Positions 1 to 64,000 of a DNA stretch of 64,000 bases are shown piece after piece (the stretch's first letter is position 1; every line of letters starts with the position of its first letter). The stretch comes from Candidatus Bathyarchaeota archaeon A05DMB-5. Its GTDB lineage: Archaea > Thermoproteota > Bathyarchaeia > Bathyarchaeales > Bathycorpusculaceae. The notes beneath the pieces were generated by a model, which was given only the letters and a program-made list of their open reading frames with translations, did not search any database and was not told the DNA's origin. The DNA is taken from NCBI GenBank assembly GCA_019685655.1, contig JABFQP010000004.1, positions 124,001 through 188,000 on the forward strand, given 5' to 3'. Made by a program: the position numbers and the translations under genes.

Positions 1-1568
1 CCTCCGACATTCCAGTTAATCGAGTTTACACCCCTGTTGACATTGCAGAACATGATTATCTGCGAGATTTAGGGTTTCCAGGCGAGTATCCATTTACTCG
101 CGGTGTTTATCCAACCATGTATCGCGCTAGATTGTGGACCATGCGCCAATATGCAGGTTTTGGCACGGCAGAACAAACGAACAAACGTTTCAAATATTTG
201 CTGGAACAAGGACAAAAGGGCTTGAGTGTCGCTTTTGATTTTCCAACGCAAGTTGGCTATGATTGTGACCATCCTATGGCGCGTGGTGAAGTAGGTAAGG
301 CTGGCGTGAGTGTTAGCACTTTGCGGGATATGGAAACTGTCTTTGATGGAATTCCTTTGGATAAAATTACGACTTCTATGACGATAAATGCGCCTACAAA
401 CGTTTTGCTTGCAATGTATATTGCTGTTGCGCAGAAGCAGGGCGTTGAACAATCCAAACTTGGCGGAACTGTCCAAAACGACGTTTTAAAGGAATACGTT
501 GCTAGAGGCATGTACATTTTTCCGCCGAAGCCTTCAATGCGCATGGTTACGGATATTTTTGAATACTGCTCTCAGCACATGCCACAATGGAACACGATAA
601 GCATAAGCGGCTACCACATTCGCGAAGCAGGCGCTACTGCGGTTCAAGAAATTGCCTTTACGTTTGCAAATGCAATCGCCTATGTACAAGCGGCAATTAA
701 TCGTGGTTTAGACCTTGACAAGTTCGCTGGCAGATTATCCTTCTTCTTTGCTGCGCACAACAACTTTTTTGAGGAAATAGCCAAGTTCCGTGCAGCACGT
801 AAACTTTGGGCAAAAATTATGCGTGAACGTTTTGGTGCAAAAAATCCGTCTTCGTGGATGTTGCGTTTTCACACGCAAACTTCAGGCGTTTTGCTTACTG
901 CTCAGCAACCATACAACAACATTGTTAGAACGACGCTTCACGCTTTAGCTTCTGTTTTGGGTGGAACACAGTCATTACACACGAATTCGTTTGATGAAGC
1001 TTACGCGTTGCCCAGTGATCAAGCTGTGCTGGTTGCGCTTAGGACGCAGCAGATTATTGCGTATGAAAGTGGTGTAGTGGATACTGTTGACCCTTTGGCT
1101 GGTTCGTATTACATTGAGTATTTGACGAATGAAATTGAGGAGAAAGCCCAAAAGTATATTGAACAAATTGACGGTATGGGTGGAGCTGTAGCTGCTATTG
1201 AAAAGGGCTTCATGCAACGCGAGATCACGGAAAGTGCTTATCTCTATCAGAAGGAGGTTGAGAGCAAGAAACGAATAGTTGTGGGTGTGAATGAGTTCAT
1301 AACGGAAGAAGAGATTCCGATAAAAATTATGCAGATAGACCCGAAAATTGAAAAAACCTTGATTGGTAGGCTGCAACGGATAAAAAGAGAAAGGAATAAC
1401 GCTAAAGTGAGTGAAGTTTTAAGCAAATTGCGCAAAGCCGCAGAAAACGAAAAAGTGAATCTCATGCCTTTCGTTCTTGGCGCAGTAAAAGAATATGCAA
1501 CGTTAGGTGAGATTTGCGGGGTTCTACGTGAAATTTTTGGCGAATACAAACCTTCAACAATTTTCTAG
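1..1568 (+). CDS. mcmA1: Methylmalonyl-CoA mutase large subunit, 5' end cut by window edge
   Basis: Catalytic (TIM-barrel) subunit of adenosylcobalamin-dependent methylmalonyl-CoA mutase, which interconverts succinyl-CoA and (R)-methylmalonyl-CoA. The frame is open from base 3, so about 521 residues are present and the N-terminus is missing; the first internal ATG (117) is not the real start because the family residues [13 protein letters not shown] lie before it. Family motifs seen are [41 protein letters not shown] and [14 protein letters not shown]. The protein ends without a DxHxxG B12-binding domain, so this is the split archaeal form and a separate small subunit is expected elsewhere. 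Its 3' end overlaps the convergent biotin carrier gene by 4 bases. Carboxylase and epimerase genes of the same pathway follow within 10 kb. Confidence 0.95.
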
Positions 1569-2119
1569 CCGATAACGAAAAGGATTTCGCCTTCACTTAC
1601 TGAAGACCCCTCAGAAACGTTAGCTTCTTGGATTACTCCATTTTTTGGCGCGGTTATCTCGTTTTCCATTTTCATGGCTTCGATGATGCAGAGCACTTGA
1701 CCAGTCTTTACTTGGTCGCCTTTCTTAACTTTGACTGCGATTACTTTGCCTGTCATTGGCGCAGCTACGGCGCCTTCGATGGTTTGTCTTTGTGTTGTTG
1801 TTCGTTTTGTGGGTTGAAGTAGAACTGACTGATAGGCAGTCAGCATTGGTTTAGTTGTTGGCGTTTTTATTTCCGCTTTAAATGTTGCTTCTTCAACTTT
1901 CACTTGGAAAGGTTTTTCTCGGTCGATTTTTGGCAGTTCTATTTTGTATGTTTTGTCGTTTATTTTTATGCAGAACTGCTTTTCCAACGCGGATGTATCG
2001 GTTTGCAATTCCACATTTAATGGTTTTTCATCAATTTTTACCATAAAGGATTTTTCGCTTGTTTTTGTGACTTCGATTTTTCTGGGTTTGCCGTCTATGC
2101 AAATTTCGTATGTTGGCAT
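1565..2119 (-). CDS. Biotin carboxyl carrier protein (first copy)
   Basis: Biotinylated carrier subunit of a decarboxylase/carboxyltransferase, about 184 residues. The C-terminal 70 residues form a biotinyl domain with the classic EAMKMEN motif, whose lysine is the biotin site, and the [20 protein letters not shown] turn. The N-terminal half shows short related beta-rich stretches ([30 protein letters not shown]) that look like an internal repeat. I chose ATG 2119 ([10 protein letters not shown]) over the upstream in-frame start at 2167 because 2119 lies 2 bases after the stop of the preceding carboxyltransferase gene. The pair forms a leftward operon, so this carrier most likely serves that carboxyltransferase. 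Confidence 0.93.
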
Positions 2120-2121
2120 CG

Positions 2122-3666
2122 TTATGCACCATATTCTATTAGGTTTTGTCTGCCAGTCAAAACCCAATTTGATGTGACAGCCTTAGCTCTGACTGGAATC
2201 AAGGCTTTTGTCCCACGTGAGCTTGCTAGGCATGTTGCGACTGCAACAGAAACAGCTGCAATTTTTTCCAGTTCCTCAAGTTTTTCGGGGGGAATTCCAG
2301 TTTTGGCTTCTTCGCGTTTGGCTTTTCTTTTCTTGAAGAATTCTAGGGCTTGCTGTGGAAAAAGGGCGTATGTTATTTTGTCTTCTTCGCTTTCAATGTA
2401 GGGTTTCACGTCTTCTGGGATTTTGTTTAAGGCGGGTTCGAGAAGGTCTGCTGGGCGAGTTGTTATGGGTTCTTCGTCGCCTATTATTTTCTTTTTCACT
2501 TTTGGGTCGATTGGGGCTGGCGGTTTTCCATACAAGCCTTTCACGTAGTCTTTAATTTCTTTTGGCACTATGCTGTAGCGTTTGCCAGAAATTACGTTGA
2601 GAACTGCTTGGATGCCGACAAGCTGGCTTGTAGGCGTGACGAGCGGTGGATAACCAAGTTCTTTTCTTACTTTTGGGACTTCTTCGAGAACTTCTTTGAG
2701 GCGGTGTTCGGCTTTCTGTTCTTTTAATTGTTCGAGGAGGTTGCTGAACATTCCGCCGGGGATCTGGTGAACTATTATTGATGCGTCTACGCGTTCGGAT
2801 TTTGGGTCTATTAGTTTTAGTGGGTCGTAGTATTTTTCGCGGAGTTCTCTGAAGTATTCTGCGATTTCGCTTAAGAGTTCGAGGTTTAGTTCTGTGTCGT
2901 AGGGTGTTCCTTTCAGTGCAGCTACAACTGATTCGGCTGGAGGTTGTGATGTGCCCCATGCTAACGGTGAAAAGGCAGTGTCAAGAATGTCTACGTCTGC
3001 TTCGCAAGCACGCAGATAGGTCATCATTACCATACCGCTTGTGCTGTGTGAATGCAAGTGTACTGGTAAGCCTACTTCTTTTTTTAGGGCGGTTATGAGT
3101 TCGTAGGCTGGTTGTGGCGCGAGCATGCCTGCCATGTCTTTTATGCAGATGCTGTCGCAGTTTAGTTGTGCTAGTTTTTTGGCGAAGTCTACGTAGTATT
3201 TTATTGTGTGGACTGGGCTGATGGTGTAGCAGATTGTGCCTTGGGCGTGTTTGCCGCATTTTTTGACGGTTTTGATGGCGACTTCCATGTTGCGAATGTC
3301 GTTTAAGGCGTCGAAGACGCGGAATATGTCTATGCCATTTTCTGCGGCTTTCTCTATAAATTTTACGAGTACGTCGTCTGGATAGTTGCGGTAGCCGACA
3401 ATGTTTTGTCCGCGCAGAAGCATTTGGAAAGGCGTCTTTTTTATGTGGCGTTTTAGTTGGCGGATGCGTTCCCATGGGTCTTCTGCGAGAAAACGTATTG
3501 CGACATCGAAGGTTGCGCCTCCCCACATTTCAAGTGAGAAGAAGCCTACTTGGTCGATTTTTTCTGCTATTGGTAGCATTGTTTCTGTGCGCATTCTTGT
3601 TGCCATTAGGGATTGGTGTGCGTCGCGGAATGTTGTGTCGGTGAGCTTTACTGGTTTGTGTGGCAA
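2122..3666 (-). CDS. Carboxyltransferase of PycB/OadA/transcarboxylase-5S type
   Basis: 514-residue protein of the HMGL-like carboxyltransferase family (pyruvate carboxylase subunit B, oxaloacetate decarboxylase alpha or transcarboxylase 5S). It moves CO2 between biotin and pyruvate/oxaloacetate. Seen: metal-site start LTDTTFRDAHQSLMATRMR, the HSHSTSG metal histidines, CIKDMAG with the lysine that is carbamylated in the family, and a conserved C-terminal helical domain. There is no biotinyl domain of its own; the next gene supplies it. The start is TTG 3666, the only start codon that keeps the conserved N-terminus; a TATA-like box lies about 20 bases upstream, so the transcript may be nearly leaderless. 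Whether it makes or breaks oxaloacetate cannot be told from sequence; with the biotin carboxylase at 9.1-10.6 kb it could form an archaeal pyruvate carboxylase. Confidence 0.92.
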   Translation of the reverse strand: MPHKPVKLTDTTFRDAHQSLMATRMRTETMLPIAEKIDQVGFFSLEMWGGATFDVAIRFLAEDPWERIRQLKRHIKKTPFQMLLRGQNIVGYRNYPDDVLVKFIEKAAENGIDIFRVFDALNDIRNMEVAIKTVKKCGKHAQGTICYTISPVHTIKYYVDFAKKLAQLNCDSICIKDMAGMLAPQPAYELITALKKEVGLPVHLHSHSTSGMVMMTYLRACEADVDILDTAFSPLAWGTSQPPAESVVAALKGTPYDTELNLELLSEIAEYFRELREKYYDPLKLIDPKSERVDASIIVHQIPGGMFSNLLEQLKEQKAEHRLKEVLEEVPKVRKELGYPPLVTPTSQLVGIQAVLNVISGKRYSIVPKEIKDYVKGLYGKPPAPIDPKVKKKIIGDEEPITTRPADLLEPALNKIPEDVKPYIESEEDKITYALFPQQALEFFKKRKAKREEAKTGIPPEKLEELEKIAAVSVAVATCLASSRGTKALIPVRAKAVTSNWVLTGRQNLIEYGA

Positions 3667-3675
3667 AGGTATTAG

Positions 3676-3697
3676 CCCCCCTTATATATAGGTTGAA
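3676..3697 (-). promoter_or_regulatory. TATA-like promoter element and copy A of a dispersed 22-bp intergenic element
   Basis: Reading leftward the element is TTCAACCTAT, two A/T bases, then ATAAGGGGGG. It includes a good archaeal TATA box centred near 3687, about 20 bases before the TTG start of the PycB-type gene. The same 22 bp, with only the two central A/T bases changed, occurs at 49143-49164 and 58517-58538 between other genes. Promoter function is inferred from position; the conservation beyond the TATA box (six G/C bases and GGTTGAA) suggests something more than a core promoter. Confidence 0.55.
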
Positions 3698-3801
3698 TGG
3701 GAGAGTAGAAAATGTAAGTGAAGTCTGTTATTAATTAATTTAGGTGTTGAAAGAGTTTTTGCATCAATGGATATTTTGTGAAGTGATTGGAAGGTGAGAA
3801 T

Positions 3802-4626
3802 TTAAAAGATGGAAGGATGCTGGAAGATGAGGTTAAGTTTTTCTCCATATAGGACTAGATGTTTTGACAATCCTTTAGTCGAAGTTTCCTTACTCAAGTG
3901 TAATAGCATCTCAGTCACTTGTTTGAAGAATTTTTCGTCCCAATTACGAGATTCTTGAATTTCCACTGGAATAGAAAGGAGGTTTAACATGCCGCAAACA
4001 GCATAGACTTCGATAACCTTTATTCCTTCCTTTTTAAAGAGTTCTCTTGCTTCTTCGACGTTTACAGCCATGTGTTTTTCTTCGTGATGACAAACGTATT
4101 TCGATTTTGACTTAACTAGAGCTAGTGCTTCTCCGGGGTTTTCGCAAAACATGCTGACAGCAGAACCGTATTTATTAACTAGAAAAATGGAGATTTTTCC
4201 TCCTTTCTTTGTCACTCGCATGAGTTCTTTTGGGGTTGTTATCATTCCATCCCAGCAGAGTACAAAATCGAAACTCTCGTCAGCAAAACGAAGCTTGTGA
4301 ACATCGCACTCACAGATTTCTACTTTGTCTAAAACGCCTTCTCTGAGCAGTTTTTGCCTTGCGACATTAAGCATTTTAGGAGAGATGTCACATAATGTAA
4401 CTGAGTATCCCATCTTAGCTAAAGGAAGCGTTATCCTTCCCGTGCCGCCAGCCGCATCCAAAATTTTTGTGTTTCTGTTTTTGGGAAGATGCCCTTTTAG
4501 TAGTTCCCAATCGACGTAGTGTTCAACAGCGCCGTGAAAGGTTTTGTACCACTCATCATATCTCTCCGAATGCTCGTCCCACTTCTTTCTTATGCTTTCA
4601 ATGTCTCTGGCTTCATCTTTAATCAT
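3802..4626 (-). CDS. Class I SAM-dependent methyltransferase
   Basis: 274-residue Rossmann methyltransferase of unknown substrate. The SAM-binding motif I is LDAAGGTGRITLPLAKMGY (about residues 56-74), followed by the acidic strand end VTLCDISPKML and motif DESFDFVLCWDGM. The N-terminal RKKWDEHSERYDEWYKTFHG resembles ubiE/ArsM-like small-molecule methyltransferases. It is divergent from an HxlR-type regulator 111 bases away, an arrangement that often means local control by that regulator. The substrate is not predictable from what I see. Confidence 0.85.
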   Translation of the reverse strand: MIKDEARDIESIRKKWDEHSERYDEWYKTFHGAVEHYVDWELLKGHLPKNRNTKILDAAGGTGRITLPLAKMGYSVTLCDISPKMLNVARQKLLREGVLDKVEICECDVHKLRFADESFDFVLCWDGMITTPKELMRVTKKGGKISIFLVNKYGSAVSMFCENPGEALALVKSKSKYVCHHEEKHMAVNVEEARELFKKEGIKVIEVYAVCGMLNLLSIPVEIQESRNWDEKFFKQVTEMLLHLSKETSTKGLSKHLVLYGEKLNLIFQHPSIF

Positions 4627-4737
4627 CTTTCTTCCTCCAAATACTCGTAAAGTCCCCCTAATGCGTTACTATAAAAAGTGCAGTATTTAAGTTACAAAGT
4701 TTACAATTTGATATCAAGTGTTTAGGTGGAAAGTGTT

Positions 4738-5133
4738 ATGAGCAAGGAAAATGATTTTAGTTGTTTCTGTCCGCTTGAAGGAATCATGGATGTTATCAGC
4801 AGAAAATGGGCGATTCTTGTCATCAACGCAATTGGCACTTATGGAAAGTTAAGATTCAACAGACTCATGGAAGAGTTACATGGCTTTAGTCCGAAGACTC
4901 TTTCAGATAGGCTCAAAGAACTCCAAATAGAAGGTTTGGTTGAGAGAAAATTTTTCGCTGAAATACCCCCACGGGTAGAGTATTCACTCACAAACGACGG
5001 TGTAGAACTTAGAGAATCAATTATACCTCTTTTAAAATGGGCTATAAAAAGGAACGTCGCAAGTGGCCATGCTGTCAACTGTGAATGCGATGAATGTAAG
5101 AGTAGATTCGGGTCGCAAGCTAAGAGTTTATAG
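4738..5133 (+). CDS. HxlR-family winged-helix transcriptional regulator
   Basis: 131-residue DNA-binding regulator. It has the family signature [19 protein letters not shown] near the start, then the winged helix [20 protein letters not shown] and wing [12 protein letters not shown]. In this family cysteines near the N-terminus often sense redox or electrophiles; here they are CFCPLEG. The C-terminus has an unusual extra cysteine motif, NCECDECK, that could bind metal. ATG 4738 is preferred over GTG 4726 because a GGTGG ribosome site at 4725-4729 overlaps the latter. The gene runs divergently from the methyltransferase and overlaps the end of the convergent carboxyltransferase gene by 6 bases. 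Confidence 0.9.
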
Positions 5134-6696
5134 TGGTATGTTTCCGTGTTTTCTTGTTGGTCGTGGTTCACGTTTTGTTGCGAGGCTTTCGAGTGCACTG
5201 ATTAGTTTGGGTCTGGTTTCTGCTGGTTCGATGACTTCGTCTATGTAGCCTTTCTGTGCGGCTATGTAAGGGCTTGCGAATTTCTGGCGGTACTCGCTTA
5301 CAAGTTCCATCCGCTTCTTTTCAGGGTCTTTAGCTTCAGCAATTTCTTTGCGGAAGATTATGTTTATTGCCCCATGTGGTCCCATAACTGCTATTTCGGC
5401 TGTTGGCCACGCGTAGTTTATGTCTGCGCCGCTGTGTTTAGAGCCCATGACGTCGTAGGCTCCACCGTAAGATTTGCGCAGTATAGTCGTGATTTTTGGA
5501 ACCGTGGCTTCGCAGTAAGCGTACAATAGTTTAGAGCCGTGTTTGATTATTCCGCCGTGCTCCTGTTCAATGCCTGGTAAGAAGCCTGGCACGTCGACGA
5601 AAGTGATTATTGGAATGTTGAAGCAGTCGCAGAAGCGTATGAAGCGTCCGGCTTTCATGCTGCTGTTTATGTCTAAAGCCCCAGCGTAATGCATGGGCTG
5701 GTTAGCAACAATGCCTACTGTTTTACCATTCAAACGCGCAAAGCCGATTACAATGTTTTGCGCCCACAGAGGTTGGACTTCGAAGAATTCGCCGTTGTCC
5801 ACTACGCGGGTTATTACTTCTTTTGCGTCGTAGGGTTTGTCTGGGTCGTCTGGAAGAATGCGCGCTAAGCCTTGGTCCGTGCGGTTTGGTTCGTCTGTCG
5901 GTTCAGCAACTGGCGGGTCTTCTAGATAATTGCTTGGCAGATAGCTCAGAAGCTTCTTTATGATTTGGATGCACTGTTCTTCGTTTTGGGCTATAAAATG
6001 TGCGACGCCGCTTGTTGTGCTGTGTACCATTGCGCCGCCGAGGTCTTCAAATGTGACTTCTTGTCCGAGCGCGGCTTTGACCACATCTGGACCAGTGATG
6101 AACATGTGCGATGTTTTGTCTACCATGATTATGAAGTCTGTTAGGGCTGGCGAATAAACAGCTCCGCCTGCACATGGACCCATAATGGCGCTTATCTGCG
6201 GAATAACGCCGGAACTTATCACGTTACGGAAGAATATGTCACCGTAACCAGCGAGACTTGCAACGCCTTCTTGAATTCGCGCTCCACCACTGTCGTTTAA
6301 ACCTATGACTGGCGCACCCGTTTTCAACGCCAAATCCATGAGTTTGCAGACTTTCTTTGCGAACATCTCACCAAGCGAACCGCCGAAAACAGTGAAGTCC
6401 TGGCTGAAAACGTAAACGAGCCTGCCGTCTATTGTGCCGTAGCCCGTTACGACGCCATCGCCTAAAAACTTCTTTTCAGCCATGCCAAACTCCGTGCACT
6501 GATGAACCACGAAACGGTCGAGCTCGTTGAAACTTCCCGGGTCAAGCAGTAACTCGATGCGTTCGCGAGCGGTTAACTTGCCTTTGGCGTGTTGCTCTTC
6601 AATTCGCTTTTGTCCACCGCCAAGCTTGGCTTGTTCGTTTAATTCACGTAAAAGCTTAATCTTCTCATCAACACTTGGCTCTTTAATGCTTGACAT
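5128..6696 (-). CDS. mmdA: Propionyl-CoA carboxylase beta / methylmalonyl-CoA decarboxylase alpha (carboxyltransferase)
   Basis: 522-residue biotin-dependent acyl-CoA carboxyltransferase with two crotonase-fold halves. It transfers a carboxyl group between carboxybiotin and propionyl-CoA. Motifs: [43 protein letters not shown], oxyanion-hole region [16 protein letters not shown], and in the second half [20 protein letters not shown] with [11 protein letters not shown]. Length matches PccB/MmdA (about 510-520). A GAGGT ribosome site sits 8 bases before ATG 6696. With the biotin carboxylase, second carrier, biotin ligase and epimerase just downstream in map order it completes a propionyl-CoA carboxylase. 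No sodium-pump membrane subunit is seen, so carboxylase is favoured over Na+-pumping decarboxylase. Confidence 0.93.
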
Positions 6697-6813
6697 TATG
6701 GATTACCTCAAATTGAAACAGTATAATAACTTAACAAATATTTAGAACCTATGGAAGCATAAAACCAATCTGATTCACCAATCTTCGAAAATTGCAGACA
6801 TATCATCGCACAT

Positions 6814-7125
6814 TTATCGCACTATAAACCCAATAATCATGCCTATACTTGATAATATTAGAGAATAGTTAAGAAGTGACTTCTTTCCAAGAGTCTTATC
6901 AATGTCAGCTGAGCATAATGCGATAAGTAACGCTCCAGTAAATCCTAGAGGAAATATAGGATTATTGTTAATCCTAAACCACAAGAAGGAGATGAGAAAA
7001 GACATAATCATCCATCCCAATGAATGAGTGTTAATGGGAGTTGAGAGTGACATTCCACAATATGGGCAAAATACCGCGTCAGAAGGAATAAGTTTGCCCC
7101 ACTTCGTGCAATTTTTCGTAGACAC
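6814..7125 (-). CDS. Small zinc-ribbon membrane protein
   Basis: 103-residue protein of unknown function. The N-terminus resembles the zinc-ribbon common in archaeal membrane proteins, but the first knuckle is degenerate (CTKWG in place of CxxCG) while the second is intact (CPYCG). Three hydrophobic segments follow (roughly residues 38-50, 57-70 and 84-102). Start is GTG 7125, the only one that keeps the knuckle. It stands alone between the carboxyltransferase and biotin ligase genes. Coding status is likely but not certain because the ribbon is degenerate. Confidence 0.6.
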   Translation of the reverse strand: MSTKNCTKWGKLIPSDAVFCPYCGMSLSTPINTHSLGWMIMSFLISFLWFRINNNPIFPLGFTGALLIALCSADIDKTLGKKSLLNYSLILSSIGMIIGFIVR

Positions 7126-7272
7126 AATACCACTATTTCATGGTTACACTGACAAAAATTAAAAATTTTCGCAAAAATCCATTTAATAACGGTTGAAAGG
7201 ACGTTTGATAAAGGCACGTTTTTTATAGACTCTAAACGCTTCAATGCTGTCCTAAAAATAGCAACAATTATC

Positions 7273-8067
7273 TTAGCCTAAAGGAAAAATATCTCCAATA
7301 AACACCCGTTTTATGGTTCCCTCTTCAAGTTTGAGAACCAGAGCGCCTTCGCTGTCAACATCCAAAGCCAATCCACATAACCTTTTAGTTTCACTCGCAA
7401 CAACCACTTGCTTACCAAGAAAACCCGAATAGCTTTTCCATCTTTCCAGAACCGAATTAAATCCCTCTTTCAAAAACTGCTCGTAAACACCGTCCAACCT
7501 CTCAAGCAACACCCTAAACAGTTCTTCCAACTTAACTTTTCTGCCAAGCTCGTTCATCAAAGAAGTCGCACTTTCCCAAAACTCGCTAGGAAAAACCTTC
7601 CTCACATCAAAATTCACGTTAACGCCAACGCCCAGCACCACAAAATTGACTTTTTCGCCAAGCGTGCTCATCTCCGCTAATACACCACAAATCTTGCGCT
7701 CTTCAACCAACACATCATTAGGCCATTTAGTCTCAACCTTTAAGCCGTACAACTCCCGCAGAACTTCAGCCACAGCCAAACCAGCCACAAAAACAAGCCT
7801 AACCGCTTCTGCAGCCCTAAGTTTAGGCTTGACCACAACAGAAAACCACAAGCCACCCTCAGGCGAAAACCACACTCTATCCAAGCGCCCACGCCCAGCA
7901 GTCTGAGTTTGGGCAATCGCAACCGTTCCTTCCGGAGCGCCAAGCACGGCTAATTCTTTAGCCCACTCGTTAGTCGAGCCAACACTACGACTGAAAAATA
8001 TTCTTTTTCCAAACCGTTTTGTACGCAAGCCTTCCTGAAGCTTGTCCAAATTTATCTTCGCTGACAC
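7273..8067 (-). CDS. birA: Biotin--[carboxylase] ligase
   Basis: 264-residue biotin protein ligase, which adenylates biotin and attaches it to the lysine of the carrier proteins. Seen: SVGSTNEWAKELA, the biotinyl-AMP loop QTQTAGRGRLDRVWFSPEGG, the catalytic KWPNDVLVEERKICGVLAEM stretch and the C-terminal SH3-like domain. There is no N-terminal helix-turn-helix, so it is an enzyme only and not a repressor. Its position among two carrier proteins and two carboxyltransferases explains its role. It ends 15 bases upstream in map order of the epimerase gene and is probably co-transcribed with it. Confidence 0.95.
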   Translation of the reverse strand: MSAKINLDKLQEGLRTKRFGKRIFFSRSVGSTNEWAKELAVLGAPEGTVAIAQTQTAGRGRLDRVWFSPEGGLWFSVVVKPKLRAAEAVRLVFVAGLAVAEVLRELYGLKVETKWPNDVLVEERKICGVLAEMSTLGEKVNFVVLGVGVNVNFDVRKVFPSEFWESATSLMNELGRKVKLEELFRVLLERLDGVYEQFLKEGFNSVLERWKSYSGFLGKQVVVASETKRLCGLALDVDSEGALVLKLEEGTIKRVFIGDIFPLG

Positions 8068-8081
8068 AGCATTTCTAACCG

Positions 8082-8486
8082 TTAGGGCTTTTCAACAAGC
8101 TCCAACAAAACGCCACGCGTGCTTTTCGGGTGAACAAACGCTATTTTCTTGCCTTCAGCGCCTTCTCGCGGTTTATCATCAACAAGCACAACGCCTTTCC
8201 GCTTGAGCTCCGTCAAAACCGCTTTAATATCATCGACTTCTACAGCAAAATGGTGCACGCCTTCACCGCGACTTTCAAGAAACTTCGCTACGGGGCTGTC
8301 GCCGCCAAGAGGCTCCAAAAGCTCAATCTGCGTTTCGCCGCCAGTGGAAAGAAACGCCACCTTAACCTTTCGCTCAGTTAAAACATGAACACCTAACAGC
8401 TTGAAACCTAAAACGTCACAGTAAACGCGAACAGCCTCATCCAAATTCTTCACTGCAACACCAACATGGTCCATTCCAGCAAACAT
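8082..8486 (-). CDS. mce: Methylmalonyl-CoA epimerase
   Basis: 134-residue vicinal-oxygen-chelate protein that interconverts (S)- and (R)-methylmalonyl-CoA, linking the carboxylase product to the mutase. Motifs: metal-ligand MDHVGVAVKNLDEAV at the start, QIELLEP, GEGVHHFAVEVDD and C-terminal metal glutamate in GVLLELVE. I place the start at ATG 8486 because GAGGAG lies 9 bases before it; a longer reading from TTG 8510 would bury that site. It lies between biotin ligase and the second carrier/biotin carboxylase pair. Confidence 0.93.
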   Translation of the reverse strand: MFAGMDHVGVAVKNLDEAVRVYCDVLGFKLLGVHVLTERKVKVAFLSTGGETQIELLEPLGGDSPVAKFLESRGEGVHHFAVEVDDIKAVLTELKRKGVVLVDDKPREGAEGKKIAFVHPKSTRGVLLELVEKP

Positions 8487-8563
8487 TACTCTCAACTCCT
8501 CAAAGAACAATTAACCCCATGCAAAACATCGAATAAAAGAGTTTCCAAAACAACAACCAAAAA

Positions 8564-9106
8564 TCAACTAATAGTTGCCAAAACATCTCCCTTATTCACA
8601 ACAGCCCCCACAGAAACTTTAATTTCTCTTACAACTCCAGCCTTATGCGAAATCACTAGATTTTGCATTTTCATGGCTTCCAAAACGCAGATGCACGCGC
8701 CTTTCTCAATTTTTCTTCCTACATCCGCTTTTAAGGAAACAATTCTGCCAGAAATAGGAGCAGTCACAGCGTCCTTTTCAACAATCAAACTCGCCGTGGG
8801 CTTTTTAACAACTTTGAGTGTAGGCTCTTGTTGTGCAAGCGGCTCTTTCAAAATTTTAGGTTGAAATTGAACATCGAAAAGTTTTCTGTAAATCACGATT
8901 TGCCGAAAACCGCCATAACCCTTATTCACACTGGCTGAAAAAGTTTTACCATTAATCTCCAGTACTGCTGCTTTGCCTTGTCCCGAATTTCTGAACACAA
9001 CACTAAAAGTTTTGCCGTCCACTTCCACCAAAAAGCTACTGCCATTTCGCTCCAAAACCCTAATCTTGTATGGCTTTTTGTTCACTAAAACTTCTTGAAG
9101 AGTCAA
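8564..9106 (-). CDS. Biotin carboxyl carrier protein (second copy)
   Basis: 180-residue biotinylated carrier with EAMKMQN biotin motif about 40 residues from the end, inside a complete biotinyl domain (VTAPISGRIVSLKADVG ... VVNKGDVLATI). The N-terminal 75 residues are beta-rich (VDGKTFSVVFR, INGKTFSASV) and resemble the first half of the other carrier at 1565-2119. It overlaps the upstream biotin carboxylase gene by 4 bases (ATGA), which implies translational coupling and a working pair for propionyl-CoA or pyruvate carboxylation. Confidence 0.93.
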   Translation of the reverse strand: MTLQEVLVNKKPYKIRVLERNGSSFLVEVDGKTFSVVFRNSGQGKAAVLEINGKTFSASVNKGYGGFRQIVIYRKLFDVQFQPKILKEPLAQQEPTLKVVKKPTASLIVEKDAVTAPISGRIVSLKADVGRKIEKGACICVLEAMKMQNLVISHKAGVVREIKVSVGAVVNKGDVLATIS

Positions 9107-10614
9107 AGCGCCTTACTCAACCTCCTTGTTCTTCCAGCAAGCCTCCATAAAGAAGCCGCTTTAGGCTCTCTTTTTGGAATGACCGCGCGAGTCTCGCTTC
9201 TTTCCACATAGTCGGCTAAAACTGCAATAATCGCGGCGGCTTCCTCCTCTTCTAAGGCTTGTTTTGGCATAAGCTTCTCGATTTTTTCGTCAACAAAGTT
9301 TATGTGAATGTCTCCTTTGAGAAACTGTTCGTCTTCCATGATTTTTTTGTGAAAGGGAACTGTGGTTTTCACACCTACTATTAGAAATTCGTTCAGCGCG
9401 TTTTTCATTCGTTGTATTGCTTCCCTGCGGTTTTCTCCCCAAACTGCAAGTTTCGCGATGAGAGGGTCATAAAAAACCGAGATAGGATAGCCAACATAAA
9501 GGTGAGTGTCAACCCTTACGCCGGGACCTCCGGGCAACTGAAGTTTGGATACGATGCCGGGAGACGGCATGAAATTGTTGTATGGGTCTTCTGCGTTGAT
9601 TCTACAGTTAATCGCGTGTCCTCTTAGCGCGATGTCGCTTTGTTTATATTCAAGTTTTTGACTAGCCGCGATTTTGATTTGCGACTTTACAATGTCTAAG
9701 CCAGTAGCCATTTCCGTAATCAAGTGTTCAACTTGAAGCCTAGTGTTCATCTCCAAAAAATAATAATGTCCCTCTTGGTCAACGAGAAATTCGACAGTGC
9801 CAGCATTAACGTAGCCTACTGCTCTCGCAATTTTTACTGCAGCCGCTCCCATTTCCTTCCTAAGCTTTTCAGTCATCAACATTGACGGAGTTTCTTCGAT
9901 AAGCTTTTGGTATCTCCTCTGAAGCGAGCACTCGCGTTCGCCGAGATGAATAGTTTTTCCATGCTTGTCGGCTAAAATTTGAAATTCTATGTGCCTCGCC
10001 CTTGGAAGAAATTTTTCCACGTAAATTTCGCGTTTTCCAAAAGAGCTCTCCGCTTCCGAAGCCGTAAGTTCCAGCGCTTGCCGCATTTCTCTTTTGTTCG
10101 TCACCAGACGCATACCTTTTCCTCCGCCGCCATAAACAGCTTTCACCAGAACCGGAAATCCCACATGCCCCGCAATTTCAACTGCCTCATCCGCGCTTCG
10201 GGCGGGTTCTATGCTTCCAGGAATAGCGGATACGCCGGCTTTGACGGCGGTTCTGCGGGCTTCAACTTTGCTTCCCATTTTCTTTAGAACTTCACTGGAT
10301 GGCCCAATGAATTCTATATCCTTCTCTTCACAAGCTTTGGCGAAAGCTGGGATCTGAGAAAGAAATCCATAACCAGGATGTATTGCCTCACATTTTGATT
10401 TTTTAGCCACTTCAATTATTTTGTTGATTTTTAGGTAGCTCAGGCTGGGGTCTGCGGGTCCAACGCAGTAGCTTTCATCTGCGTATTGAACATGCAGAGA
10501 GTCCGCGTCTGCCTCAGAATAGACAGCGACGGCTTTTGCTCCTAACTCTCTGCATGCTCTAATTACTCTAACTGCGATTTCTCCGCGGTTAGCAATTAAG
10601 ATTTTTTTAAACAT
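9103..10614 (-). CDS. accC: Biotin carboxylase subunit (PycA/AccC/PccA type)
   Basis: 503-residue ATP-grasp biotin carboxylase; it carboxylates carrier-bound biotin with ATP and bicarbonate. Seen: KKILIANRGEIAVRVIRACR, ATP loop GGGGKGMRLV, lid and metal site EMNTRLQVEHLITEMATGLD, and the biotin carboxylase C-terminal domain from AINCRINAEDP. The tail after about residue 450 is longer than minimal AccC and rich in glutamate and arginine. It is the only biotin carboxylase in the window, while there are two carriers and two carboxyltransferases, so it may be shared. Start ATG 10614 gives the canonical N-terminus. Confidence 0.94.
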   Translation of the reverse strand: MFKKILIANRGEIAVRVIRACRELGAKAVAVYSEADADSLHVQYADESYCVGPADPSLSYLKINKIIEVAKKSKCEAIHPGYGFLSQIPAFAKACEEKDIEFIGPSSEVLKKMGSKVEARRTAVKAGVSAIPGSIEPARSADEAVEIAGHVGFPVLVKAVYGGGGKGMRLVTNKREMRQALELTASEAESSFGKREIYVEKFLPRARHIEFQILADKHGKTIHLGERECSLQRRYQKLIEETPSMLMTEKLRKEMGAAAVKIARAVGYVNAGTVEFLVDQEGHYYFLEMNTRLQVEHLITEMATGLDIVKSQIKIAASQKLEYKQSDIALRGHAINCRINAEDPYNNFMPSPGIVSKLQLPGGPGVRVDTHLYVGYPISVFYDPLIAKLAVWGENRREAIQRMKNALNEFLIVGVKTTVPFHKKIMEDEQFLKGDIHINFVDEKIEKLMPKQALEEEEAAAIIAVLADYVERSETRAVIPKREPKAASLWRLAGRTRRLSKAL

Positions 10615-10833
10615 GTCTTGTCCAGTCCAAACGCCAACTGCCTTCCTTTACAACTCAATTAAGCATAATTGAATTAAATATTTTCACAATCAAACTTTGA
10701 AAAGATTACAACATCTTCCCTCATTAACTACAACACTTCATGGGAAGAGGATGAGAATTGTGAGAAAAAACTGATTTGGTTTGTTCAAACAGGCTTCGGC
10801 AACTTTTTAAGTTTCAGCTACAATATAACTATA

Positions 10834-11669
10834 ATGGAGTTAAGCATGCTTGACACTCCATTCTTAGTTTCCTCTGCAATTCTTATCGCAATAGGCTGCG
10901 TATCCCTAGTTGTTTCATTAATCTTACATAAAAAGTCGCGTGCAATACAGAAAATCCCAAAAAAGCTTACACAAAACATTTTCCACAAACGCTTCAACAT
11001 CTTTGACCCGTACCCAAGCAAAAGGACAATAATTCACAGCGACATAATCACTATACTGCCATTTCTAATTTTTATCTCAGCTCTAATTCTCACCTTTGTT
11101 GTAACAGCAACAATTATCCAAACTGGCTTGCTACTGAGCACAATCATCTGTATTTTTTGTGCGTCCTTAATGGCGTTTGAAGAAGCATTTGAAATTCCCA
11201 AAAACGCGGATATCTTTTTAAAAGCCATCAAAGAAGGAATAGGTTTAGGAGAAGGTGATTTAATCGTGTTTTCTATAGTAAAAAAGACTTTGCCAAAGCT
11301 AAGAAATTACTATTTTGCGTTGGCAATCGTCTTTTTTGCCTTTTCAGCTGCTTTACCTCATATTATGCCTTCAGCAATATTCACTTTTGCATGGGTTGTT
11401 ACTCTGCCCTTCGGACTGCATCTTCATGGGGAGTTTTAGTTGTCTTTTATACTACATTATGGCTTGCTATAACCACGCTAGCTATTCAAATTGTGGCTGG
11501 GCAAATCGAAAACAGAATTTTCGGCTTTCCACAATCAGAATCAGTATACACTGTGGGCAAACAGTTTGAACTTATGAAACAGTGGATTCGATGGCATCCT
11601 CACGAGTTATACCACCGCCCTCCGCCAGAGCCGAACAGAATTCCGGAAAGTGAAAAGAGAAAAGAATAG
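10834..11669 (+). pseudogene. Polytopic membrane protein interrupted by a -1 frameshift
   Basis: Two overlapping reading frames look like one gene. Frame one (10834-11439, 201 residues) has membrane segments near residues 10-28, 71-88, 92-110 and 160-195 and ends in FTFAWVVTLPFGLHLHGEF. The frame one base back continues with a further hydrophobic stretch, SSWGVLVVFYTTLWLAITT, then a soluble tail (FELMKQWIRWHPHELYHRPP) and stops at 11669. Adding a single C in the CCC run at about 11407-11409 would join them smoothly. Either a recent mutation or a base-calling error; I see no convincing slippery heptamer. Function unknown. A TTTTTAAG box about 26 bases before ATG 10834 suggests a leaderless transcript. 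Confidence 0.6.
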
Positions 11670-11831
11670 CCTCCATCTTTTGAAACTCCCTTATTGGTTT
11701 CCATCGAACAAGAAAAAAGGAAAACACATTTTCTCATGAAAGAGAACATTTCAAAATTTGCTTGCCTTCGGAAAACTATAAAACCTACATGATAAAGTAG
11801 TGGTTATTCTCATAGCACAGGTGAAAAACCG

Positions 11832-13532
11832 ATGGAAAAAAACGTTCACGACATAGTTATAGTCGGAGCTGGCTTAGCAGGTTTAAGAGCAGCGGTTGCC
11901 GCGGCAGAAATCAGCAACAAGCTGGATATCGCCGTAATTTCAAAGCATCACCCATTAAGGTCACATTCTGTTTGTGCACAAGGCGGAACAGCCGCGGTCA
12001 TGCGTGAAAAAGACTCCTTTGACCTGCACGCGTTTGACACTGTGAAAGGCGCTGACTACCTTGCAGACCAAGACGCTGTGGAATTTTTTGTTAGGCAAGC
12101 ACCAAAAGAAATCGTAATAACTGAGCATTGGGGATGCCCATGGAGCCGCACACCAGACGGAAAAATAAACCAACGACCATTCGGTGGACACTCGTTCCCA
12201 AGAGCCTGCTTTGCAGCAGACATGACGGGTTTTCATGAAATGCACGCGATATATGGAAAAGCAATAACCTATGGTAATGTGAAATTTTACGATGAATGGT
12301 TCGCAACTTCACTTGTAGTAGAAAACAATACTGCGGTTGGACTAACAGCCATAAACATGACAACCGGCGACATGCACGCATTCTCTGCAAAAGCCATCAT
12401 TATGGCAACAGGAGGACACGAACGCATTTACGAATTCACAACGTTCTCGCACACAACAACGGGCGATGGAATGGCAATGGCATACCGCGCTGGCGCGCCA
12501 TTAGAAGATATGGAATTCGTACAATTTCATCCCACAGGTTTGGTTCCCTCAGGCGTTCTAATCACTGAAGGCGCCCGAGGCGAAGGAGGATACTTGATTA
12601 ATGCTAATGGCGAACGCTTCATGAAGAAATATGCGCCGGAAAAAATGGAGTTAGCTCCGCGTGATGTTGTTTCAAGAGCAGAACAGACAGAAATTCTGGA
12701 AGGACGCGGACTTGAAGGACCCTATGGACCTTACATAGCTCTAGACCTTAGACATTTAGGTGAAGAAAAAATCAACGAGCGGTTGCCGCTAATTCGCGAT
12801 GTCGCAATAAAACTTGGCGGCGTAGACCCAGTTAAGGAACCAATACCAATACGACCAGCAGCACACTATTCTATGGGAGGAATCAAAGCCAACATAAAAA
12901 CTGAAACGTCCATAGCCGGCTTATACGCTGCAGGCGAATGCTCATGCATAAGCGTGCACGGCGCGAACAGGCTTGGCACAAACTCAACCGCTGAATGCCT
13001 CGTGTTCGGAGCAGTTGCAGGCGAAGAAGCCGCAAAGTACGCGTTGAAAAACAGTGTTCACGAGATTCCTAAAGAAAAATTGTTGGCAGAAGAAAAGAGA
13101 GTTTTCGACGGAATATTAGGAAGCGAAGGCAGCGAGAGAGTTCCAGCAATCCGTGATGAAATGCGTCGTACAATGAACGAGAAGGTGTGGATATACCGTA
13201 GGGGCGACCAACTTCAAACAGCCATGAAAGAAATAAGAGGGCTAAAGGAAAGGTTTAGGCATGTAAAGGTTGAGGATAAAGACAAGCCGTTCAACACTGG
13301 ATTCTTGTCCGCGCTACAGCTTGATTTTATGTTAGATTTGGCAGAAGTAACAATAGCCAGCGCGCTTCCACGAACAGAATCGCGAGGCGCTCATTCACGG
13401 GTTGACTATCCAAAACGTGATGACCAAAACTGGCTCAAGCACACATTAGCTTATTGCACAAAGGATGGACCCAGACTTGAGTACATTCCAGTCACAATAA
13501 CTAAGTGGTCGCCGGTTGCCAGAACCTATTAG
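11832..13532 (+). CDS. tfrA: Fumarate reductase / succinate dehydrogenase flavoprotein subunit (TfrA/SdhA-like)
   Basis: 566-residue FAD subunit that interconverts fumarate and succinate. Motifs: dinucleotide fold [19 protein letters not shown], the FAD-attachment region SHSVCAQGG with its histidine, substrate-binding QFHPTG and [21 protein letters not shown], and [18 protein letters not shown]. Length is typical. A GGTGA site lies just before ATG 11832. The gene is followed 12 bases later by an iron-sulfur subunit with CCG domains, and no membrane anchor is present, which matches methanogen thiol:fumarate reductase better than quinone-linked enzymes. The direction in vivo is not decided by sequence. 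Confidence 0.93.
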
Positions 13533-13544
13533 GAGGATGAAGAA

Positions 13545-15110
13545 ATGAGCATTGAAGTTGAGAAAATTGTTGAATTTAGAATAAGCAGATATGACCCGGA
13601 AAGCAAAAGGCGTTACGTGTCCACATATAAAGTGCCGATTCGCAAAGGAACAACAGTGCTTGACGCGTTGCTCTACATAAAAGACAACTTGGATGAAACA
13701 TTATCTTTTAGGCAGTCGTGTAGAATGGGAATCTGCGGAGACTGCGCAGTCAACATCAACGGAAAACCCATGTTGGCATGCTACACGCAAGTGCTACATT
13801 TAGACGCTGACTCGTTGACAATTGAGCCGCTTTCAAACCTGCCAGTAATCAAAGATCTTGTTGTTGATATTCAACCCTTCTTCGAGAAATATAAGAAAAT
13901 AAGAACTGTTTTGATAAAGCCAGAGGAAACATTCAAACAACCCAACGAGTTTGCGCAAACGCCAGAGGAGCTTAAGAAGTTCTGGGATTTAACACTGTGC
14001 ATTAAATGTTCAATCTGTTATTCAGCATGCCCAGCCGCAATAGACGAAAGATTCCTAGGACCCACCGCATTAACTGCCAATTACAGATTCCTCACAGACT
14101 CAAGGGACAACGGCTTAAACGAGCGTTTAAAGCCCATGGCGGACAACATATGGCTTTGCACTCAATGCAACTCATGCACATTGTTCTGTCCAAAACTGGT
14201 GAGCTGCGCAAACGCGATACTTGACGACCACTGCTTCTTGATTGAGGCAGGAAACCTTCCACGAACAGTCAAAGACGTTCTTGAAAGCGTCTACAAATAT
14301 CACAATCCAATGGGAACGCATCAGAGCAAGCGAATGGATTGGGCTGAAGGCTTGAATGTTAAAACGTTTCCAAACGTTTCAAAGGCTGACGTTTTGCTTT
14401 TCACGTGTTGCTCAACCACTTTTGACATTAGAAACAGAGAAATCGCCAAAACAATGGCTCAAATGTTAAACAGTTTAGGCGTGGACTATGCAACTTTAGG
14501 CGCTGAAGAATGGTGCTGCGGAGACCACATGCTAAGAATGGGCGAGAAAGGACTTTTCGAGGAACTTGCCATGCACAACATTGACATGTTCAAAAAATTC
14601 AACGCGGGAAAAATCATCACTTTGTCGCCGCATTGTTACAACACGTTCAAGAATGACAAGCCATACGCTGACGAGAAACTCAACGTGCAACACTACACGC
14701 AATACTTGGCAGACGCGATTAAGCAAGGCAAGATAAAACCAACAAAACCCGTGAGAAAAAAAGTCGCATATCACGACCCGTGCTTCTTAGGCAAACGCAA
14801 CGATGAATACGAGGCGCCACGAGAAATCTTGAAGGCAATTGACGGGTTAGAGCTTATTGAAATGAAGCGAACAAGACAGAGCAGTTTCTGTTGCGGTGGC
14901 GGCGCTGGAAGAGTTTGGACTGAAGAGGCACCTTCAGAAAAGAGACCGTGCGTGGACAGAGTTAAAGAGGCTTTGGAACTTGGCGTTGACGTTATCGCAG
15001 TTGCATGCCCATTCTGTGTGACGACTTTGGAAGATGCTGTTAAAGTGTTAGATGTAGAGAACAAGATTGTAGTCAAAGACGTCATAGAGCTTTTAAAAGA
15101 AGCAATTTAA
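13545..15110 (+). CDS. tfrB: Fumarate reductase iron-sulfur subunit fused to HdrB-like CCG domains (TfrB-like)
   Basis: 521-residue protein with two parts. Residues 1-240 are an SdhB-type subunit: a [2Fe-2S] site (C59, C64, C67, C79 around CRMGICGDC) and two further cluster motifs CIKCSICYSACPA and CTQCNSCTLFCPK. Residues about 280-521 are two CCG domains as in HdrB/HdrD: first CC...EEWCCGDH...PHC, second DPCFLGK...SFCCGGGAGR...ACPFC. In methanogen TfrB this half oxidises CoM-SH plus CoB-SH. Here the thiol partner is unknown. GGAGGATG precedes ATG 13545; the two genes form an operon. Confidence 0.93.
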   Translation: MSIEVEKIVEFRISRYDPESKRRYVSTYKVPIRKGTTVLDALLYIKDNLDETLSFRQSCRMGICGDCAVNINGKPMLACYTQVLHLDADSLTIEPLSNLPVIKDLVVDIQPFFEKYKKIRTVLIKPEETFKQPNEFAQTPEELKKFWDLTLCIKCSICYSACPAAIDERFLGPTALTANYRFLTDSRDNGLNERLKPMADNIWLCTQCNSCTLFCPKLVSCANAILDDHCFLIEAGNLPRTVKDVLESVYKYHNPMGTHQSKRMDWAEGLNVKTFPNVSKADVLLFTCCSTTFDIRNREIAKTMAQMLNSLGVDYATLGAEEWCCGDHMLRMGEKGLFEELAMHNIDMFKKFNAGKIITLSPHCYNTFKNDKPYADEKLNVQHYTQYLADAIKQGKIKPTKPVRKKVAYHDPCFLGKRNDEYEAPREILKAIDGLELIEMKRTRQSSFCCGGGAGRVWTEEAPSEKRPCVDRVKEALELGVDVIAVACPFCVTTLEDAVKVLDVENKIVVKDVIELLKEAI

Positions 15111-15279
15111 ACTGCTGAAAATCTCCACTTTCTCTTTTTACCATGTTACAAGAAGCATTCACTTGCAATTTTCATCTCAAAATTTATTTTGATAAATCAG
15201 CCAAACCATGCAGATACATTAATATATCTATATAACAAAAGTTAATAATTCTCTAAAATATGCTAAACGTGGAGGAAAA

Positions 15280-17136
15280 ATGTTGCACGGCTACGCTGGT
15301 AGAATTCTTCATGTAGATTTAACAACTGGGAAAACCCATGTAGAACCTTTAAACGAAGAATACGCCAAAAAATACATTGGTGGAATAGGTCTAGGAATGC
15401 GCTTATGGCTGGACCATTCAAAACCGGGAGTAGAGCCATTAAGTCCAGAAAACCCGCTGATTCTAGCGACAGGTCCAATCTCAGGCACCGTCTGGCCAAC
15501 AGGCGGAAACGGACATGCCTTCGTTTCGAAGTCACCTCAAAGCTATGGCGTCGGCGAAGCCAAATCCCACGGTTCTTTCGGAACAGAACTAAAAAGAGCG
15601 GGATATGACGCGGTAATTTTCAAAGGTAAAGCAGAGAAGCCAGTCTATGTTTGGATTGACGACGACTCAGTTCAGCTTTTAGACGCTTCACATTTGATGG
15701 GTAAATCGCCGGCTGACACAGAAGACGCGATTAGAGAAGAGTTGGGAGACTATTACATTCGCGTTGCAGCCATCGGCCCAGCTGGAGAAAAACTCGTCAA
15801 AATAGCATGCATAATCAATGACAAGACAAGAGCCGCTGGAAGAACAGGAATGGGCGCCGTGATGGGTTCAAAAAACTTGAAGGCCATAGCGGTTCGAGGG
15901 ACACGCGACATCACAGTGGCTAAGCCTGAAGAATTTTTGGAATACGTGAAAGAGTTCCACGAAAGAATGAAAGGGCCAGCAACGCAGAAATATAGAACTT
16001 TAGGCACGCCGGAAAACGTTCTCGTACACAACGCTTTACATTGTATGCCAACAAGAAACTACAACAACGCAACCTTCGAAGGCGCAGAAAGAGTCAGCGG
16101 CGAAGTTCTAAACGAAAGGTACGTTGCAAAAGTCATAGGATGCAGCTCATGCGCAATGCGATGCGAACACATATGTGTTGTTGCGGAAGGACCATACAAG
16201 GGTACTATGACGCGAATGGAGTATGAGCCTTTGTGGGCTTTGGGACCATACTGCGGCATTGACAGACTTGACGCTATAATAAAAGGAATGGACTTATGCA
16301 ACTATTTTGGAATGGATTCTATAAGCGCTGGTGTGATTGTTGGCTTTGCAATGGACTGTTACGAAAAGGGCATTTTAACAGAGAAGGACACGGACGGGAT
16401 AGACGCGAAGTTTGGCAATCACGAAGCACTGGTAAAGCTTCTGGAAAAGATGGGCAAACGCGAAGGCATAGGTGACATACTTGCGGAAGGCGTAAAAGGA
16501 GCCGCTGAAAAAATTGGCAACGGCGCCGAAAAGCTGGCACTGCACATTAAAGGAGTTGAAGTCACGGGTTACGACCTTAGATGCCTCAAAACAGCAGCGT
16601 TAGGCTTTGCTGTCTCCTTCCGCGGAGCAGACCACAACAGACACGGAGCATACGCTTTTGACGTCAAAGGAAAAGTCAACCGCTTAAAAGCCGAGAAAGG
16701 AAGAGGCAAACTAGTCAAGGACATGGAAGACATGTACACGCTCATAGACTCGTTCATCGTCTGCAAGTTCTCGCGTGGCACGTATTACAAGGAACTTGAG
16801 GATATGACTAAACTTTACAATTTGGTCACGGGCGCAGAAATGACAACACAAGAGATGAAAATGGCTGGCGAACGCATAAACAATTTGGCAAGAGTTTTCA
16901 ATGTACGTGAAGGCTTAGGCAGAAAAGACGACAATTTACCATGGAAAGTTATGAATCAGCCCATTACCGATGAAGGACCGTCTAAAGGAGCATACGTGAC
17001 ACAAGAAGAGCTAGACTTGCTTCTGGACGATTACTACGAGGCTCGCGGATGGACAAGAGAAGGAGTGCCAACAGTAGCGAAACTGAAGGAACTTGGCATG
17101 GACGACCTAATACACATAGTTGAAGAGAAAATGTAA
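15280..17136 (+). CDS. aor: Aldehyde:ferredoxin oxidoreductase (tungsten-pterin)
   Basis: 618-residue AOR-family enzyme that oxidises aldehydes to acids with ferredoxin, or the reverse with low-potential electrons. Seen: GYAGRILHVDLTTGK start, YIGGIGLGMRLW, GPISGTVWPTGGNGH, GRTGMGAVMGSKNLKA (pterin region), iron-sulfur ligands CSSCAMRCEH plus a late cysteine in DSFIVCKF, and GYDLRCLKTAALGFAV. Length is typical (about 600-620). GGAGG sits 5 bases before ATG 15280 and a TATA-like stretch at 15223-15234 is a plausible promoter. The ferredoxin-type gene 14 bases downstream is its likely electron partner. The aldehyde used is not known. Confidence 0.95.
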   Translation: MLHGYAGRILHVDLTTGKTHVEPLNEEYAKKYIGGIGLGMRLWLDHSKPGVEPLSPENPLILATGPISGTVWPTGGNGHAFVSKSPQSYGVGEAKSHGSFGTELKRAGYDAVIFKGKAEKPVYVWIDDDSVQLLDASHLMGKSPADTEDAIREELGDYYIRVAAIGPAGEKLVKIACIINDKTRAAGRTGMGAVMGSKNLKAIAVRGTRDITVAKPEEFLEYVKEFHERMKGPATQKYRTLGTPENVLVHNALHCMPTRNYNNATFEGAERVSGEVLNERYVAKVIGCSSCAMRCEHICVVAEGPYKGTMTRMEYEPLWALGPYCGIDRLDAIIKGMDLCNYFGMDSISAGVIVGFAMDCYEKGILTEKDTDGIDAKFGNHEALVKLLEKMGKREGIGDILAEGVKGAAEKIGNGAEKLALHIKGVEVTGYDLRCLKTAALGFAVSFRGADHNRHGAYAFDVKGKVNRLKAEKGRGKLVKDMEDMYTLIDSFIVCKFSRGTYYKELEDMTKLYNLVTGAEMTTQEMKMAGERINNLARVFNVREGLGRKDDNLPWKVMNQPITDEGPSKGAYVTQEELDLLLDDYYEARGWTREGVPTVAKLKELGMDDLIHIVEEKM

Positions 17137-17150
17137 GGAGTGAATAAACA

Positions 17151-17654
17151 ATGGTGAAGATTCACGAAAGAAAATTCGTCTCAGCAGACCCCGACAAGTG
17201 CGTAGGCTGCCAAGTATGCGAGTACATCTGCTCATGGACAAAAGAAAAATCATTCAACCCCTTAAAGTCGCGAATACGCGTTGTGCGGCTTAATCCACTT
17301 GTGAACGTTTCAATTACTTGTAGACTTTGCGAAGACCCACCATGCGTTGCAGCATGCCCAAGAGACGCCTTAACACAGTCAGAGGAAACTGGAATAATAA
17401 TGGTTGACGAGGACAAATGCAACGGATGCGGATGGTGCATAGAAGCATGCGATTACGGCGCAATAATGCTTCATCCAGACAGAAAAGTGGTCTTCTCATG
17501 CGACCTCTGCAAGGAAAAAGGTGAACCCCAATGTGTCAAATGGTGCCCAGAAGAAGCATTAGACCTAGTCACAGCGGATGTTCTAGCACAGAAAGCAAGA
17601 TTCACAGCGACCAAAAAGCTCTTCCAAGAAGCACTAAAAGAAACAACAAAGTAA
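17151..17654 (+). CDS. Polyferredoxin-type iron-sulfur protein paired with AOR
   Basis: 167-residue electron-transfer protein of the HycB/DmsB-like family. Four cluster motifs are visible: CVGCQVCEYIC, CRLCEDPPCVAACP, CNGCGWCIEACDY and CDLCKEKGEPQCVKWCP, which would bind up to four [4Fe-4S] clusters. It has no signal peptide, so it is cytoplasmic. GGAGTG precedes ATG 17151, and only 14 bases separate it from aor, so it probably carries electrons between AOR and another carrier. Confidence 0.92.
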   Translation: MVKIHERKFVSADPDKCVGCQVCEYICSWTKEKSFNPLKSRIRVVRLNPLVNVSITCRLCEDPPCVAACPRDALTQSEETGIIMVDEDKCNGCGWCIEACDYGAIMLHPDRKVVFSCDLCKEKGEPQCVKWCPEEALDLVTADVLAQKARFTATKKLFQEALKETTK

Positions 17655-17695
17655 CCTAACCTTTCCTTTTTCTAATTTTACGAGTTTTACGCACA

Positions 17696-18304
17696 TCAGC
17701 TTTCCATGAATTCTATAAACTCTTCCAAAGTTCGTTTCTCTAATGTGTAATTTGTTCTTTTCTCATCACCAATCGTGGAATGAGGACGCGGTCCATAATC
17801 ATGCCCTGGATACACTTCAACATCGTCATCGAGCTTCATTAATTTCGTGAATAGACTGTAGTATATGTCTTCGGAGCTTCCGCCCGGCAAATCTGTTCTG
17901 CCACATTCACCAACAAACAAGGTGTCACCCGTGAACAGTTTGCCATCTGCTAAAAGACATATGCTGTCGCGAGTATGCCCCGGCGTGTAAATGACTCTAA
18001 TTGTTATTTTGCCAACTGTTAATATGTCGCCCTCGTCAACGCTTATGTCCTTGTTGATTTTGGCTAGTTTATGAGCAACAATCTTGCCGCCACAACAAGC
18101 CTTTAAATCCTCATTGCTTGCTGTGTGGTCGCTGTGGCTGTGCGTGTTAATTATATATTTTAGGCTGAAATTTTGGTTATTCAAAACTCGTAGTATCGCG
18201 TCTGTATTAAAGCTGGAATCTATAACAGCAGCTTCTTTTGTGGTTTCGTCTGCGATTATGTAGGAGAAGTTGTCGCCGCGCTGTTTTATCTGTCGAAAAA
18301 ACAT
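17696..18304 (-). CDS. Metallo-beta-lactamase-fold hydrolase (glyoxalase II-like)
   Basis: 202-residue MBL-fold enzyme. Metal-site motifs are THSHSDHTAS (HxHxDH), TPGHTRDSICLL, FTGDTLFVGECGRTD and PGHDYGP. This set fits the glyoxalase II / persulfide dioxygenase-like group that acts on thioester or persulfide substrates, but sequence alone does not say which. The true start is ATG 18304 (MFFRQIKQRG); the open frame runs 141 bases further upstream, but that part overlaps the preceding gene in another frame. It starts 18 bases after the 461-residue unknown gene and is probably in its operon. Confidence 0.85.
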   Translation of the reverse strand: MFFRQIKQRGDNFSYIIADETTKEAAVIDSSFNTDAILRVLNNQNFSLKYIINTHSHSDHTASNEDLKACCGGKIVAHKLAKINKDISVDEGDILTVGKITIRVIYTPGHTRDSICLLADGKLFTGDTLFVGECGRTDLPGGSSEDIYYSLFTKLMKLDDDVEVYPGHDYGPRPHSTIGDEKRTNYTLEKRTLEEFIEFMES

Positions 18305-18321
18305 AAGTGTCCATCTCCATT

Positions 18322-19707
18322 TCAAACGCGAATAAAACTCGAAGCAGGAAGAGCCTCTATTTTCATTCCTCTTTTTGCCACTTCGCCCAAGTTTTCCACA
18401 CATCCAATGCTTGCATCTATATTGTGATGTACTGGATGCGCCCACATAAACTCTGGCACAAGATTAAACTGCAAAGGAATTTCCATTGGTAATCCATACT
18501 TTTCTTTCAAATCTTTGATTAATGAGTCTCGGCTACACGCTAAGCGCACAGTAACGTAGCTTTTTACAAGCTGAGAAGCACCAAAAGCGCCTATTCCATG
18601 CCACAATGCCGCGTTTTCTGGTGAAGCCAAGATGTAAAGAAAGAACTGAGGCGAAGAAGGAGTTTCATTGAAATTGTAGTTAACAAGTTTTTCACCTTCA
18701 ACCGCGAAATGGTCATCTGCCACGGCGATACTGACGTCTTTGGGGTTGATTGCATTCGGATAAAGCGGAGTTGTTTCATAATCCACTTTAACATTTTTCA
18801 GTTTTGTTCCAGCAAAGTAGATTTTTCCTTTAGCTGCACGTTTGGAGCCGTATCCTTTAAGCGAATGCGGAATGGTCAACAGTGTTGTTCGACTCTTCAT
18901 GCTTCTGCCGATGCAGTTGTAAACGCGCTCAACAGTCTCATAGTCCTTATGCACTTCTCTTATAACATGATGCAACAATCCATCCGCCGCTTCTTTCTTC
19001 ATAACTGTAAGTGGCAACCGCATGGCTGGAAGCCTAAGGTCAATTCCAAAAGCTTCTGAGCAATGCTCAAGCTGCGTGTATTTTACTGCGTCAGCCATGT
19101 CCGTGTAACTGTCACTGCAGGTTTTGAGGCAATGGTCAATCAGTTCTATTTCTTTCTGGCAAATGAGCGAGCCAGCGTATTTTTGTGCGAATTTCTGGTC
19201 TATCTCTAACCCGCGAGTAGTAACGTTTGCTGCTGGAAAAGCGCTTTGTCCACTTTTAACTATTGACTCTTTGAGAGGATTCATTGAATATCTATCAGGT
19301 TCTATGTCATCTGTGTTTAGCAGAAAAGGAAAAATTAAGCCTTCAGCGGGTTTTTTCAGTCTTTCACAAATTGCAGTAACGTCCTTATCGTCTGGGTTGT
19401 GCAGTCCGCAAGTGTGAAAGTGATTTCCGCTGGCTTCAAGCAGTCGCGCAGCGATTAAGCCTTGAACTTCTTCGATGGTTAACTGTGGATTTGAGTATTC
19501 AACAGAAGTTCGAAGGAAAAAGTGCCAGCCTTCCACTGTAACATTGTTTCTTCGCTCATTCTGAAAGTAGAATAAGTTTACGTTTCTTTTTTTGCTTCCA
19601 TTCTCCCGTTCTTTAAAACTAATTAGTTCTTTAACTATGGTTTCGACGCAGCTCCATGAATTCTTAAGGAAGTCGGTAACCAGCAACTTTGCCATATCAA
19701 GTGACAA
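18322..19707 (-). CDS. Protein of unknown function, 461 residues
   Basis: I do not recognise a family. The protein is soluble-looking, with no signal peptide or membrane segment. It has scattered cysteines and histidines (FHTCGLHNP, DHCLKTC, LEHCSEAFGIDLRLPAM, EFMWAHPVHHNIDAS) without a clear metal motif. TTG 19707 is preferred because GAGGT lies 9 bases before it, inside the end of the GNAT gene; ATG 19695 is the alternative. It sits in a tight leftward row GNAT - unknown - MBL hydrolase with gaps of 6 and 17 bases, so the three probably act together. Confidence 0.8.
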   Translation of the reverse strand: MSLDMAKLLVTDFLKNSWSCVETIVKELISFKERENGSKKRNVNLFYFQNERRNNVTVEGWHFFLRTSVEYSNPQLTIEEVQGLIAARLLEASGNHFHTCGLHNPDDKDVTAICERLKKPAEGLIFPFLLNTDDIEPDRYSMNPLKESIVKSGQSAFPAANVTTRGLEIDQKFAQKYAGSLICQKEIELIDHCLKTCSDSYTDMADAVKYTQLEHCSEAFGIDLRLPAMRLPLTVMKKEAADGLLHHVIREVHKDYETVERVYNCIGRSMKSRTTLLTIPHSLKGYGSKRAAKGKIYFAGTKLKNVKVDYETTPLYPNAINPKDVSIAVADDHFAVEGEKLVNYNFNETPSSPQFFLYILASPENAALWHGIGAFGASQLVKSYVTVRLACSRDSLIKDLKEKYGLPMEIPLQFNLVPEFMWAHPVHHNIDASIGCVENLGEVAKRGMKIEALPASSFIRV

Positions 19708-19713
19708 GTAACA

Positions 19714-20553
19714 TCAACCTCGCTCCAGAGACTCTGCCAAGTAGAAGCAGTCTTTAGCATTGAAGGGTTTTAAAAACATTCTTGCCACACGAAACCGCTC
19801 TGTGAACCCGGAGTGCATAAGAAAATTGATTATTGCTGACTCTTTTTTGGGCAAGCACAAAGAAACTTCAGAGCCAGCGAGTTTGTTAAGGATGGCTTTC
19901 AAAAGGTCAATCGCCACAACCTCTCGCTCTCTTAAACACATTAACGGTCCTATTTCAGCTATTCCATCGTAAACTTTCGCCACGGCATATCCAACTATAC
20001 ACTCACCTTCAACTGACAAATAACATGGATTACTGGAATTACGCAAAATCGCATGGAGCAATTTTTTTCGAGAAGCACCAAACCAGTAAGAATCATAATC
20101 GACGATTCTTTGAAAATCTTCTTCTTCCGCCACTCTCAAACCAGACTCAACCGACGCTGTAAAGGCTTTTCCTTCGAGAACAATGAAGTCTGAATCGTAT
20201 TTGAAACCGAGTTTCTCGTAGAAGGGTATTGTGTCGGCATACGCGTATAAACCAACATTGTTTATATTCCTGCTTGAAAGATATTCAATTACGCTTTTAA
20301 CAAGTAGCGCACCTGCGCCTTTCCTTCGATATTTTTCTTCCACTATTAGGTTTCCAAGCCAGCCAAGCTTGTCAAAGCCTATCGACGTGACAATTCCTAT
20401 TCTCTTTGAATCGTCAAACAGTACAAAGCAGCCTTCCGGCTCTAAAACTGTCATAAATTTGAAGTCTTCTTCTACAAAATTCCAGCCTTGCGTGTCTGTA
20501 ATGCGAACAGCAAATTCGAAATCTTCCGGCGTCATTTTCTTAACGCGTAACAT
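19714..20553 (-). CDS. GNAT-family N-acetyltransferase with tandem domains
   Basis: About 279 residues. The first GNAT domain has the acetyl-CoA loop in LGNLIVEEKYRRKGAGALLV (Q/RxxGxG/A) and the typical IPFYEKLGFKYDSDF end. The C-terminal half resembles the second domain of two-domain GNATs (FAREDFQ-like start REEEDFQRIV, then CLSVEGECIVGYAVAK, IINFLMHSGF). ATG 20553 is chosen because AGGG lies 5-6 bases before it; GTG 20571 is the alternative. The substrate is unknown. First gene of a leftward three-gene row. Confidence 0.85.
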   Translation of the reverse strand: MLRVKKMTPEDFEFAVRITDTQGWNFVEEDFKFMTVLEPEGCFVLFDDSKRIGIVTSIGFDKLGWLGNLIVEEKYRRKGAGALLVKSVIEYLSSRNINNVGLYAYADTIPFYEKLGFKYDSDFIVLEGKAFTASVESGLRVAEEEDFQRIVDYDSYWFGASRKKLLHAILRNSSNPCYLSVEGECIVGYAVAKVYDGIAEIGPLMCLREREVVAIDLLKAILNKLAGSEVSLCLPKKESAIINFLMHSGFTERFRVARMFLKPFNAKDCFYLAESLERG

Positions 20554-20655
20554 GCAAACCCTTTTTTCCACGTGTCTGTTAAAGGATGCTTCAGATAAAA
20601 AGTATTATACTGGAATAAATTTTACTAAATGCACACATAATAAACTGATTAGACA

Positions 20656-21180
20656 TTGAAATGGTGGGCGCCGACAAACTTGCAGTTGAAGGTTAAGATA
20701 CGCCGCAAAGCCAAAATAACAACGCACCCATTCACCGACTACTTCAAAGGCTTCGAGAAAGTGGAAGCAGTGAGACGAATATTTGGAGAAAAAACCGAAG
20801 AAGTGCTACGCAACTTAAGGATAGAATTTGTTGGAAGAAGAGGATACATGGGCGTCAGCGACGAGGATGGACACCTCTTCGTAAGCGCACATTACCTTAA
20901 CAAGGGCGACTTAATCGACATTTACTTAGACATAATCCACGAGTTAGTGCACGTGAAACAGTTCATGGAGGGAAAAGAGCTTTTCGACAACCACTACAGT
21001 TACGTGGACAGACCAACCGAGATTGAGGCTTACGCAGTAGCGGTTGAAGAAGCGCGCAGACTTGGATTAAGCGACGAAAGAATTCTGCAATATTTGAAAA
21101 CTGAATGGATGAGCGAAGAAGAACTAGAGAAACTTGCCAAAACCCTAAATGTCAAATTCACAAAGAAGACAGAAAAATAA
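20656..21180 (+). CDS. Small protein with an HExxH metallopeptidase-like motif
   Basis: Up to 174 residues. The central stretch IYLDIIHELVHVKQFMEGK carries HELVH (HExxH), and a downstream glutamate-rich helix (RPTEIEAYAVAVEEARRLG) is where zincins of this kind place their third ligand. It has no signal or membrane segment. The start is uncertain: TTG 20656 or the downstream TTG codons at 20680 and 20686; no ATG fits the frame. Peptidase activity is inferred from the motif only. Confidence 0.7.
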   Translation: MKWWAPTNLQLKVKIRRKAKITTHPFTDYFKGFEKVEAVRRIFGEKTEEVLRNLRIEFVGRRGYMGVSDEDGHLFVSAHYLNKGDLIDIYLDIIHELVHVKQFMEGKELFDNHYSYVDRPTEIEAYAVAVEEARRLGLSDERILQYLKTEWMSEEELEKLAKTLNVKFTKKTEK

Positions 21181-21186
21181 ATTCGT

Positions 21187-21699
21187 TCAAATACAAAGCG
21201 AAAGAACAACACAGACAATGTCTTGTGCAGACGCCTCAATTTCCGGAGTTAATCCTTCTCCAAAATCAGTTTTTTTAGGCTCTATTAAGAGAAGAGCAAT
21301 TTTTGCTTTTGCTGTCTTAGCAAGATATTCGCAGAAAATTCGCAGCGGAAGCATATGTGTCGTGTACGCAGGAAAATTTTTTAACTGTTCTGGATTTATG
21401 AGTTGTGATTCGCCGGGTTTTAAGCCTAAAACCGCTGCGTCAATTAATAGAACATGTGAGGGGTTAAAATCTACTATTTGCTGAAGAAAATTCTCCGGAA
21501 CAGTTTCACACTCAATCAAAAGAACGTTATCTGAAACTTTTCCACGCAACTCTTGAACAATCTTAACTCCAACGTAGTCGTCCATGCGGATTGGGTTTCC
21601 AATTCCCGCTACAACGATTTTCTTGGCGTCGGAAAGCCATTTCTTTAACTCTTTTTTGATGTCATAGCTTCTTTTTGACAAGAGAAACCGCCAACACAA
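21187..21699 (-). CDS. hycI: [NiFe]-hydrogenase maturation protease (HycI/HyaD family)
   Basis: Up to 170 residues. It clips the C-terminal tail of the hydrogenase large subunit after nickel insertion. Family motifs: VVAGIGNPIRMDDYVGVKIV with the metal-binding aspartate, IECETVPENF, and LLIDAAVLGLKPGE. It lies 31 bases downstream of the cluster 1 large subunit on the same strand. It is the only such protease in the window, so it may also process the cluster 2 enzyme, whose C-terminal tail is of the same length. Start TTG 21699 is tentative; TTG 21681 is the alternative. Confidence 0.9.
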   Translation of the reverse strand: MCWRFLLSKRSYDIKKELKKWLSDAKKIVVAGIGNPIRMDDYVGVKIVQELRGKVSDNVLLIECETVPENFLQQIVDFNPSHVLLIDAAVLGLKPGESQLINPEQLKNFPAYTTHMLPLRIFCEYLAKTAKAKIALLLIEPKKTDFGEGLTPEIEASAQDIVCVVLSLCI

Positions 21700-21730
21700 C
21701 CTAAGGAGAACGTAAAAGGAAGAAAAAGGT

Positions 21731-23185
21731 TTACCGCTGCACCGTTCGGAGCAGCTTCTTTTCGTTATCGTAGATTTCTATTGTCATCGGCATTTGTCCT
21801 ACAGCAAAGTGTGTGGCGCATCCAAAACACGGGTCGTAAGCTCTGAAAGCCATTTCAACCATGTTAAGCACGCCCTGGTCAACCTTGTCACCTTGAATCA
21901 AGCCTTTGGCTGCGTCGCGGATTGACATGTTTATTGCGGGAGCGTTGTTGGTTGTTGCGACAATGAGGTTCACGTCTTTAATCAAAGCATCCTTGTCCAA
22001 CATATAGTGGTGAATCAGCGTGCCTCTCGCAGCCTCAACTATTCCCACACCTTCACCCGGCTCACTTGGTTTGTTGCGCACTTCTTTGCTTGTTATTTCT
22101 GGGTCTCTGCTCAGCTCCAAAGCGTGTTCGGCAGCGTATAGAAGCTCAATTAATCGTGCCCAGTGAAAAGCCAAGGTTGAGTGAATTGGTTTTCCACCGA
22201 GAGTTTCGTACATGACTTTATACTCTTCTTGTGCAAGTGGTGTAGCCATGCCTTCAGAAGCGTTGAGTCGCCCAAGTGGTCCAACACGGTAAACGCCACT
22301 GTCTGCGCCGTCCACGTAGCCTTTCCAGCCGACCTTCTTCAAGTATGGAAATTTCACGTAGGTCCATTCTTCTACACGTTCAGAGATGTGGTTTAAGTAA
22401 TCCTTTGGTTCAAATTTGACGAATTCTTTGCCAGCAGGGTCGACAACGCGGACTTTTCCGTCGTAAAAGTTGACTTTGTTGTTATCGTCCACTGTGCCCA
22501 TGTAATAAGTTTTCAATGTGTAAGCGTCGCTTTTAATCAAGTCCACATATTTGCTGTTTCCCAGGACAATGTCGTGAAACAGTTTCAATGAGAACTGAGC
22601 AAACTTTACAGAGGATTCAGCCATTTTTTCGATTTCTTGCCTTTCCTCTTCTTTCAAAGGTTTGGACATTCCACCAGGCAATCCGCAGACTGGATGCGTG
22701 GCTTTTCCACCGATTAACTCAGTTATTCTTTGCCCATAAGCCCTATGCTTAATGACTTCTTTGCCGATTTCTAATCCAGCCTTCTCAATCACGCCTATGA
22801 CGTTTCTCTTTTCTGGCGGAGCGTCTGGACCAACAACAAAGTCTGGTCCGCCGAGATAGTAGAAGTGCAGTGTGTGGTCGTAAATGAAGTAGCCACAGTA
22901 CATGAGTTCTCGGAGCTTTTTAGCTGCAGATGGCGGCTCAACATTAAACGCGGCGTCCAAAGCTTTTGTTCCAGCCATGTGATGTGCAACTGGACATACG
23001 CCACAGATTCTGCTTGTCAAAAGTGGCATGTCCTCAGCTTTTCTTCCCACACAGAATCTTTCAAAGCCTCGAAGTTCTGGAACTTGCAAATAAGCGTTTT
23101 CCACGTCGCCCTTGTCATTTAGGAATATGGATATCTTTCCGTGACCTTCAAGCCGAGTTATTGGGTCTATTAGTATCTTCTTCAT
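21731..23185 (-). CDS. mvhA: F420-non-reducing-type [NiFe]-hydrogenase large subunit, copy 1
   Basis: 484-residue MvhA/group 3c-like catalytic subunit. Nickel ligands are RICGVCPVAHH (C61, C64) and DPCFGCATHF (C453, C456) near the end; about 25 residues follow the histidine, the tail normally removed by the maturation protease. It starts with the typical KKILIDPITRLEGHGKI. It overlaps the small-subunit gene by 4 bases (ATGA). It oxidises or makes H2 and passes electrons through MvhG and MvhD to HdrA. It is a close paralogue of the large subunit at 38600-40057, the two aligning without large gaps. Confidence 0.95.
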   Translation of the reverse strand: MKKILIDPITRLEGHGKISIFLNDKGDVENAYLQVPELRGFERFCVGRKAEDMPLLTSRICGVCPVAHHMAGTKALDAAFNVEPPSAAKKLRELMYCGYFIYDHTLHFYYLGGPDFVVGPDAPPEKRNVIGVIEKAGLEIGKEVIKHRAYGQRITELIGGKATHPVCGLPGGMSKPLKEEERQEIEKMAESSVKFAQFSLKLFHDIVLGNSKYVDLIKSDAYTLKTYYMGTVDDNNKVNFYDGKVRVVDPAGKEFVKFEPKDYLNHISERVEEWTYVKFPYLKKVGWKGYVDGADSGVYRVGPLGRLNASEGMATPLAQEEYKVMYETLGGKPIHSTLAFHWARLIELLYAAEHALELSRDPEITSKEVRNKPSEPGEGVGIVEAARGTLIHHYMLDKDALIKDVNLIVATTNNAPAINMSIRDAAKGLIQGDKVDQGVLNMVEMAFRAYDPCFGCATHFAVGQMPMTIEIYDNEKKLLRTVQR

Positions 23186-24165
23186 TCTTTCATCACCTTC
23201 CTCTTCAAAATGGACGCTGGCAAAGCGTACATGTAGAACGACCCAATTGGGTCTTTAACTTGACTCATGAGCTTTTCAACATCCTCTTCCGTGTACTTTT
23301 CCTTCTCTTCTTCCAACCCGAGAATTGAAGCTAAAGCACTGATCATAGCTGCGCCTTGCTCGGGCGTGTTGGGACATGGACCGCCACAGCCAGTACATGG
23401 CATGTCAGCTTTTAAGCATCTGGCGCCGCATCCGCCTCTGGTCGCGGGTCCCATGCAGATTATTCCTTGTTCAAGCAAGCAACGCTCGGGCTCTGGAGTT
23501 TTTTCGTAAACGCGGTATATCTTGGAGATTTTCTTGTTCTCCTTCTTTCTTGGGCATTCATCACAGACTGATTTTAATGGCGCAAGCACAGAGCCTTTAG
23601 GCGGTAACTCGCCTTTGGCTATGGCTTCAACCGCGAATAATGTGCGTTCGACTGCTGGTGGACAGCCTGGAACGTAATAGTCAACGTCAACGACTTGGTC
23701 TAAGGTTCTGACTGTATCGTAAAATTCTGGAATGTCAACTTCTCCCTCTTTAACATGCACTGTGGGTTTTGGTGTTTTGTTTTCTGAGTTCGCCGTAGAG
23801 AAAGTCTTGAAATAGACTTTTTCGAAGATTTCCTTTTTGTTAGCTAAGTTTGCTAGTCCAGGAACTCCGCCGAGGTGGGCGCATGCTCCGTAGGCGATTA
23901 GGATTTTTGATTTTTGCCGCAAAAGCTTGGCGAGGTGTTCTTGTTCTGAGTTGCGTATTCCACCGTTGAAGAAGCAGACGTCGATGTTTTTGTCTGGCAT
24001 GGCTTCTACGTCTTTGTATTTTATGTCCATGGCTACTGGCCAGAAAACGATGTCAGCAATTTGTATAACGTCGAGGATTTTCTCGTTTATGTCCAAAACA
24101 GCGATTTCACAGCCTCCACAACTAGCAGCCCAATAAAAGGCTAGTTTCAACTTGTTTTTTGCCAT
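23182..24165 (-). CDS. mvhG: [NiFe]-hydrogenase small subunit, copy 1
   Basis: 327-residue iron-sulfur subunit. It has the proximal cluster motif YWAASCGGCEIAVLDINEK at the start and further cysteines in PGCPPAV, CDECPRKK and CGARCLKADMPCTGCGGPCPNTP. ATG 24165 is preceded by GGTGGGG at 6 bases, which decides against the in-frame start at 24177 that would overlap hdrB. Bases 23963-24081 are identical to the paralogue at 40796-40914, synonymous positions included, although the rest of the gene has diverged. Confidence 0.95.
   Translation of the reverse strand: MAKNKLKLAFYWAASCGGCEIAVLDINEKILDVIQIADIVFWPVAMDIKYKDVEAMPDKNIDVCFFNGGIRNSEQEHLAKLLRQKSKILIAYGACAHLGGVPGLANLANKKEIFEKVYFKTFSTANSENKTPKPTVHVKEGEVDIPEFYDTVRTLDQVVDVDYYVPGCPPAVERTLFAVEAIAKGELPPKGSVLAPLKSVCDECPRKKENKKISKIYRVYEKTPEPERCLLEQGIICMGPATRGGCGARCLKADMPCTGCGGPCPNTPEQGAAMISALASILGLEEEKEKYTEEDVEKLMSQVKDPIGSFYMYALPASILKRKVMKE
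23963..24081 (-). repeat. 119-bp tract identical to 40796-40914 (within mvhG copies)
   Basis: Base-by-base reading shows no mismatch between 23963-24081 and 40796-40914. The difference resumes immediately on both sides (A/G before, C/T after). It codes for the stretch from VIQIADIVFWP to KNIDVCFFNG. The identity includes third codon positions, which points to recent gene conversion between the two hydrogenase operons, not to protein-level constraint. Confidence 0.9.
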
Positions 24166-24166
24166 T

Positions 24167-25057
24167 TTATTCCCCACCTTCAGTAATATGCTTTAATATT
24201 TTAGAAGCGTCAACTCTAAGCTCGTTAAATGCAAGCTCTTCAGGCGACATGCCCATAGCTAAACCGAGCAATTGTGGATAATGCAGAACTGGAATGCCGT
24301 AAGTTTCGTTAAACATTTTTTCTATGCGCAACTCGTTAGTGTCGTACATTATGTGACAGAATGGACAAATTGTTATCAAAGCTTCTGCGCTGACTTGTTT
24401 AACATGGTTTAGTTTATCTCTTGCAAGTTGTAAGGCGACTTTGTCGCTTACGCCGACGCTTGGTGCTCCACAACATTCAGTCTCATCCATGTAATCTAAA
24501 CATGTTGCGCCTGTCGCTTCAATAAGCATCTTGAGCGTTTGGGGGTCTTCTGGGTCGTCGAATCCTATGTATTCTTTTGGTCGTAGTATGTGGCAACCGT
24601 TATGTTCCGCCACTTTAAGCATTGTGAGCGGTTTAACAACGGAATCTTTTATCTTTTCTAAGCCCACATCTTCCTTTAGAACTTGCATTATGTGCTTCGC
24701 GTTGACTGCTCCCTTAAACTCTAAGCCTGATTCTTTCAAATGCTTGTTTATTTCTTCCCGCAAGGCTTTGTCTTCTTTAAGCATCTTGTTAACTTTCTTC
24801 AAAGTTCCAGCGCAGCCGGGACACAGAGTGATAATGTCCAGTCCCTTTTGTTCAGCCAAAGCCAAATTTCTAGCTGCAAGAATTAGCATCATTTCGTGGC
24901 TGACTGGATCAAGCGGAAGACCGCAACAGTTGAATTCAGGCATTTCAACAAGCTCAACGTCTAGTTTCTGGAGAACCTTTCTCGCAGATATTTCATAAGC
25001 TGAAACACGGTATGGAATCGCGCATCCAAGGAAAATGAGATACTGATTCCTAGCCAT
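24167..25057 (-). CDS. hdrB: Heterodisulfide reductase subunit B-like, copy 1
   Basis: 296-residue protein with two CCG domains, the site of disulfide reduction on non-cubane [4Fe-4S] clusters in HdrB. First domain: FLGCAIPYR ... FNCCGLPLDP ... LCPGC; second: HNGCHILRP ... TECCGAPSVG ... CPFC. All ligand cysteines are kept. It lies 1 base upstream of mvhG and 3 bases after hdrC. The natural disulfide is unknown because CoM/CoB biosynthesis genes are not in the window. Confidence 0.95.
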   Translation of the reverse strand: MARNQYLIFLGCAIPYRVSAYEISARKVLQKLDVELVEMPEFNCCGLPLDPVSHEMMLILAARNLALAEQKGLDIITLCPGCAGTLKKVNKMLKEDKALREEINKHLKESGLEFKGAVNAKHIMQVLKEDVGLEKIKDSVVKPLTMLKVAEHNGCHILRPKEYIGFDDPEDPQTLKMLIEATGATCLDYMDETECCGAPSVGVSDKVALQLARDKLNHVKQVSAEALITICPFCHIMYDTNELRIEKMFNETYGIPVLHYPQLLGLAMGMSPEELAFNELRVDASKILKHITEGGE

Positions 25058-25060
25058 TTT

Positions 25061-25588
25061 CTACTCACCCTTCTTTTCAAGATGCTTTAGAAAGCTCACT
25101 CCATGAAGCGCTTTCTTTATACCTTCAGAATTGCCCCTTGGCAGTGGCGGCAACCCAAAAGTTTCTCGCTTCTTTATTCTCAAATCTGGAATTTTGTAAG
25201 CGTAGCCCGACTCAAGAATGCTCATAGCTTGCTCTTTAAACACTTGAGGCACTATGCCTTTTTCTGCGGCTAAATTGCGCAGTACGCGGATTACACTGGC
25301 TACTTCAACATCTTGCGGACAACGGTCTGTACACGTGAAACATGCTGCGCACAACCATAATGTGTCGCTGTTTAGCACGCGGTCTTTAAGTCCAAGCTGT
25401 GCCATGCGAATTATTTGTCTAGGGCGATATGTTTCGCTGAACTTTGCGACTGGGCAGTCAGATGTGCATGTTCCACACTGGAAACAGCGCATCAGTTTTT
25501 CTCCGCCGTGCATTTTTGCAATTTCATATTTGAATTTAGGATCCATTTCCGACGCTTTTATCGGCTCTTTCTCTTCAACTTCAGCCAT
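25061..25588 (-). CDS. hdrC: Heterodisulfide reductase subunit C-like, copy 1
   Basis: 175-residue iron-sulfur protein with two classic cluster motifs, CFQCGTCTSDCPVAKF and CAACFTCTDRCPQDVE. It links HdrA to the catalytic HdrB. ATG 25588 overlaps the stop of mvhD (TAATG). The length is typical of HdrC. Confidence 0.95.
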   Translation of the reverse strand: MAEVEEKEPIKASEMDPKFKYEIAKMHGGEKLMRCFQCGTCTSDCPVAKFSETYRPRQIIRMAQLGLKDRVLNSDTLWLCAACFTCTDRCPQDVEVASVIRVLRNLAAEKGIVPQVFKEQAMSILESGYAYKIPDLRIKKRETFGLPPLPRGNSEGIKKALHGVSFLKHLEKKGE

Positions 25589-26025
25589 TAAGCATTAACC
25601 TCCGCGTTTTTTAATGGGCTTGGTCCAAGCTTTTTTATTTGTTCAACCATGTCCCGCACGATTGCCGCGAACCTGTCACCTTCGCTGGCTGAAACCCACT
25701 CCAACCGTAAGCGTTCAGGTTCGATTCCGAAATCTTGAAGAACTTTCTTTAAAAGAGTTACCCTTCTTTGCGCTTTGAAGTTTCCACTAATGTAGTGGCA
25801 ATCTGAAGGCAGATGGCATCCGGCTACGAGCACGCCGTCTGCACCGTTTTTGAAGGCTTCGAGAATAAAGGTTGGGTCGATTCGGCCGCTGCACATGACG
25901 CGTATGATTCTTATATTTGGTGGATACTGAATTCGGCTTACTCCGGCCAAGTCTGCACCTGCATAGCTGCACCAGTTGCAGAGGAAACCTATAATTTTTG
26001 GTTCAAACCCGCTTTTCTCGGTCAT
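25588..26025 (-). CDS. mvhD: MvhD-like [2Fe-2S] electron-transfer subunit
   Basis: 145-residue delta subunit connecting hydrogenase to HdrA. Ligand pattern is intact: LCNWCSYAG (CxxC), [10 protein letters not shown] and [14 protein letters not shown]. It overlaps hdrA by 4 bases (ATGA) and hdrC by 1 base, so the electron path MvhAG - MvhD - HdrA - HdrBC is encoded in one coupled operon. A second MvhD lies at the promoter-proximal side of hdrA as a winged-helix fusion. Confidence 0.94.
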
Positions 26026-29000
26026 GCTTGCACCTCCACAAGTGCGGCTTTAACTTGAGCAAGTATCTCTTCCGTGGTGAAGTGACCCATTATGATGGCT
26101 TTGGTTGGGCATGCCGTGCCGCATGCTCCGCATCCTTTACATAATGCTTCAATTACGTGTGCTGTAAGCTTACCGTCTTTTTCCTTCATTTCTATGGCAC
26201 CGTACGGGCATAGATATTCACAAATCCTACAACCGCTACATAAATCTTCGTTCACGTTTGCCACAATTCCTTCCATCTCAAGCGTGGGTTTCGAAAGTAT
26301 GGTTGTAGCTCTTGCCGCTGCAGCGCATGCCTGCGCTATGCTTTCGTCGATGTATTTTGGTGAATGAGCAATTCCACACAAGAAAACGCCTTCGGTGGCA
26401 AAGTCAACTGGGCGGAGTTTCATGTGAGCTTCCAGGAAGAAACCGTCCTTTGTTAGTGGCACTTTAAGCATTTCGGCAATGCGTTTGTTGTCTGGGTTCG
26501 GGATTGTTGCGGCGCTTAAGATTAGAAAGTCTGGTTCGATTTCAACAGTTTCTTTCAAAACGGGCTCCCAGAAGGACACTTTTAACTTTCCGTCAACGTT
26601 TGCTACTTGCGGCTTTCTTTCGTCTTCATAATTTATGAATAGGACTCCTTTCTGTGCGGCTTCACGGTAATAGTCTTCTTTAAAACCGTAAGAGCGAATG
26701 TCCTTGAATAAAACGTAGACTTCTGTTTCAGGGCTTAGCTCTTTAATTTTTAAAGCGTTCTTTATCGCTTGTCCACAACATATCCGCGAGCAGTTCGGTC
26801 TTTCCTCGTTTCTAGCACCTACACATTGAATCATAACAACGTTTTTAGCTTTAAATTTGCCGTTCGCAAGCTTTTCTTCCAGTTCATGCTGTGTCATCAC
26901 CCGTGGGTCTTTACCGTAAAGGTATTCTTTTGGTTTGTATTCGGTTGCGCCTGTGGCAACTATGACGATGCCATGCTCAACTTCGTCCTCTTTACCGCTG
27001 TGCTTCTTTATTTTTGATTTGAAGTTGCCGACGAAACCGCTTACTTCAGCAACTTCCGAGTCTAAGTGAACGTGTATCTTCTCGTTTTCCATGACTTCTT
27101 TGATTAACTCGTTCAGTCTTTCTTTTGGGTTTTCCCCTTTTTCTAATAAATAGTGAATTGTGCGTAAGTGTCCGCCAAGCTCTTTTTCTCTCTCAACAAG
27201 ATGCACTTCAAACCCTTGCCTTGCAAGTTCAAGCGCCGCAGTCATGCCGGAAACTCCACCGCCTATGACCAACCCAACTGGCGTGACGCTGATTTCTGGT
27301 TTCTTAAGCGGCTTCAAAAGTTTGGCTTTAGCGACTATTGAGCGGACGAGGTCTTTGGCTTTTTCAGTGGCTTCTTTAGGCTCATGCATATGCACCCAAC
27401 TACACTGGTCGCGGATGTTGGTCATTTCGAACAAGTAGGGGTTTAAGCCTGCTTCTTGGACTGTTTCTCTAAAAAGCGGTTCATGCGTTCTAGGCGTGCA
27501 GGAGGCTACGACGACACGGTTCAGGTTGTGTTGTTGAATTTTTTCGCGGATGAGCTTTTGCGTGTCCTGCGAGCAAGTGTAGAGGTTGGCTTCAGCGTAA
27601 ACCACGTAGGGTAAGGTTTTAGCATATTCCACGACTTCGGGAACGTTGACGACTCCGCCAATGTTTATTCCGCAGTGACAGACGAAAACGCCTATGCGCG
27701 GTTCTTCTTGGCTGATGTCTCTTTCTGGCGGATACTCCTTGACTGTCACAAGTTTTCCTCTTTCAGTAGCTACAACATTCATTGCTTTGGCTGCTGCTCC
27801 GCTTGCTTGTGCGACGCTTTCTGGAATGTCTTTGGGAGCGCTGAAGGCTCCGCAAACGAATATGCCTGGTTTTGATGTTTCTAATGGCGTAAAGTGTCCG
27901 GTTTCACAGTAGTTGTATTTGTTGAGTTTTATTCCAAAAGCTTTAGCGAGTTTTTCAACGCTTTTTGGCGGTTGCATTCCGATGGATAGGACGACCATGT
28001 CGAATTCTTCGGTTTTCGGCGTTTCATCCTCAACATAGTGAACGAAGAGGTTGCCGGTCAACGGATCTTCAGTCACACCCGCAACTCTTGACCTCACAAA
28101 TTTTATGCCCCACTCTTCTTTAGCGCGGTTGTAGTAGGCATCGAATTCTTTTCCGTAAGCTCGCAAGTCCATGTAAAAGATTGTTGGCTCCAATTTGGTT
28201 GGTGTGTGTTCTTTGGCTATTACTGCTTCTTTCATGCCGTACATGCAGCACGCTGCGGAACAGTAAGTGTTGCCGAGCTGATAGTCTCTCGAACCTACAC
28301 ATTGAATAAACGCAATTTTCTTTGGAATCTCGCCGTCCGAAGGTCGCACGACGAGTCCGCCGTAGGGTCCGGATGCACTCAAGATGCGTTCGAATTCTAT
28401 GCTTGTCACCACGTTTGGATAGCGTCCATAACCATATTCGGTTTTCAATCTTGCATCGAAGGGTTCAAAGCCGGGTGCAAGTATAATTGAGCCGACTTTG
28501 AGTGTGGCTTCGCTGTCTTGTTGGTCGTATGCCACTGCCTTTGCTTTGCAGATTTCGTAGCATGTTCCGCAGCCAATGCATTTTTCACGGTCTATTTTGT
28601 ATTTGAGCGGAACTGCTTGTGGATAGTCAACGTAAATTGCGCCTCTTTCGCTTAAACCTTCATTATACATGTCAACAGCTTCAATTGGACATTTTTGTGC
28701 ACATAAGCCGCAACCGTTGCATTTGTCTTCGATTATGTAACGACTGCGTTTTCGAAGTTTTACTTCGAAGTTTCCAGCTTCGCCGTCTAAACCCAATATT
28801 TCAGTGTTTGTCAGAATCGTGATGTTCGGATGCCTTCCAGTTGCCACAAGTTTAGGCGAAAGGATACACATTGAACAGTCGTTTGTTGGAAATGTTTTGT
28901 CAAGCTGAGCCATGACGCCGCCAATGCTTGCGCCTTCATCAACCAAATACACCTTGAAGCCGGAATCCGCCAAATCTAACGATGCTTGTATACCAGCAAC

Positions 29001-29045
29001 TCCTCCGCCGACGACTAAAACAGCTCCAACTTTGTCTTTTGCCAT
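26022..29045 (-). CDS. hdrA: Heterodisulfide reductase subunit A, long tandem form
   Basis: 1007-residue flavoprotein, the proposed electron-bifurcating core. The N-terminal part (about 1-440) has its own FAD fold ([19 protein letters not shown]) and two clusters ([24 protein letters not shown]). From about residue 455 a complete HdrA follows: thioredoxin-reductase-like iron-sulfur domain ([28 protein letters not shown]), second FAD fold ([19 protein letters not shown]) and C-terminal clusters [12 protein letters not shown] and [12 protein letters not shown]. Common HdrA is about 650 residues, so this is a two-flavin form. ATG 29045 is chosen because GGAGGT lies 9 bases before it; the alternative GTG is at 29051. 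Confidence 0.94.
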
Positions 29046-29047
29046 TT

Positions 29048-29803
29048 TCACTTAACCTCCAAAGCCTTGTAAAAGGGAGTTTGACCTTCCACATGGTCTA
29101 AGGCTATCATGTTTCTACGGCGCATGTCAACAATCTGCCTTAACACCGCCGCAGGTTTCATTTCAATCATTTCTGCCAAGTTCTTCACGGAGAAGGGTTT
29201 GGTTTTGGTTAAGACGTAGATTTTGTGTCGAACAAACTCTTCTTTTACGATTTCATCTAGCAACTCATCAAATTCGTCTTGCGACAGCTTTTCGCCGTAA
29301 ACGTTAACGCCTTCAGTTAGCTCCTTTTCTCTGCCAAGCAAAACTCTCAACCGAAAATCTGAAGCGGCGTTCTTGGCTGCTGAGAGGTTAACCTTGATTT
29401 TTGGAGCTAAATCCTTGTTTCGCAACGGAGAAAACCCAAGTTTTCCAATTTCTCTGGAAAACTCTTTGGCATAATATTCAAAGTTCTTCTCATCTAATGG
29501 TGAATGCCAAACTAATTTTATGCGTTGAGGCTCCAAGCCACCTAATGCAACGAGTTTTGTGAGCATTTTTACGGCGCGTTCTGCTTGAAGGTTTCCTTCC
29601 TGATAGTGACAGTCTGGTGGTTTGCAACCCACGAGCATGACGCCATCAACTCCGTTCACAAGTGTGTCCAAAACGAGGACTGGGTCCACTCTTCCAAGAC
29701 ACATGATTCGAACAACATTAACGTTTGAGGGAACTTCGGTTTCGTTTTGACAAAAAGCCCAGTTACACATGAAACAAACAATTTTAGGGTCGTCTGCTTC
29801 CAT
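29048..29803 (-). CDS. MvhD-like subunit fused to a C-terminal winged-helix domain
   Basis: 251 residues. Residues 1-130 are an MvhD domain with intact cluster ligands (FMCNWAFC, IMCLGRVDP, VGCKPPDCHYQEGN). After a helical linker, residues about 195-251 read as a winged helix: KPFSVKNLAEMIEMKPAAVL, IVDMRRRNMIALDHVEGQTP and FYKAL. The extra part may bind a partner subunit or DNA; nothing in the sequence decides which. It sits between the GltD-like gene (2-base gap) and hdrA (stop overlapping the alternative hdrA start), so it is an operon member and a likely second electron entry to HdrA. Confidence 0.85.
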   Translation of the reverse strand: MEADDPKIVCFMCNWAFCQNETEVPSNVNVVRIMCLGRVDPVLVLDTLVNGVDGVMLVGCKPPDCHYQEGNLQAERAVKMLTKLVALGGLEPQRIKLVWHSPLDEKNFEYYAKEFSREIGKLGFSPLRNKDLAPKIKVNLSAAKNAASDFRLRVLLGREKELTEGVNVYGEKLSQDEFDELLDEIVKEEFVRHKIYVLTKTKPFSVKNLAEMIEMKPAAVLRQIVDMRRRNMIALDHVEGQTPFYKALEVK

Positions 29804-29805
29804 TT

Positions 29806-31527
29806 TTATTGTCCCTCCGCTTTTGCCAAAGCAAGACTCATAATTTGCTCGTTAGGCGTCTTCTTCATCGTTATCGCTTGCTCTGGGCAACGTGCAGCAC
29901 ATATTCCGCAGCCTTTGCAAAGGTCTTCGTTTACTCTGGCAATTTCTCTTTCATCCTTTTTGACGGCGCCAAACGGGCAAACAACCGCGCACACGTTACA
30001 GCCTACGCAGAGGTTTTCGTCAACAACTGCCTTGTCGCCTTCACAAAGCTCCAAGCTTGCAAGACATTCTGCGCATGGTCCGCATCCCAAACAGCGAAAA
30101 GCTTCAAACATTGCTTTCTGCTTTGTTCTTTCTAAATATTCAGCTGCTTCCTCAAAGCTCAAACGCGGCTTTTCTATTGGCGGCTCATATCTTCGTTCTT
30201 TCTTTTTCAAGGAACCCCAGTTTTTAACCCACGTTACTTCTTCAACAGCGTCGTCTCTTCCTTTTCGCAAATCTTGTCCAGTCAAGTAGAGATGGATGGA
30301 AACAGCTGCTCTTTTGCCGGCTCCAACGGCTTCAATTATGCTCGCCGGGCCAGTGGCTATGTCGCCTCCTGCAAACACGCCGGGCATGTTGGTTTCTAAT
30401 GTTAATGGGTCAACTTTCATTGATGGTGCTCTTGCTTCTTTGTCCAGAAGCTCTTTAGGTATGCACGCAGACTCTGCAACTTGTCCCAGCGCAGGAATTA
30501 CCATGTCCACTTCATATTGATGTTCAGAAAAACTTATTGGGACAGGGCGTCTTCTTCCACTCTCGTCTGGTTCGCCTAATCGCATTCGCAAGCATTCTAT
30601 GGCTTTGACCTTGCCATTTTCGCCTATGATTTGTTTTGGCGCGACTAAGAAATAGAATTTTACGCCGTCTTTTTCAGCTAACTCCACTTCATGCGGTAGC
30701 GCAGGCATCTCTTCACGAGAACGCCTATACAGTATCATGACTTCTTTTGCGCCGAGTTTTTTAGCTGTTCTTGCAGCATCTATTGCGCTGTTTCCACCGC
30801 CAACAACCGCAACTTTCTCGCCGACTTCAACACGTTCTCCAAGCGCAATTTTTCTCAGGAAATCCACGGCGTTTATGACACATTCCAAATCTTCGCCTGG
30901 CACGTTCAGTTTCATGCCAAGCTGTGTTCCAATAGCTAGAAAAACGGCTTTGTAACCATCTTTGCGTAAGCTTTCAATTGTAATGTCTTTTCCAAATTCC
31001 ACGCCAGTTTTTATCTCCACACCCAAATCTTTGATGTAGGCGATTTCGTTTAATACAACAAATTTTTCAAGGCGAAAATCTGGTATGCAATACCGCATCA
31101 TGCCGCCGGGTTCAGACATACGTTCAAAAACAGTTACGTGATAGCCAAGTTTTACAAGTTCGTAGGCTGCCGTTATGCCAGCTGGACCTGCGCCGATTAT
31201 GGCAATTTTTTCCTTATGTTTCTTTGGTATGGGTTTTGGTTTTACGCGTTCATACTCACGTTCTACGTCGGCAACAATCCTTTTTAGAGCGCGGATAGCT
31301 ACGGCTTGGTCCACGTTTGTTCTTGCACATGCATCCTCGCAAGGGCTGAAACAGACTCTTCCACAAATTGCGGGAAAAGGCATGTCTTGCCTTATGAGTT
31401 CGACTGCTTCTTTGAATTTGCCTTTTTGGAGCAGAGCGACGTATCCTTGAACGTTGACGCGTGCTGGACAGGCTGAGCGGCATGGTGGCAGTTGTCTCTT
31501 TACATTTGTGCTACTACCACTTGTCAT
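29806..31527 (-). CDS. GltD/NfnB-like FAD-NAD(P) oxidoreductase with C-terminal ferredoxin domain
   Basis: About 573 residues. The N-terminal cluster domain (CRSACPARVNVQGYV, CGRVCFSPCEDAC) is followed by FAD fold IAIIGAGPAGITAAYELV, NAD(P) fold VAVVGGGNSAIDAARTAKKL, and GGDIATGPASIIEAVGAG. The C-terminus adds CLGCGPC, CVGCNVCAVVCP and CKGCGICAARCP clusters. This layout suits NAD(P)H:ferredoxin-type electron transfer. It is the first gene of the hdrA cluster 1 operon, so NAD(P)H may be an alternative donor or acceptor to H2. Start ATG 31527 (MTSGSSTNVK) is preferred over TTG 31569; a TTAATATAA box lies 40-50 bases upstream of it. Confidence 0.9.
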   Translation of the reverse strand: MTSGSSTNVKRQLPPCRSACPARVNVQGYVALLQKGKFKEAVELIRQDMPFPAICGRVCFSPCEDACARTNVDQAVAIRALKRIVADVEREYERVKPKPIPKKHKEKIAIIGAGPAGITAAYELVKLGYHVTVFERMSEPGGMMRYCIPDFRLEKFVVLNEIAYIKDLGVEIKTGVEFGKDITIESLRKDGYKAVFLAIGTQLGMKLNVPGEDLECVINAVDFLRKIALGERVEVGEKVAVVGGGNSAIDAARTAKKLGAKEVMILYRRSREEMPALPHEVELAEKDGVKFYFLVAPKQIIGENGKVKAIECLRMRLGEPDESGRRRPVPISFSEHQYEVDMVIPALGQVAESACIPKELLDKEARAPSMKVDPLTLETNMPGVFAGGDIATGPASIIEAVGAGKRAAVSIHLYLTGQDLRKGRDDAVEEVTWVKNWGSLKKKERRYEPPIEKPRLSFEEAAEYLERTKQKAMFEAFRCLGCGPCAECLASLELCEGDKAVVDENLCVGCNVCAVVCPFGAVKKDEREIARVNEDLCKGCGICAARCPEQAITMKKTPNEQIMSLALAKAEGQ

Positions 31528-31644
31528 TGTTAAACCAGCTTGATGTAGAATACTATCCTTATCTACCAATTATATTAAGTCACCTAAATCAAATTTAACT
31601 CAAAAATGACATAAAACAGTAAGGGAAAAAGAGGAAAATTGGAG

Positions 31645-32253
31645 CTACTCGCGCAGTCTTCCTTCCAGTTTGTTAACCAGCTTGTTGTATTCTCTTGGAC
31701 CCAGTAAACCTTTGAGTTCTTGTTCTAAAACCAACGAGTTCTTCGGTTTTATCTCCACAATCCAACCTTCGCCGTAGGGGTCTTCGTTGATTATATTTGG
31801 TTCATTCCTAAGCTTCTCGTTAACTTTGGCTATTTTACCGCTGACTGGCGCATAGAGGTCAAACATGAACATCCAAGTTTCCGCAACACCGAAAGGCTCC
31901 ATCTTGTTAACTTCTTTACCAACCGCTTCAGTCATTACGTGGGCTATTCCTTTCAAGTGCCTCTGTGCATAGTCAGATACGCCTACACGGATGTTTCCTT
32001 CAGGCGTGACTTGAGCCCATGTGTGCTTGGGCGTGTAGAGCAACAGTTCTGGTGTGACCAGAAGCTCCTTGCGTTTTTCTGCTGGGATTCCTTGGGTGCG
32101 CATGAGTTCTTCTAAGCGAAGGCGGATGGCTTCTGAGACGAATTCTGATATGCTTCTGTAGCGTCCTGTTTTGATTGCTTCTTCGATTTCTTTTATGAGT
32201 TCTGTTCTTAGGCTTACGGTTTTCCATTCTGATGTTTTTTCTTTTTCATTCAT
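31645..32253 (-). CDS. Ribbon-helix-helix domain fused to an H-protein-like domain without lipoyl lysine
   Basis: 202 residues. Residues 9-52 match a CopG-type ribbon-helix-helix DNA-binding domain (KTVSLRTELIKEIEEAIKTG, then RYRSISEFVSEAIRLRLEEL). Residues 70-190 match glycine-cleavage H protein (LLYTPKHTWAQV, RVGVSDYAQRHL, FDLYAPVSGKIAKVNEKL, NEDPYGEGWIVEIKP). At the lipoylation site, where H proteins read ESVKA, this protein has ETWMF: the lysine is methionine 128. It therefore cannot be lipoylated in the usual way. GGAGGT 9 bases before ATG 32253 gives a confident start. It lies just upstream of the hdr/mvh operon. A regulator built on an H-protein fold is the best reading. Confidence 0.88.
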   Translation of the reverse strand: MNEKEKTSEWKTVSLRTELIKEIEEAIKTGRYRSISEFVSEAIRLRLEELMRTQGIPAEKRKELLVTPELLLYTPKHTWAQVTPEGNIRVGVSDYAQRHLKGIAHVMTEAVGKEVNKMEPFGVAETWMFMFDLYAPVSGKIAKVNEKLRNEPNIINEDPYGEGWIVEIKPKNSLVLEQELKGLLGPREYNKLVNKLEGRLRE

Positions 32254-32332
32254 TTTACATCAACCTCCTTTACATCTGATTGATATATGGCGCAAGTCAG
32301 AAATATATATCTAATGCATATATTTTATTTAT

Positions 32333-32345
32333 AGTAAATACCATA
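32333..32345. promoter_or_regulatory. 13-bp element AGTAAATACCATA, copy 1 (putative operator)
   Basis: The 13 bases AGTAAATACCATA recur exactly at 32748-32760. This copy lies 80-92 bases upstream of the ribbon-helix-helix/H-protein-like gene, directly next to a TATA-like run (32316-32333). Regulatory role is inferred from position and exact repetition only. Confidence 0.35.
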
Positions 32346-32401
32346 TTAATCTAAACAACTGGCATACTTATATACACATTAGCCTTCCACCCGTCGCTAA
32401 C

Positions 32402-32608
32402 TTATTCTTTTATTCTGCCAAAATTTGACAAGTTCCACATACGTTCATGCACGTAGTAAACAACCGTTTTTACAACAAGCTCTGTGATTCCAACAACAGT
32501 TCCCAAGGTCAGGTCCTTACTAAATACGAACACCAAAAGTATCGTTGTCAAAGTTGCAACAACCCTCCAAGAAACTGCCTTCACTAAACTTCTAATTGGT
32601 TTCTCCAT
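32402..32608 (-). CDS. Small membrane protein, DUF2061 family
   Basis: 68 residues. The signature RSLVKAVSWRVVATLTTILL followed by a short turn and GITELVVKTVVYYVHERMW is that of DUF2061 proteins, which have two membrane helices and no known biochemical role. It is a single-gene unit between the H-protein-like gene and the divergent PhoU-type regulator. Confidence 0.85.
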   Translation of the reverse strand: MEKPIRSLVKAVSWRVVATLTTILLVFVFSKDLTLGTVVGITELVVKTVVYYVHERMWNLSNFGRIKE

Positions 32609-32747
32609 CTACACACTTCCAACCGAGACTCTTTAATAAGCAACGAAGAAACATAAGTAACTTTCCACCCGCATGTTTTTTACGAAAGCCAACATGATAT
32701 GTAGTTTTAACGCAAAAATATAGTAAGGCATATAAAAAGCAAATAGT

Positions 32748-32760
32748 AGTAAATACCATA
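32748..32760. promoter_or_regulatory. 13-bp element AGTAAATACCATA, copy 2 (putative operator)
   Basis: Exact repeat of 32333-32345. A TATA box (TATAAAAA, 32731-32738) precedes it, so the copy covers the expected transcription start of the PhoU/AbrB gene, whose GTG is 6 bases further on. That is where a repressor site would sit; autoregulation is a possibility. Confidence 0.4.
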
Positions 32761-32766
32761 AACGCG

Positions 32767-33852
32767 GTGAACTTTTTGGAAAGCAGAAAAGTGCAAAAAG
32801 TAGGATATTCAACAATGACCGTGTCACTGCCAAGCGAATGGGCAAAACAAAACAACATCAACCCCGGCGACATCGTCTTCCTCTTGCCCGAAAAAGACGG
32901 CACACTAAAAATCGTGCCAAGCCACGTGGCACAAAAAGAAGAAGCCGATGAATACATAATAAATGCTGACGCTTGCGACGAGCACGGATTGCTTGAGAGA
33001 ATAATCGTTGGAAGCTACATACTAGGACGTGATGTCATAAGAGTAACCTCTTCAACCAGAATAGGAAAAGAGCATGTTGACGAAATCCGCCGAATTGTCC
33101 GCAAACTAATAGGATTAGGCATTCTCGAAGAAACTCCGAAAAACATTCTTTTACAATGCTCTGTCGACCCAGCCAAATTCAAACTTGACATGCTAATCAG
33201 GCGGTTATCTCTAATTTCGTCAACAATATTGTCTGAAACGATGCAAGCTTTTCTAGAAGGAAATGAAACCTTAGCCATAGAAGCCATAAACCGTGAAGAC
33301 GAAGCCGACACAATCTACTATTTAGCGGTGCGTCTGCTTTTGGCTGCGCAGCAAAAACCAGAAATTGCAGAACAAACGGGCGCGACAGACGTGGTCTTCA
33401 TTCCTGCAACACGCTTGATACTTCAATATTTAGAATTGATTGCAGACTACTCAGAAGACATGGCTAAAAAAATTATCGATCTCGAGGTATATCGCCGAAA
33501 ATTGCCGAAGAACGTGATTGAAAAAATCTATCATCTAAGTGAGTTAACGCAAACCATTTTTCAGAAGGCTTTGGATTGCGTTTTCACACGTGACCTCAAA
33601 GTTGCAAACAGCGTGCTAGAAATGAAGAGCGTACTCCAAACTGAATCGGACAAACTTATGCGGGAAATTCCTGAAATTCCGTATTTGAGGGCAATAATTT
33701 CGTGTTTGAACAAAATTGCAGATAAAGGCGCCACAATAGCAGACATCGCCATTAACAGAGCGCTAGAGCAACCGAGTAAGGAAGTGGAGAACATTATTCG
33801 CACAGTAAAACATGTGCGGACTTTACCATTAGCCGCGAAGAAGAAAACTTAG
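32767..33852 (+). CDS. AbrB-PhoU domain regulator (phosphate-uptake-regulator-like)
   Basis: 361 residues. The N-terminus is a SpoVT/AbrB-type DNA-binding fold (ESRKVQKVGYSTMTVSLPSE, then WAKQNNINPGDIVFLLPEKD), a common archaeal arrangement. The remainder is alpha-helical with two PhoU-like repeats (from about residue 140 and 240; EAINREDEADTIYYLAVRLL is typical). Such proteins are usually called phosphate uptake regulators, but no pst transporter is nearby, so the true signal is open. GTG 32767 is the start, with a TATA box at 32731-32738 and a very short leader. Confidence 0.87.
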   Translation: MNFLESRKVQKVGYSTMTVSLPSEWAKQNNINPGDIVFLLPEKDGTLKIVPSHVAQKEEADEYIINADACDEHGLLERIIVGSYILGRDVIRVTSSTRIGKEHVDEIRRIVRKLIGLGILEETPKNILLQCSVDPAKFKLDMLIRRLSLISSTILSETMQAFLEGNETLAIEAINREDEADTIYYLAVRLLLAAQQKPEIAEQTGATDVVFIPATRLILQYLELIADYSEDMAKKIIDLEVYRRKLPKNVIEKIYHLSELTQTIFQKALDCVFTRDLKVANSVLEMKSVLQTESDKLMREIPEIPYLRAIISCLNKIADKGATIADIAINRALEQPSKEVENIIRTVKHVRTLPLAAKKKT

Positions 33853-33916
33853 CATTCTTTTTGAGTTATATTTAATTCAGACTTGGCTTGAGAAGATTAA
33901 TATAAAAAGAAATAAA

Positions 33917-33928
33917 TAGTATATATAG
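33917..33928 (+). promoter_or_regulatory. TATA box of the Hsp20-like gene, probably leaderless
   Basis: TAGTATATATAG centred near 33923 lies about 23 bases before ATG 33946. In archaea the transcript normally starts about 25 bases downstream of the box centre, so the message would begin at or next to the start codon. Confidence 0.5.
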
Positions 33929-33945
33929 AAGGTGTGTTATGCACC

Positions 33946-34428
33946 ATGAACGACTTTGAAGAAGCGTTACGAAACATAGATGTGTTCTGCAAAGTTTTGG
34001 TTAACAAAATCGTCGGAAGCGACGAAACCGAAAACAGCAACATCACCCTTGAGCCGATGGAGCATCTCCTATACAAAAAGTACATAATAAGCGAACAGGT
34101 GGAGTCTAATCCTATAAGCAAAAATTTCATTCCTCTTCCACAACTTGAGGAACCTTTAATTGACATTTTCGAAGAAGACAGATACGTTAGAATTTTGATG
34201 CAGTGCCGCTGTAAAGAACAAAAAGTCACAATTCATCCAAGCATTGATGGTTTAGAAATCTGCAAGAGGGAATGCCACGTAGATTCAGAAGGCACGGAAG
34301 TATGCGTTGACAAATGTCAGAAGATAAATGTGCCAGTTAAAGAACTGCAGATTGAAGACATGACTGTTAAGTGTTCAAATAACGAAGTTTTTGAGGTCAC
34401 TATTCCAAGAAAAAGCTACGAAAGCTAG
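33946..34428 (+). CDS. Small protein with Hsp20-like fold and a cysteine-rich insertion
   Basis: 160 residues. The C-terminal half reads like an alpha-crystallin/Hsp20 sandwich: PLIDIFEEDRYVRILMQ, a central strand VTIHPSIDGLEI, then INVPVKELQIEDMTVKCSNN and VFEVTIPRK. Unlike chaperones it contains an insertion with many cysteines (CRCKEQ; CKRECHVDSEGTEVCVDKC). It may be a GvpH/Hsp20-related protein with metal or redox role; this is fold-level inference. The TATA box TATATATA at 33920-33927 is about 23 bases before ATG 33946, which suggests a leaderless transcript and decides against GTG 33934. Confidence 0.65.
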   Translation: MNDFEEALRNIDVFCKVLVNKIVGSDETENSNITLEPMEHLLYKKYIISEQVESNPISKNFIPLPQLEEPLIDIFEEDRYVRILMQCRCKEQKVTIHPSIDGLEICKRECHVDSEGTEVCVDKCQKINVPVKELQIEDMTVKCSNNEVFEVTIPRKSYES

Positions 34429-34441
34429 AGTGCAGCATCAC

Positions 34442-34642
34442 CTATTGCGAAGTGACACCTTTCCGTTTTATTCGAATTCTACACGCTTCTTCTCCAGAAC
34501 ATTTGGAACACGTGTAGATAACATCAAATTCGCTTTTTTCAGGATCAGAAGGATTAACGATGAAGGCGAAACATTCTTCGCCTTTGCTGATTGATGCTCC
34601 GCAGCAAAAGCATTTATGCTCTTTTAAAGCGACAACTTTCAT
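34442..34642 (-). CDS. Small zinc-finger protein
   Basis: 66 residues from ATG 34642 (MKVVALKEHK). Two CxxC pairs, CFCCGASISKGEECF and YTCSKCSGEEAC, suggest one treble-clef or zinc-ribbon site. The sequence pattern (hydrophobic strands between the pairs, basic tail RIRIKRK) fits a small nucleic-acid or protein-binding finger. It ends 14 bases from the convergent Hsp20-like gene. Function unknown. Confidence 0.7.
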   Translation of the reverse strand: MKVVALKEHKCFCCGASISKGEECFAFIVNPSDPEKSEFDVIYTCSKCSGEEACRIRIKRKGVTSQ

Positions 34643-34763
34643 TCTTTTTTCCCAAAAGAACATGTGGTGAGCGGTTGTTCTTAACGTTTTCCACGAGCAA
34701 ACAAGAAAATAACGTAATGAAGTTAAAAGAAGCGAAAAGGCTTCTAGACACTTACGAGGTTTT

Positions 34764-35639
34764 TTATGTGATCTTACTCAGCACTTTGTCCAATCGGATT
34801 TTATGGAAGTCAAGTGCAAGTTCTTTAGGGTCTATTCCCAACGCTAGGCTTAGAAGTTCAGCGTAATGGATAACGGGTATGTTGTATTCTTCCTTGTAAG
34901 CAGATTTTATCAGCATTTGCCCAAGGTCTAAAGTTAAGAAGCAGAAGGGACAGAGTGTAACAATACAATCGGCGCCTGCTTTTGTTGTGTTAACGATTTT
35001 GTCGCGGGCAATCGCTAACGCAACATCGTCGGCATAACCTCTCAAAAGTCCTCCACAACATTTCAGTTTGTTTCGATACCAGATGCTTTTTGCGCCTAAT
35101 GCTTCGATTAAATCGTCAAAGATGTGCGGGCGTTCTGGGTCGTCAAACTTCAAAAGCGCACTTGGTCTCAGCAAATGACACCCTGAAAATGATGCTACTT
35201 TAAGACTGCTCAAATCTTTAACGACGCTCTTCTTTAAGCGTTCTAAACCGACATCGTCCATTAAGACTTTCAAGTAATGTTTTACTTCCTTGGTTCCTTT
35301 GAATTCTTCGCCGGCATTGGATAAGATTTTGTTGACTCTTGCTTTCAGTTTTGAGTTTTCTTTCAGTAGGTTGTTTGCCATGGCCAGGGATTCGAAACAG
35401 CCAGTGCACAATGTTACTATGTCGAGGTCGGCTTCTTCGGCTAGGCAAATGTTATGTGCGGCGATTGCTAGGCTGGTTTCCATGTCTATGGATTGTAGGG
35501 GTGGTGGAGCGCAGCATGTCATGTTGTCTAGGTCGACGAGCCCTATTCCAAGTCTGGTTAAGGCTTTTCGTGCTGATGCTTCATAATGTGGTTGACGGGC
35601 TGGTATGGTGCATCCTAAAAAGAGCGCGTAACTTGTCAT
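34764..35639 (-). CDS. hdrB: Heterodisulfide reductase subunit B-like, copy 2
   Basis: 291 residues from ATG 35639 (MTSYALFLGC), which overlaps the stop of hdrC copy 2 by 4 bases. Two CCG-type domains: LGCTIPARQ ... MTCCAPPPLQ ... LCTGC and FSGCHLLRPS ... LKCCGGLLRG ... CPFC. The first domain has CCA in place of CCG, but all cysteine ligands are present. It is the last gene of the second hydrogenase-Hdr operon. Confidence 0.93.
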   Translation of the reverse strand: MTSYALFLGCTIPARQPHYEASARKALTRLGIGLVDLDNMTCCAPPPLQSIDMETSLAIAAHNICLAEEADLDIVTLCTGCFESLAMANNLLKENSKLKARVNKILSNAGEEFKGTKEVKHYLKVLMDDVGLERLKKSVVKDLSSLKVASFSGCHLLRPSALLKFDDPERPHIFDDLIEALGAKSIWYRNKLKCCGGLLRGYADDVALAIARDKIVNTTKAGADCIVTLCPFCFLTLDLGQMLIKSAYKEEYNIPVIHYAELLSLALGIDPKELALDFHKIRLDKVLSKIT

Positions 35640-36154
35640 GGCGTTCCTTCCTTCTTCCACTGTATTTTATCAAATCCTGTTGCAGCAAGTATTTTTTTCA
35701 TCGCATCCAAGCCTGCTGGCCTAAGCGGCGGCAAGCCGTATTCGGGTCTTTTCTTTTCCACAAATTTGGATGTTGGAACTATGCGTCCTTCGTTCATCAG
35801 TCCAGTTGCGAATTCCGAGTAGATGTTTGGTATGTGTCCTTCTTTGATGGCTATGTTTCTTAATGCGTAGATAACATCTGCTATTTCGACTTTCTGCGGA
35901 CACCTTTCTTGGCAGTTGTAGCATGAGCTGCATAGCCAAATGGCGCCGCCTGAGAGAACTTCTTGTTTCTCGCCTAAAAGTGAGAGTCTAATAATGTCTC
36001 TTGGGTTGTAGCGTTCGGTGGTTTTGGCGACTGGGCAACTGCTGGCGCATGTTCCACATTGATAGCATAAGGTTATGGTTTCGCCGCCTAATTGGCTTCT
36101 TATCTCGTCCGAAAATGAGGTTGCAGAGGTTTTTTGTTCTTTTTTATGCTCCAT
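35636..36154 (-). CDS. hdrC: Heterodisulfide reductase subunit C-like, copy 2
   Basis: 172 residues with the two cluster motifs CYQCGTCASSCPVAKT and CSSCYNCQERCPQKVE. I place the start at ATG 36154 because AAGGAG lies about 8 bases before it; GTG 36181, which overlaps the hdrA stop by 4 bases, is a possible alternative. It connects the HdrA-MvhD fusion to HdrB copy 2. Confidence 0.93.
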   Translation of the reverse strand: MEHKKEQKTSATSFSDEIRSQLGGETITLCYQCGTCASSCPVAKTTERYNPRDIIRLSLLGEKQEVLSGGAIWLCSSCYNCQERCPQKVEIADVIYALRNIAIKEGHIPNIYSEFATGLMNEGRIVPTSKFVEKKRPEYGLPPLRPAGLDAMKKILAATGFDKIQWKKEGTP

Positions 36155-36177
36155 TATGTTTTCTCCTTCTGTTGGAG

Positions 36178-38589
36178 TCACATTAACTGCAGTGGACCGA
36201 GCTTTTCTATTCTTTCAGTCATCATTTGCGCGGCTTCTGCGAATTTGTCGCCTTCTATGAAAACCATGTGTAACATTTCTAAACGTTCTGGCTCTATGCC
36301 GTATTCTTTTAACAGCACTTTTGCAAGGTCTACTTTCTTTTGAGCCTTTTGACTGCCGACTTCGTAATGGCAACCGTCAGTTTTGCATCCTACAACCATG
36401 ACCCCTTGAGCGCCAGCTTTGAAGGCTTGCAGGAACTGGTGGACTTGTAATATGCCGGTGCATGGGACTTTCATTACTCTGACGTTGGCTGGATACTGCA
36501 TCATCGCCATGCCCGAAGAGTCCACGGCCGTGTGACCACATTCTGAACAGGTTATAGCAAGAATCAACGGTTTGGAGGTTCCATTCACAGATAAGAGCGC
36601 GTTCATTTGGGCTTCCATTTGTTTTGGTCGTGAGTGTCTAAGTTCTATGGCGTTGACTGGGCATGTGCCAACACAGATGCCGCATCCTTCACATTTGAGG
36701 TCGGACACTTGCGCAACAAAGTGGTCTTCACCTTTAGGCACTAGAGTTATGGCGTTGAATGGGCAGATGACTGGACAGAACTCGCAGTCTCCGCAGTATT
36801 CTTCATTCACAAAGGCTGTTCTCTGGTCTTTGATTATCTTACCAGTGGACAAGAACTTAGCGGCTTTCACGGCTGCCGAGTGAGCGTGCAGAGAACTTGT
36901 TGGAGCATCTTTGGGGAAGGTTGCGCCTCCGCACAGGTAGACGCCTCTGATTTTGGTTTCTGTGGGTCTCAGTTTGGCGTTGTATTCTTTGAAAAAGCCG
37001 TCTTGGTCAAGTTCTATTCCGAGCATTTCAGCAAGTTCTTTTGTGTCTTCTGATGGCACCATGGCGGTGGCTAAAACTACTAGGTCGGCTTCGAGTTCGA
37101 AGAATCTTCTTAGGATGGCGTCTTCAACGTCTACGATTAAGATGTTTCCGTCTGGGTCGTGTGAAATTTCTGTTGGTCTGCCTTTAACGAATTTTATTCC
37201 CATTTCTCGGGCTTTTTCGTAATAGTATTCGTGTTCTCTTCCGGTTGTTCTGATGTCGATGTAGCAGATGGTAATGTCCGTGTCTGGATATGCAGATTTA
37301 ATCAGCATTGCGTTTTTCAGAGATATCATACAGCAGATGCTTGAGCACCATGGGTTCCATCGTCGGTCTCGTGAGCCGACACATTGGATAAAAACGATTC
37401 TTTTGGCGGGTTTACGGTCTGAAGGCTTGATGATTGCGCCGTTTGTAGGTCCGAAACCGTCAATCATTCTTGCAAGTTCAAGATTGGTTATCACATTGGG
37501 ATATTCGCCGTAGTGATATTCTTTTATCACGCTTGGGTCGTACTCTTTAAAGCCCGTAGCGACAATTATGCCGCCAACATTAAGCGTTAACTTCTCAGTT
37601 TTCTGGTTCAATTTGACAGCTTTTGTGGGGCAAATCTCCACGCATTTAGCGCATTCTTGGAATTTGCAAGCACTCTCGTCGATTACGTAGACTGGCGGAT
37701 GAACCGGCGGAGTGTTTATGTAAATTGCCTTTCGTGTTTTCAGCTTCGCATTGTATTCGTCTGGCACTTCTACTGGACAGACTGTTGTGCAAAGGTCGCA
37801 GCGAACACATTTAGATTCGTCAACGTAGCGTGGTTTTTTCTCAATCGTAACCTTGTAGTTTCCAGGAACCCCTTCAACCTTGACAACTTTTGAGTTGGTT
37901 AATATGTTTAGGTTTGGAATTTCGGAAAATCCAGAGCGGTAAACGCATTTTCTTGAAGTGTGAGTTATAGCTTTCACGTCGGAAGCTGGAGATTGTATGC
38001 AGATGGCACAGTCGTCTGTTGGAAAGAATCTTCCAGCACGAGCAGCCAAACCGCCAAGAAATGGAGCTTTCTCAATAAGATGCACCTCAAATCCCAAATC
38101 AGCCAAATCTTCAGCAGCTTGCATCCCAGCGATTCCGCCGCCTATCACAAGAACAGACTTGACAGCTGGAAACTCCAGCTTTTCCAATGGTTCTAGAAGT
38201 TTGGCGCGTTCAATGGCGGCAGAAAGCATTGCTTTGGCTTTTTCTGTAGCTTCTGATGGTGTGTCTCGGTGAGGCCATGCGCAGTGGTCTTTGAGGTCTA
38301 TAACTTCCACTAGGTATGGGTTAAGCCCAGCTTCCTCTGCGGCTTTTACGATTGCTATTTCGCTCAGTTTGGGAAGAGTTTCTGCTACGACTAGTCGGTT
38401 TATTTTTTTGCTTTTGATGGCGTCCACGATGGTTTTTAGTCCTTCGCCTCTCCAGAACTCGTTTCCTTGCACAACAAGAGCTACGCCTGAAACTTTCTTC
38501 ACATGTTCTGTTAGGGCTTTGAAATCCAGTATTTCTGAGAGTTGTTTTCCACAATTAGACAGGAATACTCCAACTTTTGCTTCTTCCAT
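36178..38589 (-). CDS. hdrA: HdrA-MvhD fusion protein (copy 2), N-terminal iron-sulfur domain degenerate
   Basis: 803 residues. Order: N-terminal thioredoxin-reductase-like domain (1-135), FAD fold VLVIGGGIAGMQAAEDLAD, clusters CVRCDLCTTVCP and CKFQECAKCVEICP, HdrA flavin domain, C-terminal clusters CGDCEFCPVICP and CEGCGICVGTCP, and an MvhD domain from about 670 with intact ligands (ITCSECG, VPCTGILQ, GCKTDGCHYEVG). The N-terminal domain has lost the cysteines seen in the two other HdrA proteins of this window: FVCHCG is FLSNCG and VVASCTPR is VVAETLPK. The MvhD fusion makes the hydrogenase link permanent, as in the HdrA2 type of Methanosarcina. Confidence 0.93.
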   Translation of the reverse strand: MEEAKVGVFLSNCGKQLSEILDFKALTEHVKKVSGVALVVQGNEFWRGEGLKTIVDAIKSKKINRLVVAETLPKLSEIAIVKAAEEAGLNPYLVEVIDLKDHCAWPHRDTPSEATEKAKAMLSAAIERAKLLEPLEKLEFPAVKSVLVIGGGIAGMQAAEDLADLGFEVHLIEKAPFLGGLAARAGRFFPTDDCAICIQSPASDVKAITHTSRKCVYRSGFSEIPNLNILTNSKVVKVEGVPGNYKVTIEKKPRYVDESKCVRCDLCTTVCPVEVPDEYNAKLKTRKAIYINTPPVHPPVYVIDESACKFQECAKCVEICPTKAVKLNQKTEKLTLNVGGIIVATGFKEYDPSVIKEYHYGEYPNVITNLELARMIDGFGPTNGAIIKPSDRKPAKRIVFIQCVGSRDRRWNPWCSSICCMISLKNAMLIKSAYPDTDITICYIDIRTTGREHEYYYEKAREMGIKFVKGRPTEISHDPDGNILIVDVEDAILRRFFELEADLVVLATAMVPSEDTKELAEMLGIELDQDGFFKEYNAKLRPTETKIRGVYLCGGATFPKDAPTSSLHAHSAAVKAAKFLSTGKIIKDQRTAFVNEEYCGDCEFCPVICPFNAITLVPKGEDHFVAQVSDLKCEGCGICVGTCPVNAIELRHSRPKQMEAQMNALLSVNGTSKPLILAITCSECGHTAVDSSGMAMMQYPANVRVMKVPCTGILQVHQFLQAFKAGAQGVMVVGCKTDGCHYEVGSQKAQKKVDLAKVLLKEYGIEPERLEMLHMVFIEGDKFAEAAQMMTERIEKLGPLQLM

Positions 38590-38599
38590 TTTTCATCCC

Positions 38600-40057
38600 T
38601 CACCTTCTCAACTTTCTTACTAAACGCCTTTCGCTGTCGTAAATTTCAACCTCAAGCGGCATCTCGCCAACAGCAAAGTGTGTAGCACAAGCAAAGCAAG
38701 GGTCATAAGCCCTGAAAGCCATCTCAACCATGTTCAATATGCCATCGCTAACTTTACCATTGCGTATCAAGCCCTTTGCCGCGTTCTTAATAGACATGCA
38801 AATGCCCGGCGCGTTGTGGGTTGTAGCCACTATCAAGTTGACTTTTTTGGCTAAGGCTTTCTCGTCAAGTATGTAATGGTGAATAAGCGTTCCTCTGGCT
38901 GCTTCCACGATGCCTACGCCTTCTCCGGGCTTTCCAGGCTTGTTCTTGATGTCCTTCCTTGTTATGTCAGGGTCTGTTACTAGCTCCAAAGCGCGTTCAG
39001 CCGCGTATAGAAGCTCAATTAATCGTGCCCAGTGAAAAGCCAAAGTGGCGTGGACAGGTTTGCCGCCGAGAGTTTTGTACATTCTCTTGTATTCTTCATT
39101 CGCTAATGGCGTTGCCATGCCTTCAGCAGCGTTTAATCTGCCTAAGGGCCCAACACGGTATATGCCGCTTTCCTCACCGTCAACAAATCCGTTCCATCCA
39201 ATTTTTTTCAGGTAGGGCAGTTTAACGTAAGTCCAAGGTTCAACGTGTTCTTCAATAACATCTAAGTATTCTGAAGGGGCAAATTTCACGAATTCTTTCC
39301 CGTTCGGGTCTACAACTCGAACTTTGCCGTCATAGAAATTCACATGATTGTTTTTGTCAACGGTTCCCATGTAGTAGGTTTTCAATGTGTATGGTTCGCT
39401 TTTAACTAGGTTCACGTAATCAGCGTTTTTGAGAACTATGTCGTCAAAGAGTTTCAGGCTGAACTTTGCAAACTCCACGCAGCTTCTAACCATCGTTTCT
39501 ATTTCTTGCCTTTCTTCCTCAGACAAAGCCTTAGCGATTCCGCCAGGCACGCAAGCGCTCACGGGATGAGTGGGTCTTCCGCCGAGCATGCCGGTTATTT
39601 TTTGTCCATAAGCCCTATGCTTTATCACTTCTTTGCCGATTTCTAATCCAGCCTTTTCTATTACGCCGAGAACGTTTCTTTTTGCTGGTGGAGCGTCTGG
39701 TCCAACAACTAAGTCTGGACCGCCTAAGAAGTAGAAGTGTAAGATGTGGTCGTAAATGTAGTAGGCGACATACTCCAGTTCTCTCAGTTTCTTGGCTGTT
39801 TCTGTGGGTTCCACGTTAAACGCTGCGTCTAGGGCTTTGGCGCTTGCCATGTGATGCGCAACTGGACATACACCGCAGATTCTCGTGGTTATTATGGGTA
39901 GGTCCTCGGCCCTTCTTCCTTCGCAGAACTTTTCGAAGCCTCTGAGTTCTGGAACTTGGAAGTAAGCGTTTTCCACGTCGCCTTTGTCGTTTAGGAATAT
40001 GGTTATTTTTCCGTGCCCTTCAAGTCGAGTTATTGGGTTTATTACTATTTCTTTCAT
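38600..40057 (-). CDS. mvhA: F420-non-reducing-type [NiFe]-hydrogenase large subunit, copy 2
   Basis: 485 residues, closely related to copy 1 throughout. Nickel ligands are RICGVCPVAHH near residue 60 and DPCFACATHF (C454, C457) near the end, with a removable tail of about 25 residues. It overlaps mvhG copy 2 by 4 bases and is followed after 10 bases by the HdrA-MvhD fusion. No protease gene accompanies this cluster. Several DNA stretches shared with copy 1 are nearly unchanged (for example around 39010-39045 and 22140-22175), consistent with occasional conversion. Confidence 0.95.
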   Translation of the reverse strand: MKEIVINPITRLEGHGKITIFLNDKGDVENAYFQVPELRGFEKFCEGRRAEDLPIITTRICGVCPVAHHMASAKALDAAFNVEPTETAKKLRELEYVAYYIYDHILHFYFLGGPDLVVGPDAPPAKRNVLGVIEKAGLEIGKEVIKHRAYGQKITGMLGGRPTHPVSACVPGGIAKALSEEERQEIETMVRSCVEFAKFSLKLFDDIVLKNADYVNLVKSEPYTLKTYYMGTVDKNNHVNFYDGKVRVVDPNGKEFVKFAPSEYLDVIEEHVEPWTYVKLPYLKKIGWNGFVDGEESGIYRVGPLGRLNAAEGMATPLANEEYKRMYKTLGGKPVHATLAFHWARLIELLYAAERALELVTDPDITRKDIKNKPGKPGEGVGIVEAARGTLIHHYILDEKALAKKVNLIVATTHNAPGICMSIKNAAKGLIRNGKVSDGILNMVEMAFRAYDPCFACATHFAVGEMPLEVEIYDSERRLVRKLRR

Positions 40058-40992
40058 TTCATTATCTTCCTCCGCAATATCGAGTTGGCAAGAGAATACT
40101 TGTAGAAAGTTCCAACGGGGTCAACAATCTTTTTAATAACGCTTGGGTCTGTGGCTATGGATGCCAGAGCACTTATCGCTGCAGCGCCTTGGTCGCTCAC
40201 GCGCGGCGCTGGACCACCACAGCCAGTGCATGGTATGTTCACTTTGGGACATTGTGCGCCGCATCCTGCGCGTGTTGCGGGTCCCATGCAGATGACTTGC
40301 TGGTCCCAGAAGCACGTTTTGAAGTCATCGTCTATTTCGTAGATTCTTTTTATTTCGTGGAGTTTTCGGTCTTTCTTTTCTCTTGGGCATTCATCGCAAA
40401 CTGCCTTTGTCGGAAGGAGACTAGAGCCTTTTGGCGGGAGTTTGCCGCTTGCTATTGCTTCGATGGCTTGGAGGATGCATGGGATTGGCGGTGGACATCC
40501 AGAGAGGAAGTAATCCACGTCTACGGTTTGAGCTAAAGTTTTCACAGTGTCATAAAACTCTGGCAGTTCAAGTTCTCCTTCTTTCACTTTTAATGAAGTT
40601 TGCGGGGTTACAGAACGCGGGTTTTTTGTTGATGGAGTTTCAAAATATGCTCTTTCGAAGATTTTCTCTTTGTTCCAAAGGTTTCCGAGGCCTATTACGC
40701 ATCCGTCGCATGCGCATGAGCCGAATGCTACAAGGGTTTTGGATTTTTGTCTTAGGAGTTTTGCCATGTGCTCGTTTTCTTCGGTTCTTATGGCGCCGTT
40801 GAAGAAGCAGACGTCGATGTTTTTGTCTGGCATGGCTTCTACGTCTTTGTATTTTATGTCCATGGCTACTGGCCAGAAAACGATGTCAGCAATTTGTATA
40901 ACGTCGAGGATTTTTTCATTTATGTCCAAGACGGCGATTTCGCAGCCTCCGCAGCTTGCTGCCCAGTAGAAGGCAACTTTAAGCTTGTTCAT
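40054..40992 (-). CDS. mvhG: [NiFe]-hydrogenase small subunit, copy 2
   Basis: 312 residues. The N-terminal proximal-cluster motif YWAASCGGCEIAVLD and the following 50 residues are almost identical to copy 1, then similarity falls. Later cysteines: GSCACDGC, SGCPPPIP, CDECPREK, CGAQCPKVNIPCTGCGGPAP. The start ATG 40992 has GGTGA 4 bases upstream. It opens the leftward operon mvhG-mvhA-hdrA/mvhD-hdrC-hdrB, with a long AT-rich leader region in front. Confidence 0.95.
   Translation of the reverse strand: MNKLKVAFYWAASCGGCEIAVLDINEKILDVIQIADIVFWPVAMDIKYKDVEAMPDKNIDVCFFNGAIRTEENEHMAKLLRQKSKTLVAFGSCACDGCVIGLGNLWNKEKIFERAYFETPSTKNPRSVTPQTSLKVKEGELELPEFYDTVKTLAQTVDVDYFLSGCPPPIPCILQAIEAIASGKLPPKGSSLLPTKAVCDECPREKKDRKLHEIKRIYEIDDDFKTCFWDQQVICMGPATRAGCGAQCPKVNIPCTGCGGPAPRVSDQGAAAISALASIATDPSVIKKIVDPVGTFYKYSLANSILRRKIMK
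40796..40914 (-). repeat. 119-bp tract identical to 23963-24081 (within mvhG copies)
   Basis: Partner of the tract in copy 1; identical at every base, bounded on both sides by mismatches. Confidence 0.9.
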
Positions 40993-41359
40993 CTTGTCAC
41001 CTATTGAATTGGATTTGGATGAAAGAATATGATAATTGCAGCTTCTATAATTTAAATTTACTTGTTGGTAAATAGAAAATTAATTATAGAATTTTTTATG
41101 TTAGACTTAAATTAAAATTAATAGAATTAATGTAGATGGACTTGTGATTTATTCTTTCTTTTTTATTGTTCTATTTTCAAAGTTTCTAGTTTTTAACTCT
41201 GATAAACATTTCCCATTAATCCAAGAACAGCGGTTTCGCGTCTCTACGGTTTGTATCCCTGCACACGGTAAACTTTTTCTTTTATTATAATTAATAAGTT
41301 TTTAAAAGGCAAAAGATTATAATTTTTGTTATCAATTACTCAAACTATAAACATTGTTG
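40993..41359. other. AT-rich intergenic region between mvhG copy 2 and the Lrp-like gene
   Basis: 367 bases with divergent genes on the two sides. Near the left end is the mvhG promoter (TATA-like TTAAATTATA and upstream element at 41046-41079), including an inverted repeat ATTTAC-N6-GTAAAT at 41056-41073. The middle is very A/T-rich with no open frame worth reporting. A more G/C-rich patch at 41230-41272 (GGTTTCGCGTCTCTACGG and nearby) is unexplained. The right end has a TATA-like run (AGATTATAATTT, 41313-41324) that may serve the Lrp-like gene. Confidence 0.6.
41046..41079 (-). promoter_or_regulatory. Promoter of Hdr/Mvh cluster 2 with upstream element shared with the sulfur cassette
   Basis: Reading leftward: TTTTCTATTTAC, 12 bases, then TTAAATTATA. 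The second block is a plausible TATA box 54-63 bases before ATG 40992, which leaves a leader of about 35 bases carrying GGTGA. The same two blocks with an 11-base gap lie at 44396-44428 in front of tusA. The first block sits where archaeal activators bind, just upstream of the BRE/TATA. Confidence 0.55.
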
Positions 41360-41929
41360 GTGAGACCTTTGGAAAAATTTGATGAAAATGATAGAAGAAT
41401 CGTTTCACTACTTATGGAAAAACCAGACATGTCACAAACTGCAATAGCAAGTCATTTGAAACTTTCGCAGCCCGCAGTTTATGCAAGAATAAGACGCTTG
41501 AGAACCTCTGGGATATTAACTAGAGTAGTCGGTGTGAACCTAACGGGGATAAATTTACATATGGTGAAAGTAGAAATAACTGCTAAAGAGCCATGGAAAA
41601 TAGTGGATTTTTTCGATAAGTGTCCAATGTTTGTGAATGGGTTTATTATCTCTGGGAGACATAATTTGTGCCTCTTTTTTGTAAGCGAAAGACTACAAGC
41701 AATCGAATGCTGTGTCAACCATAATTTAAGGAAAAACCCTAATGTTTTAGATGCAGAATCCAACGTTGTGGTAACTCCCGTCAAGGATTTTGTTGTTCCG
41801 CTTAAGATTTATTCTGAAAAGCGTGAAAAATCTCCTTGCGGAAAAACGTGTGCAGAGCAATCTTGCTATCCAGATGGAAAATGTTTAGGATGCCCAGCCA
41901 CGGTGTTCTATAAAGGAAAACTTCTATAG
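41360..41929 (+). CDS. Lrp/AsnC-like winged-helix regulator with cysteine-rich C-terminal tail
   Basis: About 189 residues. The N-terminal helix-turn-helix (FDENDRRIVSLLMEKPDMSQ, then KLSQPAVYARIRRLRTSGIL) is Lrp-like and is followed by a ligand-domain-like stretch (GINLHMVKVEITAK, GFIISGRHNLCLFFV). The tail carries five cysteines, SPCGKTCAEQSCYPDGKCLG and then CPATVFYKGKLL, a pattern that could hold an iron-sulfur cluster or zinc. The location between hdr/mvh cluster 2 and the sulfur cassette, which share a promoter element, makes it the prime candidate regulator of both. Start GTG 41360 is tentative (TTG 41354/41357 upstream). Confidence 0.85.
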   Translation: MRPLEKFDENDRRIVSLLMEKPDMSQTAIASHLKLSQPAVYARIRRLRTSGILTRVVGVNLTGINLHMVKVEITAKEPWKIVDFFDKCPMFVNGFIISGRHNLCLFFVSERLQAIECCVNHNLRKNPNVLDAESNVVVTPVKDFVVPLKIYSEKREKSPCGKTCAEQSCYPDGKCLGCPATVFYKGKLL

Positions 41930-42021
41930 GTACATGTCGTCCAACAAAGACAACTACATCTAATTTTTCCTGCTCATTACCTAAAACAAAGAGGAAATAA
42001 ACCAAAAAAGGGAAGGATAGC

Positions 42022-42321
42022 TTACAAATTGACTATTCGTTCATAATTGAAGATTAAGTCGATAATTTCACTGTAATCTAAGGTTTTTATTTCTGAGTGA
42101 AGTAGTTTTGTTAAGCCTCGCAACTCAACATCTTTCTTAGCAGCGTAGATTGAGATACCCTTTTTTATAGCGTCTGCGACAGGAGCGTCTTTTCTTCCTT
42201 TGCATCCATAGTAAACTGCGTCTTGTAACAGGCAAATTCCAATATCGCCGTCTTTATGTTCTAAAGCCAGCTGAATTCCTATGGGGTCCATGTCAGTTAT
42301 GAAATAGAGAATCTTAGCCAT
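42022..42321 (-). CDS. DsrH/TusB-like sulfur relay protein
   Basis: 99 residues from ATG 42321 (MAKILYFITD), preceded by GGTGGT. It has the DsrH/TusB pattern of a short Rossmann-like fold with the conserved stretch ICLLQDAVYYGCKG, where the cysteine follows the family's DAVY turn. It is the last gene of a five-gene leftward cassette, tusA-yedE-dsrE-dsrF-dsrH. It should form a complex with the two preceding proteins. Confidence 0.8.
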   Translation of the reverse strand: MAKILYFITDMDPIGIQLALEHKDGDIGICLLQDAVYYGCKGRKDAPVADAIKKGISIYAAKKDVELRGLTKLLHSEIKTLDYSEIIDLIFNYERIVNL

Positions 42322-42330
42322 AACTACCAC

Positions 42331-42684
42331 CTAAAATGTTAAAGTGACATCAGCTTCCGCTATTATTCTGAGAATTTCATCGCGTTCCTTTACTGTCACA
42401 CCTTCAGCCAAGTCTTCCTCAGTTAATCCACGTTCTAATAAGGAAACCTTGTCAATGTGAACAAGAAGAGGCTTAGTATCTTCTAGCATGGGTCTTGAAA
42501 GAAACTCTAAGTGGCGTTTGTAAAGTGTCATGTCGGTTTCTTTCAAAAAAGCGTATACGCTATCTCCTATAGAGACGACTGTGGTGTCTGATGTACTAAC
42601 TGCCACAGCTACTCGTAAGCCTTCAGCTGGAAACAGCGACCCATGAGGGGGCTTCCTTAATATAACAACAATTTTCTTAGGCAT
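42331..42684 (-). CDS. DsrF/TusC-like protein
   Basis: 117 residues of the DsrE/DsrF-like superfamily: KKIVVILRKPPHGSLFPAEG, RVAVAVSTSDTTVVSIGDSV and ADVTLTF end. It contains no cysteine at all, so it would be a structural partner of the sulfur carriers and not a carrier. AGGAGG lies 8 bases before ATG 42684, and the gene is 11 bases after the DsrE-like gene. Confidence 0.8.
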   Translation of the reverse strand: MPKKIVVILRKPPHGSLFPAEGLRVAVAVSTSDTTVVSIGDSVYAFLKETDMTLYKRHLEFLSRPMLEDTKPLLVHIDKVSLLERGLTEEDLAEGVTVKERDEILRIIAEADVTLTF

Positions 42685-42695
42685 ATCATATCCTC

Positions 42696-43043
42696 CTAAA
42701 AAACAACTAGAAACCTGTCAGATCCCTCTGCCATCTCTGCAATATCAGGCGTTCCAGCTTTTGTAGCACCTTCTATAGTGTCCTTTGTTCCTCGAACAAG
42801 CATGCAAAGTGTGCATAAGCGTACTTCTGCTCCTTTTGCTATTAACTCTCTGAATTGCTCCTCTATATTAGTGACCCCCGGAACTTTTTTTTGAAACGTC
42901 ATTACATTGTTGACCGCGTCCATGTAACAGAAAATTTTGACTTTATACCCCTTTGCCAAAGCTGCCTTTGCCAATTCAACTACTGTTTCTGGACTTTCAG
43001 ATTGATACGGACCAGAAAAGAACAGAAAGCTAATAGTTACCAT
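42696..43043 (-). CDS. DsrE/TusD-like sulfur carrier
   Basis: 115 residues from ATG 43043 (MVTISFLFFSGPYQSES); GAGGAG 6 bases upstream decides this start over one 42 bases further. The DsrE fold is visible in ETVVELAKAALAKGYKVKIF and GTPDIAEMAEGSDRFLVVF. The likely persulfide cysteines are in VRLCTLCMLVRG. It follows the YedE transporter by 2 bases. The expected role is to hand sulfane sulfur between TusA and downstream acceptors. Confidence 0.87.
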   Translation of the reverse strand: MVTISFLFFSGPYQSESPETVVELAKAALAKGYKVKIFCYMDAVNNVMTFQKKVPGVTNIEEQFRELIAKGAEVRLCTLCMLVRGTKDTIEGATKAGTPDIAEMAEGSDRFLVVF

Positions 43044-43045
43044 TG

Positions 43046-44095
43046 CTATCTCCTCATCAATAGCAAGTATGCCGTGACCCAGCAACCCATAATTATAGAG
43101 AACCCTGCAATAATACTGCTTATCGCGAGCTGAGGTATTCCGCTAAGTATGTGTCCAATGTTGCATCCATCGGCGATTACCGCACCTATTCCAAGTAATA
43201 AGCCTCCAATGAACTGTTGCACTAGTCTTCCAGGACCAGGTGCTCGCAGTTTAAATTCTCCTGCAATACCAGCTGCTATGGCGGCTCCGATTACCACTCC
43301 AATGACAAGGAAAGTTTCCCAAGTCAGTACGTTTGCGTCTCCTTTGATAAGTGTATTAAGAAACGTTGACCAACCACCAGTAATTCCTAATGGATAATTT
43401 CGTCCTGCGGCTGCCGATGCTGGAAACGCTATCATAGCTATTATGCCAATGACTATTCCAGTTGCCCACCATGACCAGCCACGTTTAAATATTTTTTCAG
43501 ATAAGCTTCCTTCAGTTTTTTCTCCACCTTTCCGTTTCCAAGCCAAGACTCCTATTCCGATGATTGCGATTACTATAACGATAATCCATGGATCTACACC
43601 TATTATGTTAGCGAGTGTTGGACTTCTATTCGTAGATGCTACAAGGGGTCCTTGGTCCGTTATAGTTATTTTTGTCATGGTTTGTAGGTCTGACTTTACT
43701 CCTTTTAGCGCTCCTGAGCTAGTTATGACAGCGGACATCATAAAACCCAATAATGCAACAAAGGAGCCAACCATTCCCTCTCCGACCCTGTATGTTGTTC
43801 CACTGGCGCATCCTCCGGCTAGGACCATGCCGACGCCGAATATGAAACCGCCAACTATGTTGGCGCCCCAAAAGAAGGATTTAGGATTCAGTTGTATAAC
43901 TCCAAGGCTAGCCATAACGTGAAAGCCTATCATCGAAACTATTATTGCTACTATGACTGCTTTGAGAAGAGTGTATTCTTTCAAAAGGATTATGTCTCTG
44001 AAAGCCGAGTTCATGCAGAATCTGCCGCGTTGTAATGCGAAACCAAAAAGTATTCCCACTATTAATCCTGAAAGAATATATGTTGGCTCGATCAA
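43046..44095 (-). CDS. yedE: YeeE/YedE-family sulfur-compound transporter
   Basis: 349-residue membrane protein with about nine or ten hydrophobic segments. Family hallmarks are ALQRGRFCMNSAFRD, GGCASGTTYRVGEG and DGCNIGHILSG, each with one of the conserved cysteines that line the thiosulfate path in the TsuA structure. It lies 12 bases after tusA and 2 before dsrE, a coupling widely seen for sulfur-uptake systems. Thiosulfate or another sulfane-sulfur compound is the likely cargo. Confidence 0.92.
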   Translation of the reverse strand: MIEPTYILSGLIVGILFGFALQRGRFCMNSAFRDIILLKEYTLLKAVIVAIIVSMIGFHVMASLGVIQLNPKSFFWGANIVGGFIFGVGMVLAGGCASGTTYRVGEGMVGSFVALLGFMMSAVITSSGALKGVKSDLQTMTKITITDQGPLVASTNRSPTLANIIGVDPWIIVIVIAIIGIGVLAWKRKGGEKTEGSLSEKIFKRGWSWWATGIVIGIIAMIAFPASAAAGRNYPLGITGGWSTFLNTLIKGDANVLTWETFLVIGVVIGAAIAAGIAGEFKLRAPGPGRLVQQFIGGLLLGIGAVIADGCNIGHILSGIPQLAISSIIAGFSIIMGCWVTAYLLLMRR

Positions 44096-44107
44096 AGTTT
44101 CACTTTC

Positions 44108-44350
44108 CTATTTTACCTTTATTAGTATTTTCCACTCGCTTGCCCCAGTTTTGTCGACTTTTAGAACTTCATGACCCATTTTTTTGACTGACTCGGGTAT
44201 TCGTTCTGCAGACAGTGGATAATCAACGAGAACTTCTAGTATTTCACCTGATTTCATGCTTTTTACTTTTTTCTGTGTCATCACGTCTGGATATGGACAT
44301 ACTTCGCCTCTAACATCTAAAATCTCGGTCGGTTTTAATTCTCCGCTCAT
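44108..44350 (-). CDS. tusA: TusA/SirA-family sulfur carrier
   Basis: 80-residue protein with the family signature LDVRGEVCPYPDVMTQKKVK, whose CPYP cysteine carries persulfide sulfur, and the two-layer sandwich pattern VLVDYPLSAERIPESVKKMG. It is the first gene of the sulfur cassette. The promoter in front (44396-44428) shares both blocks with the promoter of Hdr/Mvh cluster 2. Confidence 0.93.
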   Translation of the reverse strand: MSGELKPTEILDVRGEVCPYPDVMTQKKVKSMKSGEILEVLVDYPLSAERIPESVKKMGHEVLKVDKTGASEWKILIKVK

Positions 44351-44395
44351 TTCTATCTCCTTCTAATTATAGATTATAAGCTCTACCGTAAAATT

Positions 44396-44428
44396 TATAA
44401 TTTAAGCTTTTCTGCAGTAAATAGAAAA
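44396..44428 (-). promoter_or_regulatory. Promoter of the sulfur cassette with the shared upstream element
   Basis: Leftward: TTTTCTATTTAC (44428-44417), 11 bases, then TTAAATTATA (44405-44396). The 12-base block and the 10-base block both match the mvhG copy 2 promoter exactly. The TATA-like block lies 46-55 bases before ATG 44350. Confidence 0.55.
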
Positions 44429-44484
44429 AGTATTCAAAAAACTTGCGTTATACTTTAGCTATATTTAACGCAAATAATTGACGG

Positions 44485-47274
44485 TCAATTACTTATTGCC
44501 TCAGATTCTCTTTGTCCATCATGTTTAAGATCTGTTTCTTGAACTTGTGGCTTTACTGATTCCAGAGAATTCGCAGAACCAATAAATCTAGTTTCTTCTT
44601 TTAGGTTTAGTGTGCCTTTGACTGTGCCGTCTTCCATGTACTTCAGTGCAAAACCCATTTTTCTTGTTAGGCTGATGGCACGGTGGTTGTCCGGCAACAT
44701 TATCGCGTATAATGTTTCGATGCCCATGTCCTTGCATATGTCGATTGTGTAGTCAACCATTTTCGTGCCTAAGCCGAGTCCTTGCCATGGGTCTGCGATT
44801 ATGAAGGCGATTTCGCCTTTTTTGCCGTCTGGTTCAATGCTGACGCGGACGACGCCGAGGATTTTTCTTCGTCCTTCTTCGGTTAATTCGGCGATTATGG
44901 CGATTTCGCGGTCGTAGTCGATGTTGCAGTAGCGTACTCGCATTTCGTGCGGTGTATCCTTTATTATTTGGAAGAAGCGGTAACGTATGGATTCTTCACT
45001 GAAGTTTTGGAACATTTCCAGCCATAAGGGTTCGTCTTCGGGTTTTATAGGTCTTAACAGCACGGTTCGCCCGTCGCGCATCCGCCATAAAGTTTCATAC
45101 TTCTTTGGGTAGGGGCTTATCACTAGATGCTGGTGTGGCTCGATTTTTTGGAAGACGCGCTCTTTGTCTATGAGAATACGCGCGTCTATTGCGCAAGCCT
45201 CTTTCTCGTTTATGAAAAGCGGGTTAATGTCAATTTCTTTTATTTGTGGAAAATCAATTAGCAATTGCGAGAAGCGCACGATTATTTCTTCGAGAAGTTT
45301 AATGTTAGCGGGTGGCACATTTCTGTAGCCTTTCAGAAGCTGGTAAACTTTGGTTTCTTCCATCATCCGCCTTACTAACGTCTGATTTAAGGGCGGAAGC
45401 CCAAGTGAAAAGTCTTTAAAAAGCTCCACACCTACGCCGCCCATACCAAAGAGTATTACCGGTCCAAAAAGCGGGTCGGTTTTTGCGCCAAGTATTACTT
45501 CGTAGCCTCGTTTGTTTATCATTTTTTGCACCGTTACGCCGATGATTTCAGCGTTGGGGTTGTAGGCTTTCGCGTTTTTTATGATGGTTTCGTAGGCTTC
45601 GTGGACTTCGGTTTCGTTTTTCAGGTCGAGGATTACGCCGCCCGCGTCAGTTTTATGCGTTATTTGTGGAGAGAGGATTTTTAGAACGACTGGGTAGCCG
45701 ATTTGCGAGGCACATGAGACTGCTTCTTCAGGTGTTTCTGCGACCATTGTTTTTGCTACTGGAAACTCGTAGTATTCTAGTAGTTTTTTGGCTTCAGCTT
45801 CGTTTAGAAGTTCACGGTTTTCTGCGGCTGCGTTGCGGATTATTGTCATGATTGGGCGTTTTGGCGGAGACGCATCGACTGGAAGTTCTTCTGGTGTTTC
45901 GTAGATTAGTTCCAAGTTGCGTTTGTAATTGTACATGTAAAGGTAGGTTTTGATTGCTTGTTCTGGCGTTCCATATGTCGGGATGCTGTTTTGGTTCAAG
46001 ATGCGGTTTGCGTCTTCTACGGCTCCGCGTCCCATAAAAGAAGTTAAGATTGTCTTGTTTTGGTAGCCCCTGTTTTTTACTACTTCTGCTATGGCTTGCG
46101 CGATTTCGACTGGTTCAGCAACTGCTTGAGACGTATAGATGATTAGGATGCCGTCCACGTTTTCGTCGTTTAAGCACGCTTCAACTACTGCCTTGTAGCG
46201 GTCTGCGTGTGCATCTCCTAAAATGTCGATTGGATTGCCTCTGCTCCAGTAAGGCGGCAAAATACTGTTGAAATAATCCATTGTTTTCTGGCTTAGTTTG
46301 GCAAGTTTTCCGCCCCGCGCAATTAAAGCATCAGTAGCCATCACACCGGGTCCACCTGCGTTTGTGATTATGGCAAGGTTCGGTCCCTTTGGCAAGGGCT
46401 GCATGCCTAGGACTTCGGCGGCGTTGAATAGGTCAGCGATTTCTTCTACGCGCACCATACCTGCGCGTTTGAATGCCGCATCGTAAATCATGTCTTCGCC
46501 TGTAAGCGAGCCAGTGTGGCTAGCGGCGGCTTTTGCGCTTTCTGTGAATTTGCCTGCTTTTACTACAATTATGGGTTTTGTTCGTGCGAAGTGGCGGGCT
46601 GCGCTTAGGAATTTGCGTGCGTTTGTTATGCCTTCTATGTACATGAGGATGCTGCGGGTTTTTGGGTCTGTTCCGAAATAGTCGATTAAATCGCCGAAGT
46701 CTACGTCTATCATTGAGCCTACTGAGACGAAGTTGCTGAAGCCTATGTTTTCTTCTATTGCCCAGTCAAGAATTGCGGAGCCGAGTGCGCCGGATTGGCT
46801 GATGAAGGCTATGTTGCCTGGTTTGGGCATTTTGCTTATGAAGGTAGCGTTTAAGTTGGCGCTTGGGCGAATTATGCCTAAACAGTTTGGTCCGATTATG
46901 CGTAAGCCGTATTTGCGTTTTATTTCAGTTATTTTGTCTTCTAGTGCTTTGCCTTCGGCGCCGATTTCTTTGAAGCCCGCTGAGATTATGATTATGCCTT
47001 TTATTCCTGCTTTGCCGCACTGTTCGACTACGTCTGGAACAGTTTTGGCTGGAGTAGCAATTATGGCTAGGTCGACTGGTTCTGGGATTTGGTCAACAGA
47101 CTGGTAAGTCTTTAAACCCATTATTTCTGGCTTGCGAATGTTTACGGGGTAGACTTTGCCCTCGAAACCAAGCTCAATAAAATTTTTCATTAATGCATAG
47201 CCTACTGTGCCCTCTTCGTCGCTTGCGCCGATTATGGCGACGCTTCGAGGATTAAAAATCTTGTCAAGATACAT
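44485..47274 (-). CDS. ADP-forming acyl-CoA synthetase (alpha+beta) fused to a GNAT acetyltransferase
   Basis: About 929 residues. CoA-binding domain (MYLDKIFNPRSVAIIGASDE), ligase domain with the phospho-histidine region KAAASHTGSLTGEDMIYDAA, ATP-grasp domain from about 480 (LLEYYEFPVAKTMVAETPEE, then DAGGVILDLKN), and a GNAT domain from about 750 (RDGRTVLLRPIKPEDEPLW, IADPWQGLGLGTKMVDYTID). The catalytic histidine is kept, which favours a working acetate/propionate-CoA ligase making ATP. The GNAT part resembles Pat/PatZ protein acetyltransferases, which regulate acyl-CoA synthetases. ATG 47274 is taken over TTG 47283. Single-gene unit. Confidence 0.92.
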   Translation of the reverse strand: MYLDKIFNPRSVAIIGASDEEGTVGYALMKNFIELGFEGKVYPVNIRKPEIMGLKTYQSVDQIPEPVDLAIIATPAKTVPDVVEQCGKAGIKGIIIISAGFKEIGAEGKALEDKITEIKRKYGLRIIGPNCLGIIRPSANLNATFISKMPKPGNIAFISQSGALGSAILDWAIEENIGFSNFVSVGSMIDVDFGDLIDYFGTDPKTRSILMYIEGITNARKFLSAARHFARTKPIIVVKAGKFTESAKAAASHTGSLTGEDMIYDAAFKRAGMVRVEEIADLFNAAEVLGMQPLPKGPNLAIITNAGGPGVMATDALIARGGKLAKLSQKTMDYFNSILPPYWSRGNPIDILGDAHADRYKAVVEACLNDENVDGILIIYTSQAVAEPVEIAQAIAEVVKNRGYQNKTILTSFMGRGAVEDANRILNQNSIPTYGTPEQAIKTYLYMYNYKRNLELIYETPEELPVDASPPKRPIMTIIRNAAAENRELLNEAEAKKLLEYYEFPVAKTMVAETPEEAVSCASQIGYPVVLKILSPQITHKTDAGGVILDLKNETEVHEAYETIIKNAKAYNPNAEIIGVTVQKMINKRGYEVILGAKTDPLFGPVILFGMGGVGVELFKDFSLGLPPLNQTLVRRMMEETKVYQLLKGYRNVPPANIKLLEEIIVRFSQLLIDFPQIKEIDINPLFINEKEACAIDARILIDKERVFQKIEPHQHLVISPYPKKYETLWRMRDGRTVLLRPIKPEDEPLWLEMFQNFSEESIRYRFFQIIKDTPHEMRVRYCNIDYDREIAIIAELTEEGRRKILGVVRVSIEPDGKKGEIAFIIADPWQGLGLGTKMVDYTIDICKDMGIETLYAIMLPDNHRAISLTRKMGFALKYMEDGTVKGTLNLKEETRFIGSANSLESVKPQVQETDLKHDGQRESEAISN

Positions 47275-47477
47275 GGTAACCAAGACAGAGCAACCATCCA
47301 GATAAGTGGTGAGCCCCTAGCAGAAATTAAAACTTTGCGACTTAATACTACAACTTTCGCTTGAGGAATTTCTTTTGTCTAATGAAAGGTCATTTGAAAT
47401 ATGAAGAAAAGCAGTGCTGGGTTAACATGCATAAGTATTAAAAATCAATTGTGTGAAAGATAGTGGAGTGATGTGTC

Positions 47478-49100
47478 ATGAAAAGAAAAATCGTTCTCAC
47501 CCTAACATTGACAATACTAGTATCTGCCTTATTATGTGCAAAACTTATCTCAACAAACCACGCAGACGCCACGCAAACAACCGTGCAACTTCTATGGACG
47601 AATCTCATGGAAGTATACGATGTGGCAGTTTCAGCCGACGGCAACTACCTAGCCGCAGTAAACGACACTGGCTTACATTATTTCGATGCTGACAGCCCCA
47701 ACCCAATATGGTCTTACCAGCCAGAAGCAGGCACACTTATTTCCGTGGCTATATCAGCTGACGGTGACTACGTAGTAGCAGGCGACACTAATGGGCACCT
47801 ACATTACTTTAACCAGTCAACCCAGAGAACAGGCAGCCAAACTGCGCCAACATGGACAAGCATTGGCATGGGTCCTGGACCAGTAGAGAAGGGCACCTTG
47901 GATATGTCGGCAAACGGCAACTACACCGTAGTAGGCGGGACAGGCATAAGCATATGGTACTACGCTGGATGCACAGCACGAACAGGGTCAGACCAACCCC
48001 CAACATGGACCTACACAGCAGGCGTAAGTGATTACCGCACTGTTCACATCTCACCAAACGGCAAATACTTAGCAGGCGGAGGGGCAAGATACGAAGGCGG
48101 ATTTGTAATTTTCTTCAAAGACGCCGATACACTTGAAGGAACTCCATCGCCAACATGGATGGCACAGAATCAACTAACCAGCACAATAACGGAATTGGCA
48201 CTGTCAGATGATGGCTACACAGTAGCAGCAATAGACTACGGACCTAGCCCTTCAACCCTGTACTATTGGGCAAACGCCACAAACCTAACAGGCGACCCAG
48301 AAGCAACATGGACAAACCCAGGCTCGTTCAGCTGCGTAGGCGCTAGCGGTAACGGCGACACTGTAGTAACAGGGGGCATCTACTTTACAAGTGTGCACTA
48401 CTGGGCAAACGCAAGAACACGCACAGGAACACAAGACGAAGACTGGATAAACCTAACCGAAACAAACGTGTACGACATAGCAATAAGCAAAGACGGAAGC
48501 ATAATGGCGGTTCCAACAATGGACCCCTCATCAGGCGATTATGCAGCTTACTTCTTAACAGCAAATGGTAACATCATAGGCAACATTACACTGCTGTCTT
48601 TTGCAAACATGGTTTCAATGTCCACTGCGGGCACAACAGTAGCTATGGCTGGACCAGGCTACGATAGCCTATACCTATTCAAAATAGAAATAGACTCGAC
48701 CCCTCCCTCAATAAACGATGTTTACCAACAACCAGACGAAGACAACGTGTATCCAACCAACACGGTAATAGTCTACGCCAACGTGACAGACGACCAAAGC
48801 GGAGTAAAACAGGTAACGCTAAACTATACGACCGGCAACGGAACATGGTTCACCCAAGCAATGGAATTTTACATATCAGACATCTGGAATACCACAATAC
48901 CAGCCTTCCCATACTGCACAACAATAACCTACATAATCATAGCAGAAGACAACGCTCACAACACAATATCAACAGAAGAACTAGGATTCATGCCTCATTA
49001 CCACGTAATCCCAGAATACACGCCCACAATACCCATACTAGCACTAATGACAGCAACAACCCTAACAGCCGCAACCTACAAAAGAAAAAGAAAACAATAA
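47478..49100 (+). CDS. Secreted beta-propeller-like protein with C-terminal anchor
   Basis: 540 residues. A signal peptide (KRKIVLTLTLTILVSALLCA) is followed by repeated blade-like stretches about 45-60 residues long (VAVSADGNYLAAVNDTGLHY, VAISADGDYVVAGDTNGHLH, ALSDDGYTVAAIDY, AISKDGSIMAVPTM), the pattern of a seven-bladed propeller. From about 405 a small Ig-like domain follows (DSTPPSINDVYQQPDEDN). The end PEYTPTIPILALMTATTLTA plus KRKRKQ is a short P-rich motif, membrane helix and basic tail, like archaeosortase-type sorting signals. It is probably displayed at the cell surface; ligand unknown. Confidence 0.85.
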   Translation: MKRKIVLTLTLTILVSALLCAKLISTNHADATQTTVQLLWTNLMEVYDVAVSADGNYLAAVNDTGLHYFDADSPNPIWSYQPEAGTLISVAISADGDYVVAGDTNGHLHYFNQSTQRTGSQTAPTWTSIGMGPGPVEKGTLDMSANGNYTVVGGTGISIWYYAGCTARTGSDQPPTWTYTAGVSDYRTVHISPNGKYLAGGGARYEGGFVIFFKDADTLEGTPSPTWMAQNQLTSTITELALSDDGYTVAAIDYGPSPSTLYYWANATNLTGDPEATWTNPGSFSCVGASGNGDTVVTGGIYFTSVHYWANARTRTGTQDEDWINLTETNVYDIAISKDGSIMAVPTMDPSSGDYAAYFLTANGNIIGNITLLSFANMVSMSTAGTTVAMAGPGYDSLYLFKIEIDSTPPSINDVYQQPDEDNVYPTNTVIVYANVTDDQSGVKQVTLNYTTGNGTWFTQAMEFYISDIWNTTIPAFPYCTTITYIIIAEDNAHNTISTEELGFMPHYHVIPEYTPTIPILALMTATTLTAATYKRKRKQ

Positions 49101-49142
49101 CACACCCCATTTTTCTCATTAAAACACAATTCACCAAAAAAA

Positions 49143-49164
49143 TTCAACCTATAAATAAGGGGGG
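49143..49164 (+). repeat. Copy C of the dispersed 22-bp intergenic element
   Basis: TTCAACCTATAAATAAGGGG followed by two more G. It lies between the convergent secreted protein and GltA/NfnB-like genes, beginning 21 bases beyond the stop of the latter. Differs from copies at 3676-3697 and 58517-58538 only at the two central A/T bases. Confidence 0.6.
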
Positions 49165-49184
49165 TCTATACCCTTCACAAGCAC

Positions 49185-51420
<2,236 letters not shown>

Positions 51421-51423
51421 CCA

Positions 51424-52635
51424 CTAAGCCTCCACTTTCACCAGTTTCAAAGGCGGCAAAGCCGTAACTTGTTTCCAAAACACATCCAACTTTTGGTTAA
51501 AGTCACCTACGCATCTTGGAGAAGCTTCAAAAAGCATAAAACGTTCTTGCAAACCCATTTTTTTCAAAGCGTCTTTTAGCACTGTCGTGTTTCTTTCTGC
51601 CGTGTCCCTTCCTTCTTGCAGTTTGCAGTCTTCTGCAGAGCACACAACTGCCATTACGCCGTCAAAGCCGTTCTGCAACGCGTTAACAACGTGTACTGGG
51701 TCAAGCGCCTTAAAACATGGAACCTCCAAGACAACAGCATTTCGCTTCTTGAAAAGCTCGCTTTCAGGGTCATCCAAAGCCTTAAACTCTGACCATTGGC
51801 AACTGAACACCAATATTACTGGTGTTTTTCCTCCAACCTTTAGTTTTTTAGCGGCTTCTCCATAACGTTTTAGAACATTTTCAAACTCGAAACCTTTAAC
51901 TTGAATGGCATGGTGTGGACAAACAAGTTGACACGCGCCACAGCCCATACAGTAATCGTAAAGTATTTTGGGAGTCGCGAAAGGTTCAGCTTCAATAGCA
52001 GCGTATGGACATATGAAAACACATTTGTCGCAGCCAACACATTTTTCAGTTTCATAAACAACTTTCCGAGAATACTTCACAACTTTCACGGCGTCTTTGC
52101 TGAAACCCAACTGTTCAAGCACACTTCTGCCCAAAAGAAGCCGTCTCGTGTTAATCTTCGTGCCTTCCTTAAAACGGCAGAACGCATCTTCACACTGAAC
52201 CGAAACAACATTCTTGATGCCGGATTTCAAGACCTTAAAAATGAATTCTGTTGGAACACGCCCAGAACACGGCAAACGCAAGGGAACATAATCCTTGACG
52301 CTTAAGCCCTGCTCAGCCAAGATTTCTTCAATTTCACACGTTGAAGGCGAGTTTCCACGGCACATCAAAACAAGCGTGTCACTCTTCACCTTTTTCCTCA
52401 TGCAGTCCACGTAATCTACTAGTGTATTGTAGTCATAGTATACCATTTCAATGGCAAAAACTGGACAAGCACTGTAACATATACCGCAAACTTGGCACTT
52501 CTGTATGTCTATTTCGACTTTGCCAGTCTCAGCATCTCGCGTTATAGCTTCATACGGACAGACTGAATAACAAATTGAACAACGGCTACAGTAATCTTGA
52601 TTGATAGTTACTGCACTAACGCATTTTTCATTCAT
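51424..52635 (-). CDS. Duplicated ferredoxin-MvhD iron-sulfur protein
   Basis: 403 residues made of two similar halves. Half one: clusters CSRCSICYSVCP and CQVCGICYSACP, then an MvhD-like domain (LVLMCRGNSPSTCEIEE, RLPCSGRVPTE, VQCEDAFCRFKEG). Half two: clusters CVGCDKCVFICP and CMGCGACQLVCP, then a second MvhD-like domain (VFSCQWSEF, VPCFKALDPVHV, VCSAEDCKLQEG), where the second cysteine of the first CxxC is missing. The layout matches FlxC plus FlxD joined and duplicated. It lies directly before nfnA/nfnB and probably links NAD(P)H to an HdrA. Confidence 0.87.
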   Translation of the reverse strand: MNEKCVSAVTINQDYCSRCSICYSVCPYEAITRDAETGKVEIDIQKCQVCGICYSACPVFAIEMVYYDYNTLVDYVDCMRKKVKSDTLVLMCRGNSPSTCEIEEILAEQGLSVKDYVPLRLPCSGRVPTEFIFKVLKSGIKNVVSVQCEDAFCRFKEGTKINTRRLLLGRSVLEQLGFSKDAVKVVKYSRKVVYETEKCVGCDKCVFICPYAAIEAEPFATPKILYDYCMGCGACQLVCPHHAIQVKGFEFENVLKRYGEAAKKLKVGGKTPVILVFSCQWSEFKALDDPESELFKKRNAVVLEVPCFKALDPVHVVNALQNGFDGVMAVVCSAEDCKLQEGRDTAERNTTVLKDALKKMGLQERFMLFEASPRCVGDFNQKLDVFWKQVTALPPLKLVKVEA

Positions 52636-52742
52636 CCTTGACACTTCTCCAATGTTAACTGCTTTCAGTTCCTTAATGTGTCAACCGCGCTTAGAAATCT
52701 TCAAAATGGATTTGCAACGATATAATAGTTTTGCAGCATTCC

Positions 52743-53675
52743 CTATTTTTTGTAATATGGTCTCCTAATGTACCCATAAGCTTCTAATGCTGCCGTTATG
52801 CCTTGCCCAACTGCTGCTCCAACTTGCTTGACGGGGTGATTTGTAACGTCGCCTGCAGCGTAAACTCCAGGAACATTTGTGCGTTGGAAAATGTCGATTT
52901 TAATGTAGCCACGCTCGTCAACTTCAACACCAGCCTCCTTTGCCAATTGACTGTTTGGGTCCTCGCCGACTTGAATGAAAACGCCATCGATTGCCATCTC
53001 TCGGGTTTCGCCACTTTGATTATTAAACAATATTACTTTTGTAACTAGTTTTTCGCCTTGAATTTCCCGCACTTCAGTATTCCACAAAATTTCAATGTTC
53101 TTTTTCGCAGCCAAATCTTTAACAAGAGCTTCTTCAGCGCGAAACTCGCTTCTGCGATGAGCAATTTTAACTTCAGATGCAAGTCCAGCAAGATATAAAG
53201 CCGTCATCACCGCTGAGTTTCCACCACCAACAACGAGAACACGCTTATCCTTAAATAATGGGCCATCACAGATTCCACAATAGCTAACACCTCTCCCGCG
53301 AAATTCCTTTTCGCCCGGAACATTAAGTTCGCGATAATGCGAACCAGACGCAATGATGACAGCGTTTGCCTCGTAAACTGCTCTGTTGGTTTTCACGATT
53401 TTCTTTTCGCCTTTAAGGTCCAAGCCAATTACGCTTTCGAATTCGCGGATTGTCACGCCTGTGCCTCTACAGTGCGCTGCCATCTTCTGTGCCAGTTCCA
53501 TTCCATTTATGCTTTGAAATCCAGGATAATTCTCAATTAATGGAGCATCCACAGCTGTGCCTCCAGCCATTTTTCCTTCTAAAATGAGTGTTTTTAGACC
53601 GCTTCTTGCGCCGTAAATTCCAGCGGCAAGTCCAGCAGGCCCAGCGCCAATGATTATTAATTCCCAATTTTCCAT
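52743..53675 (-). CDS. trxB: Thioredoxin reductase-like flavoprotein
   Basis: 310 residues with FAD fold [20 protein letters not shown], redox-active SYCGICDGPLF, NAD(P) fold RVLVVGGGNSAVMTALYLAG and C-terminal PGVYAAGDVTNHPVKQVGAA. It reduces thioredoxin or glutaredoxin-like proteins with NAD(P)H. It is upstream of the ferredoxin-MvhD gene with a 107-base gap; a separate promoter is possible there. Thiol-disulfide chemistry ties it to the surrounding Hdr-like genes. Confidence 0.93.
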   Translation of the reverse strand: MENWELIIIGAGPAGLAAGIYGARSGLKTLILEGKMAGGTAVDAPLIENYPGFQSINGMELAQKMAAHCRGTGVTIREFESVIGLDLKGEKKIVKTNRAVYEANAVIIASGSHYRELNVPGEKEFRGRGVSYCGICDGPLFKDKRVLVVGGGNSAVMTALYLAGLASEVKIAHRRSEFRAEEALVKDLAAKKNIEILWNTEVREIQGEKLVTKVILFNNQSGETREMAIDGVFIQVGEDPNSQLAKEAGVEVDERGYIKIDIFQRTNVPGVYAAGDVTNHPVKQVGAAVGQGITAALEAYGYIRRPYYKK

Positions 53676-53739
53676 GTGCTTTTCCCAAGAACAATAGTTG
53701 GGAGGTTGTTGTTTATGAATTATTCGTAATTGTGTGTTG

Positions 53740-54552
53740 CTATTTTGGTTTTATGCCGTAGACTTTGATGCTGGCAATTGAGTTAGCGTATTCTTTCATT
53801 TCTTCCAGTGAAATGTCAAAATCTTTCATCATAGCCTTTGCAGATGGGTCGTCAACAACGAAATTTACGGGGAAACGTGTTTCTTCAACAACCTTAACGT
53901 CTTGAAAGCCAGCGTTTTTGATTAATTCGAGATATTGGGCCTTCATCACTGCTCCGGAAATGCAGCCAACGTATGCTTGCTCGTTTTCCTTTATCGTTTT
54001 GGGTAGCTCTTTCAGCAAGACGATGTCAGAAATCATTAATCTTCCACCAGGCTTTAGCACTCTGAAGGCTTCTTCGAAAACTCTCTTTTTGTTTGGTGAA
54101 AGGTTGATGACGCAGTTTGAAATGATAACATCAACTGTGTTGTCTGCAACTGGAAGATTCTCAATTTCTCCAAGTCGAAACTCCACATTTTTGTATCCGC
54201 CTTTTCTACAGTTTTCTCTTGCCTTGTCAATCATTTCAGGAGTCATATCAACGCCGATGACGTGTCCTTTTTCTCCAACTTTTTTCGCTGTAAGAAAACA
54301 GTCAAGTCCGCCGCCAGAACCAAGGTCAAGAACTGTTTCGCCTTTCTTAAGTGATGCAAGCGCTACTGGATTTCCACATCCAAGACTGAAAGCGGCGCCT
54401 TCGGGAAGCGATTCCAGTTCTGTTTTGCTGTAACCAATCTTCTCATAATTTGTGTTGCATTCTGAACTGTTGCCGCAGCAGCAAGATTCTCTTTTAGCAG
54501 CCTTAGCGTAGCTTTTTCTCACTATTTTCTTGATCTTTTCTTCTCTTACCAA
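53740..54552 (-). CDS. arsM: Arsenite methyltransferase-like enzyme (ArsM family)
   Basis: 270 residues. SAM motif VLDLGSGGGLDCFLTAKKVG, post-I VIGVDMTPEMIDKARENCRK, and VDVIISNCVINLSPNKKRVF, with the conserved cysteine of ArsM in SNCVINLSP. Other cysteines: RESCCCGNSSEC near the N-terminus and AYVGCISGAV. The family methylates trivalent arsenic using thiols. TTG 54552 is the start, with GGTG 5 bases before. It is 12 bases downstream of a cysteine-rich AbrB-type gene and probably co-transcribed. Confidence 0.9.
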   Translation of the reverse strand: MVREEKIKKIVRKSYAKAAKRESCCCGNSSECNTNYEKIGYSKTELESLPEGAAFSLGCGNPVALASLKKGETVLDLGSGGGLDCFLTAKKVGEKGHVIGVDMTPEMIDKARENCRKGGYKNVEFRLGEIENLPVADNTVDVIISNCVINLSPNKKRVFEEAFRVLKPGGRLMISDIVLLKELPKTIKENEQAYVGCISGAVMKAQYLELIKNAGFQDVKVVEETRFPVNFVVDDPSAKAMMKDFDISLEEMKEYANSIASIKVYGIKPK

Positions 54553-54564
54553 GTTAACACCTTC

Positions 54565-54804
54565 TTACTTAAAAACATCCTTCAATATTGGTCCAAGCAT
54601 GTTTTTCACTGTGTTTCCAAGTGCTTCAGCTTTGACCATCATGATGCAGCATACTTCGCCGTTGTGTTCGCATCCTATAACTGCTAATTTATCGTTTGGT
54701 TTCAGTTTGGCTTTTTCTCGTAAATCTTTTGGCAGAACGATTTGTCCTTTAGAATCAACCGTCACTACCGCGTCGACTTTGCAACATCCCTTATTGTTAC
54801 TCAT
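54565..54804 (-). CDS. AbrB/SpoVT-type small protein with paired cysteines
   Basis: 79 residues. The swapped-hairpin DNA-binding pattern VDAVVTVDSKGQIVLPKDLR, then EKAKLKPNDKLAVIG, is clear. It carries cysteine pairs at the start (KGCCKVDA) and in the middle (GEVCCIMMVKAE), then a C-terminal amphipathic helix GNTVKNMLGPILKDVFK. Proteins of this look occur beside arsM and hgcAB genes in other genomes. A metal- or arsenic-sensing regulator of arsM is a reasonable guess; no hgcAB is seen here. Confidence 0.82.
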   Translation of the reverse strand: MSNNKGCCKVDAVVTVDSKGQIVLPKDLREKAKLKPNDKLAVIGCEHNGEVCCIMMVKAEALGNTVKNMLGPILKDVFK

Positions 54805-54905
54805 GTTTTCACTTCTTTAGAGACAATGCAAAGCAGAATATTTAGGCTTTTCTGGATATTCTGATTTTTCTGAAAAATCCAACAACAAATAATATAAAAG
54901 AAAAG

Positions 54906-56015
54906 CTAAATCGCCAAAGCAAGCAGTTCCGCTATATCCATTATCTGGATTTTGCCCTCATTTCCAGTCGTCTTAACAGCATCTTCTATGGTTAATAGAC
55001 AGAATGGACATGCCACAGCCAAAATTTCCGCTCCAGCTTCAACAGCATCCTTAACGCGGATTTCTGCCAAACGTGGACCTGGAATGTCAACCCAAAGTCT
55101 TCCACCACCACCTTCGCAGCAAAGGCTTCTGGCTCTTGAACGGTCAAATTCTAACAGTTTAACTCCTGGCACGCTTTCGATGACTTTGCGTGGTTCTTCG
55201 TAGATGTTGTTTTGTTTTCCGAGGAAGCATGGGTCGTGATAGATTACTTTTTTGTTAACTTCTTTTGTGAAAACTAGTTTTTTCTCGTCTATCAGTTTTG
55301 CAAGTAGTTGCGTGTGATGTTGCATTTCAACGCTTGTTTGATTATATCTATTCTTGAATGCGTGAAACCCGTGAGGACAGCTTGTTACAGCTTGCTTTAC
55401 ATTGTATTTGTTGAAAATTTTCATGTTTTCTTCAACGAGAAAATCGAACAAGCCTTTCTCGCCCATACCGTAAACTTCGCTTCCACAACACGTCTCCTCA
55501 TCGCCCAACACGCCAAAGTTTAATCCGGCTTTCTGAAAACACGCCCCGAGGCTTTTGGCTACGCTTTGCACTCTCGGGTCATAGGCTGATGTGCAACCAA
55601 CATAATAGAGGAATTCTGCGCCTTGCGAAATATGTTTGAGATTTAAGCCTTGACTCCATTCTGAACGTTTGTTCCGAATTCGTGCCCAAGGGTTGCCATT
55701 TTTGAATATGCTTTCCAATGCATCGCGAATTGTCGGTGCAATTTGTCCTTCTTCGACAGCCATGCTGCGAATGTCAATTAGAAATTCGTATGGGTTTATT
55801 TCTTTTGGGCATCGCACGCCGCATGTGGAGCATGTCGTGCAACTCCACAACTCATTCTGCGGATGAATTGTTAACTTGCCAAGTGTGGCGACTTCGCGCA
55901 TGTATTTTCTAACGTTTAAGTTAGCTTTTCTTGCTACTGGACAGCTTCCAGTGCATGTTCCACATTGGATGCATTCGAGAAGTTTATGTTTCTGTGCGAG
56001 TTCTTGAGCGTTCAT
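54906..56015 (-). CDS. HdrD-like (HdrC-HdrB fused) iron-sulfur protein
   Basis: About 369 residues. The N-terminal HdrC-like part has CIQCGTCTGSCPVARK and CTTCSTCGVRCPKEIN. Two CCG-type domains follow: VGCTSAYD ... ETCCGSEVYG ... SCPHG and DPCFLGKQNN ... SLCCEGGGGRL ... ACPFC (CCE in the second). The second domain is very like that of TfrB at 13.5-15.1 kb. It is divergent from the third hdrA with only 99 bases between, so the two are likely a functional pair. Start ATG 56015 is taken; ATG 56024 and GTG 56027 are upstream options. Confidence 0.88.
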   Translation of the reverse strand: MNAQELAQKHKLLECIQCGTCTGSCPVARKANLNVRKYMREVATLGKLTIHPQNELWSCTTCSTCGVRCPKEINPYEFLIDIRSMAVEEGQIAPTIRDALESIFKNGNPWARIRNKRSEWSQGLNLKHISQGAEFLYYVGCTSAYDPRVQSVAKSLGACFQKAGLNFGVLGDEETCCGSEVYGMGEKGLFDFLVEENMKIFNKYNVKQAVTSCPHGFHAFKNRYNQTSVEMQHHTQLLAKLIDEKKLVFTKEVNKKVIYHDPCFLGKQNNIYEEPRKVIESVPGVKLLEFDRSRARSLCCEGGGGRLWVDIPGPRLAEIRVKDAVEAGAEILAVACPFCLLTIEDAVKTTGNEGKIQIMDIAELLALAI

Positions 56016-56114
56016 GTTCAACATCACTTTTAACTAAATGGGGGCATAAGATTTTTAATAAGTGTTTTCCCTTGTATCATCTAAAACTATCATGGAAAGC
56101 GGAGATTGTCAAGA

Positions 56115-58481
56115 ATGGAAAAGAAAACACCGAGAATCGGGATTTTCGTCTGCGAATGCGGCGGAAACATAGGCGACGTTGTGGACGTTAAAGCAGTTGT
56201 TGACGCAATTAAAAATTGGGAAGGTGTAGCAGTAGCCAAATATCACAAGTATTTATGTTCTAAACCAGCTCAGGAAATGATTATTGAAGCCATAAAAAAG
56301 GAGAATCTGGACAGAGTTGTAGTTGCTAGCTGCACGCCGCGTATGCACCTTGCTACTTTTCAAAGCGTGCTGGAAAGGGCTGGGTTAAATCCTTACATGC
56401 TTGAGTTTGTGAATATTCGAGAACAAGATTCTTGGGTTATGGGTCCACATCCATCGCAGGAAGCTACGAAGAAAGCGGTAAGCTTGATTAGGGGTGGTTA
56501 TGAGCGGAGTAAGGAGCTTGAGCCTTTAGAAACTATCAGCGAGAAGGGTTCGCGGGAAATTCTTATTGTTGGCGGTGGAATTGCTGGGATTACGGCTGCG
56601 CTTGAGCTTGGTTATTTGGGTTATAAAGTGCATTTGGTTGAGCGAAAGCCGAGTATCGGCGGGAACATGGCGAAGTTGACGAAGGTTTTTCCAACTTTAG
56701 ATTGTGCACAGTGTATTTTGACGCCGAGGATGGCTGAGGTTGGTAGGAATTCGAATGTTAATTTGCTTACTTATGCTGAGGTGCAAGAAGTTAGTGGGCG
56801 TCCTGGTAATTATAATGTTAAGGTGTTTATGAAACCGCGTGGTGTGGATGTTCAGAAGTGTAGAAGTTGTGGTGTGTGTGCTAAGGTTTGTCCGGTTTCT
56901 GTTCCGGACGAGTTTAATGAGGGTTTGTCGAAGCGAAAGGCGGCTTACATTGAGTTTCCGCAGGCTGTTCCTTCTGCTTATGTGATAGATTTTGAGGCTT
57001 GTAACAAGTGCCGTAAATGTGAGCAGCTTTGTCCTGCTAAAGCCATTAATATTGATGATGCTGGGCAGGTTGTGGAGTTGAAGGTTGGCGGCATAATTTT
57101 GGCTACTGGTTATCAGCTTTATGATGCGCGTAAACTTGAGACTTTTGGTTATGGTGTTTACAAGGATGTTATTACGATGATGGATTTGGAGCGGTTTGTT
57201 TCTGCGACTGGTCCAACTGGTGGGTATGTTAAGCGTGCGGATGGCATTGATGTTAAGCGTGTGGCGATTGTTTTGTGTGCTGGTTCGCGTGATAAGAAAT
57301 ATATTCCTTATTGTAGCCGCATTTGTTGCATGTACGCTTTGAAGCAGGCTTTTGTGTTGAAGAAGATGTTGGGTATTGATGTTACGATTTATTATACGGA
57401 TATTAGGGCTACTGGAAAGGGTTATGAGGATTTGTATTGGCGTGATCAGGAAGCTGGTGTTACTTTTATTCGTGGGAAAGTGGCGGAAGTTTTTAAGAAT
57501 AACAGTAATGGTAAGCTTGTGGTTCAGGCTGAGGACACGTTGACTGGTGAGGTTGGCGAAGCAGAGTTTGACATGGTTGCTTTGGCGACGCCCATGGTTC
57601 CTCCTAAGGGTTTGAAGGAGCTTGCGGAGAAGATGAAGGTTTCGATTGGTGAGGATGGTTTCATAACTGAGAAGCATCCGAAGCTTGACCCTGTGGATTC
57701 GCTTGTTACTGGAATTTTTGCTTGTGGTTGCGCTTTGAGTCCGAAGGATGTGCGTGATACGGTTAGTGATGGTTTGGGGGCTGCTGCTAAGGCGGCTTTG
57801 TTTTTGAAGAGTGATTATGTTACTACGAGTCCGGAGAAGGCGTTTGTGATTGCGGATTTGTGTAACGGTTGTCAAGCATGTGTGCCTGTTTGCCCAGTTA
57901 ATGCGATAACGATGCAGAATGGTAAGGCTAAGGTTGACCCGTTTCAGTGTGTTGGGTGCGGTGCTTGTATTCCTGTTTGTCCGCAGGAAGCGATTGATTT
58001 TCGGAATTCGACGAGTAGGCAGTTGTTTGCGCAGTTGCGTGGAGTGCTTGCGGATAAGGATGCTGGCGAAGTGCGGGTTGTGGCGTTTGTGGATAAGAAT
58101 GTTGGGTATACAGGTATGGACTTTTTGGGTTTGGACCGTGCGAATTATCCGGAGAATATTCGTATTATCGCGGTTCCTTCTACGGCGATTTTGGGTAGGA
58201 AGCATTTGCTTAGTGCGTTTGCTTTTGGTGCAGATGGTGTTTTGGTGATTGAAGGTAGTGAGGAGATTGATGAGAAGTTTACGAAGAAGCGGATGATTGA
58301 GTTGGGTCGGGAGTTGGCGCAGTTTGGTGTGGAAAGCATGCGTGTGCGGTATAGTTATGTGCCTTTGCCAGTTTATAAGAAGGCTGCGGAGTTGTTTTCG
58401 ATGTTTACTGAGCGTATTAAGAAATTTGGTCCTTTGGCGGACGAGAAGCGGAATGCGATAAGGCAGAAGTTGAATGTTTAG
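56115..58481 (+). CDS. hdrA: HdrA (copy 3) with a C-terminal MvhD-like domain lacking cluster cysteines
   Basis: 788 residues. Intact N-terminal iron-sulfur domain ([26 protein letters not shown]), FAD fold ILIVGGGIAGITAALELGYL, clusters CRSCGVCAKVCP and CNKCRKCEQLCP, C-terminal clusters CNGCQACVPVCP and CVGCGACIPVCP. From about 652 the chain follows MvhD (YPENIRIIAVPST, FGADGVLVIEGSEE), but every [2Fe-2S] ligand is gone: CNWC reads DKNV, MCSGR reads VPSTA, GCxxxxDC reads EGSEEIDE. It therefore cannot accept electrons the MvhD way. ATG 56115 has GGAGA 9 bases before it. Probably works with the divergent HdrD-like protein. Confidence 0.92.
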   Translation: MEKKTPRIGIFVCECGGNIGDVVDVKAVVDAIKNWEGVAVAKYHKYLCSKPAQEMIIEAIKKENLDRVVVASCTPRMHLATFQSVLERAGLNPYMLEFVNIREQDSWVMGPHPSQEATKKAVSLIRGGYERSKELEPLETISEKGSREILIVGGGIAGITAALELGYLGYKVHLVERKPSIGGNMAKLTKVFPTLDCAQCILTPRMAEVGRNSNVNLLTYAEVQEVSGRPGNYNVKVFMKPRGVDVQKCRSCGVCAKVCPVSVPDEFNEGLSKRKAAYIEFPQAVPSAYVIDFEACNKCRKCEQLCPAKAINIDDAGQVVELKVGGIILATGYQLYDARKLETFGYGVYKDVITMMDLERFVSATGPTGGYVKRADGIDVKRVAIVLCAGSRDKKYIPYCSRICCMYALKQAFVLKKMLGIDVTIYYTDIRATGKGYEDLYWRDQEAGVTFIRGKVAEVFKNNSNGKLVVQAEDTLTGEVGEAEFDMVALATPMVPPKGLKELAEKMKVSIGEDGFITEKHPKLDPVDSLVTGIFACGCALSPKDVRDTVSDGLGAAAKAALFLKSDYVTTSPEKAFVIADLCNGCQACVPVCPVNAITMQNGKAKVDPFQCVGCGACIPVCPQEAIDFRNSTSRQLFAQLRGVLADKDAGEVRVVAFVDKNVGYTGMDFLGLDRANYPENIRIIAVPSTAILGRKHLLSAFAFGADGVLVIEGSEEIDEKFTKKRMIELGRELAQFGVESMRVRYSYVPLPVYKKAAELFSMFTERIKKFGPLADEKRNAIRQKLNV

Positions 58482-58516
58482 GCGATTGTGTTCTTTTTGT
58501 GCGCGGAGAGTTATAG

Positions 58517-58538
58517 CCCCCCTTATAAATAGGTTGAA
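58517..58538. repeat. Copy B of the dispersed 22-bp intergenic element
   Basis: Six C, TTATAAATAGGTTGAA. It begins 36 bases after the stop of hdrA copy 3 and lies between convergent genes. Relative to the nearest upstream stop codon it is oriented as copy C is to the NfnB-like gene. Confidence 0.6.
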
Positions 58539-58575
58539 ATTGTGGTTAGGGTTTGGGTTGTTGGTTAGGTCGAAG

Positions 58576-60126
58576 CTATTTTGTGTTTAGGATTTTGAGT
58601 GTGATGGGTTTTTGTTTGCAGGCTTTTTTGCACGCTTTTAATATGGTTTTGTTCCAGTTTTGTGGGTAGTGTATTAGCGTTATGGTTTTGTAGTTTGTGC
58701 GTTTGATGTAGTTTGCGATTTGGTTTGCGACGTATTCTATTGTTTCTTTGTCGAGTGGCATGGCGGTTTCGTGTTGTGAGAGGGGGTAAACTTCGTCGAG
58801 TTCGATTGGGATTACTCCGAAAGGCGCAGCGTAAAAGCAAATGTGCATGTCGTTTAAGTTTTTGTTGAGGCTTTTTTGGATTTGTTTGAATTCTGGTGAT
58901 TTGTGGAAGGGTTTTGTTCGTGTCTGTGGCACAAGCAAGAGAGTTTTTGCGTTTTTGGGTGGTGTGTATCTTTCTGTTAAGCGTTTTTTGTGGCGGACTA
59001 TTTCTGGTCGCATTAATCCTACTGAGCTATAGTAGAAGAGTCCGCTTGGTTTTGTTGTTGGGCTATGTTTTTCGATGAATTCTTCATATTTCTTTAATTG
59101 TTTTAACGCTTGGAGCAGTGAGGGGTGGACGTGGGCTCGCATTTCCAGGTGTTCCCATAGACGTCCGTCTTTTATGGCTTGTTTTATGCGTTTTAGCTCT
59201 GCAACACAGACGTATAGGTTGTGTTCTGCAAGGAAGACTTCTCTTTCGTTTTTGGGCATTTCCAAAACTTGTTTCGGCGTCACCTTTGCGCATTTTGGGC
59301 ATGTACATGGGAAATAGTCTAGGTCGTTTAAATGGTGTGTGCCCGAGTCTGTCATGTAGCGGTTTTGGCGGGCGTATATGGCGTAGGCTGCAGAGTCGAA
59401 GAAGTCGCATCCGAGAGCTATTGCCAATGCGAACATGAAGGGGTGTCCAGCACCGAAAAGGTGTAAGGGTCTGTCTGATGGCAAGTTCATTTTTGCAGTC
59501 ATTATCATGTCTACGAGTACGTCGAAGCGGTAGGTTTCCATGACTTCTGTTGGGCTTCCTAAAGCGTGAATTTGGAAGGGCAACTTGCTCATTTCGCGGG
59601 CGGATTTAGCCACTAAATCTAGATGTTTGCCTCCTTGGACTGGACCAACCCATAGGATGTCATCGCGGGTTTTGGTTTTGAAAAGCTGTCGTGCACGTTT
59701 TAGTGTTTCTTTTACTGTGTTTTGTGCGTGGGTTTTTGTGACTTTCCAGCCTGTTGGAATGTCTAGGATTGTAGCGATGTCCGTGTCTATCTGTTCTTGG
59801 TATTGGATTATTTCTTTTTGTGTGATGTCTATGTTGCCGTAAACGAGGATTTGGTAGGCGCCAGAATCCGTCATTATTGCACCGTCAAAGCCTAAAAACT
59901 TGTGTAAGCCTTGCTGTATAGGCTGATCATGGAAACGCTTGCGGATTATGTAAGCGTTGGTTATTAACGCGTTTAAGCCAAACTCAGTCATTATCCTTTT
60001 CGGCGGAATAGGCTGAATAGAAGGGTTAACAACAGGAAACAACAAAGGAGTCTCAACAATACCGCTTTTAGTTTTTAACCTACCAATCCTCGCAAGCAAA
60101 TCCCGCTCCCTAACCTCAAAATTCAT
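58576..60126 (-). CDS. tgtA: Archaeal tRNA-guanine transglycosylase (archaeosine pathway)
   Basis: 516 residues. It exchanges guanine-15 in tRNA for preQ0 as the first step to archaeosine. Active-site motifs: GAIMTDSGAYQ with catalytic aspartate, DIATILDIPTG with nucleophile aspartate, VGPVQGGKH, GAGHPFMFALAIALGCDFFD, and zinc site CTCPKCAKV. The C-terminal part after about 340 is the archaeal extension, ending before a PUA domain, which may be encoded elsewhere. ATG 60126 (MNFEVRERDLLARIG) is the start. Composition of the coding strand changes sharply inside the gene (near 59.95 kb). Confidence 0.95.
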   Translation of the reverse strand: MNFEVRERDLLARIGRLKTKSGIVETPLLFPVVNPSIQPIPPKRIMTEFGLNALITNAYIIRKRFHDQPIQQGLHKFLGFDGAIMTDSGAYQILVYGNIDITQKEIIQYQEQIDTDIATILDIPTGWKVTKTHAQNTVKETLKRARQLFKTKTRDDILWVGPVQGGKHLDLVAKSAREMSKLPFQIHALGSPTEVMETYRFDVLVDMIMTAKMNLPSDRPLHLFGAGHPFMFALAIALGCDFFDSAAYAIYARQNRYMTDSGTHHLNDLDYFPCTCPKCAKVTPKQVLEMPKNEREVFLAEHNLYVCVAELKRIKQAIKDGRLWEHLEMRAHVHPSLLQALKQLKKYEEFIEKHSPTTKPSGLFYYSSVGLMRPEIVRHKKRLTERYTPPKNAKTLLLVPQTRTKPFHKSPEFKQIQKSLNKNLNDMHICFYAAPFGVIPIELDEVYPLSQHETAMPLDKETIEYVANQIANYIKRTNYKTITLIHYPQNWNKTILKACKKACKQKPITLKILNTK

Positions 60127-60132
60127 TATCAA

Positions 60133-60525
60133 ACCTAAACAGAATCAGAATGAACGTGCTTATAAAAATGTGGACAGAGTATGTGGTTGAACCGTAAAGT
60201 ATATCAGAATGTTTGCATGGAAAGATTGTTGGAGATTGTTATGTGTTTGTAACTATGAATATTTAAGACATTGCTTTAGTTTAGAGAGACAAATGAGGTA
60301 AATTAGAAAAATGCGTTTATTTGTTGAGCTAAGAGGTTAATTGCGGCAAGAAGGGACGTCTGATTTCAATTCTGAGTTTTCCTCAGAGATATTCAACAGG
60401 GGCATATTGCCGAAATTATCAGCATCTTTCTATTTTTTTTCACCACATTCTTTAACCAACAGTGTTGGAAAAACAAAAATAGTGAAATTGACACACGAAA
60501 ACTTTGCTTTCTGGAGATTGAAATT
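60133..60525. other. Intergenic region before the frameshifted secreted protein
   Basis: 393 bases, A/T-rich. A short open frame at 60341-60529 has no start signal or protein-like composition and is not accepted. The right end holds GGAGATTG 9 bases before ATG 60526. Possible TATA-like runs (TATTTAAG, 60260-60267) are too far away to assign. No RNA-like structure was recognised. Confidence 0.55.
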
Positions 60526-61270
60526 ATGAGAAAAGAAAAATTAGTAGCTCTAGCGGCAGTAACTCTCATCTTGTTCGCTATCCTTCCAAGCTTATCATTT
60601 GCCAGACCTCAAAATGACGCAGGTAGCGGTACAGATGCTGGCAACACTCCTTCAACAGCTTTACCAATCTCGCCAGGCTCATACAAAGGCACCCTATACT
60701 ATCCAAGTCCAACCGACACGGTAGACTTCTACAATTTCACTATCACGGTTGGAGACTGGATGTACGTGACCATGACTCCTCCATCCACTGCTGATTTCCA
60801 ATTAGAAGTCCACAGTCCAGACGGAAACGTGTATGGTTCTTACAACGGTGCTGGGCAGATGGAAAGCATCAACCACCGAGCCGAAATAGGGGGCGTTTGG
60901 AGCATACGCGTTTCACGATATACTGGTGAAGGGCAATACACATTCAACTTAAGCATAACATCAGGACACGCGCAGTTGACAGTGTGTGTTCCACAAGCAC
61001 CTCCAGAAGGAGTCATTGTATGGATAGACGGACAAGCTTACATAGCATACGCAAACACTCCAGTGGTCGTCACCCTAGCAACGGGCACACACACTTGAAG
61101 CGGAAAGAAGCTTTCTCAAAGAAGAATGGATGCCTGGAACCTACTATATCTACACGTTCCAGAAATGGTCAGACGGCGTAACAGCAAACCCACGCAATAT
61201 AAATCTAACTCAAAACATGACAATAACAGCGTACTACTTACGGTCAAAATACGGAATACAAATTTATTAA
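60526..61270 (+). pseudogene. Secreted PPC-domain-like protein interrupted by a +1 frameshift
   Basis: Signal peptide KEKLVALAAVTLILFAILPS at the start; then a beta-sandwich like bacterial pre-peptidase C-terminal domains (DTVDFYNFTITVGDWMYVTM, GVWSIRVSRYTGEGQYTFNL). The frame stops at 61098 after LATGTHT. Dropping one base near 61091-61096 continues in the next frame with EAERSFLKEEWMPGTYYIY, QKWSDGVTANPRNINLTQNM and TITAYYLRSKYGIQIY to TAA at 61268-61270, which reads as the missing end of the same domain. Either a true mutation or a base-calling error in the ACACACACTT run. Probably a surface protein. Confidence 0.75.
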
Positions 61271-61370
61271 GACGAACACACTTCTTACCCTCTCTTTTTC
61301 TACGGCAAATTACGCCAAAACCTTAACTAGACGAAACAATTCTAGCTACTCAACAGGTAGTGAATAATAG

Positions 61371-63419
61371 ATGAGTATAAATAAACTTGTCAAAGACGAA
61401 ATTTCTGGTGTTGTTGCTAAGGGTTTTGTTGAGCAAATCGCGCATTTTCATCGCATTCAAGGCTCCACAATGTTTCATGAAGCCGCAGAATACGTCAGAA
61501 ATGAACTGTTAAAAATAGGCTTAAAAGACGCTGTAATCGAACAGTTCACGGCGGACGGCAAAACCCAATACTGGACACACACTTCACCCGTTGGCTGGAC
61601 AGCCAAAAGCGCAGAACTCCACCTCGTCGAGCCAGAAGAACGCCTAATCGTACGCTACGAGGACGTACCCACTTGCTTGCACACATACAGCAAAGCCACG
61701 CCGCCCGAAGGTGTAACCGCAGAGCTAATAGACGTGGGCAAAGGAACAAAACCCGAAGATTACGAAGGCAAAGACGTAAAAGGCAAATTCGTCCTCGCCA
61801 CAGGTAGAGCCCATACGGTTCACGAAGAAGCAGTGCGGAAACGCGGCGCCTTAGCAGTAATAACAGACACGCTAACCTACGAAATGCCCGGAGTCCGCGA
61901 AAGCCTCGACATACCAGACGCTCATGCTTATCAAAGTATATGGCCAAAAGCCGAAGAAATCGACAAAGTAACATTCGGCTTCAGCCTATCCAAACGCCAA
62001 GGCAACATGCTCCGCGCTTTGTTGGCGAAAGGCAAACCCGTGAAACTCAAGGCAAAAGTGGACGCGCAACTTTTCAGCGGCTACTCAGACGTGGTAACCG
62101 CCACAATAAAAGGCAAGTCGAAGCCAGACGAAGAAATCTTCCTCATAGCGCATTTGTGCCACCCAAAACAAAGCGCAAACGACAACGCTTCAGGAAGCGG
62201 CTTACTAATCGAAATCGCACGCACAGTCACAATGCTAATAAACAGCGGCAAAATCCAACCGCCAGACAGAACCATACGCTTCTTCTGGGTTCCCGAAACA
62301 CTAGGCACAGTCGCATACCTAAGCCAACACGAAGACATGTTCAACCATTTCATAGCGGGCATAAACTTGGACATGGTAGGACAAAACCAGGAACTCTGCA
62401 AATCCACGCTAAACTTGGACTGCACACCAGACTCTTGCCCATCTTACTTGAACGATTACGTTTACAGCCTAATTGAACAGTCCACCAAAGAATTCGACTC
62501 GCCAACCGCTTTCGGTTCAAGCTCAACCTTCCGCTACGCAGCAACAGCCTTTAGCGGAGGAAGCGACCACGCAGAATTCACAGAAGCAACCGTACACGCC
62601 CCATGCGTGATGCTGCTACAATGGCCAGATCTCTACTACCACACAAGCATGGACACAATTGACAAAGTAAGCGAAGACAGCCTCAAACGCGTAGGCTGGA
62701 TAACCACAGTTGCCGCGTTAACACTTGCAAACGCCACAGCCGAAACCGCATATTTACTGGCACAGCTAACCGCTTCAAAAGGCATAACCCGCCTAGAAAA
62801 CGCAACCACAGAAGCAATCGAGACGCTGTTCAAGAAAAAAGAAGACCCAAAACTTAAAGACAAACCAGAAGAACTAGCCAAAGAACTCACAAAAACAGCC
62901 ACATACTACAAAAACAAAATAGCACACATCACATGGCGAGAACAAGAAGCAACCAAATCAACCCAAAAACTCGCACAAACACCAAAAATAACCGCCTTCA
63001 TAAGTGGACTCTGCGAAGAAATCACAAACCAAGGCAAACAAAAAACCGCAAGAATAGAAGAAACTCTAAACTTCATCACAGAAACATCCGCCTTAACCAT
63101 TCCAACAACCATAGAAGAAACCGAACCAGAAAAAGAACTGAAAAAACTAGTTCCAAAACGCTTGTTCAAAGGCACATTAAACTTCGACATACTAAAGAAA
63201 ACCTTAGGCGAAAAAGAATACGAATGGTACGAGGAAATCTGGGAGAAAGACCCCCAATTCGGCAAAAAAATAGGTGAACTAATAAACTTCATGGACGGAA
63301 AACGAAACGCACATCAAATTCTAACAGCAGTCTCAGCAGAATACAACGAAACCAGCCCAGAACTTGCACTAAAGTTTCTCAGAGACCTAGAAAAAGCAAA
63401 ACTACTCACTTTTGAATAG
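61371..63419 (+). CDS. M28-like aminopeptidase-family protein with inserted PA-like domain
   Basis: 682 residues. N-terminal helical part (HRIQGSTMFHEAAEYVRNEL), an inserted PA-like domain (about 110-200; YEGKDVKGKFVLATGRAHTV), and a zinc-peptidase core: IAHLCHPKQSANDNASGSGL (H and D ligands), RFFWVPETLGTVAYLS with the catalytic glutamate, NLDMVG, AFSGGSDHAEF and YYHTSMDTID (final H). The C-terminal 180 residues are charged helices of unknown role. No signal peptide, so it is cytoplasmic. Substrate unknown. The end overlaps the convergent MFS gene by 14 bases. Confidence 0.88.
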   Translation: MSINKLVKDEISGVVAKGFVEQIAHFHRIQGSTMFHEAAEYVRNELLKIGLKDAVIEQFTADGKTQYWTHTSPVGWTAKSAELHLVEPEERLIVRYEDVPTCLHTYSKATPPEGVTAELIDVGKGTKPEDYEGKDVKGKFVLATGRAHTVHEEAVRKRGALAVITDTLTYEMPGVRESLDIPDAHAYQSIWPKAEEIDKVTFGFSLSKRQGNMLRALLAKGKPVKLKAKVDAQLFSGYSDVVTATIKGKSKPDEEIFLIAHLCHPKQSANDNASGSGLLIEIARTVTMLINSGKIQPPDRTIRFFWVPETLGTVAYLSQHEDMFNHFIAGINLDMVGQNQELCKSTLNLDCTPDSCPSYLNDYVYSLIEQSTKEFDSPTAFGSSSTFRYAATAFSGGSDHAEFTEATVHAPCVMLLQWPDLYYHTSMDTIDKVSEDSLKRVGWITTVAALTLANATAETAYLLAQLTASKGITRLENATTEAIETLFKKKEDPKLKDKPEELAKELTKTATYYKNKIAHITWREQEATKSTQKLAQTPKITAFISGLCEEITNQGKQKTARIEETLNFITETSALTIPTTIEETEPEKELKKLVPKRLFKGTLNFDILKKTLGEKEYEWYEEIWEKDPQFGKKIGELINFMDGKRNAHQILTAVSAEYNETSPELALKFLRDLEKAKLLTFE

Positions 63420-64000
63420 CTCCACCCTTCTTCCTCGCTCTCGTTTCTTCCAGAAAAAGCGGCAAAACCGCAGACACACCTATTGTTAAGGCAGAAGCGT
63501 AAAAAGGCGCCAACTGCCCCCACGCATCCCAGAGAACACCACTCAAAGCATTTCCAATTATCAACCCAACCCAAAATGTCGTCGCCGAGACACCATTAAC
63601 GAAGCCCCACTGTGACTGAGGCGTAGAATCCATCATAAGCGTCTGAAAAGCAGGCCAAGACATATTCAACAAAGCATTAGACAAGAACATAAAAAGAACC
63701 AATTCAGCAAAATTGTGCGAATAAGCAAACAACAAGAAAAACGGAGAAGACACCAAAAACGTCCAAAACATAACCTTTCTCCTGTCAAATCGGTCACTGC
63801 ACTTGCCGCCTGGAAGTTGCACAACAATCGAAGCAACACCAAAACCCACAGCATACAATATTCCAATTAAAGTGTAATCCAAGTTAAAATTCAGCCTAGC
63901 AAAAACCGAAATCACCGGTCCAGTCGCGCCGATGCCGACGCCTTGAATTATGTTAATCAACGAGAACATAACAAGCACAAACAAATATTTCCCAGCTACG
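63406..64000 (-). CDS. MFS transporter, C-terminal part only (runs off window)
   Basis: About 198 residues are visible and the frame is open at the window edge, so the N-terminus lies beyond base 64000. Six hydrophobic segments and the MFS loop motif GGKCSDRFDRRKVMFW are clear. Three later helices end in FLEETRARKKGGAIQK. The substrate cannot be told; drug or sugar efflux types are typical. Overlaps the peptidase gene at the 3' end. Confidence 0.85.
   Translation of the reverse strand, partial: VAGKYLFVLVMFSLINIIQGVGIGATGPVISVFARLNFNLDYTLIGILYAVGFGVASIVVQLPGGKCSDRFDRRKVMFWTFLVSSPFFLLFAYSHNFAELVLFMFLSNALLNMSWPAFQTLMMDSTPQSQWGFVNGVSATTFWVGLIIGNALSGVLWDAWGQLAPFYASALTIGVSAVLPLFLEETRARKKGGAIQK

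Follow-up and report, generated by a model that had tools for sequence, protein, structure and literature searches.

A ribbon-helix-helix protein with an H-protein fold lacking the lipoyl lysine, a candidate regulator of an Hdr/Mvh operon in Bathyarchaeia

A 64,000-nucleotide stretch of DNA from Candidatus Bathyarchaeota archaeon A05DMB-5 (hereafter, the window) encodes a protein, RHH-GcvH, in which a ribbon-helix-helix (RHH) domain is fused to an H-protein domain that has lost its lipoyl lysine. On balance, we favor the interpretation that RHH-GcvH acts locally as a transcription factor for the Hdr/Mvh operon that follows it, with the H-protein fold reused as a sensor or docking module. The original prediction of an H-protein fold turned transcription factor agrees with the domain fusion, the lysine loss, the locus and a conserved promoter palindrome, whereas we infer DNA binding by the protein, its ownership of the palindrome, the direction of control and the signal. 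The gene and its parts are as follows.

31645 to 32253, minus strand: RHH-GcvH fusion protein (P0001), 202 aa (open frame and translation; homologues in 41 of 201 relatives)
32098 to 32229, minus strand: RHH domain, residues 9-52 (RHH_1 match, model helices, NikR RHH match with the family profile)
31672 to 32046, minus strand: H-protein-like domain, residues 70-194, in which the lipoyl lysine is missing (Pfam GCV_H, E 6.8e-30; structural match to 3ab9)
31870 to 31872, minus strand: codon of Met128 (motif ETWMF), which replaces the lipoyl lysine (alignments)

The proposed fusion of an RHH domain to a nearly full H-protein domain is borne out by Pfam matches, a structure model and full-length homologues in 38 genomes. 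The H-protein domain matched Pfam GCV_H (residues 71-194, E 6.8e-30) and NCBIfam PRK01202 (E 5.2e-35), and remained below the threshold of the gcvH equivalog TIGR00527 (99 bits versus a cut-off of 116). RHH_1 matched residues 12-49 of the window protein (E 8.8e-4) with 19.6 bits, just below the Pfam cut-off of 20.5, and 11 of 25 aligned family members at E ≤ 0.01 (best 4.4e-6). A search of the PDB with the family's RHH profile gave the RHH region of NikR as its best sensible match (E 0.01). An AlphaFold model based on 25 homologues places helices at residues 10-28 and 35-53, so that both the sequence and the helix pattern of an RHH domain are present. Model confidence was high across the H-protein part (pLDDT ~90), for which Foldseek returned the lipoylated Escherichia coli H-protein 3ab9 (TM-score 0.93 by target length). 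The RHH half was less certain, with blocks at pLDDT 58-73, as expected when an obligate dimer is modeled as a monomer. Since full-length homologues from 38 genomes contain both domains in one protein, a frameshift or annotation artefact fusing two genes, including the possibility that the RHH part belongs to an upstream gene, was ruled out.

Alignments confirmed that methionine 128 (ETWMF) replaces the lipoyl lysine, and an isolated mutation was ruled out, as none of the 49 distinct RHH-fused homologues carries lysine at this position (37 Met, 8 Trp and four others: 2 Leu, 1 Phe and 1 Asn). The new motif around the lost lysine, ETW[MW]F, is well conserved, with W127 and F129 each found in 46/49 homologues; lysine-bearing H-proteins mostly have V/T and A/S/T at these positions. 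In pea H-protein, Glu14, the acidic residue of the SHEW/EHEW motif, holds the methylamine arm. The equivalent position is T78 in the window protein and T, V, I, M or L in all 49 fused homologues, never Glu, which occupies it in 55 of 69 lysine-bearing H-protein sequences. Structural residues (H77, G91, G122, P136, G139, N145, P152 and W164) are kept throughout the 49. Such retention, together with the loss of both lysine and the Glu14 equivalent, indicates that the H-protein fold was retained and its carrier chemistry eliminated. A tree of the H-domain, computed without the columns of the lysine region, separated all lysine-less proteins from the rest by a single branch (SH-aLRT 98; one change), although its few columns make finer branching unreliable. 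Lysine loss would hence most simply be a single event. A few lysine-less H-proteins have no RHH domain (L052/L198 and L126).

RHH-GcvH was identified in 41 of 201 relatives (38 full length, and three as pieces at contig ends), comprising four families (f1, f6, f7 and f9) of one Bathyarchaeia order; named records are Candidatus Bathyarchaeota. Matches to the ETW[MW]F DNA pattern across 398 genomes of the phylum were confined to the same four families, and a scan of 84,980 species yielded fusions solely in Bathyarchaeota among the best 80 matches listed. Two tandem paralogues occur in nine genomes, usually an ETWMF copy paired with one that has ETWWF or an ETxxWP insertion.

Comparison with known systems sets RHH-GcvH apart from each of them. 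It resembles GcvH (PF01597) in its whole fold and conserved structural residues, but differs in the Met or Trp at the lipoyl position, the T, V, I, M or L at the Glu14 equivalent and the additional RHH domain; on these grounds, a role as a lipoyl carrier was ruled out. A lysine-bearing GcvH is encoded separately in the genome, next to an Lpd-like gene, and GcvP, GcvT and LplA are also present, making RHH-GcvH surplus to glycine cleavage. Like NikR-type regulators, which serve nickel and hydrogenase physiology, RHH-GcvH combines an N-terminal RHH domain with a C-terminal domain that does not bind DNA. Unlike in NikR, this sensor part is an H-protein fold (GCV_H) rather than an ACT domain with nickel ligands; no equivalent of the nickel site was found in RHH-GcvH, and the NikR model scored 16.5 (cut-off 119) and matched the RHH part only. 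RHH-GcvH also shares with LbpA, the lipoate-binding protein of sulfur-oxidizing Hdr-like systems, its H-protein ancestry and a location beside hdr genes. However, all 95 LbpA proteins retain the lysine and most have two cysteines (PMC6067878), whereas the window protein has neither that lysine nor any cysteine and carries an RHH domain; it is thus not an LbpA.

The gene had been described as standing directly before an Hdr/Mvh operon, and this holds: it lies 5' of, and is co-directional with, genes for a GltD-type flavoprotein, MvhD, HdrA, MvhD, HdrC, HdrB, MvhG and MvhA. A divergent regulator lies on its other side.

29806 to 31569, minus strand: opening gene of the downstream operon, a GltD/NfnB-like FAD flavoprotein with ferredoxin at its C-terminus (Pfam and NCBIfam)
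21731 to 29803, minus strand: MvhD-like protein with C-terminal extension, HdrA, MvhD, HdrC, HdrB, MvhG and MvhA (open reading frames, FlpD Pfam, NCBIfam HdrA2/VhuG/VhuA)
32402 to 32608, minus strand: DUF2061 membrane protein, between both regulators in some genomes (Pfam DUF2061, 4.3e-19)
32767 to 33852, plus strand: divergent regulator with AbrB/MazE-type DNA-binding and PhoU domains (Pfam PhoU, 1.5e-17; MazE_antitoxin, 2.9e-8)

The operon encodes a hydrogenase-Hdr-flavoprotein set of the electron-bifurcating kind, which we describe as hydrogen- and NAD(P)H-linked and energy-conserving. McrA was not found in the genome, making it unlikely that the operon serves Mcr-based methanogenesis. Some 20 different loci with sufficient sequence downstream, from all four families, share the gene order: a divergent AbrB-PhoU gene, an optional DUF2061 gene, one or two RHH-GcvH genes, the GltD-like flavoprotein with ferredoxin, extended MvhD, HdrA, MvhD, HdrC, HdrB and often MvhG and MvhA. 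The flavoprotein is the next gene after RHH-GcvH in most loci with enough sequence. A TauE/SafE transporter takes this place in three g45-type loci of one genus (L037, L039 and L044; Pfam match tested for L039 and L044) and lies between RHH-GcvH and the flavoprotein in L045, and two genomes (G162 and G136) have RHH-GcvH with no Hdr operon beside it.

The neighbors also follow the fusion in their distribution. AbrB-PhoU, usually divergent on the other side of RHH-GcvH, is ~52%-98% identical among carriers versus 22%-40% in 25 non-carriers, where the matches are distant paralogues (with the exception of one 53% copy at a contig edge, G096). The flavoprotein is 61%-97% identical among carriers versus at most 52% in the 25 non-carriers. 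Apart from that copy, close orthologues of both proteins were not found in the 25 genomes without the fusion, indicating that both regulators and the operon are co-inherited, being present or absent as a unit. Further features of the locus were observed. The MvhD (FlpD) at 29048-29803 has a C-terminal extension of ~130 residues resembling a helix-turn-helix, with Pfam covering the MvhD part alone, and phosphate regulation is perhaps not the role of the AbrB/MazE-PhoU regulator (32767-33852) here. Two paralogous Hdr-Mvh operons (21731-29051 and 34764-40992) flank the RHH-GcvH/phoU region, of which just one is headed by the regulator and flavoprotein. Genes for YeeE/Sulf_transp and DsrE adjoin the second operon (window 42696-44095), and in another locus DsrE, DsrE and DsrH are located beside it (L042:1-1276), a link to sulfur.

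H-proteins and RHH proteins also occur separately near Hdr genes in the same order. Lysine-bearing H-proteins are encoded between HdrB/HdrC and HdrA or Lpd-like genes (L187:8700-9224, L189:7588-8058 and L195:4793-5263); they share the H-fold and Hdr neighborhood with RHH-GcvH, but keep the lysine and have no RHH domain. These are candidate LbpA-like carriers of archaeal Hdr systems, and connect H-proteins with Hdr in this order as separate proteins. A further conserved lysine-bearing H-protein of 155 aa (L193:9070-9537, L196:8101-8568, L197:8837-9304, L199:8756-9223 and L205:134-601) adjoins a conserved pair of ~230-aa genes, a pair not seen in L205, where the contig end cuts. RHH proteins with a Cys/His-rich C-terminal tail (TYTCTND...CPMFGWF...GCKEKKKHCTWF; L203:7178-7537 and L204:7695-8054, both minus strand) are divergent from a fused HdrA-GltD flavoprotein, HdrC and HdrB; the L203 protein had no Pfam match, and a structure model of this type was too poor for use (pLDDT 48). 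Another short RHH protein is encoded close to RHH-GcvH at L118:11261-11620 (plus strand). The position of the Cys-tailed proteins suggests that control of Hdr operons by an RHH domain plus sensor may recur in the order, and the separate occurrence of RHH and H-proteins near Hdr genes suggests that both halves of such a regulator would be natural there.

Regions upstream of RHH-GcvH share a conserved dyad, ATAGTAnnTACTAT, with a mostly TT center. The window contains the following candidate elements.

32331 to 32344, no strand assigned: candidate operator ATGGTATTTACTAT as read on the minus strand (11/12 arm bases match ATAGTAnnTACTAT; place conserved across genera)
32746 to 32759, no strand assigned: second candidate operator ATGGTATTTACTAC as read on the minus strand (10/12 arm bases; ends ~8 bp before the phoU start)
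32301 to 32314, minus strand: TATA-like element TTAGATATATATTT, putative promoter (read from the sequence; aligned block conserved upstream of orthologues)

Counting one sequence per genus, the palindrome was found at -115 to -70 in 18 of 22 genera (≥9/12 arm bases), compared with a mean of 1.2 and a maximum of four genera in shuffled upstream sequences (300 trials); the consensus was derived from these same, related regions, and hence the shuffles indicate a conserved element rather than a calibrated probability. Scores were below 9 in the other four genera, including the g45 example. The first base of the first candidate operator is 91 bp upstream of the RHH-GcvH ATG, with the TATA-like block downstream of the operator. 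Exactly two sites with ≥10/12 arm bases occur in the 64-kb window, one per divergent promoter. Binding sites had been suggested in two regions, of which 32254-32350 contains the first predicted operator, while 31528-31644, between RHH-GcvH and the flavoprotein gene, has no palindrome of this type with ≥10/12 arm bases. Most carriers have the palindrome 8 to ~40 bp upstream of the phoU start, with perfect 12/12 copies in L034, L035 and L041. Where DUF2061 intervenes (window, L034 and L035), each promoter has its own copy, and thus the site probably serves both genes. Second-in-tandem RHH-GcvH genes sit inside the operon; upstream of the nine such genes, the first motif scan found no copy, no half-site and no score above 8 occurred, and their mean best score was lower (7.2 versus 9.5). 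A pattern scan of ten genomes for a wider regulon gave nothing clearly above a backward-pattern control except the genes' own promoters. G000 has one additional match with at most one mismatch, close to where a PAS histidine kinase gene begins; this was at control level and is probably due to chance.

Based on these results, we propose that the RHH domain would dimerize and bind the short palindrome in its own promoter and at the divergent phoU start. The lysine-less H-fold, also without the methylamine-arm residue, would act as a sensor or docking module that alters DNA binding in response to demand for the electron-bifurcating Hdr-Mvh-flavoprotein complex. In archaeal promoters, a site upstream of TATA suits activation and a site at the start region suits repression. 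Following this logic, the site upstream of the TATA-like element would activate the RHH-GcvH/Hdr operon, and the site overlapping the phoU start region would repress phoU. The signal may be a sulfur compound or some protein partner within the redox system. Hints of a link to sulfur come from the TauE/SafE neighbor, from the YeeE/Sulf_transp and DsrE genes beside the second Hdr operon, and from the DsrE and DsrH genes there in L042. The original prediction envisaged a reading of carrier or thiol status. Thiol sensing through cysteines of its own is excluded for the window protein, which contains none, and would therefore need a ligand or partner. A more specific version, which we regard as speculative and quite improbable, is that the hydrophobic tip (W-M/W-F) of the hairpin that once held lipoyl-lysine docks into the pocket or tunnel with which a redox partner reads lipoate, and so reports the occupancy of that partner to the RHH domain, with tandem Met and Trp paralogues forming a heteromeric sensor. 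The partner may be the operon flavoprotein, an Lpd-like enzyme or a lysine-bearing H-protein client.

Other explanations of the same evidence were considered. Because AbrB/MazE-type domains bind DNA, and AbrB-PhoU is co-inherited with RHH-GcvH and has the palindrome shortly before its own start in most carriers, the divergent regulator could be what binds the palindrome, with RHH-GcvH a partner, a co-regulator or acting elsewhere. We consider this unlikely but worth keeping in mind. The palindrome tracks RHH-GcvH too, as seen from the separate copies flanking DUF2061, and distant AbrB-PhoU homologues in non-carriers have no palindrome, although they are also more divergent. Moreover, dyads with arms of 5-6 bp, such as this one, suit RHH dimers.

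It is also conceivable, if rather doubtful, that the RHH domain is a dimerization module alone and that the protein helps to assemble or dock the Hdr-Mvh-flavoprotein complex, using the hairpin tip (W-M/W-F) as a protein contact. Operon position and co-inheritance would fit any operon-specific accessory protein, the former lipoyl-lysine hairpin is now strongly hydrophobic, and other Hdr clusters contain lysine-bearing H-proteins. Nonetheless, polar residues of the RHH segment still alternate as in a strand that reads DNA (T12, S/R14 and R16), its invariant RHH positions are kept, the promoter palindrome calls for a local DNA binder, and one genus has TauE/SafE after the gene and no Hdr operon. 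The loss of both lysine and the Glu14 equivalent could also describe a functionless, degenerate H-protein paralogue, but this is hardly credible and is contradicted by conservation of the open frame and motif across four families and 41 genomes, with tandem variants retained.

RHH factors that carry a sensor at the C-terminus have been described before, and literature searches found no paper describing the RHH-GcvH architecture, in which the sensor would be an H-protein fold lacking its cofactor site. Bathyarchaeia are abundant, mostly uncultured archaea in which gene control is little studied, and RHH-GcvH and its palindrome provide a concrete, testable candidate regulator and operator for their Hdr-based electron bifurcation. 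The protein looks like a clear case, apparently of single origin, of a carrier protein taken over for regulation, and if the hairpin does act as a docking sensor, a cofactor-carrier fold would have been converted to a regulatory sensor.
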